Below are positions 1-64,000 of a stretch of 64,000 nucleotides of DNA, piece by piece. The notes beneath the pieces are model-generated. The model made no database searches. It was given only the letters and a program-made list of their open reading frames with translations, and was not told where the DNA came from. Numbering within the stretch: position 1 is the first letter of the stretch; the number at the start of each line of letters is the position of its first letter. Source of the DNA: Flavivirga jejuensis (GTDB taxonomy: Bacteria; Bacteroidota; Bacteroidia; Flavobacteriales; Flavobacteriaceae); NCBI RefSeq assembly GCF_030540765.1, contig NZ_JAUOEL010000002.1, positions 186,001 to 250,000 of the forward strand, given 5' to 3'. The position numbers and the translations under genes were made by a program.

Positions 1-118
1 GTCGTAAGCTTCGCTTATATCTTCGAACAAAATATATTTTGTTTTCGATAGCCTTCTGAATGACACCCGTATTACGTCATTTTATACGTTAGTTAAAATT
101 TTTAACACAGGTCTCAGA
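1..118 (-). repeat. Dispersed palindromic repeat, copy A (cut by window edge)
   Basis: This is the reverse-strand copy of the repeat family found at 11.6, 12.9, 27.0, 31.9, 43.0 and 63.2 kb. It contains the ACAAAATATATTTTGT palindrome module, the TTCTGAATGACACCCG joint, the TTACGTCATTT module and the AAAATTTTTAACACAGGTCT end. The left part is missing because the window begins here. The similarity to the other copies was read by eye and is near identical over most of this length. Confidence 0.85.
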
Positions 119-153
119 CTGACATTTAGCCTTAACTTAATGGCATTAACCGA

Positions 154-258
154 CAGGCAGACTTGTTACTTTTCTTTGGACGAGCAAAGAAATCGAAGAT
201 TCATGAATTCCTATTTATCAAATAAGATTTGTGAACTAAAAGTAAATAATAAATATAA
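154..258 (+). repeat. About 105-bp repeat, inverted partner of 9306-9408
   Basis: The sequence from CAGGCAGACTTGTTACTTTT to the AAATAATAAATATAAA end is matched almost base for base on the opposite strand at 9306-9408. No coding sense is apparent. With its partner it forms an inverted pair enclosing about 9 kb. Confidence 0.85.
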
Positions 259-325
259 ATAAAATGTGGGAACACCATAGTTGTAGGCAGGAGAAAAAAT
301 GTCCCCTTTAAATATTATAAAAAGT

Positions 326-356
326 AACAGCCCTGAATTTTGTATTCAGGGCTGTT
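326..356 (-). terminator. Intrinsic terminator after the DUF4198-like gene
   Basis: A perfect 12-bp stem (ACAGCCCTGAAT / ATTCAGGGCTGT) with a 5-nt loop lies just past the stop codon of the gene ending at 392. On the minus strand it is followed by a T-rich stretch (TTACTTTTT). The plus strand also has TTTT after it, so it might act in both directions. Confidence 0.8.
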
Positions 357-391
357 TTGTACAATTACAGAGAATTTTTAGACAACTAACT

Positions 392-1108
392 CTATAAAAT
401 ACAATACGTTGCGCAATGCCAAATAAATTGATATGCTTTTCCTTTATATGCGCCTGGCTCTTCTTCCTTAGTGGTTGTTTCTATAATGTATTTTGTTTTC
501 CAAGGGCGTTTAAATGATACCAATCCATTTTCGTCGGTTTCTAAAGTTTTAGACCATAGATCCTCAACAAAAACTTTTACTTCATTTTTTGCAAGCGGTT
601 TATCTTTGTATAGCACTTGAAGCTGTACTTCTTTTTCATTTTTAGAAACATCTTTAATAGTAATGCCTTGGCTGTTTAAGGCTTTTGTTTGTCCTTCAAT
701 ATGACCAACAGCTACCTTTGCAATAGCGTGATAATGGGTTTTAAAAATGCCAAAATCGTATTTTGTATAATCGATAACGTCAATTTTATCATTATCTAAA
801 ATTACCGTGTATGTTCCATTTGTAGATGGTGTAAAAGTTCCTAGATAATAATTCTCTTTTGGAGTTACTTCTATTTGTGTTTTATTCCCTTTAGCATCAA
901 CGAGCCAGAGTTTAAAATCTTTAACTTTTGGAAAGGCTTCTCCTTTTATTTCTTCGATAACACCATACGTATATTCGCCAAAATAAACTTTTACCTCTTG
1001 TTCTTTACCTATATTCCCATTTGGGTTGGTCTCAACCCATAAATAATGTGCAAAACTCTGGGTTATTACAAATAATAATAGGGCGCATGTTAAAATTGAT
1101 TTTTTCAT
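392..1108 (-). CDS. DUF4198-like exported protein (nickel/cobalt-uptake-type periplasmic domain)
   Basis: About 238 aa when started at the ATG at 1108, which gives a good signal peptide (MKKSILTCALLLFVITQSFA, then HYLWVE). A TTG 21 bases upstream would only add basic residues. Mature proteins of this type begin with a histidine-containing strand (HYLWVE) and have two beta-sandwich halves; the second half here (KDKPLAKNEVKVFVEDLW...ETDENGLVSFKRPW) looks like an Ig-like peptidase-regulatory fold. DUF4198 proteins are often found beside metal and TonB transport genes. It lies 120 bp downstream of the siderophore-type receptor on the same strand, so a shared operon is likely. The substrate is not known; a metal-related periplasmic role is inferred from context. 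Confidence 0.7.
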   Translation of the reverse strand: MKKSILTCALLLFVITQSFAHYLWVETNPNGNIGKEQEVKVYFGEYTYGVIEEIKGEAFPKVKDFKLWLVDAKGNKTQIEVTPKENYYLGTFTPSTNGTYTVILDNDKIDVIDYTKYDFGIFKTHYHAIAKVAVGHIEGQTKALNSQGITIKDVSKNEKEVQLQVLYKDKPLAKNEVKVFVEDLWSKTLETDENGLVSFKRPWKTKYIIETTTKEEEPGAYKGKAYQFIWHCATYCIL

Positions 1109-1228
1109 TTTTCTTTTTTTTAATTGCAAAACAGCCTCCTTTATAAGAAGGCTGCATATGCTTTAATTAAACTAAACTAACTAAACTAACTAACTTGAAA
1201 TAATTCAAATATAAAATATTGACGTGCT

Positions 1229-3577
1229 TTAAAATTTATAGGTCAACGTTATTCTACCATTAATTCCTGGTTCAGACTGCCAGTATAAATAATTACCATA
1301 ATTGGCTCCAGAGTACAGATAGTCATTTAAAATATTATTAACGTTTGCTTGTATTCTAAATTTGCTATTTTGCCATGATAAAGCACCATCCATTCTAAAG
1401 TAATCTGGTAAATCACTTTGATTATCGGCATTCCATGTCCACGTAGAGCGATCTACTTGATATTGATACCCTAATGAAACGCCAATACCTTTTAATTTTG
1501 AACTTGTAGGAACGTTGTAATTTAACCATCCATTGGTTACATGTTTACTGTGTCCTGATACTTTTGTACCTATATTATTTGGATTGGCATCTTTGGTTAT
1601 TTCAACATTAGTATTAGCATAATTTAAAACAATATTAATGTCTTTTGTAATTTCCCCTTGAAGATCAAATTCGATACCTTTTGATTGTATTTCACCTAAT
1701 TGAATAGAAAAATTAGTGTTTTCGGGATCTGCAACCAACACATTTTCTTTCGTGATTTGAAAAGCTCCAAGCGATGCTTTTAATTTTCCGTTGAAGAATG
1801 TTTTTTTAATACCTCCTTCAATATCGTTAGCTTCTTCAGGGTCGAATGTTTCCCCGACTGCGCTTACTCCAAAATTTGCCAAAAATGATTGATCGTATAA
1901 AGCATATGCCTTTAAAGTTGGAGTCACATCAACACTTAAACCTATTCTTGGTGTAAATTTAGTGTCCTTTTCATCTTTATTAACTGTAGATAAATTAGTA
2001 TATCTTCCTGCAAGTGTCAGTCTTATTTTGTTTTCAAAAAAGCCTATTTCATCCTGAAAATAAACGGCTTTATTTGAAAATCCACTATAAGGTTCTTCAC
2101 CTTCTCTAACTCTAATATTTACAGAACGGTCAAATACGGGTACTTCTGTATTTCCATAAACGGGATTGTATATGTTAAATGGCTGGTTTACATCAATGAC
2201 AGCTGATTGAAAAAAATCTGCATAGTATTCTTTTTCAGTAAAATCGAAACCACCAAGAATTTTATGGCTTAAGCTTCCTGTAGAAAAATGACCATTTACA
2301 TAACTTTGAAAATATTTACCAAGTGATAAAGCATCCCATATACCTATATATCTTACAGCATCTCCTGTATCTTGGTCGAAACTCCATATCCAGGTAGAGT
2401 TTCCTACTTGATCGTATCTTAAATAAGACCACTGCGCTTCAAAACTCCAATTTTTTGAAAATTCATGTCTGAAATTTGTAAAAATACTTACTTCATTAAT
2501 ATCTGTAGCTGGGTAATTAGTATCAGTATACTTAAAATCTCTATCTAAACTACCATACCCATCCTCCACTGGAGCAAAAACATAAGCCGATCCTATAAAA
2601 CTTTCAGCGTTTTGTAAATTTAATTCAGTAGTTATCGAAGTGTTATCAGAAAAATTATAAGTTAATGCAGGAGCTATACCAAAACGTTCTGCCTTTTCAT
2701 TGCCTCTATGGGTATCTCCTGTATGGTACATCCCATTCAAACGAAACAATAATTTACCATCTTTAGTTATTTTCCCTCCTAAATCGACAGTCGCTCTATA
2801 CGTATCAAAACTACCCGCCATAAAAGATACTTGTCCTACTTTATTTAGCGTAGGCTTTTTGGTAACTACATTATAAAACCCACCTGGTTGTCCAGAAGAC
2901 ATCATAAATCCAGAAGGTCCTTTTACAAATTCTATACGTTCTACAGTACTCATGTCTTCTGCTAAAGGCCCCCAGGTATCGGAGAAATTTATACCATTTC
3001 TAAAAGCAGGCAATCTAAAACCTCTCATATTAATACGTGCAAAATGCCCCCAATGCTCTAACATCGTTACACCACTTACGTTTCGTATTACACCGTCCAT
3101 CATACTTGTTACTTGTTGATCTATAAGTAAATCACCACTTATAACTTGTACATTCTGTGGCAGATTTACAATTTCGGTTTTTATACGAAGTGACCTAGAA
3201 GGTTTTTTAATATTGTATTTATTTACTTTATGTCCTTGTACAACAACCTCTTCTAGTTTCTCTTGGGTTTTGCTTAGAATAACTGTTGGAACATGAGTTG
3301 TTTGGTTACTAACCACCGAAACCGAAATTTCCTGAGATTTATAACCAACAAAAGTAACTATAAGAGTATACGTTCCTTCTTTAATTTTTTCAATGGAGTA
3401 TGTACCAGAACCATTTGTCATGGTGCCTTTGTTAGTTTTTTTAATTGTAACATTAGCTTCTGAGATTTCTTTGCCTTCTTTAGACAAAACCTTTCCTACA
3501 ATCTTTCCTGTTTGTCCATATAAGACTGCTGTCATAGAAAAAAGAATCATAAATGGTAATAGTAATTTTTTAATCAT
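1229..3577 (-). CDS. TonB-dependent siderophore receptor with N-terminal carboxypeptidase-regulatory-like domain
   Basis: 782 aa. A signal peptide ends near VLYGQ, followed by a CarboxypepD_reg-like domain at about residues 24-110 (GKIVGKVLSKEGKEI...), a plug domain at about 130-240 (VQVISGDLLIDQQV...GVSGVTMLEHWG-like segment, FVKGPSGFMM.SGQPGG) and a 22-strand-type barrel ending in aromatic YKF. The plug motifs FVKGP and QPGG and the barrel phrase TPTLKAYALYDQSF are typical of the FhuA/FecA siderophore-receptor group rather than SusC. It would import a ferric chelate across the outer membrane using TonB. It is divergent from an AraC regulator at 3700, and the 122-bp gap holds a phased direct repeat; AraC-type control of siderophore receptors is well known (PchR type). 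The actual ligand cannot be read from the sequence. Confidence 0.92.
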   Translation of the reverse strand: MIKKLLLPFMILFSMTAVLYGQTGKIVGKVLSKEGKEISEANVTIKKTNKGTMTNGSGTYSIEKIKEGTYTLIVTFVGYKSQEISVSVVSNQTTHVPTVILSKTQEKLEEVVVQGHKVNKYNIKKPSRSLRIKTEIVNLPQNVQVISGDLLIDQQVTSMMDGVIRNVSGVTMLEHWGHFARINMRGFRLPAFRNGINFSDTWGPLAEDMSTVERIEFVKGPSGFMMSSGQPGGFYNVVTKKPTLNKVGQVSFMAGSFDTYRATVDLGGKITKDGKLLFRLNGMYHTGDTHRGNEKAERFGIAPALTYNFSDNTSITTELNLQNAESFIGSAYVFAPVEDGYGSLDRDFKYTDTNYPATDINEVSIFTNFRHEFSKNWSFEAQWSYLRYDQVGNSTWIWSFDQDTGDAVRYIGIWDALSLGKYFQSYVNGHFSTGSLSHKILGGFDFTEKEYYADFFQSAVIDVNQPFNIYNPVYGNTEVPVFDRSVNIRVREGEEPYSGFSNKAVYFQDEIGFFENKIRLTLAGRYTNLSTVNKDEKDTKFTPRIGLSVDVTPTLKAYALYDQSFLANFGVSAVGETFDPEEANDIEGGIKKTFFNGKLKASLGAFQITKENVLVADPENTNFSIQLGEIQSKGIEFDLQGEITKDINIVLNYANTNVEITKDANPNNIGTKVSGHSKHVTNGWLNYNVPTSSKLKGIGVSLGYQYQVDRSTWTWNADNQSDLPDYFRMDGALSWQNSKFRIQANVNNILNDYLYSGANYGNYLYWQSEPGINGRITLTYKF

Positions 3578-3616
3578 TATTTTTGTTATTTATATTTAGT
3601 CTAAATAAATTTAATG

Positions 3617-3624
3617 CAAAAATA
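3617..3624 (-). promoter_or_regulatory. Candidate -7 box of the siderophore receptor promoter
   Basis: On the minus strand this reads TATTTTTG, a match to the Bacteroidota -7 consensus TAnnTTTG, about 40 bases before the receptor start codon. No TTTG -33 box is visible at the usual distance, which fits a promoter that needs an activator. Read by eye only. Confidence 0.5.
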
Positions 3625-3646
3625 GAATGGTTTTTTAGAATTAAAT

Positions 3647-3675
3647 GACGTGATTTAAATAAAAAAAGACGTGAT
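3647..3675. promoter_or_regulatory. Phased direct repeat GACGTGAT (candidate AraC-family operator)
   Basis: GACGTGAT occurs at 3647-3654 and again at 3668-3675, start to start 21 bp, i.e. two helical turns. Paired direct half-sites with this spacing are the usual target of AraC-family activators. The site lies between the receptor gene and the araC-type gene, immediately upstream of the candidate -7 box of the receptor. Confidence 0.6.
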
Positions 3676-3699
3676 AACAAAAACTGTTAGTTTATAGAT

Positions 3700-4662
3700 T
3701 TGGAAACATTAAAAACAAATTTTGAAGATGCTATTACCGAGGAGCTTAATACTACTAAATATAATGGTTTTACCAAAATAGAATATCGTATATCCCCTCA
3801 ATTTGGAAGAGGAATCATTATTGAATTACATTTAAATAATATTGTGATATCTATAAGCAAATTTATTTTAAACCAGGATCTGACGGTTAAGAACCAAGCT
3901 GAAAAGCATAGCATTCAGCTCGCTTTTTTACTTGAGGGCGAAAAAATTATTCGAATTAATTCAGACGATAAGGAACTCCCCTTTGAAAGTCAAGAATCTT
4001 ATATGGCATCTATTAGTCCACATAAAGGTTATAATAGAATATCTGGAGAAAAACCTTTTAAGGAAATTAAAATATCATTATCAAAACAATTCCTATCTCT
4101 ACATGGATTAGACAACCAAGTTATATTTAAAAAAATTACCGACGCTAATTTAATCATTCCAATTACCAACGATTTATTTTCTGTGCTTTCAGACTTAGAA
4201 ACAAAAAAGATAAAGGGTATTTCTCAAAAAATATATTTAGAAGCTAAAGTGTTGGAAATTTTGGCTATTCAAATTGATAATTATAAAAATAGAAACGTTC
4301 TAAGCTTAAATCTAAAAAACAATAAACACTTAAAAAAGTTATTTATTCTTAAGCAATTTTTACAAACCAATTTAGATAAAAACTATACCATACCCATGTT
4401 GGTTAAACATATAGGAGTTAATGAAAATCTATTAAGAAGCGAATTTAAAAGGGTATTTAACTGCACCATTTCTGAGTATTTTACGAAAAAAAAGATGAAT
4501 AAGGCTAAACATTTACTGGAGAATACCGAATTACCTATTTACGAAATCTCGGAAAACGTTGGTTATAAAAACGCCACCCACTTTAGTGCTGCCTTTAAAA
4601 GATTTTATAACGAAACTCCTAAGGAATTTAGAATTAAAATTTGCACAGAAAATTCAAATTAA
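3700..4662 (+). CDS. AraC-family transcriptional regulator
   Basis: 320 aa from a TTG start; there is no in-frame ATG near the 5' end, so the start is uncertain by some codons. The C-terminal ~100 residues form the double helix-turn-helix: VKHIGVNENLLRSEFKRVF, then MNKAKHLLENTELPIYEISE and VGYKNATHFSAAFKRFYNET, then PKEFR. The N-terminal ~200 residues are an unassigned sensor part resembling the PchR-type regulators that bind ferric chelates. It is divergent from the siderophore-type receptor, with a phased direct repeat between them, so it probably activates that receptor in response to its ligand. The specific ligand is unknown. Confidence 0.88.
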   Translation: METLKTNFEDAITEELNTTKYNGFTKIEYRISPQFGRGIIIELHLNNIVISISKFILNQDLTVKNQAEKHSIQLAFLLEGEKIIRINSDDKELPFESQESYMASISPHKGYNRISGEKPFKEIKISLSKQFLSLHGLDNQVIFKKITDANLIIPITNDLFSVLSDLETKKIKGISQKIYLEAKVLEILAIQIDNYKNRNVLSLNLKNNKHLKKLFILKQFLQTNLDKNYTIPMLVKHIGVNENLLRSEFKRVFNCTISEYFTKKKMNKAKHLLENTELPIYEISENVGYKNATHFSAAFKRFYNETPKEFRIKICTENSN

Positions 4663-4713
4663 AACGATTATATTTGAAAGAGAAGTAAACGTAATTGCGT
4701 TTTTATTATAGTT
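4636..4713 (+). repeat. Segment duplicated at 6123-6200
   Basis: About 78 bp including the last codons of the AraC gene and the DNA after it (AAATTTGCACAGAAAATTC ... TATTTGAAAGAGAAGTAAAC ... GTAATTGCG) are repeated with few changes at 6123-6200. Both copies lie a short distance before a gene for an exported protein. Confidence 0.75.
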
Positions 4714-4763
4714 ACCTCTTATATTAAGTCCGAAAAATTGCCCTATCCATAAATCATAACAAG

Positions 4764-5750
4764 ATGCTCCAATATAGAATTACTTTAGTTGGGCTATTAC
4801 TTAGCATAATGGTACCAAAACAAATTTTGGCTCAAGAAATTAGTGGTAGATTAGTGACGCCCTCTTTAAATCACCATCTATCTACATCAAAGATAATTGA
4901 TTTAGACACCTGTTTACTACAACAATCAGCATTTTGGTACGCTAAAGCAAAAGTAGAAGTGTTTCTTAGCAATCATGCAGACTCCTTATTCTCACAAACA
5001 ACTACAGATTCTTTGGGGTATTTTCGAGCTAAAATTCCAAGATATGAAAAATGTTATATAAAAATAGAAGGAGCCTCCTCGCAATGGGGTGAAAAGCATT
5101 TACCGCTATATATCCAAAATGTTAAGCAGAATTACAACATGAAAATTCCGTTTGTTCCTTTTTTAAGAAACACCATGACCTTAGGCGAGTATGTTTATGT
5201 CAAACAAAAAAGAAAGTTTCCTTTTCAGAAAAAGCGATGGAAAGCTGTCCATAATCCCCCAGAAATGAGAGATCCTTACAAGTCAGGTAAGTACACTTTT
5301 AGGTACAAAGCTAACCAATGTATACTAACTAAGACTCAAAAAGGGTCTGAGATAGATTTTTCTATACTGGCACATGATGAGATTAAATCCTACTTAAAAC
5401 GTACTGACTCTATATATACTTCTCAAGGACTCACTATTAATTATCAAACACTTACACTTCAACAACGTTTTCCAGGAGGGGAAGTCATATTTCAGAAATT
5501 TATAGATAAATATAGAAAATTACCTCAAAAAATACCTAAGGACACAGTAACTTATCAAGTCAAGGTATCTTTAATAGAGCGTAGTGGTAGCATAATTTAT
5601 CCTATTATATCAAAATCACACGATCCATGGCATGATAAAGAGGCATTACGGTTAATTGGTATGATGCCAAAGCTTACCCCAAAGCGTTCTCGTGATCCTG
5701 TCTCAAGACAGCTATTGGTTGCTGATATCAATTTTTCATATCCTAAGTGA
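4764..5750 (+). CDS. Exported protein of unknown function with a TonB-C-terminal-like tail
   Basis: 328 aa. An N-terminal signal peptide (MLQYRITLVGLLLSIMVPKQ, cleavage near ILAQ) is followed by a peptidase-regulatory-like beta domain (AKVEVFLSNHADSL...TTDSLGYFRAKIPRYEKCY) and then a basic middle. The last ~75 residues (VTYQVKVSLIERSGSIIYPI, then HDKEALRLIGMMPKLTPKRS) follow the layout of the TonB C-terminal domain as used in Bacteroidota energy-transducer-like proteins. No transmembrane anchor other than the signal is seen, so it would not be a classical TonB. It follows the araC-type gene on the same strand at a distance of about 100 bp. The function is unknown; the tail assignment is an inference. 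Confidence 0.5.
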   Translation: MLQYRITLVGLLLSIMVPKQILAQEISGRLVTPSLNHHLSTSKIIDLDTCLLQQSAFWYAKAKVEVFLSNHADSLFSQTTTDSLGYFRAKIPRYEKCYIKIEGASSQWGEKHLPLYIQNVKQNYNMKIPFVPFLRNTMTLGEYVYVKQKRKFPFQKKRWKAVHNPPEMRDPYKSGKYTFRYKANQCILTKTQKGSEIDFSILAHDEIKSYLKRTDSIYTSQGLTINYQTLTLQQRFPGGEVIFQKFIDKYRKLPQKIPKDTVTYQVKVSLIERSGSIIYPIISKSHDPWHDKEALRLIGMMPKLTPKRSRDPVSRQLLVADINFSYPK

Positions 5751-6215
5751 CTATTCATGCTAAAAAAAACGAGAAATAATAACGGGTTACATTTTCAAAG
5801 TTTGGACATTCTAAGATAATCCATTATCAGTATAAAAGTTCTGCTAAGAAAATTATATCAGGTGAGTCAAGAACGACTATGACTGAATTGACAAAACAAA
5901 GTTTGATAAAAACCCGAGTTTGACGTAAGGAAAATGAGTCAAAGTCTTATATATACCCTAATTTAATTGCAGTAAAAAATCAATGGAATAAATAGTACAC
6001 ATTATCTCTTAAACACGCGTCTATAATCACGAATAACGACAACTACTTTAGAACTAAATATTACAATTGAAATACTTCTAACTCCATTCTGCTTGAGGTA
6101 TAAAATAAGATCATCAAGTTTGGAAATTTGCACATAAAATTCGTATTAAAACTATTATATTTGAAAGATAAATAAACGTAATTGCGGTTATACTTTAGTT
6201 CCAATAATTAAAAAA
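5751..6215. other. Gene-free stretch, 465 bp
   Basis: No coding region of convincing length was seen. The last 90 bases hold a copy of the 4636-4713 segment and a leader shared with the gene at 7087. The rest is AT-rich and contains no recognisable RNA or mobile element. Confidence 0.6.
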
Positions 6216-6218
6216 ATG
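6123..6218 (+). repeat. Duplicated leader before the SH3 gene
   Basis: The first ~78 bases copy 4636-4713. The final ~30 bases (TATACTTTAGTTCCAATAAT, then an A-run, then ATG) recur almost exactly before the next gene at 7060-7089. The three neighbouring exported-protein genes are therefore preceded by overlapping copies of related leader DNA. Confidence 0.75.
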
Positions 6219-7016
6219 AAAAGACTTCTACTAATAATATTTTTAGTTTCAAAAATTGGTTTTGGACAAGACACCAAATACTTATATGAAAACTATGAAT
6301 TCAAAAATGGTGAAATAGTCTATATGTTTGGTAACGATGTTAAACTTCGAGATCAACCGAATACGGAATCTATTGTACTATCTCTTTTAAAAATCGGCAA
6401 TGAAGTAGAGATAATTGAAAAAACGGACAACACAATGTTATTTGACGGAATTGAATCACCTTGGTATAAGGTAAAAGCCCAAGATAAAATTGGATTTGTA
6501 TTGGGTGCCTTAATTTCAATGGATAAAGCAATTTTTAGCAATCTAACTTACTTGATATCCTTAAAAAAGGATGGTTCAAATTTGTTTTTAAAAACAAGAC
6601 TTCTCGAAAACGATAAAGAATATATAGAAAATATTTCACAACTTTTAACTGATGAATTTTCAATAAAAGCTAGCGGAAATAAAGGGCTTGACAGTATAAA
6701 AAGTGTCTTTGAGATTGATTATTTAGCAGAGTCTTGCGGAGTGAATGGAGGTGGGATTTATTTATTCTTTGACGGTAATGAATTAGTAAAAGCGATTGAT
6801 TATACCCAAGTAGCTGATGCCGACTTGTACTGGCTTGTCGAAGAGTACATCTTTCCAAAAGATAAGGACGGAAAAAAAGGGAAGATTTTATATAAGAAAG
6901 AAATTGGAGAAACAAAAGAATATGAAACTGAATGGGTTGAGATTAAATTAACTCAACGAATTTTGGAATGGGATGGGAAGCAAATTTTTCCAAACATAGA
7001 AACCGAAGAAAATTAA
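6216..7016 (+). CDS. Exported SH3-domain protein of unknown function
   Basis: 266 aa. A short signal peptide (MKRLLLIIFLVSKIGFGQ) is followed by a bacterial SH3-type domain at about residues 30-105: GNDVKLRDQPNTESIVLSLL, then EVEIIEKTD, then SPWYKVKAQDKIGFVLGAL. The remaining ~160 residues are an unassigned alpha/beta region with no catalytic motif that I recognise. SH3b domains in exported proteins often bind peptidoglycan or serve as adaptors. The gene stands alone with its own leader, 70 bp before the next gene. Confidence 0.65.
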   Translation: MKRLLLIIFLVSKIGFGQDTKYLYENYEFKNGEIVYMFGNDVKLRDQPNTESIVLSLLKIGNEVEIIEKTDNTMLFDGIESPWYKVKAQDKIGFVLGALISMDKAIFSNLTYLISLKKDGSNLFLKTRLLENDKEYIENISQLLTDEFSIKASGNKGLDSIKSVFEIDYLAESCGVNGGGIYLFFDGNELVKAIDYTQVADADLYWLVEEYIFPKDKDGKKGKILYKKEIGETKEYETEWVEIKLTQRILEWDGKQIFPNIETEEN

Positions 7017-7059
7017 ATAACGTTTACCAAAGATGTATAAAAACAATAACTCAAGATTT

Positions 7060-7089
7060 ATACTTTAGTTCCAATAATTAAAAAAAATG
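7060..7089 (+). repeat. Repeated leader before the TraB/ChaN-like gene
   Basis: Same 30-base block (TATACTTTAGTTCCAATAAT plus A-run and ATG) as at 6189-6218. A TA-CTTTAG stretch within it is a weak match to a -7 box, so the block could carry a duplicated promoter or leader. Confidence 0.65.
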
Positions 7090-7917
7090 AAAAAAATCAC
7101 ATTAGCTTTACTAACATTAATAACATTTTTTTCTTGTAGAACAGAGAAGAAAACAGAGAGCACCACTGAAATTATAGTTATTGGAACTCAACATAAACCT
7201 GTACCTAATTTTAATTCGGAGACTCTTTTTAATATATTAGAAAATATAAAACCAGATTTTATATTACATGAACGAGACTCCTCCTCTTTTAATTCAGAGT
7301 TTAAATTTATAAAAACTCCCACTGAAAATGAAGGAATGGCTTCTTCAAAATATATCAAAAAACATCCTACTACACAATTAAGACCATACGAGTTTGAAAA
7401 TAGAAATCAATATAGAATAGATAAAGGAATGCGACCAACTGATAGATTAACACTAAAATTAGTTGATAGCTTGTATAAAGCTGATTTATTAACAACATTA
7501 GAAGCAGACATTTTTAAAACTTACAAAGATGCTTTAGAGCCCTTAAAAATAATCGCTGCAAAAAGTCCTGAAGCTTGGAATAACGCTACAGCAGATAGCT
7601 TATGTGAAAATCGACAATTTCACCAATATCAAATGGTTCCAAAAATCACTAATGCACGAAAGGAATTTGCCAATAGATTTTTAACAAAACCGAATGGCGA
7701 AAAAATAAGTTACAGAGATGGGTATCAACTTTGGGCCAATTTTTGGGATTTAAGAAACCAAACGATGGCAAAAAACATAATGACAATTGCTAAACAAAAC
7801 AAAGGAAAAAAAATTGTTGTATTATGTGGTTTTATGCATAGGTATTATATTTTAAAGGAACTGAAAAGACTAACCAAAAACAAGAATATTATACTAAAAG
7901 AATTTTACAAAAAATGA
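7087..7917 (+). CDS. Lipoprotein, DUF5694/TraB-like hydrolase-fold protein
   Basis: 276 aa. A lipoprotein signal (MKKITLALLTLITFFSC, lipobox cysteine at residue 17) is followed by a domain beginning EIIVIGTQHKPVPNFNSETL. That phrase and the later IKPDFILHERDSS and IVVLCGFMHRYYILKELKRL have the layout of TraB/PrgY/ChaN-like proteins (beta-strand, G-x-x-H, later E and G-x-x-H). The family is thought to contain metal-dependent hydrolases, but the activity here is not known. It sits in a row of single exported-protein genes with duplicated leaders. DUF5694 is my closest recollection of the family. Confidence 0.5.
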   Translation: MKKITLALLTLITFFSCRTEKKTESTTEIIVIGTQHKPVPNFNSETLFNILENIKPDFILHERDSSSFNSEFKFIKTPTENEGMASSKYIKKHPTTQLRPYEFENRNQYRIDKGMRPTDRLTLKLVDSLYKADLLTTLEADIFKTYKDALEPLKIIAAKSPEAWNNATADSLCENRQFHQYQMVPKITNARKEFANRFLTKPNGEKISYRDGYQLWANFWDLRNQTMAKNIMTIAKQNKGKKIVVLCGFMHRYYILKELKRLTKNKNIILKEFYKK

Positions 7918-8026
7918 AATTTTTGCTATAAAGCATAGTTTTTAATAACGAACTCATGCTGATTTTTTTGTTGGTTGTAAACATTAATATGAAATCTTTT
8001 TAACTCAAATAGTCTAGTTTTTTGAC

Positions 8027-8034
8027 TACATTTG
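8027..8034 (+). promoter_or_regulatory. Candidate -7 box before the secreted lyase-like gene
   Basis: TACATTTG matches TAnnTTTG, 33 bases before the ATG. It runs directly into the tandem TTGGT-NN-ACCAA palindromes, so a bound repressor would occlude the promoter. Confidence 0.55.
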
Positions 8035-8056
8035 GTAAACCAAATTGGTCAACCAA
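8031..8056. promoter_or_regulatory. Tandem palindromic operator TTGGT-NN-ACCAA
   Basis: Two adjacent palindromes, TTTGGTAAACCAAA (8030-8043) and TTGGTCAACCAA (8045-8056), lie between the -7 box and the ATG at 8067. Arms TTGGT/ACCAA with a 2-nt centre resemble FadR-type GntR sites (TGGT-N-ACCA). A third, less complete copy lies upstream of susC at 18111-18126. Confidence 0.65.
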
Positions 8057-8066
8057 ATAAATAATT

Positions 8067-9131
8067 ATGAAAAAATTTACTTTCTTACTATGTATGTTTT
8101 ATATCCATGGTGCACTATCACAAGTCCTACTTGATGCCGATGGACCTGGTAATACTTACGAATTAATAACTTCGGTTTTAGCGCCTGGTAACAATCCAAT
8201 TGAAGTTCCAGATTGCAATCATGCTTCATTTGGTGAACATATAGATGAAGCTTTTGATAATCAACTAAACACAAATGTTTTTCGTTTTTATATACACACG
8301 ACTCCTGATAATGACCGTTGTACTAATTTTGATAGACAACGCAATGAAATAAAAACCTATGACAAGTCTCCTGCAAATTTATTAGGAACAGAAGATGAAA
8401 CCGTTGTGTATAAATGGAAATTTAAACTGGAATCTGGATTTCAACCATCTCCAAATTTCACACATTTACATCAACTAAAATCTGTTGGTGGTTCATTTGC
8501 AAGCATGCCATTGTACACCCTAACTGTGCGAAAGGCTAGCCCAGATAGAATTGAATTACGTTATGCAGAAACCGATACACAGATCACCTTAAAACGAACA
8601 GATTTAGCTCCTTTTATAGATACTTGGTTAGATGTTACAGAAACTATTAAATATGGCACATCTGGGACTTATGCATTGGAGATAAAAAAGGTTAACGGTG
8701 GTGATATTCTATTCACTTACTCTAATAACTCCATAATAAACTGGAGACCAAATGCAGATTTTGTAAGGCCTAAATGGGGTATTTATAGAAGTTTAAATAA
8801 TGCCCAAGACCTAAGAGATGAAATTGTTTCTTTTGCTAATTTTAGTATTGAAGAATTAGCTCCCTTATCGGTAAGCGATTCAGAAATCAACCATGATACA
8901 TTTTATGTTGCAACAAACCCAGTTGAAAAAATAATGCATTTAAAAAACGTACCAGAAAAGGCTAATTTAATACAACTATTTAGTCTGGATGGAAAAAAAA
9001 TCATGGATAAGACCATTGATTCAGAATCAGAAATTAACTTTGATGTTTCATCCATTTCTAACGGTACTTACATTGTCGTTATCAGAGGTAAACAATTATA
9101 TCAATCAAAACGGATCATTATTTTCCAATAA
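8067..9131 (+). CDS. Secreted jelly-roll (polysaccharide-lyase-like) protein with T9SS sorting domain
   Basis: 354 aa. A signal peptide (MKKFTFLLCMFYIHGALSQ) is followed by a ~240-residue beta-rich domain and a Por-secretion C-terminal domain (about 275-354, NPVEKIMHLKNVPE ... NGTYIVVIRGKQLYQSKRII), so it should be exported by the type IX system. In the catalytic-type domain the phrases QRNEIK (91-96), HLHQLK (133-138) and RPKWGIYRS (234-242) occupy the places of the R..E, Q/H and Y-containing strands of jelly-roll polysaccharide lyases. I cannot name the lyase family; a non-catalytic concanavalin-like fold is also possible. Its operator is shared with the susC upstream region, so a role in the same polysaccharide pathway is plausible. 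Confidence 0.6.
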   Translation: MKKFTFLLCMFYIHGALSQVLLDADGPGNTYELITSVLAPGNNPIEVPDCNHASFGEHIDEAFDNQLNTNVFRFYIHTTPDNDRCTNFDRQRNEIKTYDKSPANLLGTEDETVVYKWKFKLESGFQPSPNFTHLHQLKSVGGSFASMPLYTLTVRKASPDRIELRYAETDTQITLKRTDLAPFIDTWLDVTETIKYGTSGTYALEIKKVNGGDILFTYSNNSIINWRPNADFVRPKWGIYRSLNNAQDLRDEIVSFANFSIEELAPLSVSDSEINHDTFYVATNPVEKIMHLKNVPEKANLIQLFSLDGKKIMDKTIDSESEINFDVSSISNGTYIVVIRGKQLYQSKRIIIFQ

Positions 9132-9305
9132 AAAAAATCTTAAAACTGACTATCCCTGTCTTTGCCAGTAGGTAGATCCGAGGTTAAACCTCGAGAAATT
9201 CTATAGATTAAATCTGGAATTTATATTTAATAACTTACAAATAAAGAATTTCTTGAAACCAACTATTTCTGCCTTTGCTGGCAGCTACGATGTACCCGCA
9301 TCTTT

Positions 9306-9408
9306 TATATATTTATTATTTACTTTTAGTTCACAAATCTTATTTGATAAATAGGAGTTCATGAATCTTCGATTTCTTTGCTCGTCCAAAGAAAAGTAAC
9401 AAACCTGC
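9306..9408 (-). repeat. About 105-bp repeat, inverted partner of 154-258
   Basis: Reverse complement of 154-258 with only a few differences (for example GAACTCC against GAATTCC). It marks the right side of the block from the DUF4198-like gene to the secreted lyase-like gene. Confidence 0.85.
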
Positions 9409-9614
9409 CTAAAAGACGGCAGGCAGGAGAAAAGACGCCCCTTCGAAGGAATTTCTTCTCGCGCTGCGCTTGAGAAGAACCAAGCCCAAATCTTCGCATC
9501 GCCCCACCACACCATCAAAGGCTATGCTCCTGGGTTTCGAAGTTTTTCCCCTTGCGCAACCTGGCTCCTTCGCTAAAACAGTCTACCAGACTGTTTCTTT
9601 ACGCTCGCCCCTCT

Positions 9615-9722
9615 TACGAAGGGTCTGGGCTTGCCCTATGGTCTGTTCTTAACGATTATTTTTGAGCCTTTAAAACTTCATAAATATCTATTTAGACATC
9701 AATATTTGTGGGTACACTGTAG
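9615..9722 (+). repeat. Repeat, inverted partner of 41411-41522
   Basis: The core TTATTTTTGAGCCTTTAAAA followed by CATC-ATATTTGTGGG and a CTGTAGC/CTGCAAC end occurs on the other strand at 41411-41522, with scattered substitutions and small gaps. The GC-richer side (GGTCTGGG) is partly conserved too. Confidence 0.7.
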
Positions 9723-9865
9723 CTTTGCAGCCAGGTTCACGGGAATGACAATTTTAACGAAAACCTACAGGCAGGGCCTAGGGAATTCTATTCGAAATGA
9801 ATGACCCCGCAGCAAGCTGACGAGGTATCAAGCGGAAAAATATTTTTAGATTAAAGTTTTAACCT

Positions 9866-11308
9866 TTATATTTCCTTTCCGTTAATTTTAAAGGTCCAAG
9901 CCTCAGTTTTTCCAACTTCTTCTAATACCGTTTTAGATATCTTAATAGTTAATCCTTTGCCTTCAATAAATTCCCATTCTAAAGGTTCATCATACCCTAA
10001 AAGCATGACTTTTGAATTAGGCTCTGGTTGTAAATGCTTAAAAGTTATTTCCTTATTTGGCTGTACCAAGGATATTGCAAAGTAAACAGATTGTCCTTTC
10101 TTTTTTGTGTATTTGATGGTTTCTCCTTGTTGATAGTTTCCTATTAGTTTTTCAGTCTTGAAAATGGCCTCATTATTAACAGAGAGCCACTTACCAATAG
10201 TTTCTAGTCTTTCTACACTAGGTTCGGGGATTATTCCATCTGCCTTTGGTCCAACGTTAAGAAGGTAATTACCTCCTTTGGCTGCGGCATCAATCAAATG
10301 GTGAACAAGGGTTTCTGCAGATTTCCAATTATCATCCGTTTTTTTATATCCCCAGGTATCATTCATCGTCATACAAGATTCCCAGTCCATAGTAGAAGTT
10401 CCTGCTAAAATTTGCTTTTCTGGAGTTCCAAAGTCACCCGCATAATCAAAATCATCATTATTCATTCCTTGATACCCTTGGCGGCCTTTATCTATACGGT
10501 TATTAATAATAATACTTGGTTTTAAAGATCTTATATATTGGTATAGTTCCAGTCCGTTTTCATGGGTGTATTCTGGCATCCATTCGCCATCAAACCAAAG
10601 AATTTCTGGGTCATAACTTTCAATTAGCTCTTTTAATTGAGGCTTAAGGTAGTTTTCAAGGTAACTAGGAAATTCTGGGTTAATCCTTGTATGGTCATGT
10701 TCTCCAGAATTATATTCAGGTTCATTAATCGCCTGTGCTTGTGGGTGGTGCCAATCCATTATAGAATGGTACAGACCAAACTTAATGCCTTGCTTTTTAC
10801 AGGCTTCAGATAATTGTTTTAAAATATCCTTTCCATACGAGGTATAATCCACTATGTCGTATTCTGATACTTTAGAATCCCAAAGAGCAAAACCATCGTG
10901 GTGTTTGGATGTAATAACAACATATTTCATCCCAGCCTCTTTTATCAAACTTGCCCATTTATTGGCATCAAAATTAGTAGGAACAAATTGTTTTGAAAAT
11001 GCTTCGTATTCTTTAATTGGTATTTGAGCATCATTCATAATCCACTCGCCACCAACAACTCCATTAATTTCTTTTTCTTGATATATACCCGCAGGAACCG
11101 CATAGGGTCCCCAATGGATAAACATTCCGAACTTTGCTTCTCGCCACCAAGTCATCCTTTTATTAAAGTCTTCTTTAGACTCTTCTAGATAATTTACATT
11201 TTCAACCTGAGTCAATTCTTGCTTTTTATGCTCCTTACATGATAATAAGGAAACACAAATAAACACAACCATAAAAGCTTTTACTACTATTAGTTCTTTT
11301 TTCATCAT
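9866..11308 (-). CDS. Alpha-L-fucosidase (GH29) lipoprotein
   Basis: About 480 aa from the ATG pair at 11308/11305; an upstream TTG extension of 16 residues is less likely because the lipoprotein signal (MMKKELIVVKAFMVVFICVS, then LLSC with Cys24) then sits in the middle. GH29 hallmarks are clear: KFGMFIHWGPYAVPAG near residue 59-74, YVVITSKHHDGFALWDS near 129-145, GIKFGLYHSIMDWHHP near 174, and EILWFDGEW with the expected nucleophile Asp240. It removes alpha-linked L-fucose from glycans at the cell surface or in the periplasm. With the SusCD pair (13296-17929) and the lyase-like secreted protein it suggests use of a fucose-containing polysaccharide. The acid/base residue varies within this family and was not assigned. 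Confidence 0.93.
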   Translation of the reverse strand: MMKKELIVVKAFMVVFICVSLLSCKEHKKQELTQVENVNYLEESKEDFNKRMTWWREAKFGMFIHWGPYAVPAGIYQEKEINGVVGGEWIMNDAQIPIKEYEAFSKQFVPTNFDANKWASLIKEAGMKYVVITSKHHDGFALWDSKVSEYDIVDYTSYGKDILKQLSEACKKQGIKFGLYHSIMDWHHPQAQAINEPEYNSGEHDHTRINPEFPSYLENYLKPQLKELIESYDPEILWFDGEWMPEYTHENGLELYQYIRSLKPSIIINNRIDKGRQGYQGMNNDDFDYAGDFGTPEKQILAGTSTMDWESCMTMNDTWGYKKTDDNWKSAETLVHHLIDAAAKGGNYLLNVGPKADGIIPEPSVERLETIGKWLSVNNEAIFKTEKLIGNYQQGETIKYTKKKGQSVYFAISLVQPNKEITFKHLQPEPNSKVMLLGYDEPLEWEFIEGKGLTIKISKTVLEEVGKTEAWTFKINGKEI

Positions 11309-11619
11309 GATTTCATTTTGGTTTTGTACAGTTAATTTTATTGTTTCTAAATTCAAAGAATTTAAGGTTCAATATTGTTATTATCTGACTTTGTAAATAT
11401 TTTTACTAAGCTAATAAATAAGATTATAATTCGTTGCCCTTTGATCATAAAAATACAAGCTGCGGTTTCTATAACTTACTATAATACACATCCATACAAC
11501 TTAACAATTGCTTCTTTACTTCTAAGAATTCCCATTTCAAAAAGCATATTTTAAACCTAATAGACACTAACACTAACATGGAATAACATTACCATTTGGA
11601 AAAAATGAGACCGCCATAT

Positions 11620-12150
11620 CATCCAGAAGGTTATCGAAAACAAACTATATTTTGTTTGAAGATATAAGCGAAGCTTACGACTGAAGAAGCTCTTATATTT
11701 TAATGATTTATTTTTAAGATTCTTCGCTTTGCTACCATTGACGTTTTTTATAAATGATTAATTTTCAATCGTTTGTTCATTCAGAGCACAGCGAAGAATC
11801 TTTATTATTAATCTCTAAAGATTCTTCAGTTGTACCTCCCTGTCTGCCGATTCTTAGGCAGGCTTTTGAATGACACTAGCCTTTGCAAACATAGAATGAC
11901 AAATACTTTACTACCATTGACGTGTTTTATAAACAACTAACTTTCAAGCACTTGTCATTCAGAGCGCAGCGAAGAATCTTTATAATTAATCTCTAAAGAT
12001 TCTTCAGTCGTACCTCCCTGTCTGCCGATTCTTAGGCAGGCTTCTGAATGACACCCGTATTACGTCATTTCATCCGCTAGTTAAAATTTTTAACACAGAT
12101 CTCTGAATGAACAAAGCTCATCACTTTTTAAACAGTCCCGTTTAAATTAA
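11620..12150. repeat. Dispersed palindromic repeats, copy B (three modules in mixed orientation)
   Basis: The 834-bp gap between the PepSY gene and the fucosidase is mostly repeat. One plus-strand module (11630-11760: CAGAAGGTTATCGAAAACAA ... GCGAAGCTTACGACTGAAG) is followed by two minus-strand modules (about 11735-11900 and 11925-12110), each with the GAAGAATCTTTA / TAAAGATTCTTC hairpin and a CTGTCTGCCGATTCTTAGGC insert. It ends with CACTTTTTAAACAGTCCCG, a degenerate form of the CTGTCTAAAAA terminal repeat. 11357-11619 holds nothing recognisable. Confidence 0.8.
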
Positions 12151-12190
12151 CAATTCCAAATTGATATTATAATCACTCTCATTACAAAAA

Positions 12191-12895
12191 CTATCTGATT
12201 GTTCTCTTTTTTATCTTTCTAATACTTGGAGAAGACACATACCATAAAACAAACCCACTAATAACAGTAAAAACACCTAACAGAGAAAATATTCTTAAAA
12301 GTAAATTATTCATATCATCTCTTCCTTCAAAATCCATGGTATGAGTCATCCACAGAAAATCGAAAATACGCCAATCTCGATGTCTAATAGATTCAAATGA
12401 ACCGTTTTTAGCGTTGATATAGGCTCTTATTTTATCTTTTCCTTCATAGGTAATTACATAAACAGGAAGTGGTTTTCCTCTATACTCATGATGTTTACCT
12501 GTTTCGGTGATTTTTTCTATTGTTTTCACTTTAAAATTAGGCTTCACGTGCTGTGATGCTATTTTTAGTGCTTCTGGTTCTAAAATTTCCTTTTTAAGTT
12601 CACCCGTTCTCGCATGTATTAATGTTTTATTATTAACCCAATAATAGGGTTCTTCGTTAATATTCTTTAAAACAAGTGTCTCTACTTGTTCCTTCTCCAA
12701 AGGAAAAGGGTTTATCAAATTTTCAAAAATAGACAGCTCCTTTTTTTCTTTTAAAAAATGGTCGCCATGAATTTCATCTAAATTCGTCCAACTAAAATAT
12801 AGTCCGCTAACGGTCCACATTAAAAACTGTATGCCCAAAAACAGACCTAAATATCTATGTGATTTTCTTATAAATTTTGTTTTACTTATTCTCAT
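12191..12895 (-). CDS. PepSY-associated transmembrane protein
   Basis: 234 aa. It starts with a basic segment and HRYLGLFLGIQFLMWTVSGL (TM1, about 14-34), followed by a ~150-residue outside loop of PepSY type (two strands around VYVITYEGKDKIRAYINAKN, then GSFESIRHRDWRIFDFLW), then TM2 (about 200-222, IFSLLGVFTVISGFVLWYV) and a short basic tail. The HRYLG and W-x-SG phrases are typical of PepSY_TM proteins that occur beside iron and TonB transport genes in Bacteroidota. It is shorter than the four-helix ferric reductase type. The gene is isolated by repeats on both sides, so its functional partner cannot be inferred from position. Confidence 0.8.
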   Translation of the reverse strand: MRISKTKFIRKSHRYLGLFLGIQFLMWTVSGLYFSWTNLDEIHGDHFLKEKKELSIFENLINPFPLEKEQVETLVLKNINEEPYYWVNNKTLIHARTGELKKEILEPEALKIASQHVKPNFKVKTIEKITETGKHHEYRGKPLPVYVITYEGKDKIRAYINAKNGSFESIRHRDWRIFDFLWMTHTMDFEGRDDMNNLLLRIFSLLGVFTVISGFVLWYVSSPSIRKIKKRTIR

Positions 12896-12917
12896 ATTTT
12901 TTTATTGTAAAATAGAT

Positions 12918-13280
12918 GAGGCTGTCTAAAAAAGTATCATTCAGAAGGCTATCGAAAACAAAATATATTTTGTTTTAAGATATAAGCGAAGCTTACGACT
13001 GAAGAAGCTTTAGAGATTAATGATAAAGATTCTTCGCTTCCATTGACGTTATTTTTTAAGATGTTGTTTTTCATAACATTAAAAATATTCGATCATGTGG
13101 ATTCCTGCCTTCGCAAGAATGACAAAAAAACTACTAACCTGACCATACTCTATAACGTCATTTCCTCCACTTGATATTTTTTTTATCTCAGGTTTCTGAA
13201 TGACACAAACCTTTTACAAACATAGGATGGCAAACGCGTTACTCCGAATGACAAAATCCCTCACTTTTTTAGACAGCTCC
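12918..13280 (+). mobile_element. MITE-like element with terminal inverted repeats (copy C of the dispersed repeat)
   Basis: The left end GAGGCTGTCTAAAAAAGT (12918-12935) pairs with the right end ACTTTTTTAGACAGCTCC (13263-13280); CTGTCTAAAAAAGT is identical in both. Inside is the palindrome module (CTATCGAAAACAAAATATAT ...), the AGCGAAGCTTACGACTGAAG joint and part of the GATTCTTCGC module. There is no open reading frame. The ends resemble those of full-size insertion sequences. A target-site duplication was not obvious. Confidence 0.75.
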
Positions 13281-13295
13281 ATTGTATTATTTATA

Positions 13296-14759
13296 CTAGT
13301 TATAACCTGTGGTTTGTTTAATACCCGAAGCATTTACTTCTGATGATGGAATTGGATAAATAACCTTGTTCGAGCTAGCAGAAATGACTAGGTTTTCTAT
13401 ATTAACCCCTGTATTTACATGGTCTTCTGCCAAACGAATCACATCTTTTCCTAATCGGATATAATCATGTATTCCATGACCTTCTAGTGCCAGTTCTTTT
13501 CTTCGTTCTTTAAAAATACGTTCTTTAAGAGCGTCTCCAATTTCTGTTGCCTGATGTGTAGCAAAATCTGAAGTTCTTTTCTCTATTAAGGTGTTAAGAA
13601 AAACGAGTGCTTCAGGATCTCCTCCTCCTGCTCCATTAGCACAAGCTTCGGCTGCAATTAAATATATTTCAGATAAACGAATAACAGGAATATTATGTAT
13701 ACTCAAACCACCACCATCTGCTCTATTTATATATTTTACAAACGCCATATTAGTTCCTTCTTTGTCGGTTTTTAAAAGACTCGCTCTAGGGTCGTCTGTA
13801 TATTCATTAAGTAAGTTTACAAAAACCGAAGTACTAATCACATCGCCTTGCCCACCTTCGTCATGATTGAATTGTGCTCCCAAACCATTACTACCTAAAG
13901 AATTTTCTTCAGTAATACTTATTTCAAATAACGATTCTGATGTATAATCATTAAAAACATAATTATCTACGGTCATTAAATTAGAGGCACCTTTAACACT
14001 TAGCACCTCTGTTGCATAATCCAGAGCGTTATCCCAATCCTCTTTATATAGGTATATTCTGGATAAAAGAGCATGTACGCCTGTTTTGGTTATAAATTTT
14101 GTACTTCCTTCCTCCCAGGTATTATCATTAAGGAGTTCTAACGCCATGTTCATATCTAATATAATCTGCTCGTAAGTTTGTCCTAAAGTACTTCGTTCTA
14201 CAGTGTTTTCTGTTGAAGACAAATTTAATGGCAGTCCTTGTGCATTCGAACCTTCTTTAATCCATATCCATGGGTAGGTAAAAGTTCTTGATAAATCGAA
14301 ATAAATCATCCCTCGTAATGCTAATGCTTCTGCTTTAATTTTTATTTTTTCAGCATCGTTCCCATCCGATTCATCAATATAATCCAATACGATATTAAGG
14401 TTACTTATTGTTTTGTAAGCTTGGTTCCATAAACTAGCTGCACTTCCACTATTTGTTGTGCTTTCTTCATTTTTGTACTCGATGAGTTCGTAGGTTCTGG
14501 GGTTATAATTGGTTTGTACATATCTAAAATCGGCACTCTTTACAGCAGCTCTTTTGTACAAAACCCGACCTAAATAATCAGATCTGGAAAGTTCGTTATA
14601 AGCCCCTATTAATACCTTTTCTAGATTTTCGGTAGAACCATAAACAAGATTTTCGGAAATAACATGGTTAGGATATTGATCCAATACAGCTTCATTACAT
14701 GCCACCATACCAAATACTATGAATGCGACTAATATTCTTTTTATACTATTCATTTTCAA
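13296..14759 (-). CDS. SusD/RagB-family glycan-binding lipoprotein
   Basis: 487 aa. A lipoprotein signal (MKMNSIKRILVAFIVFGMVAC) is followed by DQYPNHVISENLVY. The body has the SusD-like TPR layout: LEKVLIGAYNELSRSDYLGR, the IKAEALALRGMIYFDLSRTF motif, LLSRIYLYKEDWDNALDYAT, and the C-terminal IHNIPVIRLSEIYLIAAEAC plus RIFKERRKELALEGHGIHDY and KVIYPIPSSEVNAS. It binds oligosaccharide at the cell surface and works as a lid on the adjacent SusC channel. It follows susC with a 5-base gap, so the two form one transcription unit. Confidence 0.95.
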   Translation of the reverse strand: MKMNSIKRILVAFIVFGMVACNEAVLDQYPNHVISENLVYGSTENLEKVLIGAYNELSRSDYLGRVLYKRAAVKSADFRYVQTNYNPRTYELIEYKNEESTTNSGSAASLWNQAYKTISNLNIVLDYIDESDGNDAEKIKIKAEALALRGMIYFDLSRTFTYPWIWIKEGSNAQGLPLNLSSTENTVERSTLGQTYEQIILDMNMALELLNDNTWEEGSTKFITKTGVHALLSRIYLYKEDWDNALDYATEVLSVKGASNLMTVDNYVFNDYTSESLFEISITEENSLGSNGLGAQFNHDEGGQGDVISTSVFVNLLNEYTDDPRASLLKTDKEGTNMAFVKYINRADGGGLSIHNIPVIRLSEIYLIAAEACANGAGGGDPEALVFLNTLIEKRTSDFATHQATEIGDALKERIFKERRKELALEGHGIHDYIRLGKDVIRLAEDHVNTGVNIENLVISASSNKVIYPIPSSEVNASGIKQTTGYN

Positions 14760-14764
14760 TATTT

Positions 14765-17700
14765 TTATAATTTAACTTGTACACCTAAAGTGACACTTGT
14801 TGCTGTAGGGACTTGAAAGAAGTTTACACCATTACTAACTGCTTCTGGATCGAAACCATCTAACTCTGTAAGTAAAAACAAGTTTTCCCCTTGTAAATAA
14901 ATGGTTGTATCTTCTATGAATTTAGCAGAAACAGGAAGTTTATAATTAAGCCTTACATTTTTTAGTTTTAAATAATCTGCACTATATAAATGTCTTGTAG
15001 AAACATCGTTAGAAAAACTATTGTTTCCATTAATTCTAATAGGAACATTGGAATTTACATTATTAGGATTCCATGGGCTTAGCTGTGCGGTCGTATTGGT
15101 AAATTGAGGAGAAAAACCATCGTCATCTCTTTTAAATGCCGTATAGTCATAAGCATTCGCACCAAGTCCAAAAGTAAATAAGAAACTTAAATCGAAGCTT
15201 TTATATGTTAGCTGATTATGAAAACCACCTTGTACATCTGGTATAGCATTACCAAAAACACCAAAACCAGCCTGAGTGGCATCGGTTGTAATGACTCCTG
15301 TTCTAACACCATTTTCTAAAACATAGTATTGTGCCATTCCGTTTGTTTTATCGACACCTGCATAGTCTCTTAAATAAAATGAATTAAGGCTTTCTCCTTC
15401 TTTTATAATAATTGGATTTTGTCCATTTCCAGAACTGTAGCTAGAGATGATATCCGATTTTAGTTTTGTGATCTTATTTTCTAAAAATGTTAAATTTAAG
15501 CTGGTGTTCCATAAAAAATTCTGAAATATTATTGGTGTCGCAGCAAGCTCTAGTTCCCAACCTTCGTTTTTCATCGCTCCAAAATTCTGCAACTGCTCTG
15601 TAAAACCTGCGGTTCCCGAAACTGGAACATTCATTAATAAATCTTCGGTATGCTTTGAAAAATATTCTACTGTAATATCAATATTGGAAAACAAAGTGGC
15701 ATCCAGTCCTACATTAAAACTTTTACTAAACTCCCAGGACAAATCTGTATTTTGCAATTGGCCATACGAAAGTCCAGAGCTTCCTCCATACCCTTTTCCA
15801 TCCGAATCAAAAAATGCTAAAGCCGCATAATTTTGAGATGGCAGATTACCATTGGTTCCATAACTGCTTCTTAATTTTAAATAATTAATGAACTCCGAAT
15901 TAATAAAGGATTCTTTAGAGAGCACCCATCCTCCTGAAACAGACCAAAAGTTACCCCATTTAGAGGCTTCCCCAAATCTGGAAGAACCATCTCTTCTAAA
16001 GCTGGCTGAAACAAGATACTTACTATCAAAGCCATAATGTGCACGTGAAAAATAAGATAAGAGCGCATAGTTTTCGGCTTGTCCGCTCCAGGACCATAAT
16101 GTACCTATACTACTTGAAGATAAGAGATCACTATCTAAAACATCGTAACCATAATTATTTATAGAGGTCATTTTAGATTGCTGTAACTCTCCCCCAGCTA
16201 AAAGCTCTATTTTATGCTTTTCTATAAGTGTTTTATAGTTTAAAATATTCGAGGTTGTATATTGTGAAATCTCACTTTTCACTCTATTTAAAACACCATT
16301 CCAGATACCTCCTCCAGCTCCAAACTCTTTATTATCGTATAAGGTTTCATCTACTGTTTGGTGGTCTATGCCATATGTTGTACTAAACTCTAAATTTTTT
16401 GATAGATCTATTTTAGCAAAAAAATGACCTCTAACTCTAAATTCGGTATTTTCATAAACGCCTACATCAATAACTCCTAACGGATTGGCATTCTTTTCAA
16501 TCAGATTTGGTAAATCGGCATAGCCTCCATACCCATTTTCATCATAAATTTTTGCGGCTGGAGGAAGCACACGTGCCAAATAAACAGGATTTAAACCACC
16601 TGCATAATCACCATCATACAATCCAGAATTTCTTATCGATCTGCTTATTGAAAGATTAGTTCCCAGTACCAGCCAATCTCTGCTTTGGTTTTCTAAATTT
16701 ATTCGCCCCGAATATTTCTTAAAATCAGATTCAATAACGGTGCCTTCCTGGTTAAAATAATTCCCCGAAATATAAAACGTCGTTTTACCTTCCTTACCAC
16801 TTGCAGACAGGTTATAGTTATCGGTACTACCAGATCTATAAATGGCATCTACCCAATCTGAATTAGCGTCTGTAGTACCATAAATACTTTCATAATCCTG
16901 CCTCGCCGAATCTTGATAATTACCAAGAAGCGCCGCATCGTTATAAACTCTGGTAAACTCACTATTTTCGTTATTCTGAATATATTGATGTAATTGACCT
17001 TCTAACCACAAGCTTTTAAATTCTTGATTGTTAATTAATCGTTCTTTTGTTAGATTTTTTGATACTCCAGTTTGTATATCCAGAATGATTTCAGTTTTAT
17101 CCGATCTTCCTTTTTTGGTAGTAATAAGTACAACACCATTAGCTGCTCTAGACCCGTATAAAGAAGCTGCTGCTGCATCTTTTAATACAGTAACATTTTC
17201 AATATCATTAGAGTTTATTGTAGATAAGGGGTTATAAGCTATAGCGCCTTGTTCATAATCACCAGCTCTTAATGTAGCGTCTGTATTTATTACAATACCA
17301 TCTATAACATATAAGGGCTCTTTATTTCCATTTATAGAACCTATCCCTCGAATTTGAATATTCGATCGCCCTCCTGGTTGACCAGAAGTAAAAGAATTTA
17401 ACCCAGAAACGCGTCCCTTAAGAGCCGATTCAAAACTAGCTGTACCGCCTTTAGTAAGGTGCTCCTTTTTAATTTTTTTTGCAGAACCTGTAAAACTTTC
17501 TTTTGTAGAAGTTCCATAAGCTGTAATAACCACATTATCCAATTCGGTAACAGTCTCGGTCATAGTAACAATAATTGTTTCTTGACCACTAAAAGGCACC
17601 GTCATGGTCTTATAACCTACAGAGCTGAATGTTAGTATGCTATTTTCGGAAATCTCTAAAGAAAATCCACCATTAAAATCTGTGATCGCACCTTTATTAG

Positions 17701-17929
17701 TAATTGATTCTGAAATATTTACTCCTATAAGTGGTACTCCATTACTATCTTGTACCACACCAGAGATAAAACGTTGTTGATCTGATTGTATTTGTTGTTC
17801 ATACACATGCACAGAATTATTTCCATAAGTGTTAAAAAAGGCACATGAGCATATAAAGACCATTAGATTTAATCTCAGAGAGAAACCAGAAAAGGTCTTT
17901 TTATAGTTTTTAGTTAATAAAAAATTCAT
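14765..17929 (-). CDS. SusC/RagA-family TonB-linked outer-membrane protein
   Basis: 1054 aa. A long signal region (hydrophobic SLRLNLMVFICSCAFFNTYG) is followed by a CarboxypepD_reg-like domain at about 54-130 (FISGVVQDSNGVPLIGVNIS ... GFSLEISENSILTFSSVGYK), a linker VTELDNVVITAYG, the plug at about 150-270 (LKGRVSGLNSFTSGQPGGRS, NIQIRGIGSINGNKEPLYVI, VLKDAAAASLYGSRAANGVV) and a beta barrel. These are the standard SusC marks. It imports oligosaccharides with the SusD partner encoded next to it. Upstream on its 5' side, 18111-18126 carries a TATGGTCAACCAAT palindrome like the pair in front of the secreted lyase-like gene, which suggests co-regulation. No PUL regulator (HTCS, SusR or GntR) is within the window. 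Confidence 0.95.
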   Translation of the reverse strand: MNFLLTKNYKKTFSGFSLRLNLMVFICSCAFFNTYGNNSVHVYEQQIQSDQQRFISGVVQDSNGVPLIGVNISESITNKGAITDFNGGFSLEISENSILTFSSVGYKTMTVPFSGQETIIVTMTETVTELDNVVITAYGTSTKESFTGSAKKIKKEHLTKGGTASFESALKGRVSGLNSFTSGQPGGRSNIQIRGIGSINGNKEPLYVIDGIVINTDATLRAGDYEQGAIAYNPLSTINSNDIENVTVLKDAAAASLYGSRAANGVVLITTKKGRSDKTEIILDIQTGVSKNLTKERLINNQEFKSLWLEGQLHQYIQNNENSEFTRVYNDAALLGNYQDSARQDYESIYGTTDANSDWVDAIYRSGSTDNYNLSASGKEGKTTFYISGNYFNQEGTVIESDFKKYSGRINLENQSRDWLVLGTNLSISRSIRNSGLYDGDYAGGLNPVYLARVLPPAAKIYDENGYGGYADLPNLIEKNANPLGVIDVGVYENTEFRVRGHFFAKIDLSKNLEFSTTYGIDHQTVDETLYDNKEFGAGGGIWNGVLNRVKSEISQYTTSNILNYKTLIEKHKIELLAGGELQQSKMTSINNYGYDVLDSDLLSSSSIGTLWSWSGQAENYALLSYFSRAHYGFDSKYLVSASFRRDGSSRFGEASKWGNFWSVSGGWVLSKESFINSEFINYLKLRSSYGTNGNLPSQNYAALAFFDSDGKGYGGSSGLSYGQLQNTDLSWEFSKSFNVGLDATLFSNIDITVEYFSKHTEDLLMNVPVSGTAGFTEQLQNFGAMKNEGWELELAATPIIFQNFLWNTSLNLTFLENKITKLKSDIISSYSSGNGQNPIIIKEGESLNSFYLRDYAGVDKTNGMAQYYVLENGVRTGVITTDATQAGFGVFGNAIPDVQGGFHNQLTYKSFDLSFLFTFGLGANAYDYTAFKRDDDGFSPQFTNTTAQLSPWNPNNVNSNVPIRINGNNSFSNDVSTRHLYSADYLKLKNVRLNYKLPVSAKFIEDTTIYLQGENLFLLTELDGFDPEAVSNGVNFFQVPTATSVTLGVQVKL

Positions 17930-18110
17930 TTAATAATATTTAATATTAGCATTCTTTTCTTACAAAATGCATTGCTTTATTTATTGTTTATTGACACATC
18001 TTATTTTATCTGTTTTTTGAGCATAACATAGCTATGCAAACAAATTTTTACACATCAAAATAGATCACTGCTGTTAGAGAAATCCTATTATGACATATAA
18101 CAGTATATAA

Positions 18111-18126
18111 TATGGTCAACCAATTG
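18111..18126. promoter_or_regulatory. Single TTGGT-NN-ACCAA-type operator upstream of susC
   Basis: TATGGTCAACCAAT has the arms ATGGT/ACCAAT around CA, nearly the same as TTGGTCAACCAA at 8045-8056. It lies about 185 bases upstream of the susC start, further than usual for a repressor site, so the transcription start may be far upstream. Confidence 0.5.
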
Positions 18127-18268
18127 TTTTGAGAACTTTGAAGGTTTCAAAAAGGGGTCAAGTATAAATGTTACCTTCTTTATTTAAACCGAATGATTCC
18201 TCTTAAATCAATTTGCAAAGTCTCTATTTTACAAGGAAGTAGATACGTGAATTATACCAACAAACAGG

Positions 18269-18395
18269 GTATTAGACCTCAGGGCAAGCTCTGAATCCAA
18301 AGAAGCCAATCCTCACTAAGTACTGAAACAAGTTTAGCACAGGAAGCAGGGTTAGTCTGCCACGTCATAAACGTGGATCAATAACCAGGGTATAA
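18269..18395 (+). repeat. CCACG-hairpin repeat, copy 1
   Basis: GGTATTAGACCTCAGGGCAA ... CTGAAACAAGTTTAGCACAG, GAAGCAGGGTTAGTCTG, then CCACGTCATAAACGTGG. The last part is a hairpin with stem CCACGT/ACGTGG. Related copies lie at 28003-28180, 33392-33542 and, inverted and shorter, 41568-41645. Confidence 0.75.
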
Positions 18396-18410
18396 TATCT
18401 ACTTGGTAAG

Positions 18411-18779
18411 TTAAAGATCTGGTGGATGATCGATCTCTATACAGAAAAGTCTTTTTGAAATATTGTTTTTGTTTACAATATTTTTGTTATTTAATTGAAA
18501 AAAAGCATTTGGAGCTTGTAAAACATCAATGGTATTGATTATTGGAAATCTTAAAATGCTAAAATTTATTTCTTTTTTATCTTCTTCACTATTTTTCTCT
18601 TGAAGTTTTTTTAATAAATAGCATTTTCCATTACATTGCATTTCAACTTTATCTTTATTTTCACATAGATTATTAACTATATAATCATAATTGATAATAT
18701 AATCTGTTAAACACCATAAAGGCGCCAGTAACTTAATGATAATGAAAGATAAAAGGGTTACTCTCATAGAAAAAAGCAT
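18411..18779 (-). CDS. Small exported or membrane-anchored cysteine-motif protein, unknown function
   Basis: 122 aa. The first ~25 residues form a hydrophobic signal or anchor (MRVTLLSFIIIKLLAPLWCL). The next recognisable part is KVEMQCNGKCYLLKKLQEKN, where C-x-G-K-C-Y-L is a conserved small-protein motif that I associate with short Bacteroidota proteins encoded near iron or copper transport genes. The remainder is low in features and has an Asn-rich stretch. The two close cysteines suggest metal or thiol chemistry, but this is inference. It is a single gene; the next gene on this strand begins over 600 bp downstream. Confidence 0.55.
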   Translation of the reverse strand: MLFSMRVTLLSFIIIKLLAPLWCLTDYIINYDYIVNNLCENKDKVEMQCNGKCYLLKKLQEKNSEEDKKEINFSILRFPIINTIDVLQAPNAFFQLNNKNIVNKNNISKRLFCIEIDHPPDL

Positions 18780-19053
18780 GCCATATTTTTAAAATACTTC
18801 TTGCTTGTCTAAAATTATTTCTTTGTTAAAAAGCTCTTACATAAACTGATATTTCAGCTTCAATTTATTTGCAAAAATAATCACTTTCTCTTAAATCAAG
18901 AGCTTATTTACACTCAAACCCTTCTATTAAATATCATTTTTATGCTACACATTGCTTACCAGTTACTTATGATTGCTATTTTGTATTATAGTTTTTTATT
19001 ACGCTGTTAGTATTTGTATCCGTTCTTCATCATGAAACGTAACGTCATAACTT

Positions 19054-19830
19054 TTACCTTTTTCGATTTTTAAGCCATGCCTCGTTAATATCAGAATAAG
19101 TTGAAATTTTTGGAAAGCTACTATTTAAAAAAGAATATTGTAATCTATATGTTTTAATTTCATAATGATAATAATCTGTACTGTCTTTATAGGATAGTAC
19201 ATTATCTTCTTTACAAAAATACATTTTCCCTTTTTGGCTTCCTTCTTTTATATATTGGTAAGCATGTCTTGATTCGTGCAAAGCAGTTGCTACATCTGAA
19301 TATTCTAATATTAATAATAAGGTATCTTTATGGTGTCTCTTTACACGATAATGTTCATGATTTTCATTAACTTTATCGTAAGTTAAGGTATATTTTTTTA
19401 CGTCTCCAAGATATTGAATTTCATTAATCCCTTCTTTTAAAACATCAATTTGATACCTGTTGTTTTCCAAAATACTTTTACTTTTTTTTACTTTTTCGTG
19501 TTTCCCATCTTCTTCTTCCATTTTTGATATAAGCTCTGAATTCTCTTTTTCAAGATGATTGATTCGTTCCTGAACTTCTTTTTGAATTTGTTTAGCAATT
19601 TTCTCATCATCACCTGTTTTCCATCTTCTTCTTTCATCGTTAATTCTTATAACAGGATTATCTTTGGATACCAAATCAACTTGTATTGGTGAATTTAAAT
19701 AACTATAAGTAATCTTATCTTCTCCCCTATTAACTATTATTAATATAAAAACCAATCCAATAATAATGATTATCGAACCCAAAATTACTAGGATTTTCTG
19801 TTTATGATTTTTAACTTTTTCTGTTTTCAT
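19054..19830 (-). CDS. Membrane-anchored protein with coiled coil and HExxH motif, unknown
   Basis: 258 aa. A basic N-terminus precedes one transmembrane helix (about 12-33, ILVILGSIIIIIGLVFILII). A charged coiled-coil stretch follows (about 75-115, IQKEVQERINHLEKENSELI). Near residue 181-192 is ATALHESRHAYQYI, with His185-Glu186 and His189 in the HExxH pattern of zinc metallopeptidases in a helix of the right character. About 70 residues follow it. I do not recognise a named family. The motif and its hydrophobic surroundings (VATAL before, AYQYI after) favour a real active site, but HExxH alone is not proof. It stands alone between two long intergenic regions. Confidence 0.6.
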   Translation of the reverse strand: MKTEKVKNHKQKILVILGSIIIIIGLVFILIIVNRGEDKITYSYLNSPIQVDLVSKDNPVIRINDERRRWKTGDDEKIAKQIQKEVQERINHLEKENSELISKMEEEDGKHEKVKKSKSILENNRYQIDVLKEGINEIQYLGDVKKYTLTYDKVNENHEHYRVKRHHKDTLLLILEYSDVATALHESRHAYQYIKEGSQKGKMYFCKEDNVLSYKDSTDYYHYEIKTYRLQYSFLNSSFPKISTYSDINEAWLKNRKR

Positions 19831-20363
19831 AGCTTTCGTTATTTCACCACTAGAATGAACATCTTAAGTGGACTGTTAGACTTGGTAATTCCATGCAACA
19901 AATAAAAATAGTGCTACCAGAAACTGATAACGTTCTATTTCATAAAGAAAATAAAGTAGATTAGGGTCATAATTTTTTAATCGAATTTTTCATGAAACAA
20001 TAACTTATTCATGTCTTTGAAACTCTAATACAAATGATCAAATGCAATCAAACACAAAAACAACAACTACCTAATAAACAATTAATTAATAAATATCACT
20101 GATAAAAATTATCTTAAACGGATTATTACATATATATGACGGATTAAACATATATTAGAGGGGGAAAAACTTTTCTTAAAGGGATTTTTATGTAAAAGAT
20201 TTTTATATTTATTAGTAGCCAATAGTGTAATGCTGTTACATTAACATTTAAAATTGTTGTTCTACTTATTATTCCCTCTTTTTTCAAATACTTTAATAAA
20301 ACATCTAATCTTTATTCAAAAAATATAGTTTAACTCCAGATTTTTAAATAAGTTTGTATAGTA
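19831..20363. other. Gene-free stretch before the TPP riboswitch
   Basis: About 530 bp of very AT-rich sequence without a convincing frame. It should contain the promoters of both the divergent HExxH gene and the thiamin operon, but no strong TAnnTTTG box was found by eye. Confidence 0.5.
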
Positions 20364-20443
20364 AACTTTAGGGGTGTTCCTTTTTTGGAACTGAGAGAGT
20401 CCCTTTGAACCTGATATGGTTAGTACCAACGAAGGAAAAAGTT
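20364..20443 (+). promoter_or_regulatory. TPP riboswitch (THI element)
   Basis: All parts of the thi-box are present in order: P1 AACTTT (20364) pairing with AAAGTT (20438), GGGGTGTTCC ... GGAACTGAGAGAG (P3 arm with CTGAGA), CCCTTTGAACCTGAT, a GGTTAGTACC stem, and CGAAGGAAA. It binds thiamin pyrophosphate and switches off the downstream thiamin operon. The gene order thiS to thiH directly after it agrees. Confidence 0.96.
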
Positions 20444-20778
20444 AGAAATGCATTTTACTTAATGCATTTACGTACTTCTTATTTAAGTACACATTATTCG
20501 TAATGGCTGTACTTCTATTTCAAAGCATTTTGTCTCTCCCTTTTTAGTTATAAAAAAATTCTTAAAACTGACTATTATCCCCGAGGGAAGCCATAGGGAT
20601 ATTTCGCCAGTTTCATTTTGCCTTTAGAGGCAAAAACCGATTTTTTTATTTTACCTCACCCAGAACTACAAAAAAAGTAGTTCTGACCTCTCTAAAGGAG
20701 AGAGGTGAATAGGAAACCCTGCCAACAGGCAGACACGACCCATGGTCGGAGAGTTTTTAGATTAAAAATGAATTATTT
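20444..20778 (+). promoter_or_regulatory. Long hairpin-rich leader between riboswitch and thiS
   Basis: 335 bases with no gene. TTTTGCCT/AGGCAAAA (20618-20637) followed 5 bases later by a T7 run is a candidate attenuator for the riboswitch. CAGAACTAC/GTAGTTCTG around an A7 loop and CCTCTC/GAGAGG follow. The early part (TTCTTAAAACTGACTAT) is a dispersed repeat also seen at 9129, which suggests the leader was lengthened by repeat insertion. Confidence 0.55.
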
Positions 20779-20982
20779 ATGATTAAAATATCAGTAAATG
20801 AGACGGTATTGGAGGTTGAAGAAACGACCACCATTTCTAAGCTACTTACTAAAATCAAGTCACCATTAGAGGGCATTGCTTTTGCTATTAACAATCAAAT
20901 TATTGCAAAAGAATTATGGGATTCCCATGGCTTCAAATCAAATGATCATGTTTTAATTATTCAGGCAACCCAAGGTGGTTAA
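20779..20982 (+). CDS. thiS: Sulfur carrier protein ThiS
   Basis: 67 aa with a beta-grasp pattern: MIKISVNETVLEVEETTTIS, then SPLEGIAFAINNQIIAKELW and DHVLIIQATQGG. The C-terminal Gly-Gly is the site where sulfur is carried as a thiocarboxylate for thiazole synthesis by ThiG. It needs an adenylating enzyme (ThiF/MoeB type), which is not in this cluster. First gene after the TPP riboswitch and its long leader. Confidence 0.95.
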   Translation: MIKISVNETVLEVEETTTISKLLTKIKSPLEGIAFAINNQIIAKELWDSHGFKSNDHVLIIQATQGG

Positions 20983-22872
<1,890 letters not shown>

Positions 22873-22875
22873 ACC

Positions 22876-23466
22876 ATGGTCGTAGTAATTGCTCCTGAAG
22901 AAGACATTCAAAATGAAATTTTAATTCTAAATCAGCTTTTCGAAGCTGGTTTAGAATACTATCACTTGAGAAAACCTGAAAAAAATCATCAAGAACATGT
23001 TGACTATTTAAACCAAATTGATGTTAAATATCACCATCGCATTGTAGTTCATTATTTTCATGAGTTAATCAATACATACGATTTAAAAGGCATTCATTTT
23101 CAAGAACAAAAAAGAAAAGACCATATAGATAATCCAGGACACTATTTTAAAGGATTGAATATGTACGGAAAAACCATTAGTAGTTCTTTTCATGAGCCTG
23201 ATGATTTAGAGGCCTGTGATTTTGAGTTTGACTATCATTTGCTCAGCCCAGTTTTTTCTTCAATATCAAAAAAAGGCTACGAAGGGAGAGGTTTTGATGT
23301 CAATCATATTGATAAACGCATTATTGGAATGGGTGGTGTTACGACAGATAATCTCAATGAATTTGACAAATTAGGTTTTAAAGGTGTTGGTGTTTTAGGC
23401 GGTATTTGGAATAGCAACAAACCTATAGATATTTTTAAAAAGATGAAAAATCATTTTGAGCGATAA
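22876..23466 (+). CDS. ThiE/TenI-like protein (second thiamin-phosphate-synthase paralog)
   Basis: 196 aa. It has the ThiE/TenI TIM-barrel layout: MVVVIAPEEDIQNEILILNQ, GLEYYHLRKPEK, KGIHFQEQKR, YHLLSPVFSSISKKGYEGRG and IIGMGGVTTDNL. Compared with the full ThiE at 24270 it lacks the NDx metal-binding motif and the QLRxK form of the first motif, and is shorter. TenI in Bacillus is a thiazole tautomerase acting between ThiG and ThiE, so that role is plausible here; a divergent thiamin phosphate synthase is the alternative. It lies 3 bases after thiC and directly touches thiD. Confidence 0.75.
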   Translation: MVVVIAPEEDIQNEILILNQLFEAGLEYYHLRKPEKNHQEHVDYLNQIDVKYHHRIVVHYFHELINTYDLKGIHFQEQKRKDHIDNPGHYFKGLNMYGKTISSSFHEPDDLEACDFEFDYHLLSPVFSSISKKGYEGRGFDVNHIDKRIIGMGGVTTDNLNEFDKLGFKGVGVLGGIWNSNKPIDIFKKMKNHFER

Positions 23467-24261
23467 ATGAACGACACTAAATACATAGTAACCATTGCTG
23501 GTCATGATCCTTCTAGCGGAGCAGGATTAACATCAGACATTAAAACATTTGAAGCACATGGTCTGTATGGTTTATCTGTTTGTACAGCTATTACCGTTCA
23601 AAATGATATTGATTTTAAACAATGTATCTGGACAGAAATTGATGTGATTATTGCTCAAATTGAAACCCTCTTTCAACGCTTTGATATCCACATTGTAAAA
23701 ATTGGAATCGTAGAATCCTGGGACATATTAAATCGTATTTTAAACAAATTACATGCATTAAATGCTGATGTTAAAATTGTTTTAGATCCGATTATCAAAG
23801 CAAGTGCTGGTTTTGATTTTCACGAAACCGAAAACCAAAGCTTACTAGACAACATATGGAAACAGTGTTTTATGGTTACTCCAAACTATGATGAAATTCA
23901 AAGTCTATATCCTCACTTAAATATTGAAAATACGATTGAACATATAGCTTCTTTCACTAATATTTATTTAAAAGGAGGCCATCGAACCGACAAAAAAGGT
24001 TGGGATGCCATATATCACAGTGGCATCGTTATGGTAAACATACCACCAAATACCGATAAAGTATATCAAAAACACGGAAGCGGTTGTGTACTCTCCGCTT
24101 CTCTGGCAAGTAATTTTGTTTTGGATATCGCATTAGAAGATGCAGCTAAAAACGCAAAACAGTATACAGAACAATTTTTAAATTCTGATGCCAGCCTGTT
24201 AGGAAAGCATAAATACAATACCTTTCCACCAACTCAAAGTATAAAATCCAATAGTCAATAA
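23467..24261 (+). CDS. thiD: Hydroxymethylpyrimidine (phosphate) kinase ThiD
   Basis: 264 aa, ribokinase-like fold. It phosphorylates HMP and HMP phosphate with ATP before coupling to the thiazole. Motifs seen are IAGHDPSSGAGLTSDIKTFE at the start, TAITVQNDI, VLDPIIKASAGFDF, MVTPNYDEIQSL and the catalytic anion-hole segment KHGSGCVLSASLASNF. The normal length is about 260-270 aa. It begins directly at the end of the previous gene and is 8 bases before thiE, so translation is probably coupled. Confidence 0.94.
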   Translation: MNDTKYIVTIAGHDPSSGAGLTSDIKTFEAHGLYGLSVCTAITVQNDIDFKQCIWTEIDVIIAQIETLFQRFDIHIVKIGIVESWDILNRILNKLHALNADVKIVLDPIIKASAGFDFHETENQSLLDNIWKQCFMVTPNYDEIQSLYPHLNIENTIEHIASFTNIYLKGGHRTDKKGWDAIYHSGIVMVNIPPNTDKVYQKHGSGCVLSASLASNFVLDIALEDAAKNAKQYTEQFLNSDASLLGKHKYNTFPPTQSIKSNSQ

Positions 24262-24269
24262 CCAGAATT

Positions 24270-24920
24270 ATGATTCCGAAACTACATTACATATCACAAG
24301 GAAATACAGGAAAAGAGCATCTTGAAAACATCAGAAAAGCATGTACTTCTGGAGTAGAATTGGTACAACTACGTTTAAAGAATTTGTCCGAAAAAAAGAT
24401 TTTAAAACTTGCTGAAGAAGCTAGAGAAATCACTGCACAATTTCAAACGCGCTTAATTATAAATGATCATTATAAAATTGCAAAAAAAATAAAAGCAGAC
24501 GGTGTGCATTTGGGGAAAAGTGATACCTGTCCAACCATTGCAAGAAAATTTTTAGAGACCTGGCAAATTGTTGGAGGTACCGCCAACACACTTGAAGACT
24601 GTGACATATTAATCGAAAAAAAAGTAGATTATATAGGTTTGGGACCTTTCCGCTTTACTACAACCAAAGACCATTTAAGTCCCGTTTTAGGAACAAACGG
24701 TTATCTAACCATTCTTGAAGCACTACAAACGGACATTCCAATTATTGCCATTGGTGGTATTACAATACATGATGTTCCCGAAATTTTAGAAACAGGCGTT
24801 TACGGTATAGCCGCTTCAGGAGAAATCACCAAAAATTTTAATAAAATTAATCCATTCAAAAAACTGTTAAACAGCCCTTCAGAGCAAGAACAGGTTTGGA
24901 ATCCAAATCAAAAAATATAA
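24270..24920 (+). CDS. thiE: Thiamin phosphate synthase ThiE
   Basis: 216 aa. It joins HMP pyrophosphate to thiazole phosphate to give thiamin phosphate. The family motifs are complete: [25 protein letters not shown] (NDx metal site; usually NDR), [25 protein letters not shown] and [13 protein letters not shown]. This is therefore the catalytic ThiE, while the paralog at 22876 is reduced. It sits in the middle of the thiamin operon, 1 base before thiG. Confidence 0.93.
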
Positions 24921-24921
24921 A

Positions 24922-25704
24922 ATGATAACAGATACACTTAAAATAGCCGACAAGACTTTTAAATCAAGGTTATTTACTGGAACAGGCAAGTTTAGCAGTA
25001 CTCATAACATGCGTGAAGCCATCGTAGCTTCAGAAAGTGAATTGGTTACTGTAGCGTTGAAACGTGTGGATCTGGAAAATGAATCGGACGATATGCTCCT
25101 TCACTTAAAAAGCAATCAGATAAATTTACTTCCAAACACATCTGGTGTAAGAACTGCTAAAGAAGCCGTATTTGCTGCCGAATTAGCCAGAGAAGCACTT
25201 CAAACAAATTGGGTAAAACTAGAAATACATCCAGATCCTAGATACCTCCTCCCCGATCCTATTGAAACCTTAAAAGCCGCTGAAACATTGGTGAAACTCG
25301 GTTTTGTAGTGATGCCTTATATCCATGCCGACCCCGTATTATGCAAGCGTCTGGAAGATGTAGGCGTGCCATGCGTCATGCCATTAGGTGCTCCTATTGG
25401 AAGTAACAAAGGCATTAAAACGCTTGAGTTTTTAGAAATTATCATCGAACAAAGTAACGTACCTGTAATAGTAGATGCGGGTATTGGTGCGCCCTCTCAC
25501 GCTGCATTTGCCATGGAATTAGGAGCAGATGCTGTTTTAGTAAATACCGCTATTGCTGTATCTCAAAATCCAGTAGACATGGGTATTGCTTTTAAAATGG
25601 CCGTTGAAGCTGGTAGAATGGCTTATAATGCAAAATTAGCCCCCATTAAAAATCAAGCGGAAGCTAGCAGCCCGCTCACCTCTTTTCTAAACGACTTAAA
25701 TTAG
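24922..25704 (+). CDS. thiG: Thiazole synthase ThiG
   Basis: 260 aa, TIM barrel. It forms the thiazole ring from DXP, dehydroglycine (from ThiH) and sulfur from ThiS. Blocks typical of the family are [79 protein letters not shown] and [20 protein letters not shown]. Length and order are normal, and thiH follows 8 bases later. Confidence 0.97.
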
Positions 25705-25712
25705 TTAAAACC

Positions 25713-26816
25713 ATGTCTTTTAAACATACATTTGAAAAATACGATTGGTCTACTTTAGAAAAAGAGATTTACGAAGTAACTGGTCAGGATGTAGAAAAAG
25801 TACTCCTTAAAGACAAAATAACGTTAGAAGATTTTAAAACACTAATTTCTCCAGCAGCTAAACCGTTTATAGAGCAGATGGCGCAACGAAGTCATGCCAT
25901 TACCAAAAAACGCTTTGGAAATACCATGCAAATGTATATCCCCATGTATTTATCTAATGAATGCCAAAATATTTGCACCTATTGTGGGTTTAGTATGGAT
26001 AATCGTATAAGAAGAAAGACGTTAAGTGACGCAGAAATATTAAAGGAAGTAGCACATATTAAAAAATTGGGATACGACCATATTCTTCTGGTAACAGGAG
26101 AAGCAAACAGAACGGTTGGCGTTCCATACATAAAACATGCTATAGACCTCATTAGATCTCAATTTTCAAATATCAGCATTGAAGTACAACCCTTAGATCA
26201 GGACGAATATGAAACCCTAATAAAATCTGGATTATATGCTGTTTTAGTATATCAGGAAACCTATCATAAAGCCACCTATAAAACACATCACCCAAAAGGT
26301 AGAAAATCGAATTTTGATTACCGATTAGATACACCAGATCGATTAGGTAAATCTGGGATTCATAAAATTGGTTTGGGAGCACTTTTTGGACTTGAAGATT
26401 GGCGGGTTGATAGTTTTTATACAGCTTTACATTTAAAATATTTGCAAAAAACATATTGGAAAACAAAATATTCCATGTCTTTCCCCAGACTTAGGCCCCA
26501 TCAAGGTGGGTTGGATCCCAAAGTAGAAATGACCGATACTGATTTAGTACAATTAATTTGTGCTTATAGATTACTAGATGAAGATGTTGAACTTTCCCTA
26601 TCCACTCGTGAAAGTGAAATCTTTAGAAATCACTGTATCCACTTAGGCATTACATCTATTAGTGCAGAATCTAGAACAAATCCAGGCGGTTACAGCGTGG
26701 CTCCTGAATCCCTCGAACAATTTGAAATTTCAGACGATCGTACAACCGAACAAATTAAACAAATGATTCAATCTCAGGGTTATGAAGTTGTCTGGAAAGA
26801 TTGGTTTAGCAAATAA
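25713..26816 (+). CDS. thiH: 2-iminoacetate synthase ThiH (radical SAM)
   Basis: 367 aa. It cleaves tyrosine to dehydroglycine and p-cresol by radical SAM chemistry, feeding ThiG. The CxxxCxxC motif is CQNICTYCGF near residue 87-96, followed by the family blocks DHILLVTGEANRTVG, SIEVQPLDQDEYETLIKSGL, VYQETYHKATY, SMSFPRLRPHQGG and LSTRESEIFRNHCI. The anaerobic-type tyrosine route (ThiH), not ThiO, is therefore used. It is the last gene of the cluster; what follows is a repeat region, where thiF might have been expected. Confidence 0.96.
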   Translation: MSFKHTFEKYDWSTLEKEIYEVTGQDVEKVLLKDKITLEDFKTLISPAAKPFIEQMAQRSHAITKKRFGNTMQMYIPMYLSNECQNICTYCGFSMDNRIRRKTLSDAEILKEVAHIKKLGYDHILLVTGEANRTVGVPYIKHAIDLIRSQFSNISIEVQPLDQDEYETLIKSGLYAVLVYQETYHKATYKTHHPKGRKSNFDYRLDTPDRLGKSGIHKIGLGALFGLEDWRVDSFYTALHLKYLQKTYWKTKYSMSFPRLRPHQGGLDPKVEMTDTDLVQLICAYRLLDEDVELSLSTRESEIFRNHCIHLGITSISAESRTNPGGYSVAPESLEQFEISDDRTTEQIKQMIQSQGYEVVWKDWFSK

Positions 26817-26974
26817 CAAAAATTAATAATATATCAGATATCAGTCTGAGCACTTCGGTTGCTCTCAGTACAGACTTTGCCGAAGACATTGGAAATAGTC
26901 TTTTATAGCATTTCGGCTGAGCTATCATTGATATGTTTTACAAACGACTAGTTTACAGTAATTTACTACCATTC
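26817..26974. other. Short spacer after thiH with degenerate inverted repeats
   Basis: It contains GAGC-acttcggtt-GCTC and further degenerate repeat fragments (CATTTCGGCTGAGC). No clear terminator with a T-run was seen. Confidence 0.4.
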
Positions 26975-27290
26975 ATCTGCAAAAGGTTAGTGTCATCAGA
27001 GATCTGTGTTAAAAATTTTAACTAACGGATGAAATGACGTAATTGGGGTGTCATCCTATGTTTGCAAAAGGTTCGTGTCATTCAGAAGGAGGTACGACTG
27101 AAGAATCTATAGAAATTAATAATAAAGATTCTTCGCTGCGCTCTGAATGACAAATAATTAAAAATAAGTTACTTACAAAACACATCAATGATAGCATTCC
27201 GATAATTGTCGGAGTCGAAGAATCTCTAAAAACCAAACATTAAAGTTTTAAGAGATTCTTCAGTCATTCCTCCCTGTCTACCGATCATGC
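26975..27290 (+). repeat. Dispersed palindromic repeat, copy E, with a compensated hairpin
   Basis: It contains the GTGTTAAAAATTTTAACTAA, ATGACGTAATTGGGGTGTCA, GTCATTCAGAAGGAGGTACG and GATTCTTCGC modules. A second hairpin at 27217-27227 / 27251-27261 reads GAAGAATCTCT ... AGAGATTCTTC where other copies read GAAGAATCTTTA ... TAAAGATTCTTC; both arms changed together. Downstream, 27291-27707 is very AT-rich with no gene. Confidence 0.8.
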
Positions 27291-27707
27291 AAATTTGTGA
27301 AATTCGTGTCTTAATTATCATATCATTCAACTTAGAATAAATATAAAAAAGGGACTTTTTTAAGCCAATTATAAAAGTCAAACTGTTTTTTTTTAATGCT
27401 TTTAACAAAAAATTAAATATAATTTAATGTTAAAATAACTTAAAAACAACACAAAAAATATATGTCCATAAACAGAAAAAACAGTTATTAGCGCTAACTA
27501 AAAATTTCATAATAAACAACTATAAATCAGTTTATTAAAAAATAAAAATATTCAAAAAAACATATTAAAACAGCATTTTTTCCTTATTAAAAACTGGACT
27601 TTCTTATGTTAAGAAATCTTCTTTTTTTGTTAAAAAAAACAAATAAAGCACAAGTTTAAAAAAACTATTGCATCTAAAAAGTATCTAATCAAATAAATAA
27701 TAGATAT

Positions 27708-28004
27708 ATGAAATGTAACAGATTAAAAACAGTTTTTCTTGTAGGAATAGTATCCTTCTTATTTACACTAAATGCAAACGCCCAATCTTCTGAAGGGGAA
27801 CAAAAAGACAAAAAACGACCAAGTATTGAAGAGTTGTTTACTAAAATGGATGCAAACGAAGATGGTAAACTTTCTGAAAAAGAAATCAAAGGGCCATTGA
27901 AAAAAGATTTTGCAAAAATTGATACCGATGAAGATGGCTTTATCACAAAAGAGGAGTTGGAAAAAGCACCAAAACCAAAAGGAAAAAGACCAGAAAGAGA
28001 ATAA
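27708..28004 (+). CDS. Exported EF-hand protein
   Basis: 98 aa. A signal peptide (MKCNRLKTVFLVGIVSFLFT, cleaved after NANAQ) is followed by two EF-hand calcium loops, DANEDGKLSEKE (48-59) and DTDEDGFITKEE (72-83), both with Asp at 1, 3, 5 and Glu at 12. The tail is Lys/Pro-rich. It precedes the VTC-DUF4956-DUF2490-CotH genes by 207 bp on the same strand, so it may belong with that locus, although a CCACG repeat lies between. A calcium-binding periplasmic or surface role is inferred. Confidence 0.85.
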   Translation: MKCNRLKTVFLVGIVSFLFTLNANAQSSEGEQKDKKRPSIEELFTKMDANEDGKLSEKEIKGPLKKDFAKIDTDEDGFITKEELEKAPKPKGKRPERE

Positions 28005-28180
28005 AAGGTATTAATTCTCAGGGCAAAACCAGAATCCAATAGTAAGAATCGCCCAAAAGTCGAAGTCTTAAACCCAGACCCCGCTAAATACTGAAATACT
28101 GAAACAAGTTCAGCACTGGGCAAGTTCAGCACAGGAAGCGTAATTAGCCTGCCACGACAAAGGCGTGGACTAATAATAAC
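28003..28180 (+). repeat. CCACG-hairpin repeat, copy 2
   Basis: AAGGTATTAATTCTCAGGGC ... AATCGCCC ... CTGAAACAAGTTCAGCAC, GGAAGCGTAATTAGCCTG, then CCACGACAAAGGCGTGG with stem CCACG/CGTGG. It has an internal duplication of CAAGTTCAGCAC. It overlaps the stop codon of the EF-hand gene by one or two bases. Confidence 0.75.
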
Positions 28181-28211
28181 AATAATTTTTTATAGATCAT
28201 ACATACCCCAA

Positions 28212-28961
28212 ATGCAGCATAGTATTGAAAAAAATATAAGTATGTTTTCTCCTATTTCATTAAAGGAAATGAATAGTGTGGCATTAATGAAAAGAACAGA
28301 TACCAAATTTGTTATTCATAAATCACAATTGATTTTAATTTTAGAAAACATACAGAATGATTATAAAGTGTTGGAAATAGAGAAGAATAGAATAATGACT
28401 TATTCTTCTCTATATTTTGATACTAACGAGGTCAAATTTTATAAAGACCATCATAATGGAAAAAATAATAGAACAAAAATCAGGATTAGGAAATATGTAG
28501 AATCCGACCTTTGCTTTCTTGAAATAAAACAAAAAAATGGCAAAGGGCAAACAACAAAATCAAGAACAACTATAAATGATTTTGAAACAGATTTGTCTAA
28601 AAACTCTATAGATTTCATTACTGCGGCTACCTCAAAAACATATAACCTGTCTCCTACTTTATGGAACGATTTTAATCGAATGACTTTAGTAAATATTAGT
28701 TTTAACGAAAGAGTCACTATCGATTTAAACATCCATTATACAATGGGTAAAGCCGAAAAAACGTATGATGATTTGGTTATAATAGAAGTCAAACAAGAAT
28801 CTTTTAATAGAAATTCTCCAATAGTTAAAATTTTAAAATCATTTCAATACCACCCCTATAGCATTAGTAAATATTGTATTGGTATGGTTAACCTACATAC
28901 TGGTTTAAAATATAACCGTTTCAAAGAAAAAATAAATAAAATAAATAAAATAATAAATTAA
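28212..28961 (+). CDS. VTC-domain protein (polyphosphate polymerase-like)
   Basis: 249 aa. It follows the VTC/CYTH tunnel layout: SVALMKRTDTKFVIHKSQLI, MTYSSLYFDTNEVKFYKDHH, NRTKIRIRKYVESDLCFLEI, KQKNGKGQTTKSRTTI and DLVIIEVKQES with basic residues on each strand. In yeast Vtc4 this domain makes polyphosphate from ATP; bacterial homologs are commonly joined to DUF4956 and CotH genes, as here. The substrate and activity are inferred. It lies 3 bases before the DUF4956 gene, so it is the first gene of a tight operon. Confidence 0.88.
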   Translation: MQHSIEKNISMFSPISLKEMNSVALMKRTDTKFVIHKSQLILILENIQNDYKVLEIEKNRIMTYSSLYFDTNEVKFYKDHHNGKNNRTKIRIRKYVESDLCFLEIKQKNGKGQTTKSRTTINDFETDLSKNSIDFITAATSKTYNLSPTLWNDFNRMTLVNISFNERVTIDLNIHYTMGKAEKTYDDLVIIEVKQESFNRNSPIVKILKSFQYHPYSISKYCIGMVNLHTGLKYNRFKEKINKINKIIN

Positions 28962-28964
28962 CCT

Positions 28965-29585
28965 ATGGAGTTTTTAGACATTCCCCTTTTTGATAATGAT
29001 TTTTATAAAATGTTGTTTCGGTTTATAATAAACATGGGGTTTTTAACCATTATTATTCGATACTTATATTATAGTTCAGCTAAACGAAAAGATTATCTGT
29101 TTACTTATTATATGATTAGTATCATCGTCTTTTTTCTATGCTTTACCCTTAAAAAATATGAACTCGATGTAGGCATGGCATTAGGCCTTTTTGCCATTTT
29201 TGGCATTATTCGATACCGTACAGATCCTGTTGCCATAAAAGAAATGACCTACTTGTTTATCGTTATTGGCGTATCTGTAATTAACTCGTTAGCAAATAAA
29301 AAAATGAGTTATTCCGAAATTATTCTTGGTAACGTAATCATAGTAGTATCCATAGCAATTATAGAGCGTTTGTGGTTATTAAAACACGAAGTAACAAAGC
29401 AAATAGTATACGAGAATATAGAAAATATTAAACCAGAAAACTATGAGCTTCTTAAAAAGGATTTAGAACACAGAACAGGCATAGCAATAAACAAAGTGAC
29501 TTTAGGTGATGTCGATTTTTTGAAAGATACAGCTATACTAACAATTTATTACTATAACGAGAAGTATTACTCAAAAAATGACTAA
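28965..29585 (+). CDS. DUF4956 multi-pass membrane protein
   Basis: 206 aa. Several transmembrane helices occur in the N-terminal two-thirds (LFRFIINMGFLTIIIRYLYY, YMISIIVFFLCFTLKK, VGMALGLFAIFGIIRYRTDP, MTYLFIVIGVSVINSLANKK, IILGNVIIVVSIAIIERLWL), and a ~60-residue soluble tail follows. GLFAIFGIIRYRT is the signature of the family. DUF4956 proteins are nearly always encoded beside VTC-domain genes, and may receive or thread polyphosphate; this is unproven. It is 3 bases after the VTC gene and 13 before the next. Confidence 0.9.
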   Translation: MEFLDIPLFDNDFYKMLFRFIINMGFLTIIIRYLYYSSAKRKDYLFTYYMISIIVFFLCFTLKKYELDVGMALGLFAIFGIIRYRTDPVAIKEMTYLFIVIGVSVINSLANKKMSYSEIILGNVIIVVSIAIIERLWLLKHEVTKQIVYENIENIKPENYELLKKDLEHRTGIAINKVTLGDVDFLKDTAILTIYYYNEKYYSKND

Positions 29586-29598
29586 AACAAATTAATTC

Positions 29599-30318
29599 AT
29601 GAAAGTTTTAAAAATTTGGAAGCTACTATATTTCAAAATAATATTAGTAGGGATATTTTTCACAAATGCCAGTTATTCGCAAACAGATGACACCAATGAT
29701 TTGGCAAGTTGGAATACCATCGCTATAAAGTACAAATTAAATAAAAAATGGAGTTTCGGATTGGAAGAACAACTGCGATTAAAAAGTAATGTTTCAGAAA
29801 TTGATAATTATTTTACACAGTTAAATGCTGAATACGAAATATTTAACAATTTTGAATTAGGGGGTGGACTTCGTTATGTACGAAAAAATGATAACCAAGG
29901 CAATGTACAAGGTTATGAAAATCATTTCAGGTTTAACATAGATGCTTCTTATAAGCATAAAATAAACGATTTCTCACTAAAATATAGATTGCGCTATCAA
30001 AATAAAAATGAATTAGGGGTTTCCAATTCAGAAGGTGATTATGCCAATCAACATATACGTTTTAAAACGGCCGTTGGTTACAACATTAAAAAATGGAAGC
30101 TGGATCCTAAGTTTTCAGCAGAACTATTTCATCATTTTGAAGAAGGAGAAGACAGTGAATTCGATAAATATCGATTAACACTGGGAACGAGCTATGAATT
30201 TAAAAAAAATGGAAAAATTGATGTGTTTTATCGCATTGAAAAAGAGTTAAACGAAACAACTCCAGAAACCACCAATATCATTGGTTTAAAATACACTTAC
30301 ACATTTAAAAATAAATAA
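29599..30318 (+). CDS. DUF2490 outer-membrane protein
   Basis: 239 aa. A signal peptide ends near NASYSQ, and the rest is an amphipathic beta-strand protein: SWNTIAIKYKLNKKWSFGLE, EQLRLKSNVSEIDNYFTQLN, GGGLRYVRKNDNQGN and a final strand ending GLKYTYTFKNK. This matches DUF2490, a small Bacteroidota outer-membrane barrel. It is placed between DUF4956 and CotH and overlaps neither. It may pass material between the inner-membrane VTC/DUF4956 pair and the surface, but that is speculation. Confidence 0.8.
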   Translation: MKVLKIWKLLYFKIILVGIFFTNASYSQTDDTNDLASWNTIAIKYKLNKKWSFGLEEQLRLKSNVSEIDNYFTQLNAEYEIFNNFELGGGLRYVRKNDNQGNVQGYENHFRFNIDASYKHKINDFSLKYRLRYQNKNELGVSNSEGDYANQHIRFKTAVGYNIKKWKLDPKFSAELFHHFEEGEDSEFDKYRLTLGTSYEFKKNGKIDVFYRIEKELNETTPETTNIIGLKYTYTFKNK

Positions 30319-30320
30319 CT

Positions 30321-31748
30321 ATGAAAAAAATAATTTTTAAATTATCAACACTATTAAGTATTCTATTTATAATAACCTCTTTATTTATAAGATGTTCTAA
30401 TGATGATACCACAACAGAAGAAGAAGGTGATGTAACTGATGATGATGATACCGAAGCTGTCATTGATGATACCGATTTTGTAGCTACAGATTGGACAGAA
30501 GCAACGCATAGTAAAGATGCAGATCCAGATTTTGATGAAGTATTTGATGATACTGCTGTAAAAAGAATTGATTTAGTTATTTCGGAAGATAACTGGGCAG
30601 TTATGCTAGCGAATATGACTGAATTATATGGGACTTTTGGTAGTCGAGGCAATGGTGGTTTTTCTGATGAAGACCCTGTTTTTGTTCCTTCTTCCGTTTT
30701 TTATAATGGTATCGAATGGTATAAAGTAGGTGTCCGTTTTAAAGGAAATTCTAGTTTGTCAAGTGCATGGAGAGCTGGAATTTTAAAACTATCGTTTAAA
30801 TTAGATTTTGATGAATTCGAAGATGACTATCCACAAATAGACAATCAACGTTTTTATGGATTTAAAAAACTTAGTCTTAAAAATAATTACGACGATAAAT
30901 CCATGTTAAGAGAAAAAGTAGCCGCCGATATCTTTAAAAATGCTGGTTTGGCAATGTCACATACATCTTTTTATACCGTTTATGTAGATCATGGAGATGG
31001 TCCAATATATTTTGGACTCTACACTTTAGTAGAAGAAGTAGACGATACGGTTATAGACACCCAGTTTTCTAGCGATGATGGAAATTTATATAAGCCAGAT
31101 GGGGATGCAGCTTCTTTTGCTTCAGGTACTTTTGACGAAGATGAATATGTGAAAAAAACAAATGAAGACGAAGCTGATTTTTCTGATGTTGAAAGTTTAC
31201 TTTCTATCATAAATGATGGCACCAGAACAACCGACCCTGCAACCTGGAGAGCTAATTTAGAAACAGTGTTCGATACAGATGTATTTTTGAAATACTTAGC
31301 AATAAATACAGTGATTCAAAACTGGGATACTTATGGAAGAATGACACATAATTATTTTTTATATAACAACCCAGATACTAGTAAATTAACATGGATTCCT
31401 TGGGATAATAATGAATCACTCCAAACTGGTAAACAAGGCGGGTCTCTATCGTTAGATTTTTCAGATTTAAGTAAAACACAATGGCCTATAATTGGAAATA
31501 TGTACGAAGATGATGTTTATAAAGCAAAATACGATGCTTATGTACAAGAGGTTGTTGATGGTGTATTTAATGTAAGTACAATCCAATCTACTTATGCAAC
31601 ATATTCAGCTTTAATTGAATCTTATGCTACTTCAGAAATTTCTGGATATACATTCTTAAATTCCAGTTCAGATTTTCAAGCAGCTATAAATACACTCAAT
31701 TCCCATGTTTCATCGCGTGCAACAGCAGTGAGTAATTATTTGGATTAA
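30321..31748 (+). CDS. CotH-family kinase-like lipoprotein
   Basis: 475 aa. A lipobox signal (MKKIIFKLSTLLSILFIITS, then LFIRC) is followed by an acidic spacer (EEEGDVTDDDD). The CotH domain runs from about residue 70: VKRIDLVISEDNWAVMLANM, VGVRFKGNSSLS, GFKKLSLKNNYDDKSMLREK, TSFYTVYVDHGDGPIYFGLY, TLVEEVDD, NTVIQNWDTYGRMTHNYFLY and LTWIPWDNNES. In Bacillus CotH is an atypical kinase that phosphorylates a spore coat protein. Here it would act at the cell surface, with VTC and DUF4956 upstream. It starts 2 bases after DUF2490 and is followed by a clear terminator at 31791, so the operon ends here. Confidence 0.9.
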   Translation: MKKIIFKLSTLLSILFIITSLFIRCSNDDTTTEEEGDVTDDDDTEAVIDDTDFVATDWTEATHSKDADPDFDEVFDDTAVKRIDLVISEDNWAVMLANMTELYGTFGSRGNGGFSDEDPVFVPSSVFYNGIEWYKVGVRFKGNSSLSSAWRAGILKLSFKLDFDEFEDDYPQIDNQRFYGFKKLSLKNNYDDKSMLREKVAADIFKNAGLAMSHTSFYTVYVDHGDGPIYFGLYTLVEEVDDTVIDTQFSSDDGNLYKPDGDAASFASGTFDEDEYVKKTNEDEADFSDVESLLSIINDGTRTTDPATWRANLETVFDTDVFLKYLAINTVIQNWDTYGRMTHNYFLYNNPDTSKLTWIPWDNNESLQTGKQGGSLSLDFSDLSKTQWPIIGNMYEDDVYKAKYDAYVQEVVDGVFNVSTIQSTYATYSALIESYATSEISGYTFLNSSSDFQAAINTLNSHVSSRATAVSNYLD

Positions 31749-31790
31749 AATAATAGTGACCTTTTTTTATTTAATTGGTTGAATAGCAGG

Positions 31791-31828
31791 AAAGGCTTCA
31801 TGATAATCATGAAGCTTTTCTTTTTTTA
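31791..31828 (+). terminator. Intrinsic terminator of the VTC-CotH operon
   Basis: A perfect 9-bp stem GCTTCATGA/TCATGAAGC with loop TAA, extended by flanking A and T residues, ends in a TTTTCTTTTTTT run, 43 bases past the CotH stop codon. Confidence 0.88.
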
Positions 31829-31920
31829 ATAAATAGTTTAAGTCAAATATTCCTTATCAACGTTAATTAGCTTAATATCAATAAATTAATTAAATTTGTT
31901 TTGTTCTATTTTGTCACATT

Positions 31921-32336
31921 GAGACATCTGCTAATATTTTAGCAAACGGATGTGATGACGTAATTGGGGTGTCATTCAGAAGGAGGTACGACTGAAGAAT
32001 CTTTAGAAATTAATAATAAAGATTCTTCGCTGTGCTCTGAATGACAAACAATTGAAAGTTAGCTATTTATAAAACACGTCAATGGTAGATCAGTGTTAAA
32101 AATTTTAACTAGCGGATGAAATGACGTAATTGGGGCGTCATTCAGAAGGCTATCGAAAACAAAATATATTTTGTTTGAAGATATAAGCGAAGCTTACGAC
32201 TGAAGAATTTTTAGAAATTAATTGTAAAGATTCTTCGCTGTGCTCTGAATGACAAACAATTGTAAATTAACAACTTATAAAACACGTCAATGGGAGGAGG
32301 TACGACGGAAGAATCTTTATAATTAACGTGAATCTT
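31921..32336 (+). repeat. Dispersed palindromic repeat, copy F (two tandem units)
   Basis: This is the best preserved copy. Unit 1 has GTCATTCAGA (31971) and TCTGAATGAC (32036) around the hairpin GAAGAATCTTTA (31994) / TAAAGATTCTTC (32017). Unit 2 repeats it with the longer ACAAAATATATTTTGT palindrome arm. Both end in TTTATAAAACACGTCAATGG. A third fragment (GGAGGTACGACGGAAGAATC) closes the array. No coding potential was seen. Confidence 0.88.
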
Positions 32337-32465
32337 GGATAAAAAAATTTATATCAGTTTGAGTGTTTTTTGCAAAAAATCGTATCGAAAAAAAGCAAAT
32401 ATCTACACCTGCGCAAGTTTTTTCAAAAAAACACATCTAAAATATTAAACACTAAAATAATTATT

Positions 32466-33194
32466 ATGAAAAATTTATTAAAAATCAGCTTATTACTAGC
32501 CATATTAATTTCTATGGCTTGCTCAAATGATGACAATTCAACAGATGATACTAGCGAAACAACATTACACGCCGCCTTTGCAGCATTTAATACAGATGCA
32601 ACAACTATTTACTTAGATGGATCGAACGTTGTTATAGAAACTACTGGTTTACCAGACCATGAAACAGTTTATTGGGGAGAGGGTAATGCCCTATATATAG
32701 AAGAGCCAGGCGTTCAATTAACACCAAGTATTATGTCCAGTAATAATAATGCTACAACCATAACAGTGGATGCCACTCCCGATTTAACAGGAAATACCGT
32801 TTCTACAGCATTAGGCACTATTGGTATAGCCGTTAGCGGTTCATCTTTATTTAACGACCAAGAAGGCGCTGGTGATTTAGATCAAGCAGCTGGCAGCTTA
32901 GATTGGACAGGAGCTCACATAGGTCCAGGCGTGTATCACTATCACTTAGAACCAAAAGCTTTTAGCGATGATGACGAAAACTTAGTAGGCATATTATTAG
33001 ATGGTGTTTTTCTTTATGGAAGAAAATGTAACTCTACAGGAACCTATCCAACAAATTTAGATGCTTCTGGAGGGCATACATCAACAACGCAATACACAGA
33101 TGGTGAAGAAGAATACCATTACCATATTATTAATGAAATATATTCTACCACTGGATCTTACATTGCATTTGCAGGCCCTTATCAAGGTTATTAA
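32466..33194 (+). CDS. YHYH-domain lipoprotein
   Basis: About 242 aa from the ATG at 32466, which gives a clean lipoprotein signal (MKNLLKISLLLAILISMAC); a longer frame starting at 32370 would bury it. The domain contains HIGPGVYHYHLEPKAF and EEYHYHIINEIYSTTG, the two Tyr-His-Tyr-His motifs that name the family, with GILLDGVFLYGRK between them. YHYH proteins are poorly studied; the His-rich pairs suggest metal binding. It is followed by YwqK-like and SCO genes on the same strand, separated by a hairpin and a CCACG repeat. Confidence 0.85.
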   Translation: MKNLLKISLLLAILISMACSNDDNSTDDTSETTLHAAFAAFNTDATTIYLDGSNVVIETTGLPDHETVYWGEGNALYIEEPGVQLTPSIMSSNNNATTITVDATPDLTGNTVSTALGTIGIAVSGSSLFNDQEGAGDLDQAAGSLDWTGAHIGPGVYHYHLEPKAFSDDDENLVGILLDGVFLYGRKCNSTGTYPTNLDASGGHTSTTQYTDGEEEYHYHIINEIYSTTGSYIAFAGPYQGY

Positions 33195-33202
33195 ATAAAA
33201 CA

Positions 33203-33242
33203 AACCTATGGGCTTTCTATGAATAGTCTATAGGTTTGCTTT
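33203..33242 (+). terminator. Hairpin after the YHYH gene
   Basis: CAAACCTAT and ATAGGTTTG flank an ~18-base loop shortly after the stop codon. The T-run after it is poor, so termination is only likely. Confidence 0.55.
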
Positions 33243-33391
33243 AACAGACAAAAAGGTTACTTCGCGACATACCAAAATGTAACATAATAATTATGGTAAA
33301 ACCGAATTCGTGAAGTTTGTGTCAAACGTTTTTAAAAACAGAAAGTGAAATGCACAAAAACACATCCTTTTAACTAGATTTGAAACCCAAT

Positions 33392-33542
33392 AAAAGGTAT
33401 TAAACCTCTGGGTAAGCCCCTAGCCTAATAATAAGAATCGCCCCAAGAATCGGGGTATTAAACTTTGATCCTCCAAATGCTGAAAACAAATTCAGCACAG
33501 GAAACGGGATGAGCCTGCCACAACAAAAACGTAGACTAAAAA
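33392..33542 (+). repeat. CCACG-hairpin repeat, copy 3 (hairpin decayed)
   Basis: AAAAGGTATTAAACCTCTGG ... AATCGCCCC ... TTCAGCACAGGAAACGGG ... GAGCCTGCCACAACAAAAAC. The stem is weakened (CCACA/CGTAG). It ends just before the start codon of the YwqK-like gene, so it forms most of its 5' leader. Confidence 0.7.
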
Positions 33543-33550
33543 AACGCCTT

Positions 33551-34180
33551 ATGAAACCTCTTTTTTTAATGTTATTAACGATGTCTTTTATCAGCTGCAA
33601 GGAAACCCTAGTAGATAAGGATCTGGCTAAGAACGATACTATTATAGAAAACACAGTAGTTATAGATAGTACCGAAGTATCTAAAAAAGCATTGGTACTT
33701 AATCAAATTGAAGGGAAATGGTATTATAATGGTCAACCGTATAATGGTTACTCTGTAAAATTTCATCCAAATGACACTTTAGAAGAAAAATTAGGCTTTT
33801 ATAAAGGTAAAAGAGAAGGAATTGCCAAAAGGTGGTCTAAAAATGGTGTACTACGTGTTGCGTCTTATTATAGTCAAAATAGACTCGTTGGAATTTATAG
33901 AAGTTGGTGGGAAAATGGTACTTTAGCAGAAGAAGCCAATTATATAAATGGTATAAAACAAGGTGTGGAAAAACAATGGCATCCCAATGGACAACTAGCT
34001 AAATTAAGATACCTAGTTGATGGAAGAGAAAACGGGATACAACAGGCCTGGTTAAAAAACGGAAAATTGTATATAAATTATGAAGCTAAAAACGGACGTA
34101 TTTTTGGTTTAATGCGTTCTAATTTATGTTATCAACTAAAAGATGAAGTCGTTGTTAGAAAAAATCGTAAAAATAAATAG
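33551..34180 (+). CDS. MORN/YwqK-repeat lipoprotein
   Basis: About 209 aa from the ATG at 33551, whose product has a lipoprotein signal (MKPLFLMLLTMSFISC); an in-frame upstream start would fall inside the repeat. Four or five short MORN-like repeats follow: GKWYYNGQPYNGYSVKFHPN, FYKGKREGIAKRWSKNGVLR, NRLVGIYRSWWENGTLAEEA, GIKQGVEKQWHPNGQLAKLR and GRENGIQQAWLKNGKLYINY. Such proteins are often labelled 'YwqK family antitoxin', but nothing here supports a toxin-antitoxin role. It overlaps the SCO gene by 38 bases, so the two are translated together. Confidence 0.85.
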   Translation: MKPLFLMLLTMSFISCKETLVDKDLAKNDTIIENTVVIDSTEVSKKALVLNQIEGKWYYNGQPYNGYSVKFHPNDTLEEKLGFYKGKREGIAKRWSKNGVLRVASYYSQNRLVGIYRSWWENGTLAEEANYINGIKQGVEKQWHPNGQLAKLRYLVDGRENGIQQAWLKNGKLYINYEAKNGRIFGLMRSNLCYQLKDEVVVRKNRKNK

Positions 34181-34844
34181 ATATCTATTTATTTGTTTGC
34201 TTGCAATTTTTATAAGTTGTAAAAAAGAAATAAAAAAAGAAGATATCAAAGTAGAAGAAACAAGTAGAGTAGACTATTTGCCTTACTATGATGATGAATC
34301 TTTTACACCCCATTGGTTAGTACCAAATAGTGAAGAAGAAAAAGCATTTCATAAAATCCCTGATTTTAAACTAATAAATCAGTTGGGAGATACCGTAACC
34401 AAAAAAACATTCGACAATAAAATATATATAGCAAATTTCTTTTTTACAAGCTGCCCTGGTATTTGCCCAAAAATGACCAGCAATATGGGTAACTTACAAG
34501 AAGAATTTAAAAAAGATGCTGATATATTATTTATGTCACATTCAGTAACCCCAACTATAGACTCCGTTTCAGTGCTGAAAAATTATGCTAAGCAAAATGG
34601 TGTTATTGATAATAAATGGCATCTGGTAACAGGAGATAAAACAGAAATTTATAATCTGGGAAGGAATCAGTATTTTGTTGAAAATGATTTAGGGGTTCCA
34701 AAAGATGTAAATGACTTTTTACATACCGAAAACTTTTTACTTATAGATAAAAACAAACACATCCGTGGTATCTATAATGGATTAAATAGAGCATCCGTTG
34801 CCCAATTAATTACAGATGTTAAGACATTAAAATCAGAACACTAG
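34143..34844 (+). CDS. SCO1/SenC-family lipoprotein
   Basis: 233 aa from the ATG at 34143, overlapping the gene before. The signal ends in a lipobox with Cys26 (LAIFISC). The thioredoxin-like fold is seen in DFKLINQLGDTVTKKTFDNK, YIANFFFTSCPGICPKMTSN with the copper-binding Cys104 and Cys108, and DFLHTENFLLIDKNKHIRGI with His194 as the third ligand. SCO proteins deliver copper to cytochrome oxidase or act in thiol-disulfide exchange. The coupled YwqK-like gene and the YHYH gene before it suggest a metal- or redox-related surface cassette, although no oxidase is nearby. Confidence 0.92.
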   Translation: MKSLLEKIVKINRYLFICLLAIFISCKKEIKKEDIKVEETSRVDYLPYYDDESFTPHWLVPNSEEEKAFHKIPDFKLINQLGDTVTKKTFDNKIYIANFFFTSCPGICPKMTSNMGNLQEEFKKDADILFMSHSVTPTIDSVSVLKNYAKQNGVIDNKWHLVTGDKTEIYNLGRNQYFVENDLGVPKDVNDFLHTENFLLIDKNKHIRGIYNGLNRASVAQLITDVKTLKSEH

Positions 34845-34910
34845 CCAGATAGTCTTAATTGTTTAAAGATTAACATCAGCTTAACTTACCCGTTTTAGTT
34901 TAGATCAAGT

Positions 34911-35378
34911 TCACGTAAGGTTAGATTTTTCTAACGAGAATGTTACTTTCTCTATACCTATCGAAGTCTTGTATTTTCCTAGTAATACAAAACCAAATGT
35001 CTCGTACAAAGCAATAGCAGGTTTGTTTGCCAGGCCAGTTTCAACAATAACGAATTCCGATTTATGTAATTTCGCAGCAAAATCTAAAAGCTCCTTAGCA
35101 ATACCTTGTCTAAAATATAAAGGATGTACAATAAGGCTACAGATATCTGTTGTATTATTAATTATATCAATTTCAATAACAGCTGCTAATTCCGATGCCT
35201 TAAAAAAACCATAAAAGTTTGTGGTACTCTCTTGAAAACCATGTACCGTTCTTTTTAAAGGTGGAAAATCTTGAAATGGCACTTGAAGTAATTCCGCTTC
35301 TATTCTATATGATGCCTGGAAAACACGATATATTTCTTTAGATACATCTTCTTTTTTGTGATTTAGCTTCGTTATCAT
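34911..35378 (-). CDS. GNAT-family N-acetyltransferase
   Basis: 155 aa. The acetyl-CoA binding segment is ICSLIVHPLYFRQGIAKELL (R/Q-x-x-G-x-A), followed by the ALYETFGFVLLGKYKT motif near the C-terminus. The N-terminal half (FQASYRIEAELLQVPFQDFP) is typical of the small-molecule group of this family. The acceptor is unknown. It is convergent with SCO and separated from the gene at 35537 by a gap without obvious signals, so it is likely transcribed alone. Confidence 0.85.
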   Translation of the reverse strand: MITKLNHKKEDVSKEIYRVFQASYRIEAELLQVPFQDFPPLKRTVHGFQESTTNFYGFFKASELAAVIEIDIINNTTDICSLIVHPLYFRQGIAKELLDFAAKLHKSEFVIVETGLANKPAIALYETFGFVLLGKYKTSIGIEKVTFSLEKSNLT

Positions 35379-35536
35379 GTATGCATGATACCAATTTAAT
35401 TATAAAGTATCGTATTAAAGCCGATATTTTATAAATAAATTGGTAGTAACTATGCTTATTGCTTGACAGAAAAAGGCGCTATCTATTTTGAGAAGCCTGT
35501 AAGACGCATTCAAAATTGAAAATTAAACCACTTTAT

Positions 35537-36784
35537 TTAGAAAAATTTCCGTTTCTCAAACCATCTTCCAACAAAATTTAAGTTTAAAGTGATTTTATGA
35601 TAATTTTCTTCAATGAGATTATTACCAATAGTACCTTCTTTTCCGTATGAATATGAAATATTAAAATTTGTTTTATCCTTTGTTATTGGAATTCCTAAGC
35701 CTATTGAAACAAAACGACTATCTATTTGGGTTTTTGATATTTGTAAAAACCCTGTATTATAATTAAACCCAAATCTATATTTAATTTTATTCCAAGAACT
35801 GTTAAGATTTCTTTTAGAAGGATTGTAGTATTCAAGACCAAAGGCATAAATGTCTTGATCCACATAACTTTCGGTATTTTGTAATTGATTTGTATTTCCC
35901 CAAAGCAATTTTTTAAAATCAAAACTAGTAGTTATACTTTTATTTAATTGAGAAGTAATTCCAAAACCATATGCTAAAGGAAGTTCAAAATCATCTAATT
36001 CATTTTCAATGTCAGTCTCTATTGCTACTTCAACATCAGAAGATGTGACTTTATAAGAATTTCTTGTTTGAGCACCACTAAGTGATGTAGGTAATTCAAT
36101 AACTGCACCTATAGTAATCTCTCTACCCTTAATTTTTGGTAAAGTATACTGGATACCCGTTTTTAATTTAACTCCACTATAACGATTAACATCACTAATA
36201 GACACAAAAGAATTTGAATAAACTTGTGTTTCTTGGTCAATAGATCCAAAAAGAAAAGATAAATCAACACCAAGCGATAAATTTTCATCAATTTTTATAC
36301 CGCTAGATAAATAGAATTTACTTAAGCCCCCTAAACCAGTTATCCTTGTTGTATATGTGCTTGTTGATCCTTCAATATAATTCTGAAGGTCAACATCATA
36401 ACCAACCTTAGTATAAGGCAAAAGCCCTAAACTCACTCCCAAACCTTTTTTAATTGGAAAGGCGATGGCGAAATGTGATATATTAGCATCATTCGTTTTA
36501 TCACTAGTATTATCTGTTTTAATTTCAGAAAACACCCCATTAATACCAAACTCATATAAAAATGAATTCTGCTCCATATTCCCCAGGTTTGCAGGATTAT
36601 AGATGTTGATTTCACTTATGTTCTTTTGAGCAAATCCAGTATTACCTAAACCTGTTAAACCTCCAGTTGCCGTTTTATTTTCAATACCTAAACCAAATAG
36701 AGAATACGGTGTGCTTGTACCGTTTTGTGATATTAATGCATTTGATATTAATAAAAATAATAGCAATAAAATTTGTTTTAGCAT
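35537..36784 (-). CDS. Outer-membrane porin-like protein (FadL/OmpP1-like)
   Basis: 415 aa. A signal peptide (MLKQILLLLFLLISNALIS) is followed by NGTSTPYSLFGLGIENKTAT and the NIYNPANLGNM phrase of FadL/PorV-like barrels. Many amphipathic strands follow (LGVSLGLLPYTKVGYDVDLQ, FYLSSGIKIDENLSLGVDLS, YRFGFNYNTGFLQISKTQID) and a C-terminal LNLNFVGRWFEK strand. It lies 5 bases after the DUF4270 gene, so the two are co-transcribed. The function is unknown; pairing with DUF4270 is frequent in Flavobacteria as I recall. Confidence 0.75.
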   Translation of the reverse strand: MLKQILLLLFLLISNALISQNGTSTPYSLFGLGIENKTATGGLTGLGNTGFAQKNISEINIYNPANLGNMEQNSFLYEFGINGVFSEIKTDNTSDKTNDANISHFAIAFPIKKGLGVSLGLLPYTKVGYDVDLQNYIEGSTSTYTTRITGLGGLSKFYLSSGIKIDENLSLGVDLSFLFGSIDQETQVYSNSFVSISDVNRYSGVKLKTGIQYTLPKIKGREITIGAVIELPTSLSGAQTRNSYKVTSSDVEVAIETDIENELDDFELPLAYGFGITSQLNKSITTSFDFKKLLWGNTNQLQNTESYVDQDIYAFGLEYYNPSKRNLNSSWNKIKYRFGFNYNTGFLQISKTQIDSRFVSIGLGIPITKDKTNFNISYSYGKEGTIGNNLIEENYHKITLNLNFVGRWFEKRKFF

Positions 36785-36789
36785 TTAAT

Positions 36790-38094
36790 TTAATAGTTTA
36801 AGTAATTAATCGTTAATTCAATTTCATTAGCATCAATAACAATACTATTAATCGTTTTATCATAATCAATAAATTGAATCATTAAAGCATAGTCTAAATC
36901 ATAAGTACTACTTAAAATTTCTTCAACATATCCGCCTAAATCAATGTAATAATATGTATCAGAATCGAACTCATCATCATTTTCGCTTAAGATGGCATAG
37001 CTACTACTACCACTTATAGTTGTAAGCTGATTTAATATTCTATTTTTATGGTCAACAACATAAACAGCCAAAGAATCTTTTAATGGGGTATTATCATCGT
37101 AACTCCCTTTTAATGGCTTAAAAGTTAATCCAGCACTTAAAGTTGTAGCAGTACTAGAAATCACGTTTATATTTTTAATAGAGGGAATTTCTATTCTTGA
37201 TGAAATGCCTGTGCCTGCTTGAGTGAATATTAGATCATTGGTAGCATCACTAGATATAATTGTTTCATAATCTTCAAAATCACCTATTGTTGATGATCTT
37301 GTTTTTATAGCGTTAAATTGATAGTTAGATTCAGAAATAAGAAAATCTATATAATAACTATTGTCTTCACTATCGCCATCATCAACAGTATAAAATAATC
37401 GCATACTCGAATTATTTTCTGTACCTGTAGCTGTTGATGCTTTAAACCCTAAAATATGACTATTTGATAATGTATCAGGAATAATGGTAAACCCATCAAA
37501 AAATTGGGTAAAATCATCAGAATTATTAATATCATTATCTAAAATCTTATCAAAAATTTCTTTACCTAATGCGTCACTTATAGGAATATATAACGAATCT
37601 GTCTCTCTATTTGGTCGTGGTGTAAAGGTTAATTCACCTAGCAGTTCATTCGAGTCATATTTTACTTTCGAAGTATTATAAAAAGCATCGTCATCATCGG
37701 GTGTTACAGCTTCCAAAAGCCGATGTACTTTATATGTTTGAACTTGCGTTGTATCACCATAATAATAGCGATCATAATTCAAAATAACTCCTATAGAATC
37801 ATAAACAGCTTCACTATCAATCGAAAAATCTGAATTTACAACTTGAAGATAAGACTGAGCCGTAGTATACCCTAAATCACTATCAAACACAGCACCCAAT
37901 AAAATACGCTCTGTATTAGACGTTACTAATGAATCTAATTTAAAAGTGCCCGATTTTATAGAAAAAGTATCAATAATTTTTACCTGTACATTGTTCTCTA
38001 TAAAATCAGTTCCTACTGGATAATTTTTTACCTCTTCTGAAGAACAAGATGAGAATAGAACAACATACATTATACTAATAATTATAAATCTCAT
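36790..38094 (-). CDS. DUF4270 lipoprotein
   Basis: 434 aa. A lipobox signal (MRFIIISIMYVVLFSSC) is followed by SSEEVKNYPVGTDFIENN and the family layout: GTFKLDSLVTSNTERILLGA, FDSDLGYTTAQSYLQV, beta-sandwich repeats, and a final VIDANEIELTINYLNY strand. The function of DUF4270 is unknown; it is a large surface or periplasmic lipoprotein. It is the first gene of a two-gene operon with the outer-membrane barrel and is divergent from the Kelch lipoprotein gene at 38371. Confidence 0.85.
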   Translation of the reverse strand: MRFIIISIMYVVLFSSCSSEEVKNYPVGTDFIENNVQVKIIDTFSIKSGTFKLDSLVTSNTERILLGAVFDSDLGYTTAQSYLQVVNSDFSIDSEAVYDSIGVILNYDRYYYGDTTQVQTYKVHRLLEAVTPDDDDAFYNTSKVKYDSNELLGELTFTPRPNRETDSLYIPISDALGKEIFDKILDNDINNSDDFTQFFDGFTIIPDTLSNSHILGFKASTATGTENNSSMRLFYTVDDGDSEDNSYYIDFLISESNYQFNAIKTRSSTIGDFEDYETIISSDATNDLIFTQAGTGISSRIEIPSIKNINVISSTATTLSAGLTFKPLKGSYDDNTPLKDSLAVYVVDHKNRILNQLTTISGSSSYAILSENDDEFDSDTYYYIDLGGYVEEILSSTYDLDYALMIQFIDYDKTINSIVIDANEIELTINYLNY

Positions 38095-38299
38095 TTTATT
38101 TTTTAAGCGAAAGTATTGTGATAAGACGTATGATGATATATAAAATATACGAACACAGCTATTTTGTAGATAACCTTGCTAAATAAATGTTAAATGACTG
38201 AAAATGAGAAACCATTAAAGTTTGTCGATGTTTTTCATCAATAAGGCGATAAAAAATCCCTGTTGGTCTATTTCATACATTTTCCCATTTAATTGGGTA

Positions 38300-38307
38300 T
38301 AGATTTG
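38300..38307 (+). promoter_or_regulatory. Candidate -7 box of the Kelch gene
   Basis: TAGATTTG fits TAnnTTTG and lies 63 bases before the Kelch start codon. Just before it is CCCATTTAATTGGG, a short palindrome with arms CCCA/TGGG. Confidence 0.45.
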
Positions 38308-38370
38308 TGTAAGATTAAAAGAAATTATTTTATAAATGGTTTACAACAAGAACCTAATTAATAAATTAAA

Positions 38371-39372
38371 ATGACAAAGATGAGTTTAATAAAAAAAAGT
38401 AGCCTTTTATTTTTATCAACAATATTTATATTGGCTGTTGGCTGCAGTGATGATGATGATGATGATGAGTATGGTAATTGGGTTGAAAGCTCAACGTTTG
38501 ATGGGAATTCACGATCAAATGCCGTGAGTTTTACCGTAGGTACTAAGGGATATTTAATAACAGGTTATGATGGAGATGATTATTTGTCTGATACCTGGGA
38601 ATACAATTCTGATGACGACTATTGGACGAGAAAAGAACCTTTTCCAGGAGTTGCTAGAAGTGGCGCTGTTGGCTTTTCTATAAATGGGAAAGGATATATA
38701 GGTACTGGATATGATGGAGATAATGAATTAAAAGATTTTTGGGAATACAATCCCGATACTGATACATGGGAACAAAAGGCAGACTTTCCAGGTACAGAAA
38801 GGTATGGAGCTATAGGATTTTCAGTTGGAGGCTATGGATATATTGGTACTGGATATGATGGTAGTGAGCAAAAAGATTTTTGGAAATATAATGTTTCAAC
38901 AGATTCATGGGAACAAAGTGTAGGATTTGGAGGAGAAAAACGTAAAGACGCCTCGGTATTCATTATTAATGATGTGGCATACATAGGATTAGGTATTAAT
39001 GATGGTGCATACGTGGAAGATTTTTATTCTTTTGATGGAACTACCTGGACTCGCTTAACAGATTTAGACGACGACGATGATGATGATGATGATTACGAAA
39101 TTTTATTAAGTAGTGGCGTTGGTTTTTCAATGAACGGTAAAGGATATATTACTACAGGAATATCAAGTAGTATAACAACCGAAAGTTGGGTATACACCCC
39201 AGAAACAGATACTTGGGATGAGGTACCTTATTTTGAAGGGTCTGCAAGGCAAAATGCATCTGCGTTTACATTTAGCACTAAAGCATACGTGTTAATGGGT
39301 AGAAGTGGTAGTTATTATTTTGATGATGTATGGGAGTTTAGACCAGATGAATTAGAAGATGAAGATGATTAA
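38371..39372 (+). CDS. Kelch-repeat lipoprotein with poly-Asp tracts
   Basis: 333 aa. A lipobox signal (LFLSTIFILAVGC) is followed by DDDDDD. About six Kelch blades are visible, each with a G-x-x-Y-x-G-x-G or GKGYI phrase followed by W-x-Y-x-x-x-x-x-x-W: GYLITGYDGDDYLSDTWEYN, GYIGTGYDGDNELKDFWEYN, GYIGTGYDGSEQKDFWKYN, VAYIGLGINDGAYVEDFYSF and GYITTGISSSITTESWVYTP. A second run of nine Asp lies at about residue 233, inside the propeller; both runs come from GAT/GAC microsatellites, so length variation is possible. A hairpin terminator follows at 39409. The gene lies between DUF4270 and a LytS/LytTR pair, which might control it. Confidence 0.85.
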   Translation: MTKMSLIKKSSLLFLSTIFILAVGCSDDDDDDEYGNWVESSTFDGNSRSNAVSFTVGTKGYLITGYDGDDYLSDTWEYNSDDDYWTRKEPFPGVARSGAVGFSINGKGYIGTGYDGDNELKDFWEYNPDTDTWEQKADFPGTERYGAIGFSVGGYGYIGTGYDGSEQKDFWKYNVSTDSWEQSVGFGGEKRKDASVFIINDVAYIGLGINDGAYVEDFYSFDGTTWTRLTDLDDDDDDDDDYEILLSSGVGFSMNGKGYITTGISSSITTESWVYTPETDTWDEVPYFEGSARQNASAFTFSTKAYVLMGRSGSYYFDDVWEFRPDELEDEDD

Positions 39373-39408
39373 TTGATTAATTGATAAAGTAGTTTTTGAA
39401 TCATTAAA

Positions 39409-39465
39409 CAGAGTTGAATATTGAAAATGACTTATCATGAAAAGGATTATTCAACTTTGTTTTTT
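39409..39465 (+). terminator. Intrinsic terminator after the Kelch gene
   Basis: CAGAGTTGAAT (39409) pairs with ATTCAACTTTG (39449) with one G-U, and TTTTTT follows. The loop is about 29 nt, longer than usual. Confidence 0.7.
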
Positions 39466-39528
39466 GTGAAAAAAATAAGGTTTCATTGGGAGTTTTTTAA
39501 GAGCATTTCCTAGTAATTTGCCGTTTAA

Positions 39529-40605
39529 ATGATGAATGGATTGAGCACTATATTAAAAAACCCACGCTATACAATTATTCATATATTGTTATGGACTATT
39601 TTATTTGCAACTATTGGCACTCAGCTTTATTTTAGATTCGGTTTTATTCCAAAAGATTTTTATATAAGAACTTCTATCTTAATAGGTGTCTTTTATCTAA
39701 ACTATGTTTTTTTAGTCCCTAAATTATTACTTAATAAAAAAATTATCTTATACATCGCTGTATCAAGTATTATTATTTTATTATTTATCTTTATTTTTGA
39801 GCCATTAATTCCTCGCCCAAGAACACGTCCTTTATTAAGTAGAATACCAAACCCTACAGGTTTAGGTTTAGACTTTGAAAAAAACAAAAAGAGCATAGGT
39901 TTTATAAAACCTTTCCATTCATCATTCTCATTACTCCTATTCATTGCTTTAAGCACTAGTGTTCGATTAGTTTCTGGATGGTATAAAACAGAAAAACAAA
40001 GAACACAAGTCGAGTCTCAAAAAATAAATTCTGAATTATTATTTTTAAAAGCCCAATTAAACCCCCATTTTTTATTCAATACTTTAAATAGTATTTATTC
40101 ATTAGCAAATAAAAAATCAGACAATACAACAATCGCTATAGTAACACTCTCAGAGTTAATGCGCTATATGATTTATGAAGCCAATGCCAACTTTGTTCCT
40201 TTAAAAAAAGAAATAGATCACATCCAAAACTACATAGCATTACAGCTACTTCGTTTAAAAGATTCAAGCGGAGTAAGAGTAAATGTGCATGGTAATTTAA
40301 ATTATAAAATTGAGCCTTTATTATTAATCTCTTTTATTGAGAATGCATTTAAATACGGAACTGACTTTAAAGGAAAAACAAATATTCTAATTAAAATTTC
40401 AATAGAAAACAAAGCGTTAAACTTATACGTTTATAACACATCTTCACCAACAAAATCTAAAAATAAAAATTCAGGAATTGGTTTAGAAAACATAAAAAAT
40501 AGATTGAATTTATTATATCCAAATTCGCATACATTAAATATTGCAAATAATAAAAAATCGTATGAAGTAAATTTAGTTATAAAATTAAAAAATGTAGACG
40601 AATGA
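39529..40605 (+). CDS. LytS-type sensor histidine kinase
   Basis: 358 aa. Four hydrophobic segments in the first ~150 residues (IIHILLWTILFATIGTQLYF, TSILIGVFYLNYVFLVPKLL, IILYIAVSSIIILLFIFIFE, SFSLLLFIALSTSVRLVSG) anchor it. The His_kinase domain has LLFLKAQLNPHFLFNTLNSI with phospho-acceptor His180. The ATPase part has LLISFIENAFKYGTD and GIGLENIKNRLNLLYP. It would phosphorylate the LytTR regulator that overlaps its 3' end by 4 bases. The signal is unknown; nearby Kelch and DUF4270 genes are possible targets. Confidence 0.93.
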   Translation: MMNGLSTILKNPRYTIIHILLWTILFATIGTQLYFRFGFIPKDFYIRTSILIGVFYLNYVFLVPKLLLNKKIILYIAVSSIIILLFIFIFEPLIPRPRTRPLLSRIPNPTGLGLDFEKNKKSIGFIKPFHSSFSLLLFIALSTSVRLVSGWYKTEKQRTQVESQKINSELLFLKAQLNPHFLFNTLNSIYSLANKKSDNTTIAIVTLSELMRYMIYEANANFVPLKKEIDHIQNYIALQLLRLKDSSGVRVNVHGNLNYKIEPLLLISFIENAFKYGTDFKGKTNILIKISIENKALNLYVYNTSSPTKSKNKNSGIGLENIKNRLNLLYPNSHTLNIANNKKSYEVNLVIKLKNVDE

Positions 40606-41312
40606 CATGTATAATCATAGATGATGAGCCACTTGCTTTAGAACTATTAGAAGATTTTATTTCTAAAATTTCATTTTTAGAATTAGTGGCATCATGTTCA
40701 AATGGGTTTGAGGCAACGGCAGTTTTGCAAGATCATAAAATTGAATTAATATTTACAGATATTGAAATGCCAGACTTTTCTGGAATAGATATTATTAAAT
40801 CTTTAGACCATAAACCCATGTTTATCTTTACAACAGCGTATTCTCATTATGCTGTCGAAGGCTTTAATTTATCTGCTATAGATTACCTTGTAAAACCAAT
40901 ACCATTTCATCGTTTTTTAAAAGCAGCTACAAGAGCTCAGAATACTTTAAACTTAAGGCAAGAAGAAGAATCTGGTAAAGTAGTAAATGAAGAATCAACA
41001 TGTGGTTTTATTTTTGTAAAATCAGAATATGAAAACCTAAAAGTTAATTTAGAAGAAATAAAGTACATTGAAGGCTTAAAAGATTATGTGAAGATTTATA
41101 TAAATGCAGATAAACCCATTTTAACCTTAAGCACTTTAAAAAAGTTTGCAAATAGATTAGGGCAAACTAATTTTATTAGAGTGCATAAATCTTTTATTGT
41201 ATCCTTAAAGCATATACATTCTGTGCAAAGGAATAGAATTATTATTGATGAAAAAAGAATTCCAATAGGATTAAATTATAAGGATGAGTTTATTAAAAAA
41301 ATTGAAAGCTAA
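40602..41312 (+). CDS. LytTR response regulator
   Basis: 236 aa. The receiver domain has the acidic pair IIDDEP at the start, phospho-acceptor Asp53 in IFTDIEMPDFSG, and FTTAYSHYAVEGFNLSAIDY, LVKPIPFHRF near its end. The LytTR DNA-binding domain runs over the last ~100 residues (FIFVKSEYENLKVNLEEIKY, IEGLKDYVKIY, FIRVHKSFIVSLKHIHSVQR, IPIGLNYKDEF). It is translationally coupled to the kinase through an ATGA overlap. Confidence 0.95.
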   Translation: MTCIIIDDEPLALELLEDFISKISFLELVASCSNGFEATAVLQDHKIELIFTDIEMPDFSGIDIIKSLDHKPMFIFTTAYSHYAVEGFNLSAIDYLVKPIPFHRFLKAATRAQNTLNLRQEEESGKVVNEESTCGFIFVKSEYENLKVNLEEIKYIEGLKDYVKIYINADKPILTLSTLKKFANRLGQTNFIRVHKSFIVSLKHIHSVQRNRIIIDEKRIPIGLNYKDEFIKKIES

Positions 41313-41700
41313 TTTTATTACTCCACGCTTATTGGCGTAGCAGGAAAACTCAATACTTGGGAAGTTAAGTCTGCAAGACACATTAAAATTGTAAGTTGAA
41401 CCACGCCTTTGTCATGTTGCAGTATGCCCACAAATATGATGTCCAAATGATATTTGTAAAGTTTTAAAGGCTCAAAAATAATTGTTAATACAGAACCCCA
41501 GACCTTCTTTAAAAGATGTAAGTACACTGTAACTTTGTTATAACAGACTAATCCCATTTTCTGTATTGAACTTGCCAGTGCTGAACTTGTTTCAGTATTT
41601 CAGTATTTAACAAGATTTAGGCTTAACACCTTTTATTTCTCAATATCCCAATGTATAACAAATTTGTATTTCAAATAATTTCTATTATAAAAACTAATTA
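41313..41700. repeat. Repeat-derived gap before tetR
   Basis: 41411-41522 is the inverted partner of 9615-9722. 41568-41645 is an inverted partial copy of the CCACG-repeat family (TGAACTTGCCAGTGCTGAAC, TTGTTTCAGTATTTCAGTAT, ending CACCTTTTATT). A short reverse open frame across the first part has no support and is not counted. Confidence 0.65.
41568..41645 (-). repeat. CCACG-hairpin repeat, copy 4 (partial, inverted)
   Basis: The minus strand reads AAAAGGTGTTAAGCCTAAAT ... AAATACTGAAATACTGAAAC, then AAGTTCAGCACTGGCAAGTT, matching the middle of copy 2 including its duplicated ATACTGAA. The CCACG hairpin end is absent. Confidence 0.7.
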
Positions 41701-41722
41701 AATGTTAAAATACTTTTTATTT

Positions 41723-41738
41723 CTAAACGATTGTTTAG
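41723..41738. promoter_or_regulatory. TetR operator at the tetR promoter
   Basis: CTAAACGATTGTTTAG is a palindrome with arms CTAAAC/GTTTAG, 22 bases before the tetR start codon. The same motif recurs before the next gene at 42341-42362, which supports its being the binding site of this TetR. Confidence 0.75.
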
Positions 41739-41760
41739 TTTTGTTCTGTAATTAGAAATA

Positions 41761-42324
41761 ATGCCAAGAAAAAAAGAATATATAGACGATGAAGTTATTG
41801 AAAAAGCGATGAATCTATTTTGGAAAAATGGCTACATAGGAACATCCATCCAAATGCTTGAAAAAGAAATGGGCATAAACAAATTTTCTATTTACTCAAG
41901 TTTTGGTAATAAACGTGGATTGTTCCTCGAAAGTTTAAAGTGTTATAAAACAAAAGTAAGTGTTATTCTGGAAAAATTTGAAAACGGAACAAATGGCGTT
42001 AAAGACATTAAACAATTCTTTTATGACTCTATTGATGTTAATTATAAAGGTAACAATCAAAAAGGGTGTTTAGTAACTAATACATATAATGAATTTTCAG
42101 ATAAAGAAGACCAATTAATAAAAGAGCAAATGGGTTTTTTTATGAATAAGCTTAAAAAATTAATGATTGAAAAATTAAAAATGGATACTACAAAAGATGA
42201 AGAAACGGTAATAAAACAAGCCAATTTTTTATTATTAGCTAAACATGGTCTTGCTGCAGCATCTAGAGTAAATAGTAAAAAAGAAATTGAAGATTATATA
42301 GAAATGACATTTAAAAATATATAA
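41761..42324 (+). CDS. TetR/AcrR-family repressor
   Basis: 187 aa. The N-terminal helix-turn-helix is AMNLFWKNGYIGTSIQMLEK followed by EMGINKFSIYSSFGNKRGLF, the usual TetR recognition region. The C-terminal ligand domain has NQKGCLVTNTYNEF and a helical tail. It probably represses itself and the AhpD-like and peroxiredoxin-like genes that follow, because its promoter and that of the next gene carry the same palindrome. The inducer is unknown; the neighbours suggest peroxide or an electrophile. Confidence 0.93.
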   Translation: MPRKKEYIDDEVIEKAMNLFWKNGYIGTSIQMLEKEMGINKFSIYSSFGNKRGLFLESLKCYKTKVSVILEKFENGTNGVKDIKQFFYDSIDVNYKGNNQKGCLVTNTYNEFSDKEDQLIKEQMGFFMNKLKKLMIEKLKMDTTKDEETVIKQANFLLLAKHGLAAASRVNSKKEIEDYIEMTFKNI

Positions 42325-42340
42325 ACATTTTTTTACCCTA

Positions 42341-42362
42341 TAACTAAACGATCATTTAGTTA
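42341..42362. promoter_or_regulatory. TetR operator before the AhpD-like gene
   Basis: Arms TAACTAAA and TTTAGTTA (8 bp each) around CGATCA, 36 bases upstream of the start codon. The inner CTAAACGAT half is the same as in the operator at 41723. Confidence 0.78.
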
Positions 42363-42397
42363 TTATCAATATTAATAATAAATTAAAAACAGAAATT

Positions 42398-42946
42398 ATG
42401 ACAACTTTAAAAGTTCACAACATTGAAACAGCACCAGAAAGTAGCAAAACATTATTAGAAAATTCTCAAAAAGCTTACGGTATGATTCCTGGTTTACATG
42501 GGGTATTAGCAGGGGCTCCTAACACTCTTAATGCATACCAAACCTTACACGAATTATTTGTTAATTCATCATTTAATGAGGAAGAATTAACCGTTGTATG
42601 GCAAACCATAAACGTAGAACATGCTTGTCACTATTGTGTGCCTGCACACACAGGAATTGCAAAAATGATGAAAGTTGATGATGCTATAACAGAAGCATTG
42701 CGTAACGAAACACCTCTTGAAAATGCAAAATTAGAAACCTTGCGTACTATGACATTAACCATTGTTCGTAATCGTGGACACGTAACACCAGAAGATTTAG
42801 AAGCATTTTATACAGCTGGTTATGGAGAACAACAACTATTAGAAATTATCTTAGGACTATCTCAAAAAGTAATTAGCAACTATACCAACCATATTGCAAA
42901 TACACCTATAGATACTCCTTTTCAACCTTTTGCTTGGAAAAAATAG
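42398..42946 (+). CDS. Carboxymuconolactone decarboxylase/AhpD-like protein
   Basis: 182 aa. The AhpD core is clear: EEELTVVWQTINVEHACHYC, VPAHTGIAKMMKVDD, with the redox CxxC at Cys77-Cys80 and a histidine at 84. This family reduces peroxides through the CxxC pair, with partners that differ between species. It follows tetR with an operator in front. A small mobile repeat lies between it and the peroxiredoxin-like gene downstream. Confidence 0.88.
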   Translation: MTTLKVHNIETAPESSKTLLENSQKAYGMIPGLHGVLAGAPNTLNAYQTLHELFVNSSFNEEELTVVWQTINVEHACHYCVPAHTGIAKMMKVDDAITEALRNETPLENAKLETLRTMTLTIVRNRGHVTPEDLEAFYTAGYGEQQLLEIILGLSQKVISNYTNHIANTPIDTPFQPFAWKK

Positions 42947-42981
42947 AAATGTAGTTATCACAAACTGCATATTAATAGCTG

Positions 42982-43179
42982 TAAAGAGACTGTCTAAAAA
43001 AGGGTATTCTGAATATTACCTTCTAAACAAAGTATATTTTGTTTAGAAGGTAAAAGCGAAGCCGTAAAGAATTTCTAAAAAATTTAATGTTTTGATTTTT
43101 CACTTCGTTCTCAATGACACTCCCCCCCTTTTGCAAACATAGGTTGGCAAAGTTCATCACTTTTTAGACAGACTCTTTA
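42982..43179 (+). mobile_element. MITE-like element, copy D of the dispersed repeat family
   Basis: 198 bp. Left end TAAAGAGACTGTCTAAAAA and right end (reverse strand) TAAAGAGTCTGTCTAAAAA differ at one base. Inside is a perfect 15-bp hairpin, TACCTTCTAAACAAA / TTTGTTTAGAAGGTA (43017-43052), then AAAGCGAAGCC and GCAAACATAGGTTGGC. It has no coding capacity. Confidence 0.8.
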
Positions 43180-43208
43180 TTAAAATTAAAAAAACCTGAA
43201 ACAAATTT

Positions 43209-43874
43209 ATGGAAACTAAAGATTCACAAAGACCATTAGAAAACAAATTAAATAAGCGAAAAACAGATACAGCAAAGCATGCATCTACAGATAAAAAGCA
43301 AATTTATGCAGAAGGTCTAAAAGTACTAAAAGAAAGTAATATTGTATTAAACGCATTGCAAGTTGGAGACACGGCATTAAATTTTGAGCTTCCAAATGCA
43401 TCTGGTAAACATGTAACTTTATATAATCAACTTAAAAAAGGACCAGTAATTTTAATGTGGTATCGTGGAGGGTGGTGTCCATATTGCAATATAACACTTC
43501 AGCACATGCAGCAATCGCTTACCGAGTTTAAAAAATATAATGCAAACTTATTGGCAATTACGCCAGAAGTACCAGACAGTTCGATTTCTACAAAAGAAAA
43601 ACACCAATTGCAATTTGAAGTTTTAAGTGATGTTGACAATGTTGTTGCCAGATACTACAAAGTGGTTCATAAATTGACAAATGCTGTAGCCAATGTATAT
43701 GAAAAAAACTTTGGATTGAGTGATTATAATGGTAACACCAAAGGAGAATTACCATTGGCAGTAACCTATATAATAGGACAAGATAAAATTATTAAATATG
43801 CCTTTTTAGATGCTGATTATAGAAATAGAGCAGAACCTAAAGATTTAATAGAAATCTTAAAAGAAATAAAATGA
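43209..43874 (+). CDS. Peroxiredoxin-like (AhpC/TSA family) protein
   Basis: 221 aa. The active-site region is PVILMWYRGGWCPYCNITLQ with Cys90 and Cys93, a CxxC peroxiredoxin-like arrangement. NLLAITPEVPDSS and FEVLSDVDNVVARYY follow, and there is a charged N-terminal extension of about 45 residues before the thioredoxin fold. It probably reduces organic or hydrogen peroxides. It lies 262 bases after the AhpD-like gene, with the MITE-like element between them, so a former operon may now need a separate promoter. Confidence 0.88.
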   Translation: METKDSQRPLENKLNKRKTDTAKHASTDKKQIYAEGLKVLKESNIVLNALQVGDTALNFELPNASGKHVTLYNQLKKGPVILMWYRGGWCPYCNITLQHMQQSLTEFKKYNANLLAITPEVPDSSISTKEKHQLQFEVLSDVDNVVARYYKVVHKLTNAVANVYEKNFGLSDYNGNTKGELPLAVTYIIGQDKIIKYAFLDADYRNRAEPKDLIEILKEIK

Positions 43875-43941
43875 AAAACATGATTGATCAAATTATCAAT
43901 ATTTGTGTACACACGGTGATCCCCAAGGGTCGGGGAATTCT

Positions 43942-45315
43942 TTAGATTAAAAACACTAAACTAATACTTGTTCCAACGTTGTCTAAACTTTTAATCTGAA
44001 TTTTTCCTTTATGTAGTAACATGATTTCTTTACAGAGACTCAAACCAATACCACTCCCATTCTTTTTTGTACTGAAAAAAGGAATAAAAACGTTGTTAAT
44101 AATTTCATTTGGAATCCCTTTTCCGTTATCAGTAACCTTTATAATAGCAGATCCTTCGATATTTTTTTGTGCCAATAAATTAATTTTTGGATGTTCAATT
44201 TCTTTACAAGCTTCTACCGAATTAAGGATTAAATTAATTAAAACTTGTTCTATTAAATAGGTATCCATTTCTATGTCTAAATCAGATTGCTCTATATCAA
44301 AGTTAAGAGCAATGTTCTTATGATCTAAAGAGGGAGCCATTAGAGTTTTTATGTTTTCGAACAGGTCTTTTACTAAAACGGTACTTAAATTTAGATTTGT
44401 AATTTTATTAAGACTCCTATATGTTTTCGCAAATTTTAATAATCCCTCACTCCTTTTTTTGATGCTTTCTATCCCCACTTCCAAATCATTAACCTCAAGA
44501 GGATGTTCTTCTGGGGCTTCAACAGACAATTGAACTTTAGATTGTAATGTTTCTGCTAATGATGAAATGGGAGCTATAGAATTCATGATTTCATGCGTCA
44601 TAACACTCAATAATTTACGCCATGCTTCCGATTCATTTCTGTTTAATGTGTCTTCAATATTTTGTAAAACGATTAATTTATAAGTACTATTTTCAATTAA
44701 AAAAATGGAGGTTGAAATTAATATTTTTACTTTTTCATTGTCAATATTAATGGTGAGATCATCCCCTTTTGCATGATTGTTTTCAAAAATGATTTTATAT
44801 AAATCTGGTTTTCTATCTTTTATAAAATGGGTGGTTTTTAAAGATGGTACACTCAATATTTTCTTAAAAGCATCATTAACCCACAAAACCTCAGCAGTTT
44901 CAATATTATAGGCTATAATACCAGTATCAATTAATTCTAATATTTTTTGAAGGTATAAATGCTGACCTTCTTTCTCGTGATTAATCGTTTTTATCGTTTT
45001 GTTTACTTCGTTAAATCCTTTATGAAGTGCTCTTATATCTTGTGGTCCTGAATCTTCAGTAAACCATCTGGAAAAATCTCTATACTTTACAGATTCAAAA
45101 AAATCATCTATTTCAGCAAATCGCTTCATGATGAAACGGTATAAATTAAGAAACGAAAAAATGCTAATACTGGCAATTGGTAGTGTAATGATTATAGCAG
45201 TAGATAGGTTCGTATTAAAATTTAGTTTACTAACCGCAAAAGCTAAACTTAGCAGCAAAAAAAACAAAATCAGCACTCTTATAGAAAGAGCCCATTTATA
45301 CTTACTATAAGCCAT
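43942..45315 (-). CDS. Sensor histidine kinase (NtrY-like)
   Basis: 457 aa. Two transmembrane helices are near the start (about 12-30 and 38-60). A PAS-like segment lies at about 125-220 (LELIDTGIIAYNIETAEVLW ...). The dimerisation box is WRKLLSVMTHEIMNSIAPIS with His241. The ATPase domain carries LINLILNSVEACKE, VTDNGKGIPNEI and GSGIGLSLCKEIMLLHKG. It overlaps the start of the response-regulator gene before it by 11 bases; the pair is read in the opposite direction to the efflux operon. It should phosphorylate the NtrC-like regulator. Confidence 0.93.
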   Translation of the reverse strand: MAYSKYKWALSIRVLILFFLLLSLAFAVSKLNFNTNLSTAIIITLPIASISIFSFLNLYRFIMKRFAEIDDFFESVKYRDFSRWFTEDSGPQDIRALHKGFNEVNKTIKTINHEKEGQHLYLQKILELIDTGIIAYNIETAEVLWVNDAFKKILSVPSLKTTHFIKDRKPDLYKIIFENNHAKGDDLTINIDNEKVKILISTSIFLIENSTYKLIVLQNIEDTLNRNESEAWRKLLSVMTHEIMNSIAPISSLAETLQSKVQLSVEAPEEHPLEVNDLEVGIESIKKRSEGLLKFAKTYRSLNKITNLNLSTVLVKDLFENIKTLMAPSLDHKNIALNFDIEQSDLDIEMDTYLIEQVLINLILNSVEACKEIEHPKINLLAQKNIEGSAIIKVTDNGKGIPNEIINNVFIPFFSTKKNGSGIGLSLCKEIMLLHKGKIQIKSLDNVGTSISLVFLI

Positions 45316-46651
45316 ATTTATTTAATCTTCTATAAAGCGCGGTTCTTGTGATTCCTAATTCTTTTGCAGATTTAGAAATATTACCATTATTTTTTTCAAT
45401 AACTTTTAAAATGGTATTCTTTTCTACTGTTTCTAAATTAAGACCGTTTTCTTCAATTCTGATTTGCTTTTTTTCTATGGGTGAAAAAACCAAATCTTCA
45501 TCCGCTAAGGTATTTTTATCTGCCATAATCACAGCACGTTCTAAAGCATATTGAAGCTCCCTCACATTGCCTGGAAAATAATAATCTTTTAGTTTTTTTA
45601 TAAAACTGTCTTCTAATCTAAAAGTTGATTTTAAATACTTTTCGGCATACATTTCAATAAAATGATTTGCTAGTAGCAAAATATCATTATCACGAGATCT
45701 TAATGGTGGCATTATAATTTCCACCGTATTAATTCTGTAAATAAGATCTTTTCTAAACTTAGTTTCGTTTGCTAAAAGAGCAATATCTAAATTGGTAGCA
45801 CAAATAAGTCTTATGTTTAAAGGAATCGGTTCGTTTGATCCAAGTGGTGTTACCTGTCTGTTTTGTAGTATTGTTAAAAGTCGGGCTTGTTGCTGTAAAC
45901 TAATGTTTCCAATTTCATCTAAAAACAAGGTGCCTCCTTCGGCAGCTTCAAAACGCCCTTTTCTATCTTCTTTTGCATCTGTGAATGCGCCTTTTTTATA
46001 TCCAAATAATTCACTTTCAAACAAGGTTTCGGTTAGTGCACCAACATCTACTTTAATAAATGGTTTGTTCTTCCGTAAAGAATTATCATGTATCGCTTTT
46101 GCTACCAAATCTTTTCCTGTGCCGTTCTCTCCAAGAATTAAAATATTAGCCTCTGTTGGTGCTATTTTTTTAATCTTTAAAAACACGTCTTGCATAGCAC
46201 GGCTTTCGCCTAGAATCTCACTTCCAGAGATTACTGTACTTGCTATTTTGTGTTTGCTAGATACTTTTTTACTAAGAATTTCGGTTATGGATTGAATCAG
46301 TTTTTCGTTCTTCCAGGGTTTTACCAAAAAGTCTAAAGCACCTTCTTTTAACGATTTTATAGCCAAGTCTAATTCACCATAAGCAGTAATTAAAATCACC
46401 CCTATTTCCTTATCTATTTCCTTAATTTTATTAAGCCAATAAATCCCTTCGTTTCCTGTATTTACTAAACCGTTAAAATTCATGTCCAGTACTACAATAT
46501 CAAATTTGTGTCTTTTTATTAAAGCACTAATATGATTCGGGTTTTTCTCCACAACAACCTGCTTTACTCTAGATTTTAGTAAAAGGCGTATGGCAGTTAA
46601 TACGTCTGCATCATCATCTACAACTAATATGTTTGCATTTTTTAACAACAT
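45305..46651 (-). CDS. Sigma-54-dependent response regulator (NtrC family)
   Basis: 448 aa. The receiver domain has Asp56 in VVLDMNFNGL; the central AAA+ domain has the Walker A GENGTGKD (174-181), the sigma-54 contact loop GAFTDA (221-226, usual form GAFTGA), GTLFLDEIGNI and RKDLIYRINTVEI. A Fis-type helix-turn-helix ends the protein (NISKSAKELGITRTALYRRL). It activates RNA polymerase bound to sigma-54. The divergent efflux operon 206 bases away, with a -24-like element, is the likely target. GAFTDA is common in Bacteroidota as I recall and is not taken as a defect. Confidence 0.95.
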   Translation of the reverse strand: MLLKNANILVVDDDADVLTAIRLLLKSRVKQVVVEKNPNHISALIKRHKFDIVVLDMNFNGLVNTGNEGIYWLNKIKEIDKEIGVILITAYGELDLAIKSLKEGALDFLVKPWKNEKLIQSITEILSKKVSSKHKIASTVISGSEILGESRAMQDVFLKIKKIAPTEANILILGENGTGKDLVAKAIHDNSLRKNKPFIKVDVGALTETLFESELFGYKKGAFTDAKEDRKGRFEAAEGGTLFLDEIGNISLQQQARLLTILQNRQVTPLGSNEPIPLNIRLICATNLDIALLANETKFRKDLIYRINTVEIIMPPLRSRDNDILLLANHFIEMYAEKYLKSTFRLEDSFIKKLKDYYFPGNVRELQYALERAVIMADKNTLADEDLVFSPIEKKQIRIEENGLNLETVEKNTILKVIEKNNGNISKSAKELGITRTALYRRLNKYGL

Positions 46652-46735
46652 AATTACAATATTACAATTTTATTGGTCTCATAATGAATTTGAACTCTAG
46701 AAATTAACAGCTAGCATAAAAGTGTTTTAATACCG

Positions 46736-46747
46736 TACACGAGTGTA
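46736..46747. promoter_or_regulatory. Palindromic upstream activator site candidate
   Basis: TACACGAGTGTA is a perfect palindrome with a 2-nt centre, 111 bases before the efflux operon start and 85 bases before the NtrC-like gene start. GGACACA follows 12 bases later. This is a suitable position for the NtrC-type regulator to bind. Confidence 0.45.
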
Positions 46748-46813
46748 TCAAAAACGGACACATGCCTATCTCTTAAAAATCAAAAATACCTGAAAAACAA
46801 CTATTTACATGTT

Positions 46814-46828
46814 TGGCACAGTTATAAC
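46814..46828 (+). promoter_or_regulatory. Sigma-54-like promoter of the efflux operon
   Basis: TGGCACAGTTATAAC has a perfect -24 element (TGGCAC) and the right distance to a weak -12 element (TAAC against TTGC). It is 30 bases before the adaptor gene, on the side facing the NtrC-like gene. Confidence 0.5.
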
Positions 46829-46857
46829 AACCAATAAAACAAATTATAAATAACCTT

Positions 46858-48108
46858 ATGGATATACCTATTGAAAAGAAACGATTTACCAAGTCAAAAA
46901 TAATTATTGGTGTTGGTCTCATTTTACTAATATCTTTTATAATTTATGTATTTGTAACTTCTGGTGGAAAACCGAAGTTAAATGTTAATACCGAACGTAT
47001 TATGATTAGCACTGTAAAAGATGGTGTTTTTCAAGAAAACATTCCAGTAAGTGGTAGTGTATTACCAATTACTACTATTTATTTGGATGCTCTTGAAGGG
47101 GGCCGTGTTGAAGAAATTTTTGTTGAAGATGGCACCATTATGAAACAAAACGCTCCTATTTTACGTCTTTCTAATACCGATTTAGAATTGAGTTTAATAA
47201 ATCAAGAAACATCGGTATATAATTTATTAACTCAAATGCAAATTTCTCAAAATGCCGCACGTCAAAACACAATTAATAAATTAAATCAAATGACGGAGGT
47301 AGAAAATGCTTTAATTGAAGCCAATAGAATATATAAACTCAATAAAAAACTATATGAGCAAAAAGCAATTGGTCGTAACGAATTTGAGGAAGCTGAGAAT
47401 AATTACAATTATCAGAAACAACGTATGGCACTAACCCAACAAATTTTGCAACAAGATTCCATTTCTGTTAAACAAGAAAGTGTACAAGCTAAAAGTTCCT
47501 TTACCAGAACACAAAGTGCCTTGAAATTAATGCGTAAAAAAGTAGGCGATTTAGTGGTACGCGCTCCTGTTGATGGGCAATTAACGTCCTTAGATGCTGA
47601 AATTGGACAATCTAAAGTTAAGGGTGAACGTTTGGGGCAGCTAGATGTATTGAGTGGTTTTAAGGTTCGTGTGGATATCGATGAACATTATATTTCTAGA
47701 ATTTACACAGGACAATATGGCTCCTACTCTTTTAATAATGTTGACTATAAATTGCAAATAAAAAAAGTATACACACAAGTTAGCGAAGGAAGGTTTCAAG
47801 TAGATATGCTCTTTGATAAAGACATGCCAAAAGGGATTCGAAGAGGGCAATCATTCCAAATTAGATTAGCTTTAAGTGATGAAAAACAAGCAGTATTAGT
47901 ACCTAAAGGTGGATTTTTTCAGCAAACGGGTGGCAATTGGATTTTTAAATTGAGTGATGATGGAAAAATAGCTTACAAAGTTGATATTCAATTAGGAAGT
48001 CAAAACACCGAGTATTACGAAGTGCTTCAAGGATTAGGTGCTGGCGATAAAGTAATAACGTCTAGCTATGATAATTTTGGTGACAAACAAGAATTAATTT
48101 TAAAATAA
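46858..48108 (+). CDS. Efflux periplasmic adaptor (HlyD/MacA-type)
   Basis: 416 aa. One N-terminal transmembrane helix (about 14-34) is followed by a barrel-sandwich/lipoyl half (VSGSVLPITTIYLDALEGGR, VEEIFVEDGTIMKQNAPILR), a coiled-coil hairpin (about 115-225), the second lipoyl half (VRAPVDGQLTSLDAEIGQ), and beta-barrel and membrane-proximal domains (VLVPKGGFFQQTGGNWIF, VITSSYDNFGDKQELILK). It connects the ABC permeases to the TolC-like channel. It is the first gene of the divergent operon, which ends with the TolC gene at 63040. Confidence 0.93.
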   Translation: MDIPIEKKRFTKSKIIIGVGLILLISFIIYVFVTSGGKPKLNVNTERIMISTVKDGVFQENIPVSGSVLPITTIYLDALEGGRVEEIFVEDGTIMKQNAPILRLSNTDLELSLINQETSVYNLLTQMQISQNAARQNTINKLNQMTEVENALIEANRIYKLNKKLYEQKAIGRNEFEEAENNYNYQKQRMALTQQILQQDSISVKQESVQAKSSFTRTQSALKLMRKKVGDLVVRAPVDGQLTSLDAEIGQSKVKGERLGQLDVLSGFKVRVDIDEHYISRIYTGQYGSYSFNNVDYKLQIKKVYTQVSEGRFQVDMLFDKDMPKGIRRGQSFQIRLALSDEKQAVLVPKGGFFQQTGGNWIFKLSDDGKIAYKVDIQLGSQNTEYYEVLQGLGAGDKVITSSYDNFGDKQELILK

Positions 48109-48121
48109 TAACAGATCAATC

Positions 48122-48799
48122 ATGATTAAAATAACCGATTTAGAAAAATATTATAAAACTGAAGAGTTACAAACCATAGCGTTAAACAAATTATCTTTTG
48201 AGGTAAAAAAAGGAGAGTTTGTTGCCATTATGGGCCCTTCGGGGTGTGGTAAATCGACACTGCTTAATATTTTAGGGATGTTAGACGATTCTGACGGTGG
48301 TAGTTTTATTTTTAATGGCGAAGAGGTTATTCATTATAACGAACGTAAAAGAGCAAACATCCGCAAACACAATATTGGTTTTGTATTTCAAAGCTTTAAC
48401 CTAATAGACCAACTCACCGTTTTCGAAAATGTAGAACTCCCATTAATTTATATAGGTGTAAAAAAAGCCGAAAGAAAAAAGAAGGTATACGAAGTCCTAG
48501 AGAAAATGCAAATCATGCACCGGCGCAAGCACTTTCCTCAACAATTATCGGGAGGTCAACAACAACGTGTTGCTGTAGCTAGAGCCGTAGTAAACAATCC
48601 CAAACTAATTCTTGCCGATGAACCTACAGGAAACCTCGACAGTTCTAATGGTAACGAAGTCATGGATTTATTAACCGAATTAAATAAACAAGGCACCACC
48701 ATTATTATGGTAACACATAGCGAGCATGATGCTAAGTTTTCACACCGTATTATTCGTATGCTAGATGGTCAAAAGGTCATAGAGAATAGTTTAATTTAA
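48122..48799 (+). CDS. ABC transporter ATPase (MacB/LolD type), first of two
   Basis: 225 aa. Walker A GPSGCGKST (38-46), Q-loop FVFQSFNLIDQLT, signature LSGGQQQR and Walker B LILADEPTGNLDS are complete, and the H-loop is MVTHSEHD. This is the normal length for a stand-alone ATPase of FtsX-like permeases. It powers one or more of the permeases downstream. It starts 13 bases after the adaptor gene. Confidence 0.96.
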   Translation: MIKITDLEKYYKTEELQTIALNKLSFEVKKGEFVAIMGPSGCGKSTLLNILGMLDDSDGGSFIFNGEEVIHYNERKRANIRKHNIGFVFQSFNLIDQLTVFENVELPLIYIGVKKAERKKKVYEVLEKMQIMHRRKHFPQQLSGGQQQRVAVARAVVNNPKLILADEPTGNLDSSNGNEVMDLLTELNKQGTTIIMVTHSEHDAKFSHRIIRMLDGQKVIENSLI

Positions 48800-48859
48800 A
48801 TCTGTTTTTTAGACTAAAAAAAAAATCAATCAAAAAACGAACAGTAAATCATAAAAATC

Positions 48860-51265
48860 ATGTTTAGAAATTATTTTAAAATAGCATGGAGAAATCTTTT
48901 AAAGAACAAGGTATATTCATTTATAAACATATCTGGTTTAGCTGTTGGTATGGCGGCAACAATAATGATAGGTTTATGGATAACTGATGAATTAAATTAT
49001 AATAATCACTTTAAAAAGAAAGATGTTATAGCCCAAGTATATCAAAGTCAAGCAATTAATGGAGATGTTGGTACAGGGCCTGCAATTCCTAGACCTTTGG
49101 AATTTATATTACGAGAGGAATACGCTGATAATTTTAAGCATATTGTTATGTCTTCTTGGGAACATCCTAGGTATTTAAAATATGGCGAAACGAATATCTA
49201 TACTAAAGGAAATGCGATGCAAGAAGGCGGTCCAGAAATGCTAGACCTCAAAATAATTGAAGGGGTTAAAGATGGACTTAAAGAAAAGAATTCTATAATG
49301 CTTTCTAAAACTTCTGCTAAAACATTGTTTGGGTCTGATGCTGCTGTGGGTAAAATAATAAAGGTTAACAATTTAGATGATTTAATAGTTACTGCTGTTT
49401 ATAACGATATTCCTGAGAATAATTCATTTAATGAAATGGATTATTTAATACCGTGGAAATATTATGTAACAAAACAACCATGGTTAGAAAATGCTATAGA
49501 CCATTGGGGAAATAATTCCTTTCAAATGTTTGTTCAAATTAATGAAAACACAACCATGGAAGCAGTGACATCTAAAATTATAGATGTTAAGAAAAATGCA
49601 TCAGTTGATGAAGCAGAGTTTAATCCTCAAATATTCTTATTTCCTATGCAAGATTGGTACCTAAGAAGCGATTTTGAAAATGGTGTTCAATCTGGAGGGC
49701 GCATAGAAAATGTATGGTTGTTTGGTATAATTGGATTATTCATTTTACTACTAGCTTGTATTAATTTTATAAATTTAAGTACAGCCCGTTCTGAAAAACG
49801 AGCTACTGAAGTTGGTATTAGAAAATCAATTGGTTCACAACGAGGTCAGTTAATATTTCAATTTTTAAGCGAGTCTTTTTTAATTGTTATTTTATCATTT
49901 GTATTTGCCATAGGTATCGTATTACTCTTTTTAAATGGATTTAATAATTTGGCTAGTAAAGTCATTGTATTTCCGTGGACTAATATTCAATTTTGGCTAG
50001 TAGCGTTAGTGTTTATAATTGTTACGGCTTTCTTATCAGGTAGCTATCCTGCAATATATTTATCATCCTTTAATCCAGTAGCAGTTCTAAAAGGTGCTTT
50101 TAATGCTGGTCGTTACTCCTCTTTACCTAGAAAAATCCTGGTTGTTACGCAGTTTACAGTATCTATAGCCTTGATTATTGGTACGCTAGTAGTAATGAAT
50201 CAAATTCAATTTAGTAAAGATCGCCCTGTTGGATATGATAAAGAAGGCTTAATCCAAATCCCGGTAATGAGTAACGAATTTATTGGTAAAGCCGAGGTTA
50301 TGAGAACGCAATTTATAGCTTCTGGTGGCGCTATAGAAATGGCAACAACAAGTAGTCCTACAACAAATGTTTGGTCAAATAGATCTGGTTATACATGGGA
50401 AGGAAAACCTGTTGGCTTTCAAGAAGATTTGGCTTACACTAATGTTTCTTACGAGTTTGTGAAAACCTTGGGCGCAAAAATAATTCAAGGACGTGGTTTT
50501 TCACGTGATTTCCCATCAGATTCCTTAGGTGTAATTCTAAATAAAACTGCTGTTGAGTACATGGGAATTAAAGATCCGATAGGAAAGTATATTAGAGATG
50601 CTGATACTGATGTCGAAAATCGAGAGCCACCTTTAAAAATTATCGGAGTCATAGATGATATTATTATGCAATCACCTTACAGCCCTGTAAAACAATCGAT
50701 GTATGCTTTTGATAATGTTGGTACTGCAAGCTTCTATAATCTAAGATTAAATCCAGAAAAAAGTACTGCTAAAAACTTAGAAATAATTAAAAATGTCTTT
50801 AAAAAGAATTTCCCAGATACCCCCTTCGATTTTCAATTTGTAGATGAAGAATACGGAAGAAAATTTAGTTCAGAAGAACGCATTGCAAGTTTGGCTAGAG
50901 TATTTACTGCATTAGCTATTTTTATTAGTTGTTTGGGGTTATTTGGATTGGCATCATTCGTAGCAGAGCAACGCACTAAAGAAATTGGTGTTAGAAAAGT
51001 ATTAGGAGCATCCATCAGTCAATTATGGTTATTACTTTCAAAAGATTTCATCACGCTTGTAGTTATTGCACTCTTGATTGCTTCTCCTTTTGCCTATTAT
51101 ATTATGGGGCAATGGTTACAAAAGTTTAGCTATAGAGTATCTGTAGGTTGGGATGTGTTTGCAATTGCATGTTTTGGGGCACTTATTATCACACTTATCA
51201 CTGTAAGTTTCCAAGCCATCAAAGCAGCAATTGTAAACCCTATAAAAAGTTTAAGAACAGAATAA
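48860..51265 (+). CDS. FtsX/MacB-type ABC permease 1
   Basis: 801 aa, with the doubled layout of large Bacteroidota MacB-like permeases: N-terminal FRNYFKIAWRNLLKNKVYSF and TM1, a ~230-residue periplasmic domain, FtsX helices (WLFGIIGLFILLLACINFIN, then EVGIRKSIGSQRGQLIFQF), a second periplasmic domain, and a second FtsX block (FISCLGLFGLASFVAEQRTK, EIGVRKVLGAS). It ends NPIKSLRTE. It is closest to permease 4 (56115), sharing LFPM-DW-LRS and the VWLFGIIGLF segment. The gene lies 60 bases after the ATPase. The substrate is not known; this family exports peptides or lipids or handles envelope stress. Confidence 0.92.
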   Translation: MFRNYFKIAWRNLLKNKVYSFINISGLAVGMAATIMIGLWITDELNYNNHFKKKDVIAQVYQSQAINGDVGTGPAIPRPLEFILREEYADNFKHIVMSSWEHPRYLKYGETNIYTKGNAMQEGGPEMLDLKIIEGVKDGLKEKNSIMLSKTSAKTLFGSDAAVGKIIKVNNLDDLIVTAVYNDIPENNSFNEMDYLIPWKYYVTKQPWLENAIDHWGNNSFQMFVQINENTTMEAVTSKIIDVKKNASVDEAEFNPQIFLFPMQDWYLRSDFENGVQSGGRIENVWLFGIIGLFILLLACINFINLSTARSEKRATEVGIRKSIGSQRGQLIFQFLSESFLIVILSFVFAIGIVLLFLNGFNNLASKVIVFPWTNIQFWLVALVFIIVTAFLSGSYPAIYLSSFNPVAVLKGAFNAGRYSSLPRKILVVTQFTVSIALIIGTLVVMNQIQFSKDRPVGYDKEGLIQIPVMSNEFIGKAEVMRTQFIASGGAIEMATTSSPTTNVWSNRSGYTWEGKPVGFQEDLAYTNVSYEFVKTLGAKIIQGRGFSRDFPSDSLGVILNKTAVEYMGIKDPIGKYIRDADTDVENREPPLKIIGVIDDIIMQSPYSPVKQSMYAFDNVGTASFYNLRLNPEKSTAKNLEIIKNVFKKNFPDTPFDFQFVDEEYGRKFSSEERIASLARVFTALAIFISCLGLFGLASFVAEQRTKEIGVRKVLGASISQLWLLLSKDFITLVVIALLIASPFAYYIMGQWLQKFSYRVSVGWDVFAIACFGALIITLITVSFQAIKAAIVNPIKSLRTE

Positions 51266-51267
51266 TC

Positions 51268-53667
51268 ATGATTAGAAACTATTTTAAAATAGCAATAAGA
51301 AATCTACGAAAAAACAAATTATACGCAAGCATTAATATTTTTGGCTTGGCTATTGGTTTAACTTCTTGCATGCTCATTGGGCTTTATATTGTTAACGAAC
51401 TGAGTTATGACAAATTTAATAACAAAGCCAATCGCATTGTACGTGTTACAATGGAATATAAAATGTCGAACGAAATTAATTATGCAGCAACAACTGGAAC
51501 CAAAGTAGGCCCAGAGTTTGCGAGGACTTTTCCTAAAATAGAAGAATACACTAGAACATTTATTAGCACTAGTAATGTAGAATACGGTAACAAACTTTTT
51601 AATGAGGATAGAATTCTTTTTGCAGACCCTTCCTTCTTCAACATATTTTCTTTTAACCTCTTACAGGGGAATGCTGAAACTATTCTAGATGCACCAAACA
51701 AAATTGTGCTTACAGAATCCATGGCAAAAAAATATTTTGGTGATGAAAACCCTATTAATAAAACCATAACAGTTATTGGCAAGGAGATGATTGTTTCAGG
51801 GGTTAGTGAAGACAGTCCTAAAAATTCACAAATTAAGTTTGATTTTGTAACTCAATTCTTAAACCTTGGAAATAAAGTAAAAAGAGAGCAATGGTGGTCA
51901 GCTAATTGGATAACCTATTTTTTGTTGAACACTGGTGATGATATAACTCAATTTGAACAGCAAATAAATACTTATATGCAAACGGATGCTATTAGAAGTC
52001 AAGCAGGTTTAGAAGGCGAGAGTTATTTAAATTACCATTTGCAACCACTATTGGATGTCCATTTAAAATCTGATTTGGCTGGTTTCGAACCAAATGGAAA
52101 CATGACATACATATACATATTCATTATAATTTCCTTACTTATTTTATTAATTGCAAGTGCCAATTACACCAACCTTGCAACAGCTCAATCCACTTCTAGA
52201 AGTGGCGAGATTGGAATGCGAAAGGTAATGGGAGCTAGTAAGCGTCAAGTATTCATACAATTTATTAGTGAATCTACAACCATTACATTTATTGCAGCTG
52301 TCTTAGCTTTATTATTATGTGTCCTGGTGCTGCCATATTTTAACTCTATAACAGGGAAAGCGTTTACCAAATTAGAGTTACTTCAACCAATACCAATGCT
52401 ATTACTTTTTTTATTCAGTGTAATAGTGAGTTTCCTTGCGGGTTTGTATCCTGCACTTGTTTTATCGGGAACTAACGTTATGAGTGTTCTTAAAAAAGGA
52501 TTCAGAAGTCCTGGAGGAAATGGAATATTAAAAAAATCCTTAATAGTAGGTCAATTTTCGATTTCTGTATTCCTTATTATTTACACGATGGTTATCCTTC
52601 AGCAAATGGATTTTATCCAAAACAAAAATTTGGGATATAATAAAGACCATGTGGTTGTATTACCTATAAGCAGAACTATGTTTGAGAATTTCGAAACCTT
52701 TAAATATGGTTTAGAACAAATTTCTGGAGTGCAATCAGTTACAGCATCTTATGAAACTCCTAAGTTTGTAAAATGGGGAGATGGTGTAAATGTGGTAGAC
52801 GAAAACGGAGAGCATACTATCGATATCAATGCAATGCCTGTAGATTTAAATTTTGTGAACACCTTAGGCATGAAAATGGCTGCTGGACGTGATTTTATAC
52901 AATCAGATTTTGCTTTAATGGATACCACTAATAATAGTGTTAACTACAAACAACCTTATTTAATAAACGAAACCTTAGCAAAACAAATTGGTTGGTCTCC
53001 AGAAGAAGCTATTGGGCGTACTATTGAAAATAGAGCCTCAGGCCCCGTATTAGGTGTTGTAAAAGATTTTAATTTTAGCAGTTTGCATGAGCCAGTTGGT
53101 CCATTGCTTATGTTTTTAGGTCGTAATTTTTCAAGAAATTATATGGTTCGAATTTCTGATTTAGATGTTCAAGGTACTTTGGGGCACTTGGAAACTCTTT
53201 GGAATGAACGTACTAATAGCAGACCCTTTAATTACCATTTCTTAGATGAAGATTATGACACGCTTTACCAAACAGAACAGCGCAGTGCAATTCTTTTTAG
53301 TGTAGCAGCAGGACTTGCTGTTATTCTTGCTTGCTTAGGTTTGTTTGGTCTAGCAGCTTTCACCATAGTACAACGTACTAAAGAAATTGGTATTAGAAAA
53401 GTCTTAGGAGCAAACCTTAGTAATATCATACTTTTAATAAGTAAGAACTTTTTAGTATTAGTAACAATAGCTATCATTATTGCATCACCATTCGCTTTTT
53501 TCGCTGCAAAAAAATGGTTGCAGAATTTCGCATACAGAATTGAACCCGAATGGTCCGTGTTTATTATTCCAGTTATTGTGACCTTGCTTGTCACATTTTT
53601 AACAGTTGGTTATCATTCTATTAGAGCTGCCATTGTAAACCCTATTAAAAGTTTAAGAACTGAATAA
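51268..53667 (+). CDS. FtsX/MacB-type ABC permease 2
   Basis: 799 aa from the ATG at 51268 (MIRNYFKIAIRNLRKNKLYA); a longer frame starts 120 bases upstream inside permease 1 and is rejected because it removes the family start. It has the same two-block layout, with NYTNLATAQSTSRSGEIGMR, KVMGASKRQVFIQF in the first FtsX part and FGLAAFTIVQRTKEIGIRKV in the second, and ends NPIKSLRTE. It begins 2 bases after permease 1 with a near-identical junction sequence. More divergent from permeases 1 and 4 than they are from each other. Confidence 0.92.
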   Translation: MIRNYFKIAIRNLRKNKLYASINIFGLAIGLTSCMLIGLYIVNELSYDKFNNKANRIVRVTMEYKMSNEINYAATTGTKVGPEFARTFPKIEEYTRTFISTSNVEYGNKLFNEDRILFADPSFFNIFSFNLLQGNAETILDAPNKIVLTESMAKKYFGDENPINKTITVIGKEMIVSGVSEDSPKNSQIKFDFVTQFLNLGNKVKREQWWSANWITYFLLNTGDDITQFEQQINTYMQTDAIRSQAGLEGESYLNYHLQPLLDVHLKSDLAGFEPNGNMTYIYIFIIISLLILLIASANYTNLATAQSTSRSGEIGMRKVMGASKRQVFIQFISESTTITFIAAVLALLLCVLVLPYFNSITGKAFTKLELLQPIPMLLLFLFSVIVSFLAGLYPALVLSGTNVMSVLKKGFRSPGGNGILKKSLIVGQFSISVFLIIYTMVILQQMDFIQNKNLGYNKDHVVVLPISRTMFENFETFKYGLEQISGVQSVTASYETPKFVKWGDGVNVVDENGEHTIDINAMPVDLNFVNTLGMKMAAGRDFIQSDFALMDTTNNSVNYKQPYLINETLAKQIGWSPEEAIGRTIENRASGPVLGVVKDFNFSSLHEPVGPLLMFLGRNFSRNYMVRISDLDVQGTLGHLETLWNERTNSRPFNYHFLDEDYDTLYQTEQRSAILFSVAAGLAVILACLGLFGLAAFTIVQRTKEIGIRKVLGANLSNIILLISKNFLVLVTIAIIIASPFAFFAAKKWLQNFAYRIEPEWSVFIIPVIVTLLVTFLTVGYHSIRAAIVNPIKSLRTE

Positions 53668-53697
53668 AAAAATCATCAATCAAAAACAATAGATATC

Positions 53698-56112
53698 ATG
53701 CTTAGAAATTATTTCAAAATAGCTTGGAGAAACCTTATTAAAGACAAAATGTTCACCATATTAAACGTTACTGGACTTTCGGTAGCTTTTGGTATTGCAA
53801 TACTCTTAGCAATGGCAGGTTTTTTTGATTTATCGTATGACAAATTCCATACAAATGCAGATCACCTTTACAAGGTATATTCCGTTCAACAAACCTCAAA
53901 AGGTCCAGAAGCGAGTGTAAGTCAGCCTGCCCCCTTGTTAGAAGCTCTAAAAGCAGAAGTACCAGGTATTGAAAAGGCATCTCGGTATTTACAACAGGAG
54001 GCCATAGTTTCCTTTAACGAAAAAGAAATTAATATGGATGCTGTTTGGGTAGATGCTGATTTTTTCGACATGTTTACCTTCCCTTCATTAAAAGGAAAAA
54101 TAAATAATCCTTTAGAAAAACAATCTTCTATAGTGATTACAGAAAGTACCGCCAAGAAACTTTTTGGAGACGAAAAAGCCATTGATAAGACCGTTCAAAT
54201 ATTGATAAACGGTAAGGATCACCCCTTTAACATAAGTGCTGTTGTTGCAAACAATTTACCTCAAAGCACCTTGGAATTTGAATTGGCCATTCCTTTTGAA
54301 AAGGAAGCAGACTACCAAAACAACAAGGATACTTGGGATTCAAGCTACCATGATGTTTATATACAGTTAGCAAATGGTGTGTCTCCCAAACAATTTGAGA
54401 AAGCGACCCGTGCTTTGGTAGATCTGAATCTTCAGGAACAAATTGCAAACGCTAAGCGAGATGGCGCACAGACCAATGCTGATGGGAGATATTATAAATT
54501 TGATATTTTGCCTGTTACGGATGTAAAATTCACCAAATTCAAAAATGGTTATGCTGAAGTGAGCAGAAGTACCCCGTATTTAGTTTTGGGCATTGCTTTT
54601 TTAATTCTATTTATTGCTTGCGTGAACTTTATCAATATGAGCATAGCAAAAAGTGGACAACGCCTTAAAGAAATAGGCATGCGTAAAACATTGGGGGCGA
54701 AAAGGAAGCAATTGTTTCTTCAATTTTGGAGTGAGAGTTTTTTTGTTTTTTGTATTTCCGTTCTATTAGGATTGATGTTGAGTATCCTTTTGATAGATTC
54801 GTTTAAAACCATTTTCAGAACTGCAGTTTCCTTTGATTTATTGATATCTCCAACGATTATCCTATCCTTTTTGTCCACTGTTTTACTCATCACTGTTTTG
54901 GTAGGTGGTTACCCAGCAATACTACTCAGTAAGTTGGGAACCATCCAATCTTTAAAAGGAAAACTTGACCATTCTGGAAAAAATAAGGTTCGAGATGGGC
55001 TCATTGTAATACAATTCGGTATTGCTATTTTATTAATAAGTGGCACATTAGTACTAAGAGAGCAATTAGATTTTATGCGAAATAAAGACCTAGGTTTTAA
55101 TAAAGAACAAGTACTATCCTTTCCATTATACGGAAAAAAAGATAGTCATCAAGCACTCCAGTTGTTGCGAAATGAATTAGCCAGCAATCCAGATATTTTA
55201 GAAATAACAGGAGCAGATAATAATTTAGGACTTGGTAAGGACGGTAGTCTCTCCAAGAGTATATATGGTTTTGAATATAAAGAGCGGGTGATATACACTA
55301 ATTCTTTGACGGTAGACTATGATTATGTAGAAACCTTAGACTTGAAAATCGTTAAAGGCAGAAACTTTAAAAGAGGTTATGCCAATGATAGTTTAAGTGT
55401 GGTCATTAATGAAGCAATGGTTAAAGAACTTGGTGAAAAAGATCCTTTAACAGCATATGTTACTGTTAGTGATAGTATAAGATATCCCGTAATTGGTGTT
55501 GTAAAAGACTATAATTTTGAGAAATTAGATAAGTCCATTCAACCCATAACCATGTTTTTGAATAACAACGAAGGTTTGTACTATGCTTATGTAAAAGTAG
55601 CTCCAACCAATATGGCAAAATCCTATGATGTTATAAAACAGGCTTGGAAAAAGATAGCTCCCAATGCAACGTTCTTAGGTTCTTTTCTGGATGAAAACAT
55701 CAACAGAACTTTTAGAAAAGAAGAAAAGATAGCCAAAATGATTACTGCAGGATCTATTATAGCTATCGTATTAAGTTGTATTGGTCTTTTTGCCATTTCT
55801 TTATTACTCATTACCCAACGAACCAAAGAAATTGGAGTCCGTAAAATAATTGGCGCAAGTATCACTAATATTACTTTTTTATTAACCAAAGATTTCTTGA
55901 AATTAGTTGGGGTTTCCTTTTTAATAGCAACCCCTATTGCTTGGTGGTTTATGAAAGAATGGTTACAAAACTATCCTTTTAAAATCGATTTAAGCATATG
56001 GTCTTTTCTAGCGGCAGGTATTTTGACTACCATAATTGCTTTACTAACCTTAGGAGTTAAAACCTTAAAAGTGGCTACACAAAACCCAGTAAAAAGCATT
56101 AAAACAGAATAA
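53698..56112 (+). CDS. FtsX/MacB-type ABC permease 3
   Basis: 804 aa. MLRNYFKIAWRNLIKDKMFT begins the same family start, and FVNFINMSIAKSGQRLKEIG-like sequence (NFINMSIAKSGQRLKEIGMR, KTLGAKRKQLFLQF) marks the first FtsX block; CIGLFAISLLLITQRTKEIG and VRKIIGASITNITFLLTKDF mark the second. It ends NPVKSIKTE. It starts 30 bases after permease 2. It is the most divergent of the five in its periplasmic domains. Confidence 0.92.
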   Translation: MLRNYFKIAWRNLIKDKMFTILNVTGLSVAFGIAILLAMAGFFDLSYDKFHTNADHLYKVYSVQQTSKGPEASVSQPAPLLEALKAEVPGIEKASRYLQQEAIVSFNEKEINMDAVWVDADFFDMFTFPSLKGKINNPLEKQSSIVITESTAKKLFGDEKAIDKTVQILINGKDHPFNISAVVANNLPQSTLEFELAIPFEKEADYQNNKDTWDSSYHDVYIQLANGVSPKQFEKATRALVDLNLQEQIANAKRDGAQTNADGRYYKFDILPVTDVKFTKFKNGYAEVSRSTPYLVLGIAFLILFIACVNFINMSIAKSGQRLKEIGMRKTLGAKRKQLFLQFWSESFFVFCISVLLGLMLSILLIDSFKTIFRTAVSFDLLISPTIILSFLSTVLLITVLVGGYPAILLSKLGTIQSLKGKLDHSGKNKVRDGLIVIQFGIAILLISGTLVLREQLDFMRNKDLGFNKEQVLSFPLYGKKDSHQALQLLRNELASNPDILEITGADNNLGLGKDGSLSKSIYGFEYKERVIYTNSLTVDYDYVETLDLKIVKGRNFKRGYANDSLSVVINEAMVKELGEKDPLTAYVTVSDSIRYPVIGVVKDYNFEKLDKSIQPITMFLNNNEGLYYAYVKVAPTNMAKSYDVIKQAWKKIAPNATFLGSFLDENINRTFRKEEKIAKMITAGSIIAIVLSCIGLFAISLLLITQRTKEIGVRKIIGASITNITFLLTKDFLKLVGVSFLIATPIAWWFMKEWLQNYPFKIDLSIWSFLAAGILTTIIALLTLGVKTLKVATQNPVKSIKTE

Positions 56113-56114
56113 TC

Positions 56115-58505
56115 ATGATTAGAAACTATTTTAAAATCGCATGGCGAAACCTTATTAATAACAAAGGATATTCTGCTATAAACATTGGAGGTCTTGCTTT
56201 AGGTATGGCAGTTGTTATTCTTATTGGATTATGGATTCATGACGAAATAACTTTTGATCAGAATCACAAAAACTATGAGGACATTGCTCAAGTTTTAGTG
56301 CATAAAACAGCTAATGGAAAGAAAAGAACCCGTTACACGATGCCTTATCCTTTAGGGAATGAATTAAGAGCAAAATACAATGAAGATTTTGAGCATGTAG
56401 TTATGAGTTCATTTCATAGTGATAATATCTTATCTGTGGGCGATAAAAATATTTCTAAGAGAGGTGGCTTTATGGAACCTGATGCACTTAAAATGCTTTC
56501 ATTAAATATGGTATACGGCAACTGGGACGGACTAAAAAACCCTAACTCCATTGTCATTTCACAAGCAACAGCAAAAGTGCTTTTTGGGGGCAAAAACCCT
56601 ATTGGTGAATTGATGACTATAAGTAATAAACTAGATGTGCAAGTAACAGGTGTTTATAAAAACATGCCCTTTAATACTACATTTAATAAATTAGAATTTA
56701 TAGCTCCCTGGGACTTATATGTGTCTTCCTATACTTGGGTAAAAGAATCTCGCGATAATAATATGTGGGATAATAGTTCTTATCAACTGTATGTTCAAAT
56801 TGCAAATGGCAGCAACATGTCCTCGGTTAGCTCAAAAATTAAAAATGTTGTGTATGACCACCTACCCGAATATGGCAAGAAAAGCCATCCAGAACTCTTT
56901 TTATTTCCTATGAAGGATTGGCATTTAAGGTCTAATTGGAAAGATGGTGTTAACACTGGAGGATTTATTCAGTACGTATGGCTATTTGGCATTATTGGTC
57001 TATTTGTATTACTTCTAGCATGTATTAATTTTATGAATTTAAGTACAGCACAATCCGAAAAGAGAGCCAAAGAAGTAGGAATTCGTAAATCTATTGGATC
57101 TTCGAAACGTCAATTAATTAATCAATTTTTGAGCGAATCGTTTTTAAGCGTGGTATTTGCCCTTATTTTGGCTTTAATCTTAGTAGTATTAGTACTGCCT
57201 GCATTTAATCAATTGGCAGATAAACAAATACGTTTTCCTTATAACAATTTATATTTTTGTTTGTTAAGTTCAGGAATTGTAATAGCTACCAGTCTTATAG
57301 CTGGTAGTTATCCTGCGCTTTACCTTTCATCTTTCCGTCCAGTAAACGTATTAAAGGGTACTTTTAAAACAGGAAACTCAGCAAGTTATTTTCGTAAAAC
57401 CCTAGTTGTAGTACAATTTACTGTTTCTATAATACTTGTAGTTGGAACCATTGTTGTAGAAAAGCAAATTGACCATTCTAAAAATCGTCCCATGGGATAT
57501 GAAAAAAACGGATTGGTTATGCTTGAAAAAGTAACAGAAGATTATAAAGGGAAATACAATGTGCTTAGAAACGACCTTAAAAATAGTAAAGCTGTTATAG
57601 AGATGTCGGAATCTTCCAGTCCCCTAACAGATATATGGAGTAGCGGCGGTGGTTTTAAATGGGCAGGTAAATCGCCTGACTTTATACCTAATATAGGCAT
57701 GATTTTCATAGGGCATGATTACGGAAAAACAATTGGCTGGGAACTCACTAAAGGACGTGACTTTTCCAGAGCATTCCCAACAGACTCCACTGCTTTTATA
57801 TTCAATGAAGCTGCTATTAAATATATGGGAATAGAAAACCCTATAGGTAAAATTGTTCGGTGGAATAGCCAAGACCATAAAATTATTGGCGTTGTAAAAG
57901 ACATGCTCGCAGAATCTCCTTTTAAACCCGTTAAGCAAGCTGTTTATATGATACAATATGAGAATACAAGCTGGATAAATCTCAAATTAAATCCTAAAAA
58001 AAGTACCAGTGCTTCTCTAGCGTTGATAGAAACGGTTTTAAAAAAGCATGCTCCTAATGTCCCTTTTGAATATCAGTTTGTAGATCAGTCTTTTGCTAAG
58101 AAGTTTGTTGCCGAAGAGCGCATAAGAACTTTAGCAAGCATATTTGCCTTATTTGCCATTTTTATAAGCTGTTTAGGTCTTTTTGGATTGGCTTCATTTA
58201 TGGCAGAACAACGTTCCAAAGAAATTGGTATTCGAAAAGTTGTAGGAGCCTCAATTTTTAATTTATGGAAACTCCTTTCTAAAGATTTTGTAAAACTCGT
58301 CATGCTTGCCTGTATTATCGCTATACCCATAGCATATTACGGTATGCGCAATTGGTTGAATAATTATGAATACCAAACAAATATCTCTTGGTGGGTATTT
58401 GCAATTTCTGGGATTGGCGCACTTATAATTACATTATTAACGGTGAGTTTCCAAGCTATAAAAGCTGCCATAACAAACCCAATTAAAAGTTTGAAAGCAG
58501 AATAA
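56115..58505 (+). CDS. FtsX/MacB-type ABC permease 4
   Basis: 796 aa. Start MIRNYFKIAWRNLINNKGYS, first block WLFGIIGLFVLLLACINFMN, LSTAQSEKRAKEVGIRKSIG, second block FISCLGLFGLASFMAEQRSK, EIGIRKVVGAS, end NPIKSLKAE. The first periplasmic domain (LFPMKDWHLRSNWKDGVNTG) and the FtsX segments are clearly closest to permease 1, suggesting a recent duplication with two other permeases between them. It begins 2 bases after permease 3. Confidence 0.92.
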   Translation: MIRNYFKIAWRNLINNKGYSAINIGGLALGMAVVILIGLWIHDEITFDQNHKNYEDIAQVLVHKTANGKKRTRYTMPYPLGNELRAKYNEDFEHVVMSSFHSDNILSVGDKNISKRGGFMEPDALKMLSLNMVYGNWDGLKNPNSIVISQATAKVLFGGKNPIGELMTISNKLDVQVTGVYKNMPFNTTFNKLEFIAPWDLYVSSYTWVKESRDNNMWDNSSYQLYVQIANGSNMSSVSSKIKNVVYDHLPEYGKKSHPELFLFPMKDWHLRSNWKDGVNTGGFIQYVWLFGIIGLFVLLLACINFMNLSTAQSEKRAKEVGIRKSIGSSKRQLINQFLSESFLSVVFALILALILVVLVLPAFNQLADKQIRFPYNNLYFCLLSSGIVIATSLIAGSYPALYLSSFRPVNVLKGTFKTGNSASYFRKTLVVVQFTVSIILVVGTIVVEKQIDHSKNRPMGYEKNGLVMLEKVTEDYKGKYNVLRNDLKNSKAVIEMSESSSPLTDIWSSGGGFKWAGKSPDFIPNIGMIFIGHDYGKTIGWELTKGRDFSRAFPTDSTAFIFNEAAIKYMGIENPIGKIVRWNSQDHKIIGVVKDMLAESPFKPVKQAVYMIQYENTSWINLKLNPKKSTSASLALIETVLKKHAPNVPFEYQFVDQSFAKKFVAEERIRTLASIFALFAIFISCLGLFGLASFMAEQRSKEIGIRKVVGASIFNLWKLLSKDFVKLVMLACIIAIPIAYYGMRNWLNNYEYQTNISWWVFAISGIGALIITLLTVSFQAIKAAITNPIKSLKAE

Positions 58506-58553
58506 ATCATCAACGTACACTGAATTCGTTTCAGCATCAAAAAACAAAAAATC

Positions 58554-60926
58554 ATGATACGTAACTATTTCAAAATCGCGTGGCGAAACCTTATTAAAAA
58601 CAAAGGATTTTCTTTAATCAATATTGGAGGTCTGTCTATTGGCATGAGTTGTAGTATTCTTATTCTTTTATGGGTTCTGGATGAAACGAGTTATGATAAA
58701 TTTCACACCAATGCCAACCAAATTTATAGACTTACAGTTGACGCAGGGAGTGATTTTAAAGCAGCCGTTAGTCCTGCTGGAATGGCATCTGGTCTTCAAG
58801 ATATCATTCCAGAAATAGAATCAACAATGCGTCTGAGCCCACCAATTACGGCTTTATTTGAAGCAAATAACCTTAAATTTGAAGAGCAGCATGTTTTTTG
58901 TGCTGATGCCAACTTTTTGGAAATGTTTAATTTTTCTTTATTAAAAGGACATCTTAAAACGGCATTACAAAATCCCAATGGGATATTAATAACAACGACC
59001 ACAGCCAGAAAATATTTTGGAAGCGAAGATGCTTTAGGAAAAATTATAAGGAAAGATAATAAGGATACGTTCACTATTACTGGAATATTAGCAGATACCC
59101 CTTCTAATTCCCACTTACAATTTGATATTATTTTACCCATGTCTTATTTAGCAAAAACAGACAAAAACCTAATCAAAAATACATGGAATAATTTCGGTTT
59201 TTATTCTTATATCCAATTTAATAGAGGCCATAAATTATCATCTGAAGCACGTACTAATCTTGAGGATGAAATCAATCAAATCTATGCTTCCAAAAGTCCC
59301 GAATTTCAACCCAAATTTCAGTTACAACCCCTCACAGATATCCATTTACATTCTTCTAATTTACAAATAGATGTTTCTGGTCATGGTAATATTCAATATG
59401 TGAATATTTTTATTATAATTGCTTTTATCATTTTATTAGTTGCCTGTATCAATTTTATGAATCTAGCCACAGCTCAATCATTTCGAAGAGCTAAAGAAGT
59501 AGGACTTAGAAAAGTAATCGGAGCTAAAAGAAATCAATTGATATTTCAATTTTTAAGTGAGTCTATACTCATTTCATTTATTTCTTTATTCATTGCTGTT
59601 TGTGTTATATACTTAGTAACCCCTGCATTTAATAATTTGACTGAAAAACAGATCGTATTTCAATTATTAGATAATAAAATATGGTTAAATTTAATTCTTA
59701 TAGGATTAATTACAGGCCTATTTTCAGGGAGTTATCCCGCATTATTCCTTTCTGGCTTCAAACCAATTAAAGCAATAAAGGGGAGATTAAGATCAGGTCA
59801 TGAGAATTTGTTGTTTCGAAACGGATTGGTTATTACTCAATTTGTTGTGTCTGTTTTTCTACTTGTAGGAACCGTTGTTGTATATAAACAATTAAATTTT
59901 ATAAAAGACAAAGATCTGGGTTTTGATAAATCAAACCTTTTATATATCCCTGAAAAAGATGGGATATATAACAAAAGGAGCGCCTTAAAAACGGTGTTAC
60001 AACAAAATCCACTCACCAGCGATTTTTCTATGGTATCCGATCTGCCTACTAATCTAATTACAGGAGCCGTTAATGTAGAATGGGAAGGAAAAGACCCTAA
60101 TTCTAAAATTATATTTCCTAGAATCGATATAGATGAGAACTTTACTAGTGTCTTTCAAATAGAGACCCTTCGTGGCCGCAGTTTCTCTAAAGCATTTGGA
60201 ACCGATGCGTCCAATTATGTTATTAATGAAAAGGCCATGAAAGTAATGGGTATGAATTTAGAAACAGCCATAGGAAAGAACATATCGTTTCAAGATAAGA
60301 AAGGAACCATTATTGGCGTTGTGAAAGATTTTAATTTTAAACCACTACAATATGCTATAGAACCGCTCATATTAAGGTTTAGAGAAAAAAATAATATAGT
60401 TGTAGTCCGAACCCAACCAGGAAAAACGGAAGCTACCATAAAAGCTTTAAAAGAGATCTATGGGAACCTAAACCCTGCATTTCCTTTTGCCTATAATTTT
60501 GTTGATAAAGATCTGGAAAATCAATATCGTGGAGAGCAACAAATGGGAACTGTTTTTAATCTGTTTGCTATTCTGGCCATTTTTATCTCCTGTATTGGTC
60601 TATATGGATTATCAGCATTTATTGCAGAACAACGTATTAAAGAAATTGGAATACGAAAAGTTCTGGGAGCAAGTATTTTCGGGCTAGTAAATATGCTTTC
60701 CAAAGACTTTTTTAAACTTGTTTTAACGGCATTATTTATCGCGACACCAATCGCATGGTATGTAATGGATACTTGGCTTCAAGATTTTGCTTATCATATA
60801 AATATACGTTGGTGGATGTTTGCGCTTTCTGGAATAGCAATAGTTGTTATAGCTCTTACCACTATAAGTTTTCAAACTATAAAAGCCGCCATAACAAACC
60901 CAATTAAAAGTTTAAAAACAGAATAA
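58554..60926 (+). CDS. FtsX/MacB-type ABC permease 5
   Basis: 790 aa. Start MIRNYFKIAWRNLIKNKGFS; first block FIIIAFIILLVACINFMNLA, AKEVGLRKVIGAKRNQLIFQ; second block FISCIGLYGLSAFIAEQRIK, EIGIRKVLGASIFGLVNML; end NPIKSLKTE. It is 48 bases after permease 4 and 18 before the second ATPase. It may work with that ATPase, but all five could share either. Confidence 0.92.
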   Translation: MIRNYFKIAWRNLIKNKGFSLINIGGLSIGMSCSILILLWVLDETSYDKFHTNANQIYRLTVDAGSDFKAAVSPAGMASGLQDIIPEIESTMRLSPPITALFEANNLKFEEQHVFCADANFLEMFNFSLLKGHLKTALQNPNGILITTTTARKYFGSEDALGKIIRKDNKDTFTITGILADTPSNSHLQFDIILPMSYLAKTDKNLIKNTWNNFGFYSYIQFNRGHKLSSEARTNLEDEINQIYASKSPEFQPKFQLQPLTDIHLHSSNLQIDVSGHGNIQYVNIFIIIAFIILLVACINFMNLATAQSFRRAKEVGLRKVIGAKRNQLIFQFLSESILISFISLFIAVCVIYLVTPAFNNLTEKQIVFQLLDNKIWLNLILIGLITGLFSGSYPALFLSGFKPIKAIKGRLRSGHENLLFRNGLVITQFVVSVFLLVGTVVVYKQLNFIKDKDLGFDKSNLLYIPEKDGIYNKRSALKTVLQQNPLTSDFSMVSDLPTNLITGAVNVEWEGKDPNSKIIFPRIDIDENFTSVFQIETLRGRSFSKAFGTDASNYVINEKAMKVMGMNLETAIGKNISFQDKKGTIIGVVKDFNFKPLQYAIEPLILRFREKNNIVVVRTQPGKTEATIKALKEIYGNLNPAFPFAYNFVDKDLENQYRGEQQMGTVFNLFAILAIFISCIGLYGLSAFIAEQRIKEIGIRKVLGASIFGLVNMLSKDFFKLVLTALFIATPIAWYVMDTWLQDFAYHINIRWWMFALSGIAIVVIALTTISFQTIKAAITNPIKSLKTE

Positions 60927-60944
60927 AAATAAATTAATAAAATT

Positions 60945-61613
60945 ATGATACTACAAATTAAGAACCTTTTTAAATGGGTAAACTCAGGAGGCAATCGGGT
61001 TTTCTTATTAAACGATATCGACTTTACTGTAAATGAAGGGGAGTTTATTTCCATCATGGGCCCCTCGGGTTCTGGCAAAACTACCTTGTTAAATGTTATT
61101 GGTATGCTTGATGATTTTAATGAAGGGGAATATGCTTTTCTGAATGAACCCGTTCATACTTTAAAAGAAAAATACCGTGCCAATTTATATAAGGAATACA
61201 TCGGTTTTGTGTTTCAATCTTATCATTTAATTGATGAATTAACGGTATATGAAAACATAGAAACACCTTTGTTATATAAAAAACATAGTGCATCCGAACG
61301 CAAAGCACTTGTCGCTGATATGTTGGATCGCTTTAATATTGTGGGTAAAAAAGATTTGTTTCCTTCACAATTAAGTGGCGGACAGCAACAGCTAGTAGGA
61401 ATAGCCAGAGCATTGGTTTCCAGCCCGAAATTAATTTTGGCAGATGAACCCACAGGAAATCTTAATTCTACACAAGGCACAGAAATTATGGAACTCTTTA
61501 AGCAATTAAATAAGGAAGGTGTCACCATTATTCAAGTAACCCATTCTGAAAGTAATGCTACTTACGGTTCGAGAACCATTCGTTTAAAAGATGGTATGAT
61601 TGTTAATAATTGA
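60945..61613 (+). CDS. ABC transporter ATPase (MacB/LolD type), second of two
   Basis: 222 aa. Walker A GPSGSGKTT, FVFQSYHLIDELT, signature LSGGQQQLVGIARAL and Walker B LILADEPTGNLNS are present, with a QVTHSES H-loop. The residue after the signature glutamines is Leu where the first ATPase has Arg, and the post-Walker-B residues are NLNS rather than NLDS; both are minor. The short N-terminus fits the family. The stop codon is 2 bases before the TolC start. Confidence 0.95.
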   Translation: MILQIKNLFKWVNSGGNRVFLLNDIDFTVNEGEFISIMGPSGSGKTTLLNVIGMLDDFNEGEYAFLNEPVHTLKEKYRANLYKEYIGFVFQSYHLIDELTVYENIETPLLYKKHSASERKALVADMLDRFNIVGKKDLFPSQLSGGQQQLVGIARALVSSPKLILADEPTGNLNSTQGTEIMELFKQLNKEGVTIIQVTHSESNATYGSRTIRLKDGMIVNN

Positions 61614-61615
61614 TT

Positions 61616-63040
61616 ATGAAAACGAAAAAAATAATACTATTTGGTGTTTGGAGTCTGCTTTTCAGTATAGGATTCGCTCAAAAAAACCTACCATCAAGTT
61701 ATACTTTAGAGGCGTGTATTTCCATAGCTATGGAAAATAATTTAGATCTAAAAAGTTCTGGATTAACAACAAAATCAGCTACAATTAATTATAAACAATC
61801 CTTAAATGAACTACTCCCAAATTTAAATATGGATTACAATTTGGGTCTTAATAACGGGCGTAGTATAGACCCTTTTACGAATAGTTATAGTAATCAGGAA
61901 CTAACATTTTCTAACTTAGGAATAAACCTAAATATGACTATTTTTAATGGGTTTAGAATTTTAAACAGCATCAAACAAAACTGGTTTAATATGGAAGCTG
62001 CCAAAATGGAATTGGAAGCCGCTAAACAAAATTTAACTTTAAATGTTATTATAGGATATATCCAAATATTAAACAGTCGGGATTTAGTTGAACTTTCAAA
62101 ATCCAGATTAAAAACCACTGAAGGCCAATTAAAAAGGTTAGAAGTAAATTATAAAGAAGAGGTTGGAAACCCTGTTGATTATACTAATATGCAAGGGCAA
62201 TATGCTTCAGAACAAGTGGCTATTATAAATGCAGAAAACAATTTTAAATCGGCTGTTTTAGATTTTACAAGCTTATTAAATCTAGAGGCTAACTCTAAAA
62301 ATAATTTTGAAAATATATCAGGCTTAATTGAATCTGAAAAGTATTTATTTTCGGCAAACGATGTGTATCATGATGCCTTACAGCATTTAGCAACTTTTAA
62401 ATCGACACAATCCAGAATAGATGCAGCTAATAGTGGTATTAAAGCAGCTAGAGCAAATTATTTTCCCGAAGTATCACTGTTTGGACAATTAAATACAAAT
62501 TATTCCAGTTTAGCAGAAACTTTTACAGAAACAAGCACAAGTATTTCTGAAACGGGTGATTTTGTAACGATTGATAATCAAGATTATCCAGTGCTTCAAA
62601 ATGAATCTCAATTTATTAGTGATAAAATAAATTACGATAGTCAGTTTAATAATAACTTAAATACGGTCGTTGGAATATCTGTAAGTGTTCCATTATTTAA
62701 TGGATTCCGAGCTAAAAATATTGTAAAGCTTCAAAAAATTGAACTTGAAGAAACTGAATTAGAATTTAAACGCACAAAATTGCTTTTTAAACAATCTATA
62801 GAGCAAACTTATAATAATATGGAATCAGCATTCAATCGATATCAAATTCTATTAGATCAAGTAGTAGCGTTTAAAGAATCTTATCGTATTAATGAGGTTC
62901 GATTTAATAATGGGGTTTCAAATATTATAGATTATATCACTAGCAAAAATAATATGGATTCTGCACAACTTAATCTAAATCAAGCGAAATATGAATACCT
63001 GTTACATGTTAAAATTTTAGATTTTTATAGAGGAATTTAA
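61616..63040 (+). CDS. TolC-family outer-membrane efflux protein
   Basis: About 474 aa from the ATG at 61616; a TTG two codons upstream overlaps the ATPase stop and is less likely. A signal peptide (SLLFSIGFAQ) precedes two OEP repeats: YTLEACISIAMENNLDLKSS, then helical hairpins (MELEAAKQNLTLNVIIGYIQ, SGIKAARANYFPEVSLFGQL) and VGISVSVPLFNGFRAKNIVK. It forms the outer-membrane duct for the adaptor-permease system. It is the last gene of the operon begun at 46858. Confidence 0.94.
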   Translation: MKTKKIILFGVWSLLFSIGFAQKNLPSSYTLEACISIAMENNLDLKSSGLTTKSATINYKQSLNELLPNLNMDYNLGLNNGRSIDPFTNSYSNQELTFSNLGINLNMTIFNGFRILNSIKQNWFNMEAAKMELEAAKQNLTLNVIIGYIQILNSRDLVELSKSRLKTTEGQLKRLEVNYKEEVGNPVDYTNMQGQYASEQVAIINAENNFKSAVLDFTSLLNLEANSKNNFENISGLIESEKYLFSANDVYHDALQHLATFKSTQSRIDAANSGIKAARANYFPEVSLFGQLNTNYSSLAETFTETSTSISETGDFVTIDNQDYPVLQNESQFISDKINYDSQFNNNLNTVVGISVSVPLFNGFRAKNIVKLQKIELEETELEFKRTKLLFKQSIEQTYNNMESAFNRYQILLDQVVAFKESYRINEVRFNNGVSNIIDYITSKNNMDSAQLNLNQAKYEYLLHVKILDFYRGI

Positions 63041-63180
63041 AAATTAAAGAATTTCTTGAAACTGGTTATCCCCAAGGCAAGTCCAATGTCATTAAATTAA
63101 AGGTTTTAGCACTTCAATTGTCTGGTTGAGCGCAGTCGAAACCTCTTTCTTTGTTAGAATGATGAGTTCTCGACTGCGCT
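63041..63180. other. Spacer with dispersed repeat fragment and long hairpin
   Basis: AAAGAATTTCTTGAAACTGG (63045) recurs near 9243. AGCGCAGTCGA (63129) pairs with TCGACTGCGCT (63170) across a ~30-nt loop. It may end the efflux operon transcript, though no T-run follows. Confidence 0.5.
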
Positions 63181-63366
63181 ACCATTGACGTGTTTTATAA
63201 ATACTTAATTTTCAATCACTTGTCATTCAGAGCATTCCGACAATTGTCGGAGTCGAAGAATCTTTATCATTAATCCCTAAAGATTCTTCAGTCGTACCTC
63301 CTCTGAATGACACCCCTATTACGTCATTTCATCCGCTAGTTAAAATTTTTAACACAGGTCTCGAAC
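63181..63366 (-). repeat. Dispersed palindromic repeat, copy G
   Basis: Reverse-strand copy with ACCATTGACGTGTTTTATAA, GTCATTCAGAGC, the palindrome CCGACAATTGTCGG, the hairpin GAAGAATCTTTA (63255) / TAAAGATTCTTC (63278), GTCGTACCTCC, TCTGAATGAC and AAAATTTTTAACACAGGTCT. 63367-63475 has no gene; it is the noncoding side of the IS110 element. Confidence 0.85.
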
Positions 63367-63475
63367 AGACATAAATCTCCTTAACTCACATATAACGTAT
63401 CTTAAAAAAAGGCACAAATATTCCTATTAATTCTTTTAGGAATTAAAATTAAGCAGCAAAATATGAGTTAATCTT

Positions 63476-64000
63476 TTAATTTAAAGCAACAGCCAAATCC
63501 TGTTTGCTTATTCCTAGTTTTTTTATAGATTTAATAGTTTTGTTAATTTGAATTTGTTTAAACCGCTCGCTTTCTTTCTTTGAATATTCATAACAAAAGT
63601 CTTTCTGATTTTCCAACATCTTGTAAATAATCACGGCAATTTTCCGAGCCGTTGCAATTACGGCAACAATTCGTCCTTTCCTATAAGCTATCCTTCTAAA
63701 AAAGTCTCCTAATTTTCCTTTGCTATTACCAGCTGCATTTGCTGCATCTCGTATTGCTTTTGATAAAGGATTTTTTACTTTTGGTGTATTTGAAGATATT
63801 GTTTTTCCGCCAGTAATCTTTCTGTTGGGGGCAAAACCCAACCATGAACTGAAGTGCTTTGCGCTATGGAAATCTGATTTTAAATCAAATCCCGTTTCTG
63901 ACATGAGTGCCATTAGAGTCCCGACTCCAACACCGTCAATTTGGGTAAGATCTATCCCATTTGTCATTTGATGGGCATACCTGGCAACATCAAAATTAGG
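63476..64000 (-). mobile_element. IS110-family transposase, C-terminal part (cut by window edge)
   Basis: The open frame continues off the right edge; 163 residues from the in-frame ATG at 63967 plus 11 more (PNFDVARYAHQ) are visible. The C-terminal IS116/IS110/IS902 domain is clear: GIDLTQIDGVGVGTLMALMS, FSSWLGFAPNRKITGGKTIS, NPLSKAIRDAANAAG, LGDFFRRIAYRKGRIVAVIA and TARKIAVIIYKML. The DEDD RuvC-like N-terminal domain is outside the window. The ATG at 63967 is internal, not the real start. IS110 enzymes use a structured RNA from the element's noncoding ends; no such RNA could be identified here. Confidence 0.93.

Follow-up and report, generated by a model that had tools for sequence, protein, structure and literature searches.

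The window, i.e. the whole stretch of DNA that was analysed, comprises 64,000 nucleotides of the Flavivirga jejuensis genome (C12:186001-250000; host genome 6.02 Mb, 33 contigs), and its intergenic gaps contain copies of a repeat made up of small hairpins, which are collected in Table 1. The array at 31921-32336 is termed the index array. The original prediction was of a strongly folded family dispersed over seven loci, in both orientations and always between genes, with a palindromic core nested inside a longer palindrome and with exchangeable side modules. By searching the window for the core GAAGAATCTTTA with at most one mismatch we obtained 17 matches, whereas 100 shuffles gave 1.27 on average and never as many as 17; all 17 fall within five of the seven predicted intervals, confirming the family. 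The remaining two intervals (1-118 and 42982-43179) are also related, with no core present at 42982-43179, and the copies occur in both orientations and with the two side modules, as described. The position between genes holds as well, with no half-unit falling inside a called frame of at least 100 aa in the window and 27 own-genome loci. The family extends beyond the seven loci, since a whole-genome search with the 77-base unit gave at least 54 matches at E ≤ 0.001, some of which are partial and one pair of which overlaps; 40 of the 154 first-look candidates were scored, and more copies probably exist.

Table 1. Copies and parts of the hairpin repeat in the window (window coordinates)
Feature	Position	Strand	Remark
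Cut half-unit, ATATAT palindrome arm, then GTTAAAATTTTTAAC flanking module	1..118	-	continues leftward past window edge
Mosaic of one arm-bearing unit plus inverted dimers 11777-11876 and 11955-12054	11620..12150	-	
Exact pan-bacterial 26-mer GTCATTCAGAGCGCAGCGAAGAATCT, one half-hairpin	11954..11979	+	C12:197954-197979; also a skeleton match
Outer-hairpin element GAGGCTGTCTAAAAAAGT ... ACTTTTTTAGACAGCTCC with nested unit	12918..13280	.	
Array holding inverted dimer 27077-27151	26975..27290	+	
Second exact 26-mer copy in the window	27126..27151	-	C12:213126-213151; also a skeleton match
Index array: dimer 31971-32045, ATATAT-arm dimer 32138-32252, partial half near 32308	31921..32336	+	
Best-defined unit: opposed half-hairpins, short conserved spacer	31971..32045	+	DNA fold -16.5 kcal/mol, z -6.6
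Outer-hairpin element, terminal inverted repeats, ACAAAATATATTTTGT-type ATATAT arm, no 12-bp core	42986..43175	+	
One half-hairpin skeleton within interval 42982-43179	43094..43118	-	skeleton pattern search
Inverted dimer, one half with CCGACAATTGTCGG loop, flanking modules	63181..63366	-	

It is noted that a further exact 26-mer is located 28-53 bases to the left of the window start (C12:185948-185973), beside the interval 1-118. Within the element at 12918-13280 the core matches at 13001-13012 (one mismatch) and at 13024-13035, and at 13100-13123 of the same element GATTCCTGCCTTCGCAAGAATGAC represents, on the complementary strand, a different type of GTC-tagged hairpin (GTCATTC...GAATC). Apart from the hairpin repeat, the window holds a TPP riboswitch (RF00059) at the start of 20360-26816, preceding a gene run that we take to resemble a thiamine operon; nothing else in the window reaches the Rfam gathering score than this riboswitch (20360-20454). 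At 48846-60926 five long paralogous genes, presumably encoding ABC-type permeases, stand in a row and have repeated DNA stretches in common. Two inverted repeat pairs, 155-300 / 9265-9410 (146 nt, 87%) and 28065-28119 / 41575-41629 (55 nt, 85%), are unrelated to the hairpin repeat. A weak SusD match beside a frame of 1054 aa would point to Bacteroidota as the phylum of the host.

With 30 loci set side by side, together with the column conservation, the own-genome unit is sharply delimited at GTGTCATTCAGA on its left and ends near CGTCAATGGTAG on its right, with a conserved spacer between both halves. Each half-unit has the form GTCATTC-loop-GAAGAATCT, and the dimer consists of two such halves opposed to each other. 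Among 133 half-units, obtained as loose-pattern matches in the window and in the own-genome loci L001-L060, the loop is of the GCGNAGC type in 42, GGAGGTACGACT in 42, the ATATAT palindrome arm in 15, CCGACAATTGTCGG in 13 and of other or doubtful type in 21. By this tally, what had been described as exchangeable side modules are the loop types of one half-unit. What had been described as a nested palindrome is a pair of opposed half-hairpins; the features are present as predicted, with this different reading of their architecture. Additional GTCAT-bounded modules link the units into mosaics in the own-genome copies, and because the flanks are mosaics, a MAFFT alignment of long flanks was uninformative and the flanks were read by eye.

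The half-hairpin is distributed far more widely than the host genus. The pattern GTCATTCNGAGCGNAGCGAAGAATCT, which has 24 fixed letters, was scanned against a species-level genome collection (257 billion bases) and is present in at least 119 stretches, as compared with about 0.002 chance matches by simple arithmetic. By our own tally of 80 titles among the matches listed, the 26-mer occurs in 16 phylum-level groups (Nitrospirae, Acidobacteria, Bacteroidota, Nitrospinota, Omnitrophota, Fibrobacter, Chloroflexi, Firmicutes, Ignavibacteria/Chlorobi, Deltaproteobacteria, Planctomycetes, Cyanobacteria, Helicobacter, Luteimonas, Verrucomicrobia and Poribacteria), with two more unclassified. Many of the hosts are metagenome bins, and the isolates, by title, include Calothrix, Hymenobacter, Mucilaginibacter, Helicobacter marmotae, Luteimonas and a Lachnospiraceae strain. 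In 35 genomes, reached via 36 loci and motif-bearing by choice, the relaxed pattern (at most one mismatch) occurs 4 to 271 times per genome and its reversed form 0 times. Of 148 genomes from the phylum, 31 contain the relaxed 26-mer, with 42 sites in the own genome and none in the 14 genomes from other genera of the own family in that draw. The unit itself is found in all 11 same-genus relatives and weakly in 6 of 28 genomes outside the genus.

The whole dimer, as predicted, folds far better than its shuffles (DNA z -6.6, RNA z -7.1). Single half-hairpins, with the DNA parameters used, fold no better than theirs (z -0.02 and +1.12). It is noted that GNA loops and tandem G-A pairs characterise DNA mini-hairpins of high stability, and since the DNA energy model credits such loops and pairs little, the case for the hairpin is made by covariation. 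In the fold used, the stem has nine positions, seven of which pair and two of which are G-A. In 52 further halves from the 119 loci, which the pattern does not fix and which carry at most three changes, T-A forms the third stem pair in 27 and C-G in 21, with C-A in 2, A-A in 1 and T-G in 1, while about 16 T-A, 10 C-G, 13 C-A and 12 T-G would be expected under independence. The G-A mismatch is kept in all 52 of these halves and the A-G mismatch in 50, and the GNA three-base loop is present in 173 of 186 halves, 134 of these being pattern-fixed. Among 36 distinct halves free of the pattern, there are 22 double-change cells versus 6.4 in the shuffles (none of 500 as high), and sliding the structure abolishes the covariation; here the first stem pair is A-T in 32 and the second is T-A in 33 and C-G in 3.

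A harder test was made with the skeleton GTCATNNNGANNGNANNGANNNATC (GTC-AT-NNN-GA-NN-GNA-NN-GA-NNN-AT-C), in which the five inner stem pairs are left free. For 44 distinct skeleton sequences from 12 genomes, among the matches listed, there are 62 double-change cells versus 20.7 in the shuffles (none of 500 as high), and the covariation score is 0.510 versus 0.186 shuffled, with slid structures giving 0.002-0.202. Two of the five measures, namely the pairs changed on both sides and the pair types, are little or not above the shuffles, the standard pair types numbering 7 versus 7.2 shuffled for the 36 halves and 12 versus 11.4 for the 44 sequences among the matches listed. The fifth stem pair is unpaired in 13 of these 44 listed sequences, and at this position the variant of the window shows A-A. 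As the pairs within a half differ from the pairs of the long dimer fold, the covariation supports the small hairpin, and the half-unit is a small hairpin. A second family in Luteimonas marina, with 215 sites and none for the reversed control, shares the skeleton and differs in its stem letters.

The skeleton is present in 85 of 198 genomes of the phylum, at 1022 sites (summed rows), with 2 sites for the reversed form and about 5 expected by chance. In a separate draw it is present in 5 of 19 own-family members of other genera, one of which, G270, carries the letters of the own repeat family. On plasmids there is no match at E 0.001, a level that a single half could hardly reach, and at E 1 there are five records, from Planktothrix and Calothrix. 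The relaxed motif is also contained in 117 IMG/VR viral-contig stretches (loci from L260 on). Direct tandem arrays, rather than inverted dimers, are seen at G193:C6:300366-312490 (L417), at a spacing of about 126 or 152 bases, and at G270:C1:1514755-1533210 and 2444358-2446281, with steps near 120 bases in places. In Planktothrix agardhii plasmids (L410:15456-17203, L411:15422-17043 and L412:6483-8164) long genes that are annotated MmeI or PglX (hypothetical in L412) and stand beside DISARM genes contain hairpins of the GTCATCCTGAGTGAAACGAAGGATCT type, with 3, 2 and 2 copies across the three strains and local differences.

We then consider the tag and the tail of the hairpin. Immediately ahead of GTC stands T in 100 and C in 21 of 126 exact halves (another 8 were dropped for short flanks). 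In three other sets, made up of skeleton copies, T or C is found there in 38 of 39, 23 of 24 and 22 of 22, and all 22 copies of the last set, the own family, have TGTC. The tail, where left free, is in the own family CTT in 18 of 22 copies, CTC in 3, CAA in 1 and CCA in none. The CCA tail is present in 12 of 39 skeleton copies in 30 loci of the wider set, where it is the commonest tail yet in the minority, and in 6 of 24 skeleton copies in the 119 loci with the pattern-exact halves excluded; the 126 exact halves were left out of the tail count because their CT is fixed by the pattern. An inverted partner lies within 140 nt downstream of 67 of the 126 exact halves and upstream of 12, as compared with 1 in the shuffled control.

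Although the original prediction knew of no description of the repeat, its kind has been described as the CGTC/TGTC-tagged REP superfamily defined by Di Nocera et al. 2013 (PMC3733652). According to the text of that paper, these REPs have CGTC, TGTC or CCTC tags, stems of 8-9 bp starting with A-T and loops of 4-5 bases, mostly have CCA tails, form inverted dimers, lack a transposase and occur in five phyla; the agent that copies them was left unanswered there. As far as this description goes, the present repeat is alike in its unpaired CGTC/TGTC tag, in its short stem starting with A-T, its short loop and its inverted dimers, and also in being mostly intergenic and away from promoters, having no linked transposase and being patchily spread over distant phyla. 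It is unlike them in that the own tail is CTT and never CCA, which is common in skeleton copies elsewhere, in that our fold has a three-base GNA loop, for which the paper's counting may differ, and a stem broken by two G-A mismatches, and in that the own units stand in long mosaics with exchangeable arms and the groups of hosts exceed the paper's five phyla. As judged from the text description, part of the skeleton copies likely overlap with the CGTC REP families, and since skeleton copies elsewhere carry CCA tails, a common superfamily is likely. The own family shares the tag, the dimers and the lack of a linked transposase, may or may not agree in the stem and the loop, and does not have the CCA tail, and we therefore regard it as a variant of the CGTC REP kind rather than a proven member.

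Other known repeats were also compared. The BIMEs of enterobacteria are, as here, mosaics of REP hairpins and other intergenic modules; they differ in hairpin, tag and host, and here an outer inverted-repeat element contains some of the mosaics. The stem and loop of the dRS3 repeats of Neisseria differ from those of the present hairpin. The dRS3 repeats, which are CGTC-1 in PMC3733652, are, from what is described of them, alike in having a GTC-tagged hairpin and in being clustered. A general tool (PMC12306157) reports, by its description, REP-like sequences in many phyla. In the literature, searched by sequence strings, no description of the repeat is found in titles and the starts of abstracts, figures and supplements lying outside that scope, and a paper on a mycobacterial repeat matched through an 11-base piece inside a PCR primer; strings of spurious peptides gave nothing relevant within the same kind of text.

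The placement of the copies bears on whether they are transcription terminators or stabilisers of mRNA 3' ends that are retained by selection, a reading that we consider unlikely. The gaps holding own-genome units are convergent in 18 and tandem in 11 of 29 cases and never divergent, as compared with a background of 3 convergent, 17 tandem and 5 divergent of 25, and none of 21 gaps holding the outer hairpin in the own loci is divergent. This placement is as expected of terminators, and selection against harmful insertions would likewise keep copies away from promoters. Across the many phyla of the 119 loci the trend is less marked (26 convergent, 44 tandem and 11 divergent of 81, versus 36, 135 and 47 of 218), and 29 of the matches there lie inside called frames. 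An RNA role, one of the readings offered originally, is possible, but at the index locus a terminator-like hairpin (31788-31822) already follows the upstream gene, and the index array stands beyond it. In the same-genus genome G005 this hairpin has a counterpart, by eye, without the array: the orthologous gap contains no repeat and is 328 bp long versus 621 bp here, with the flanking genes kept at 88% and 81% aa identity. The repeat has thus been gained or lost at this gap, and its absence in G005, at one locus of one relative, could be a loss; one genome per species was compared, and in the stretches from the other ten relatives the gene order around the index gap is not conserved. The patchy presence of the 26-mer in genomes of the phylum is unlike that of a needed function. 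In the Planktothrix plasmids no empty site within a species is cleanly readable, the copies there standing in arrays and partly inside genes.

The terminator reading suits the inner units less well than the outer hairpin. As RNA, the bare form of this outer hairpin has a fold of -30.4 kcal/mol (z -8.9); it is followed by TTT in 16 of 22 cases and preceded by AAA in 13 of 22, and it reads as a second, terminator-like element, namely a mobile two-way terminator where hairpin units have landed. Its sequence GAGGCTGTCTAAAAAGTG and the complement occur at 95 sites with at most three mismatches, versus 2 for the reversed control. In the fetched loci these form 22 paired elements, from the bare hairpin of 49 bp up to 503 bp, the larger ones containing nested units. 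By this evidence it may be supposed that the family is one of MITEs, in which a DDE transposase moves the element proper, marked by the GAGGCTGTCTAAAAAGTG inverted ends, with the hairpin units as its cargo. We regard this as quite improbable. Both outer ends lie within about 600 bp at only 5 of 30 unit loci (6 of 30 at five mismatches or fewer, with a single end in 4 and 7), and neither end is present at the index array. Moreover, the only forward-reverse pair 0.9-3 kb apart among the matches listed, C1:52386-55084, spans an evident 409-bp element and begins at a site with three mismatches, so that no full-length parent element is seen among these matches. Of one transposase family, 30 PF13751 loci of the genus (36 matches) include none with a pair of outer ends and seven with one loose site at five mismatches; an IS1182 label for the outer ends was accordingly dropped. 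Note also that the listed 26-mer halves stem from other phyla, which lie outside the scope of the outer-end search, and that in 13 dimers (strict pattern, from the 119 loci and not own copies) no target-site duplication is found among direct repeats of 1-9 bases.

An associated transposase sharing the ends, either RAYT or DDE, had been suggested for a check, and none has been found, none of the 30 PF13751 loci being bounded by a pair of outer ends and no linked RAYT being seen among the Y1 loci examined. That the copies are ordinary REPs driven by a RAYT located elsewhere in each genome is doubtful in our view. It is in keeping with this reading that 28 of 35 motif-bearing genomes have Y1_Tnp matches, with 11 in the own genome, and that in Luteimonas marina a RAYT-like gene (L234:1144-2028, minus) has a related dimer (L234:1029-1096) about 45 bp past its end. 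The dimer stands on one side of the gene only, however, in a genome with 215 such hairpins, and the tag is GTC and not GTAG. The other 7 motif-bearing genomes, some of which are incomplete bins, have no Y1 match. The motif, at no more than three mismatches, is found at 1 of 41 Y1 loci (11 own and 30 of the 105 matches elsewhere), with two further loci having it only at 5-6 mismatches, and from density alone about 1.9 copies would be expected near the 30 non-own loci; RAYT as a linked mobiliser was rejected, there being no enrichment at the 11 own loci and the 30 of 105 matches from 35 other genomes. Among Bacteroidota, Y1 is present in 5 of 6 genomes having several 26-mer copies versus 21 of 40 without the 26-mer, a weak difference, and several of those 40 do contain the looser skeleton. 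A RAYT-like frame in G193, 2 kb from a motif copy, is unflanked by the repeat. Among the clusters listed for gene families near the motif (2843 frames from 119 loci; 3-12 loci per cluster) there is no clear transposase, and, judged visually from the initial residues of a single member each, these clusters presumably represent housekeeping and regulatory proteins.

Of the three readings offered originally, that of a REP-like element is best supported, by the tag, the hairpin, the inverted dimers, the intergenic arrays and the absence in the sister species. Specifically, we propose that the repeat is probably REPIN-like, that is, non-autonomous DNA that a trans-acting enzyme would copy in the form of single-stranded hairpins. 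In the published descriptions consulted for REPINs and RAYT/TnpA-REP (PMC3116915, PMC2817692, PMC6006769), two opposed short hairpins with an internal spacer form the copied unit, mismatches occur within the stems and action on a single strand is proposed, as would be the case here; the GTAG/GTGG tag of those systems is absent here, where the tag is (C/T)GTC, and no linked RAYT was found.

In the model, the elementary unit is a hairpin of 25-26 nt with an unpaired 5' tag (C/T)GTC, followed by a stem of A-T, T-A, three freely exchangeable pairs, two G-A mismatches and two more pairs, which is closed by the GNA three-base loop and has a short unpaired tail beginning with C. The copied unit would be two such hairpins with the tags outward and a short spacer between. 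The hairpin may form in single-stranded DNA, and an enzyme supplied in trans would cut and rejoin at the tag, by analogy with TnpA-REP (RAYT) acting on GTAG-tagged REPs. In the host genome the loops would have diversified, giving rise to the exchangeable arms, and the units would have been joined into mosaics, with purifying selection presumably leaving the copies behind genes. With this model, the copies at the index locus are explicable without any function for the host.

In a broader and more tentative form of the proposal, which we put forward as a possibility, one hairpin design, whose invariant G-A mismatches and GNA loop would best suit single-stranded DNA, would be common to many phyla and be copied in trans by one widely held enzyme, with the CGTC REPs forming a part of it and the mosaic of the window being a lineage-specific outgrowth. 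The strict conservation over many phyla, together with the covarying free stem pairs, points to one recognition mechanism. The hairpin would provide a short probe for capture of the enzyme, with clear control mutants in the G-A pairs, the loop and the tag, and a repeat that clutters the intergenic DNA of many genomes would thereby be explained.
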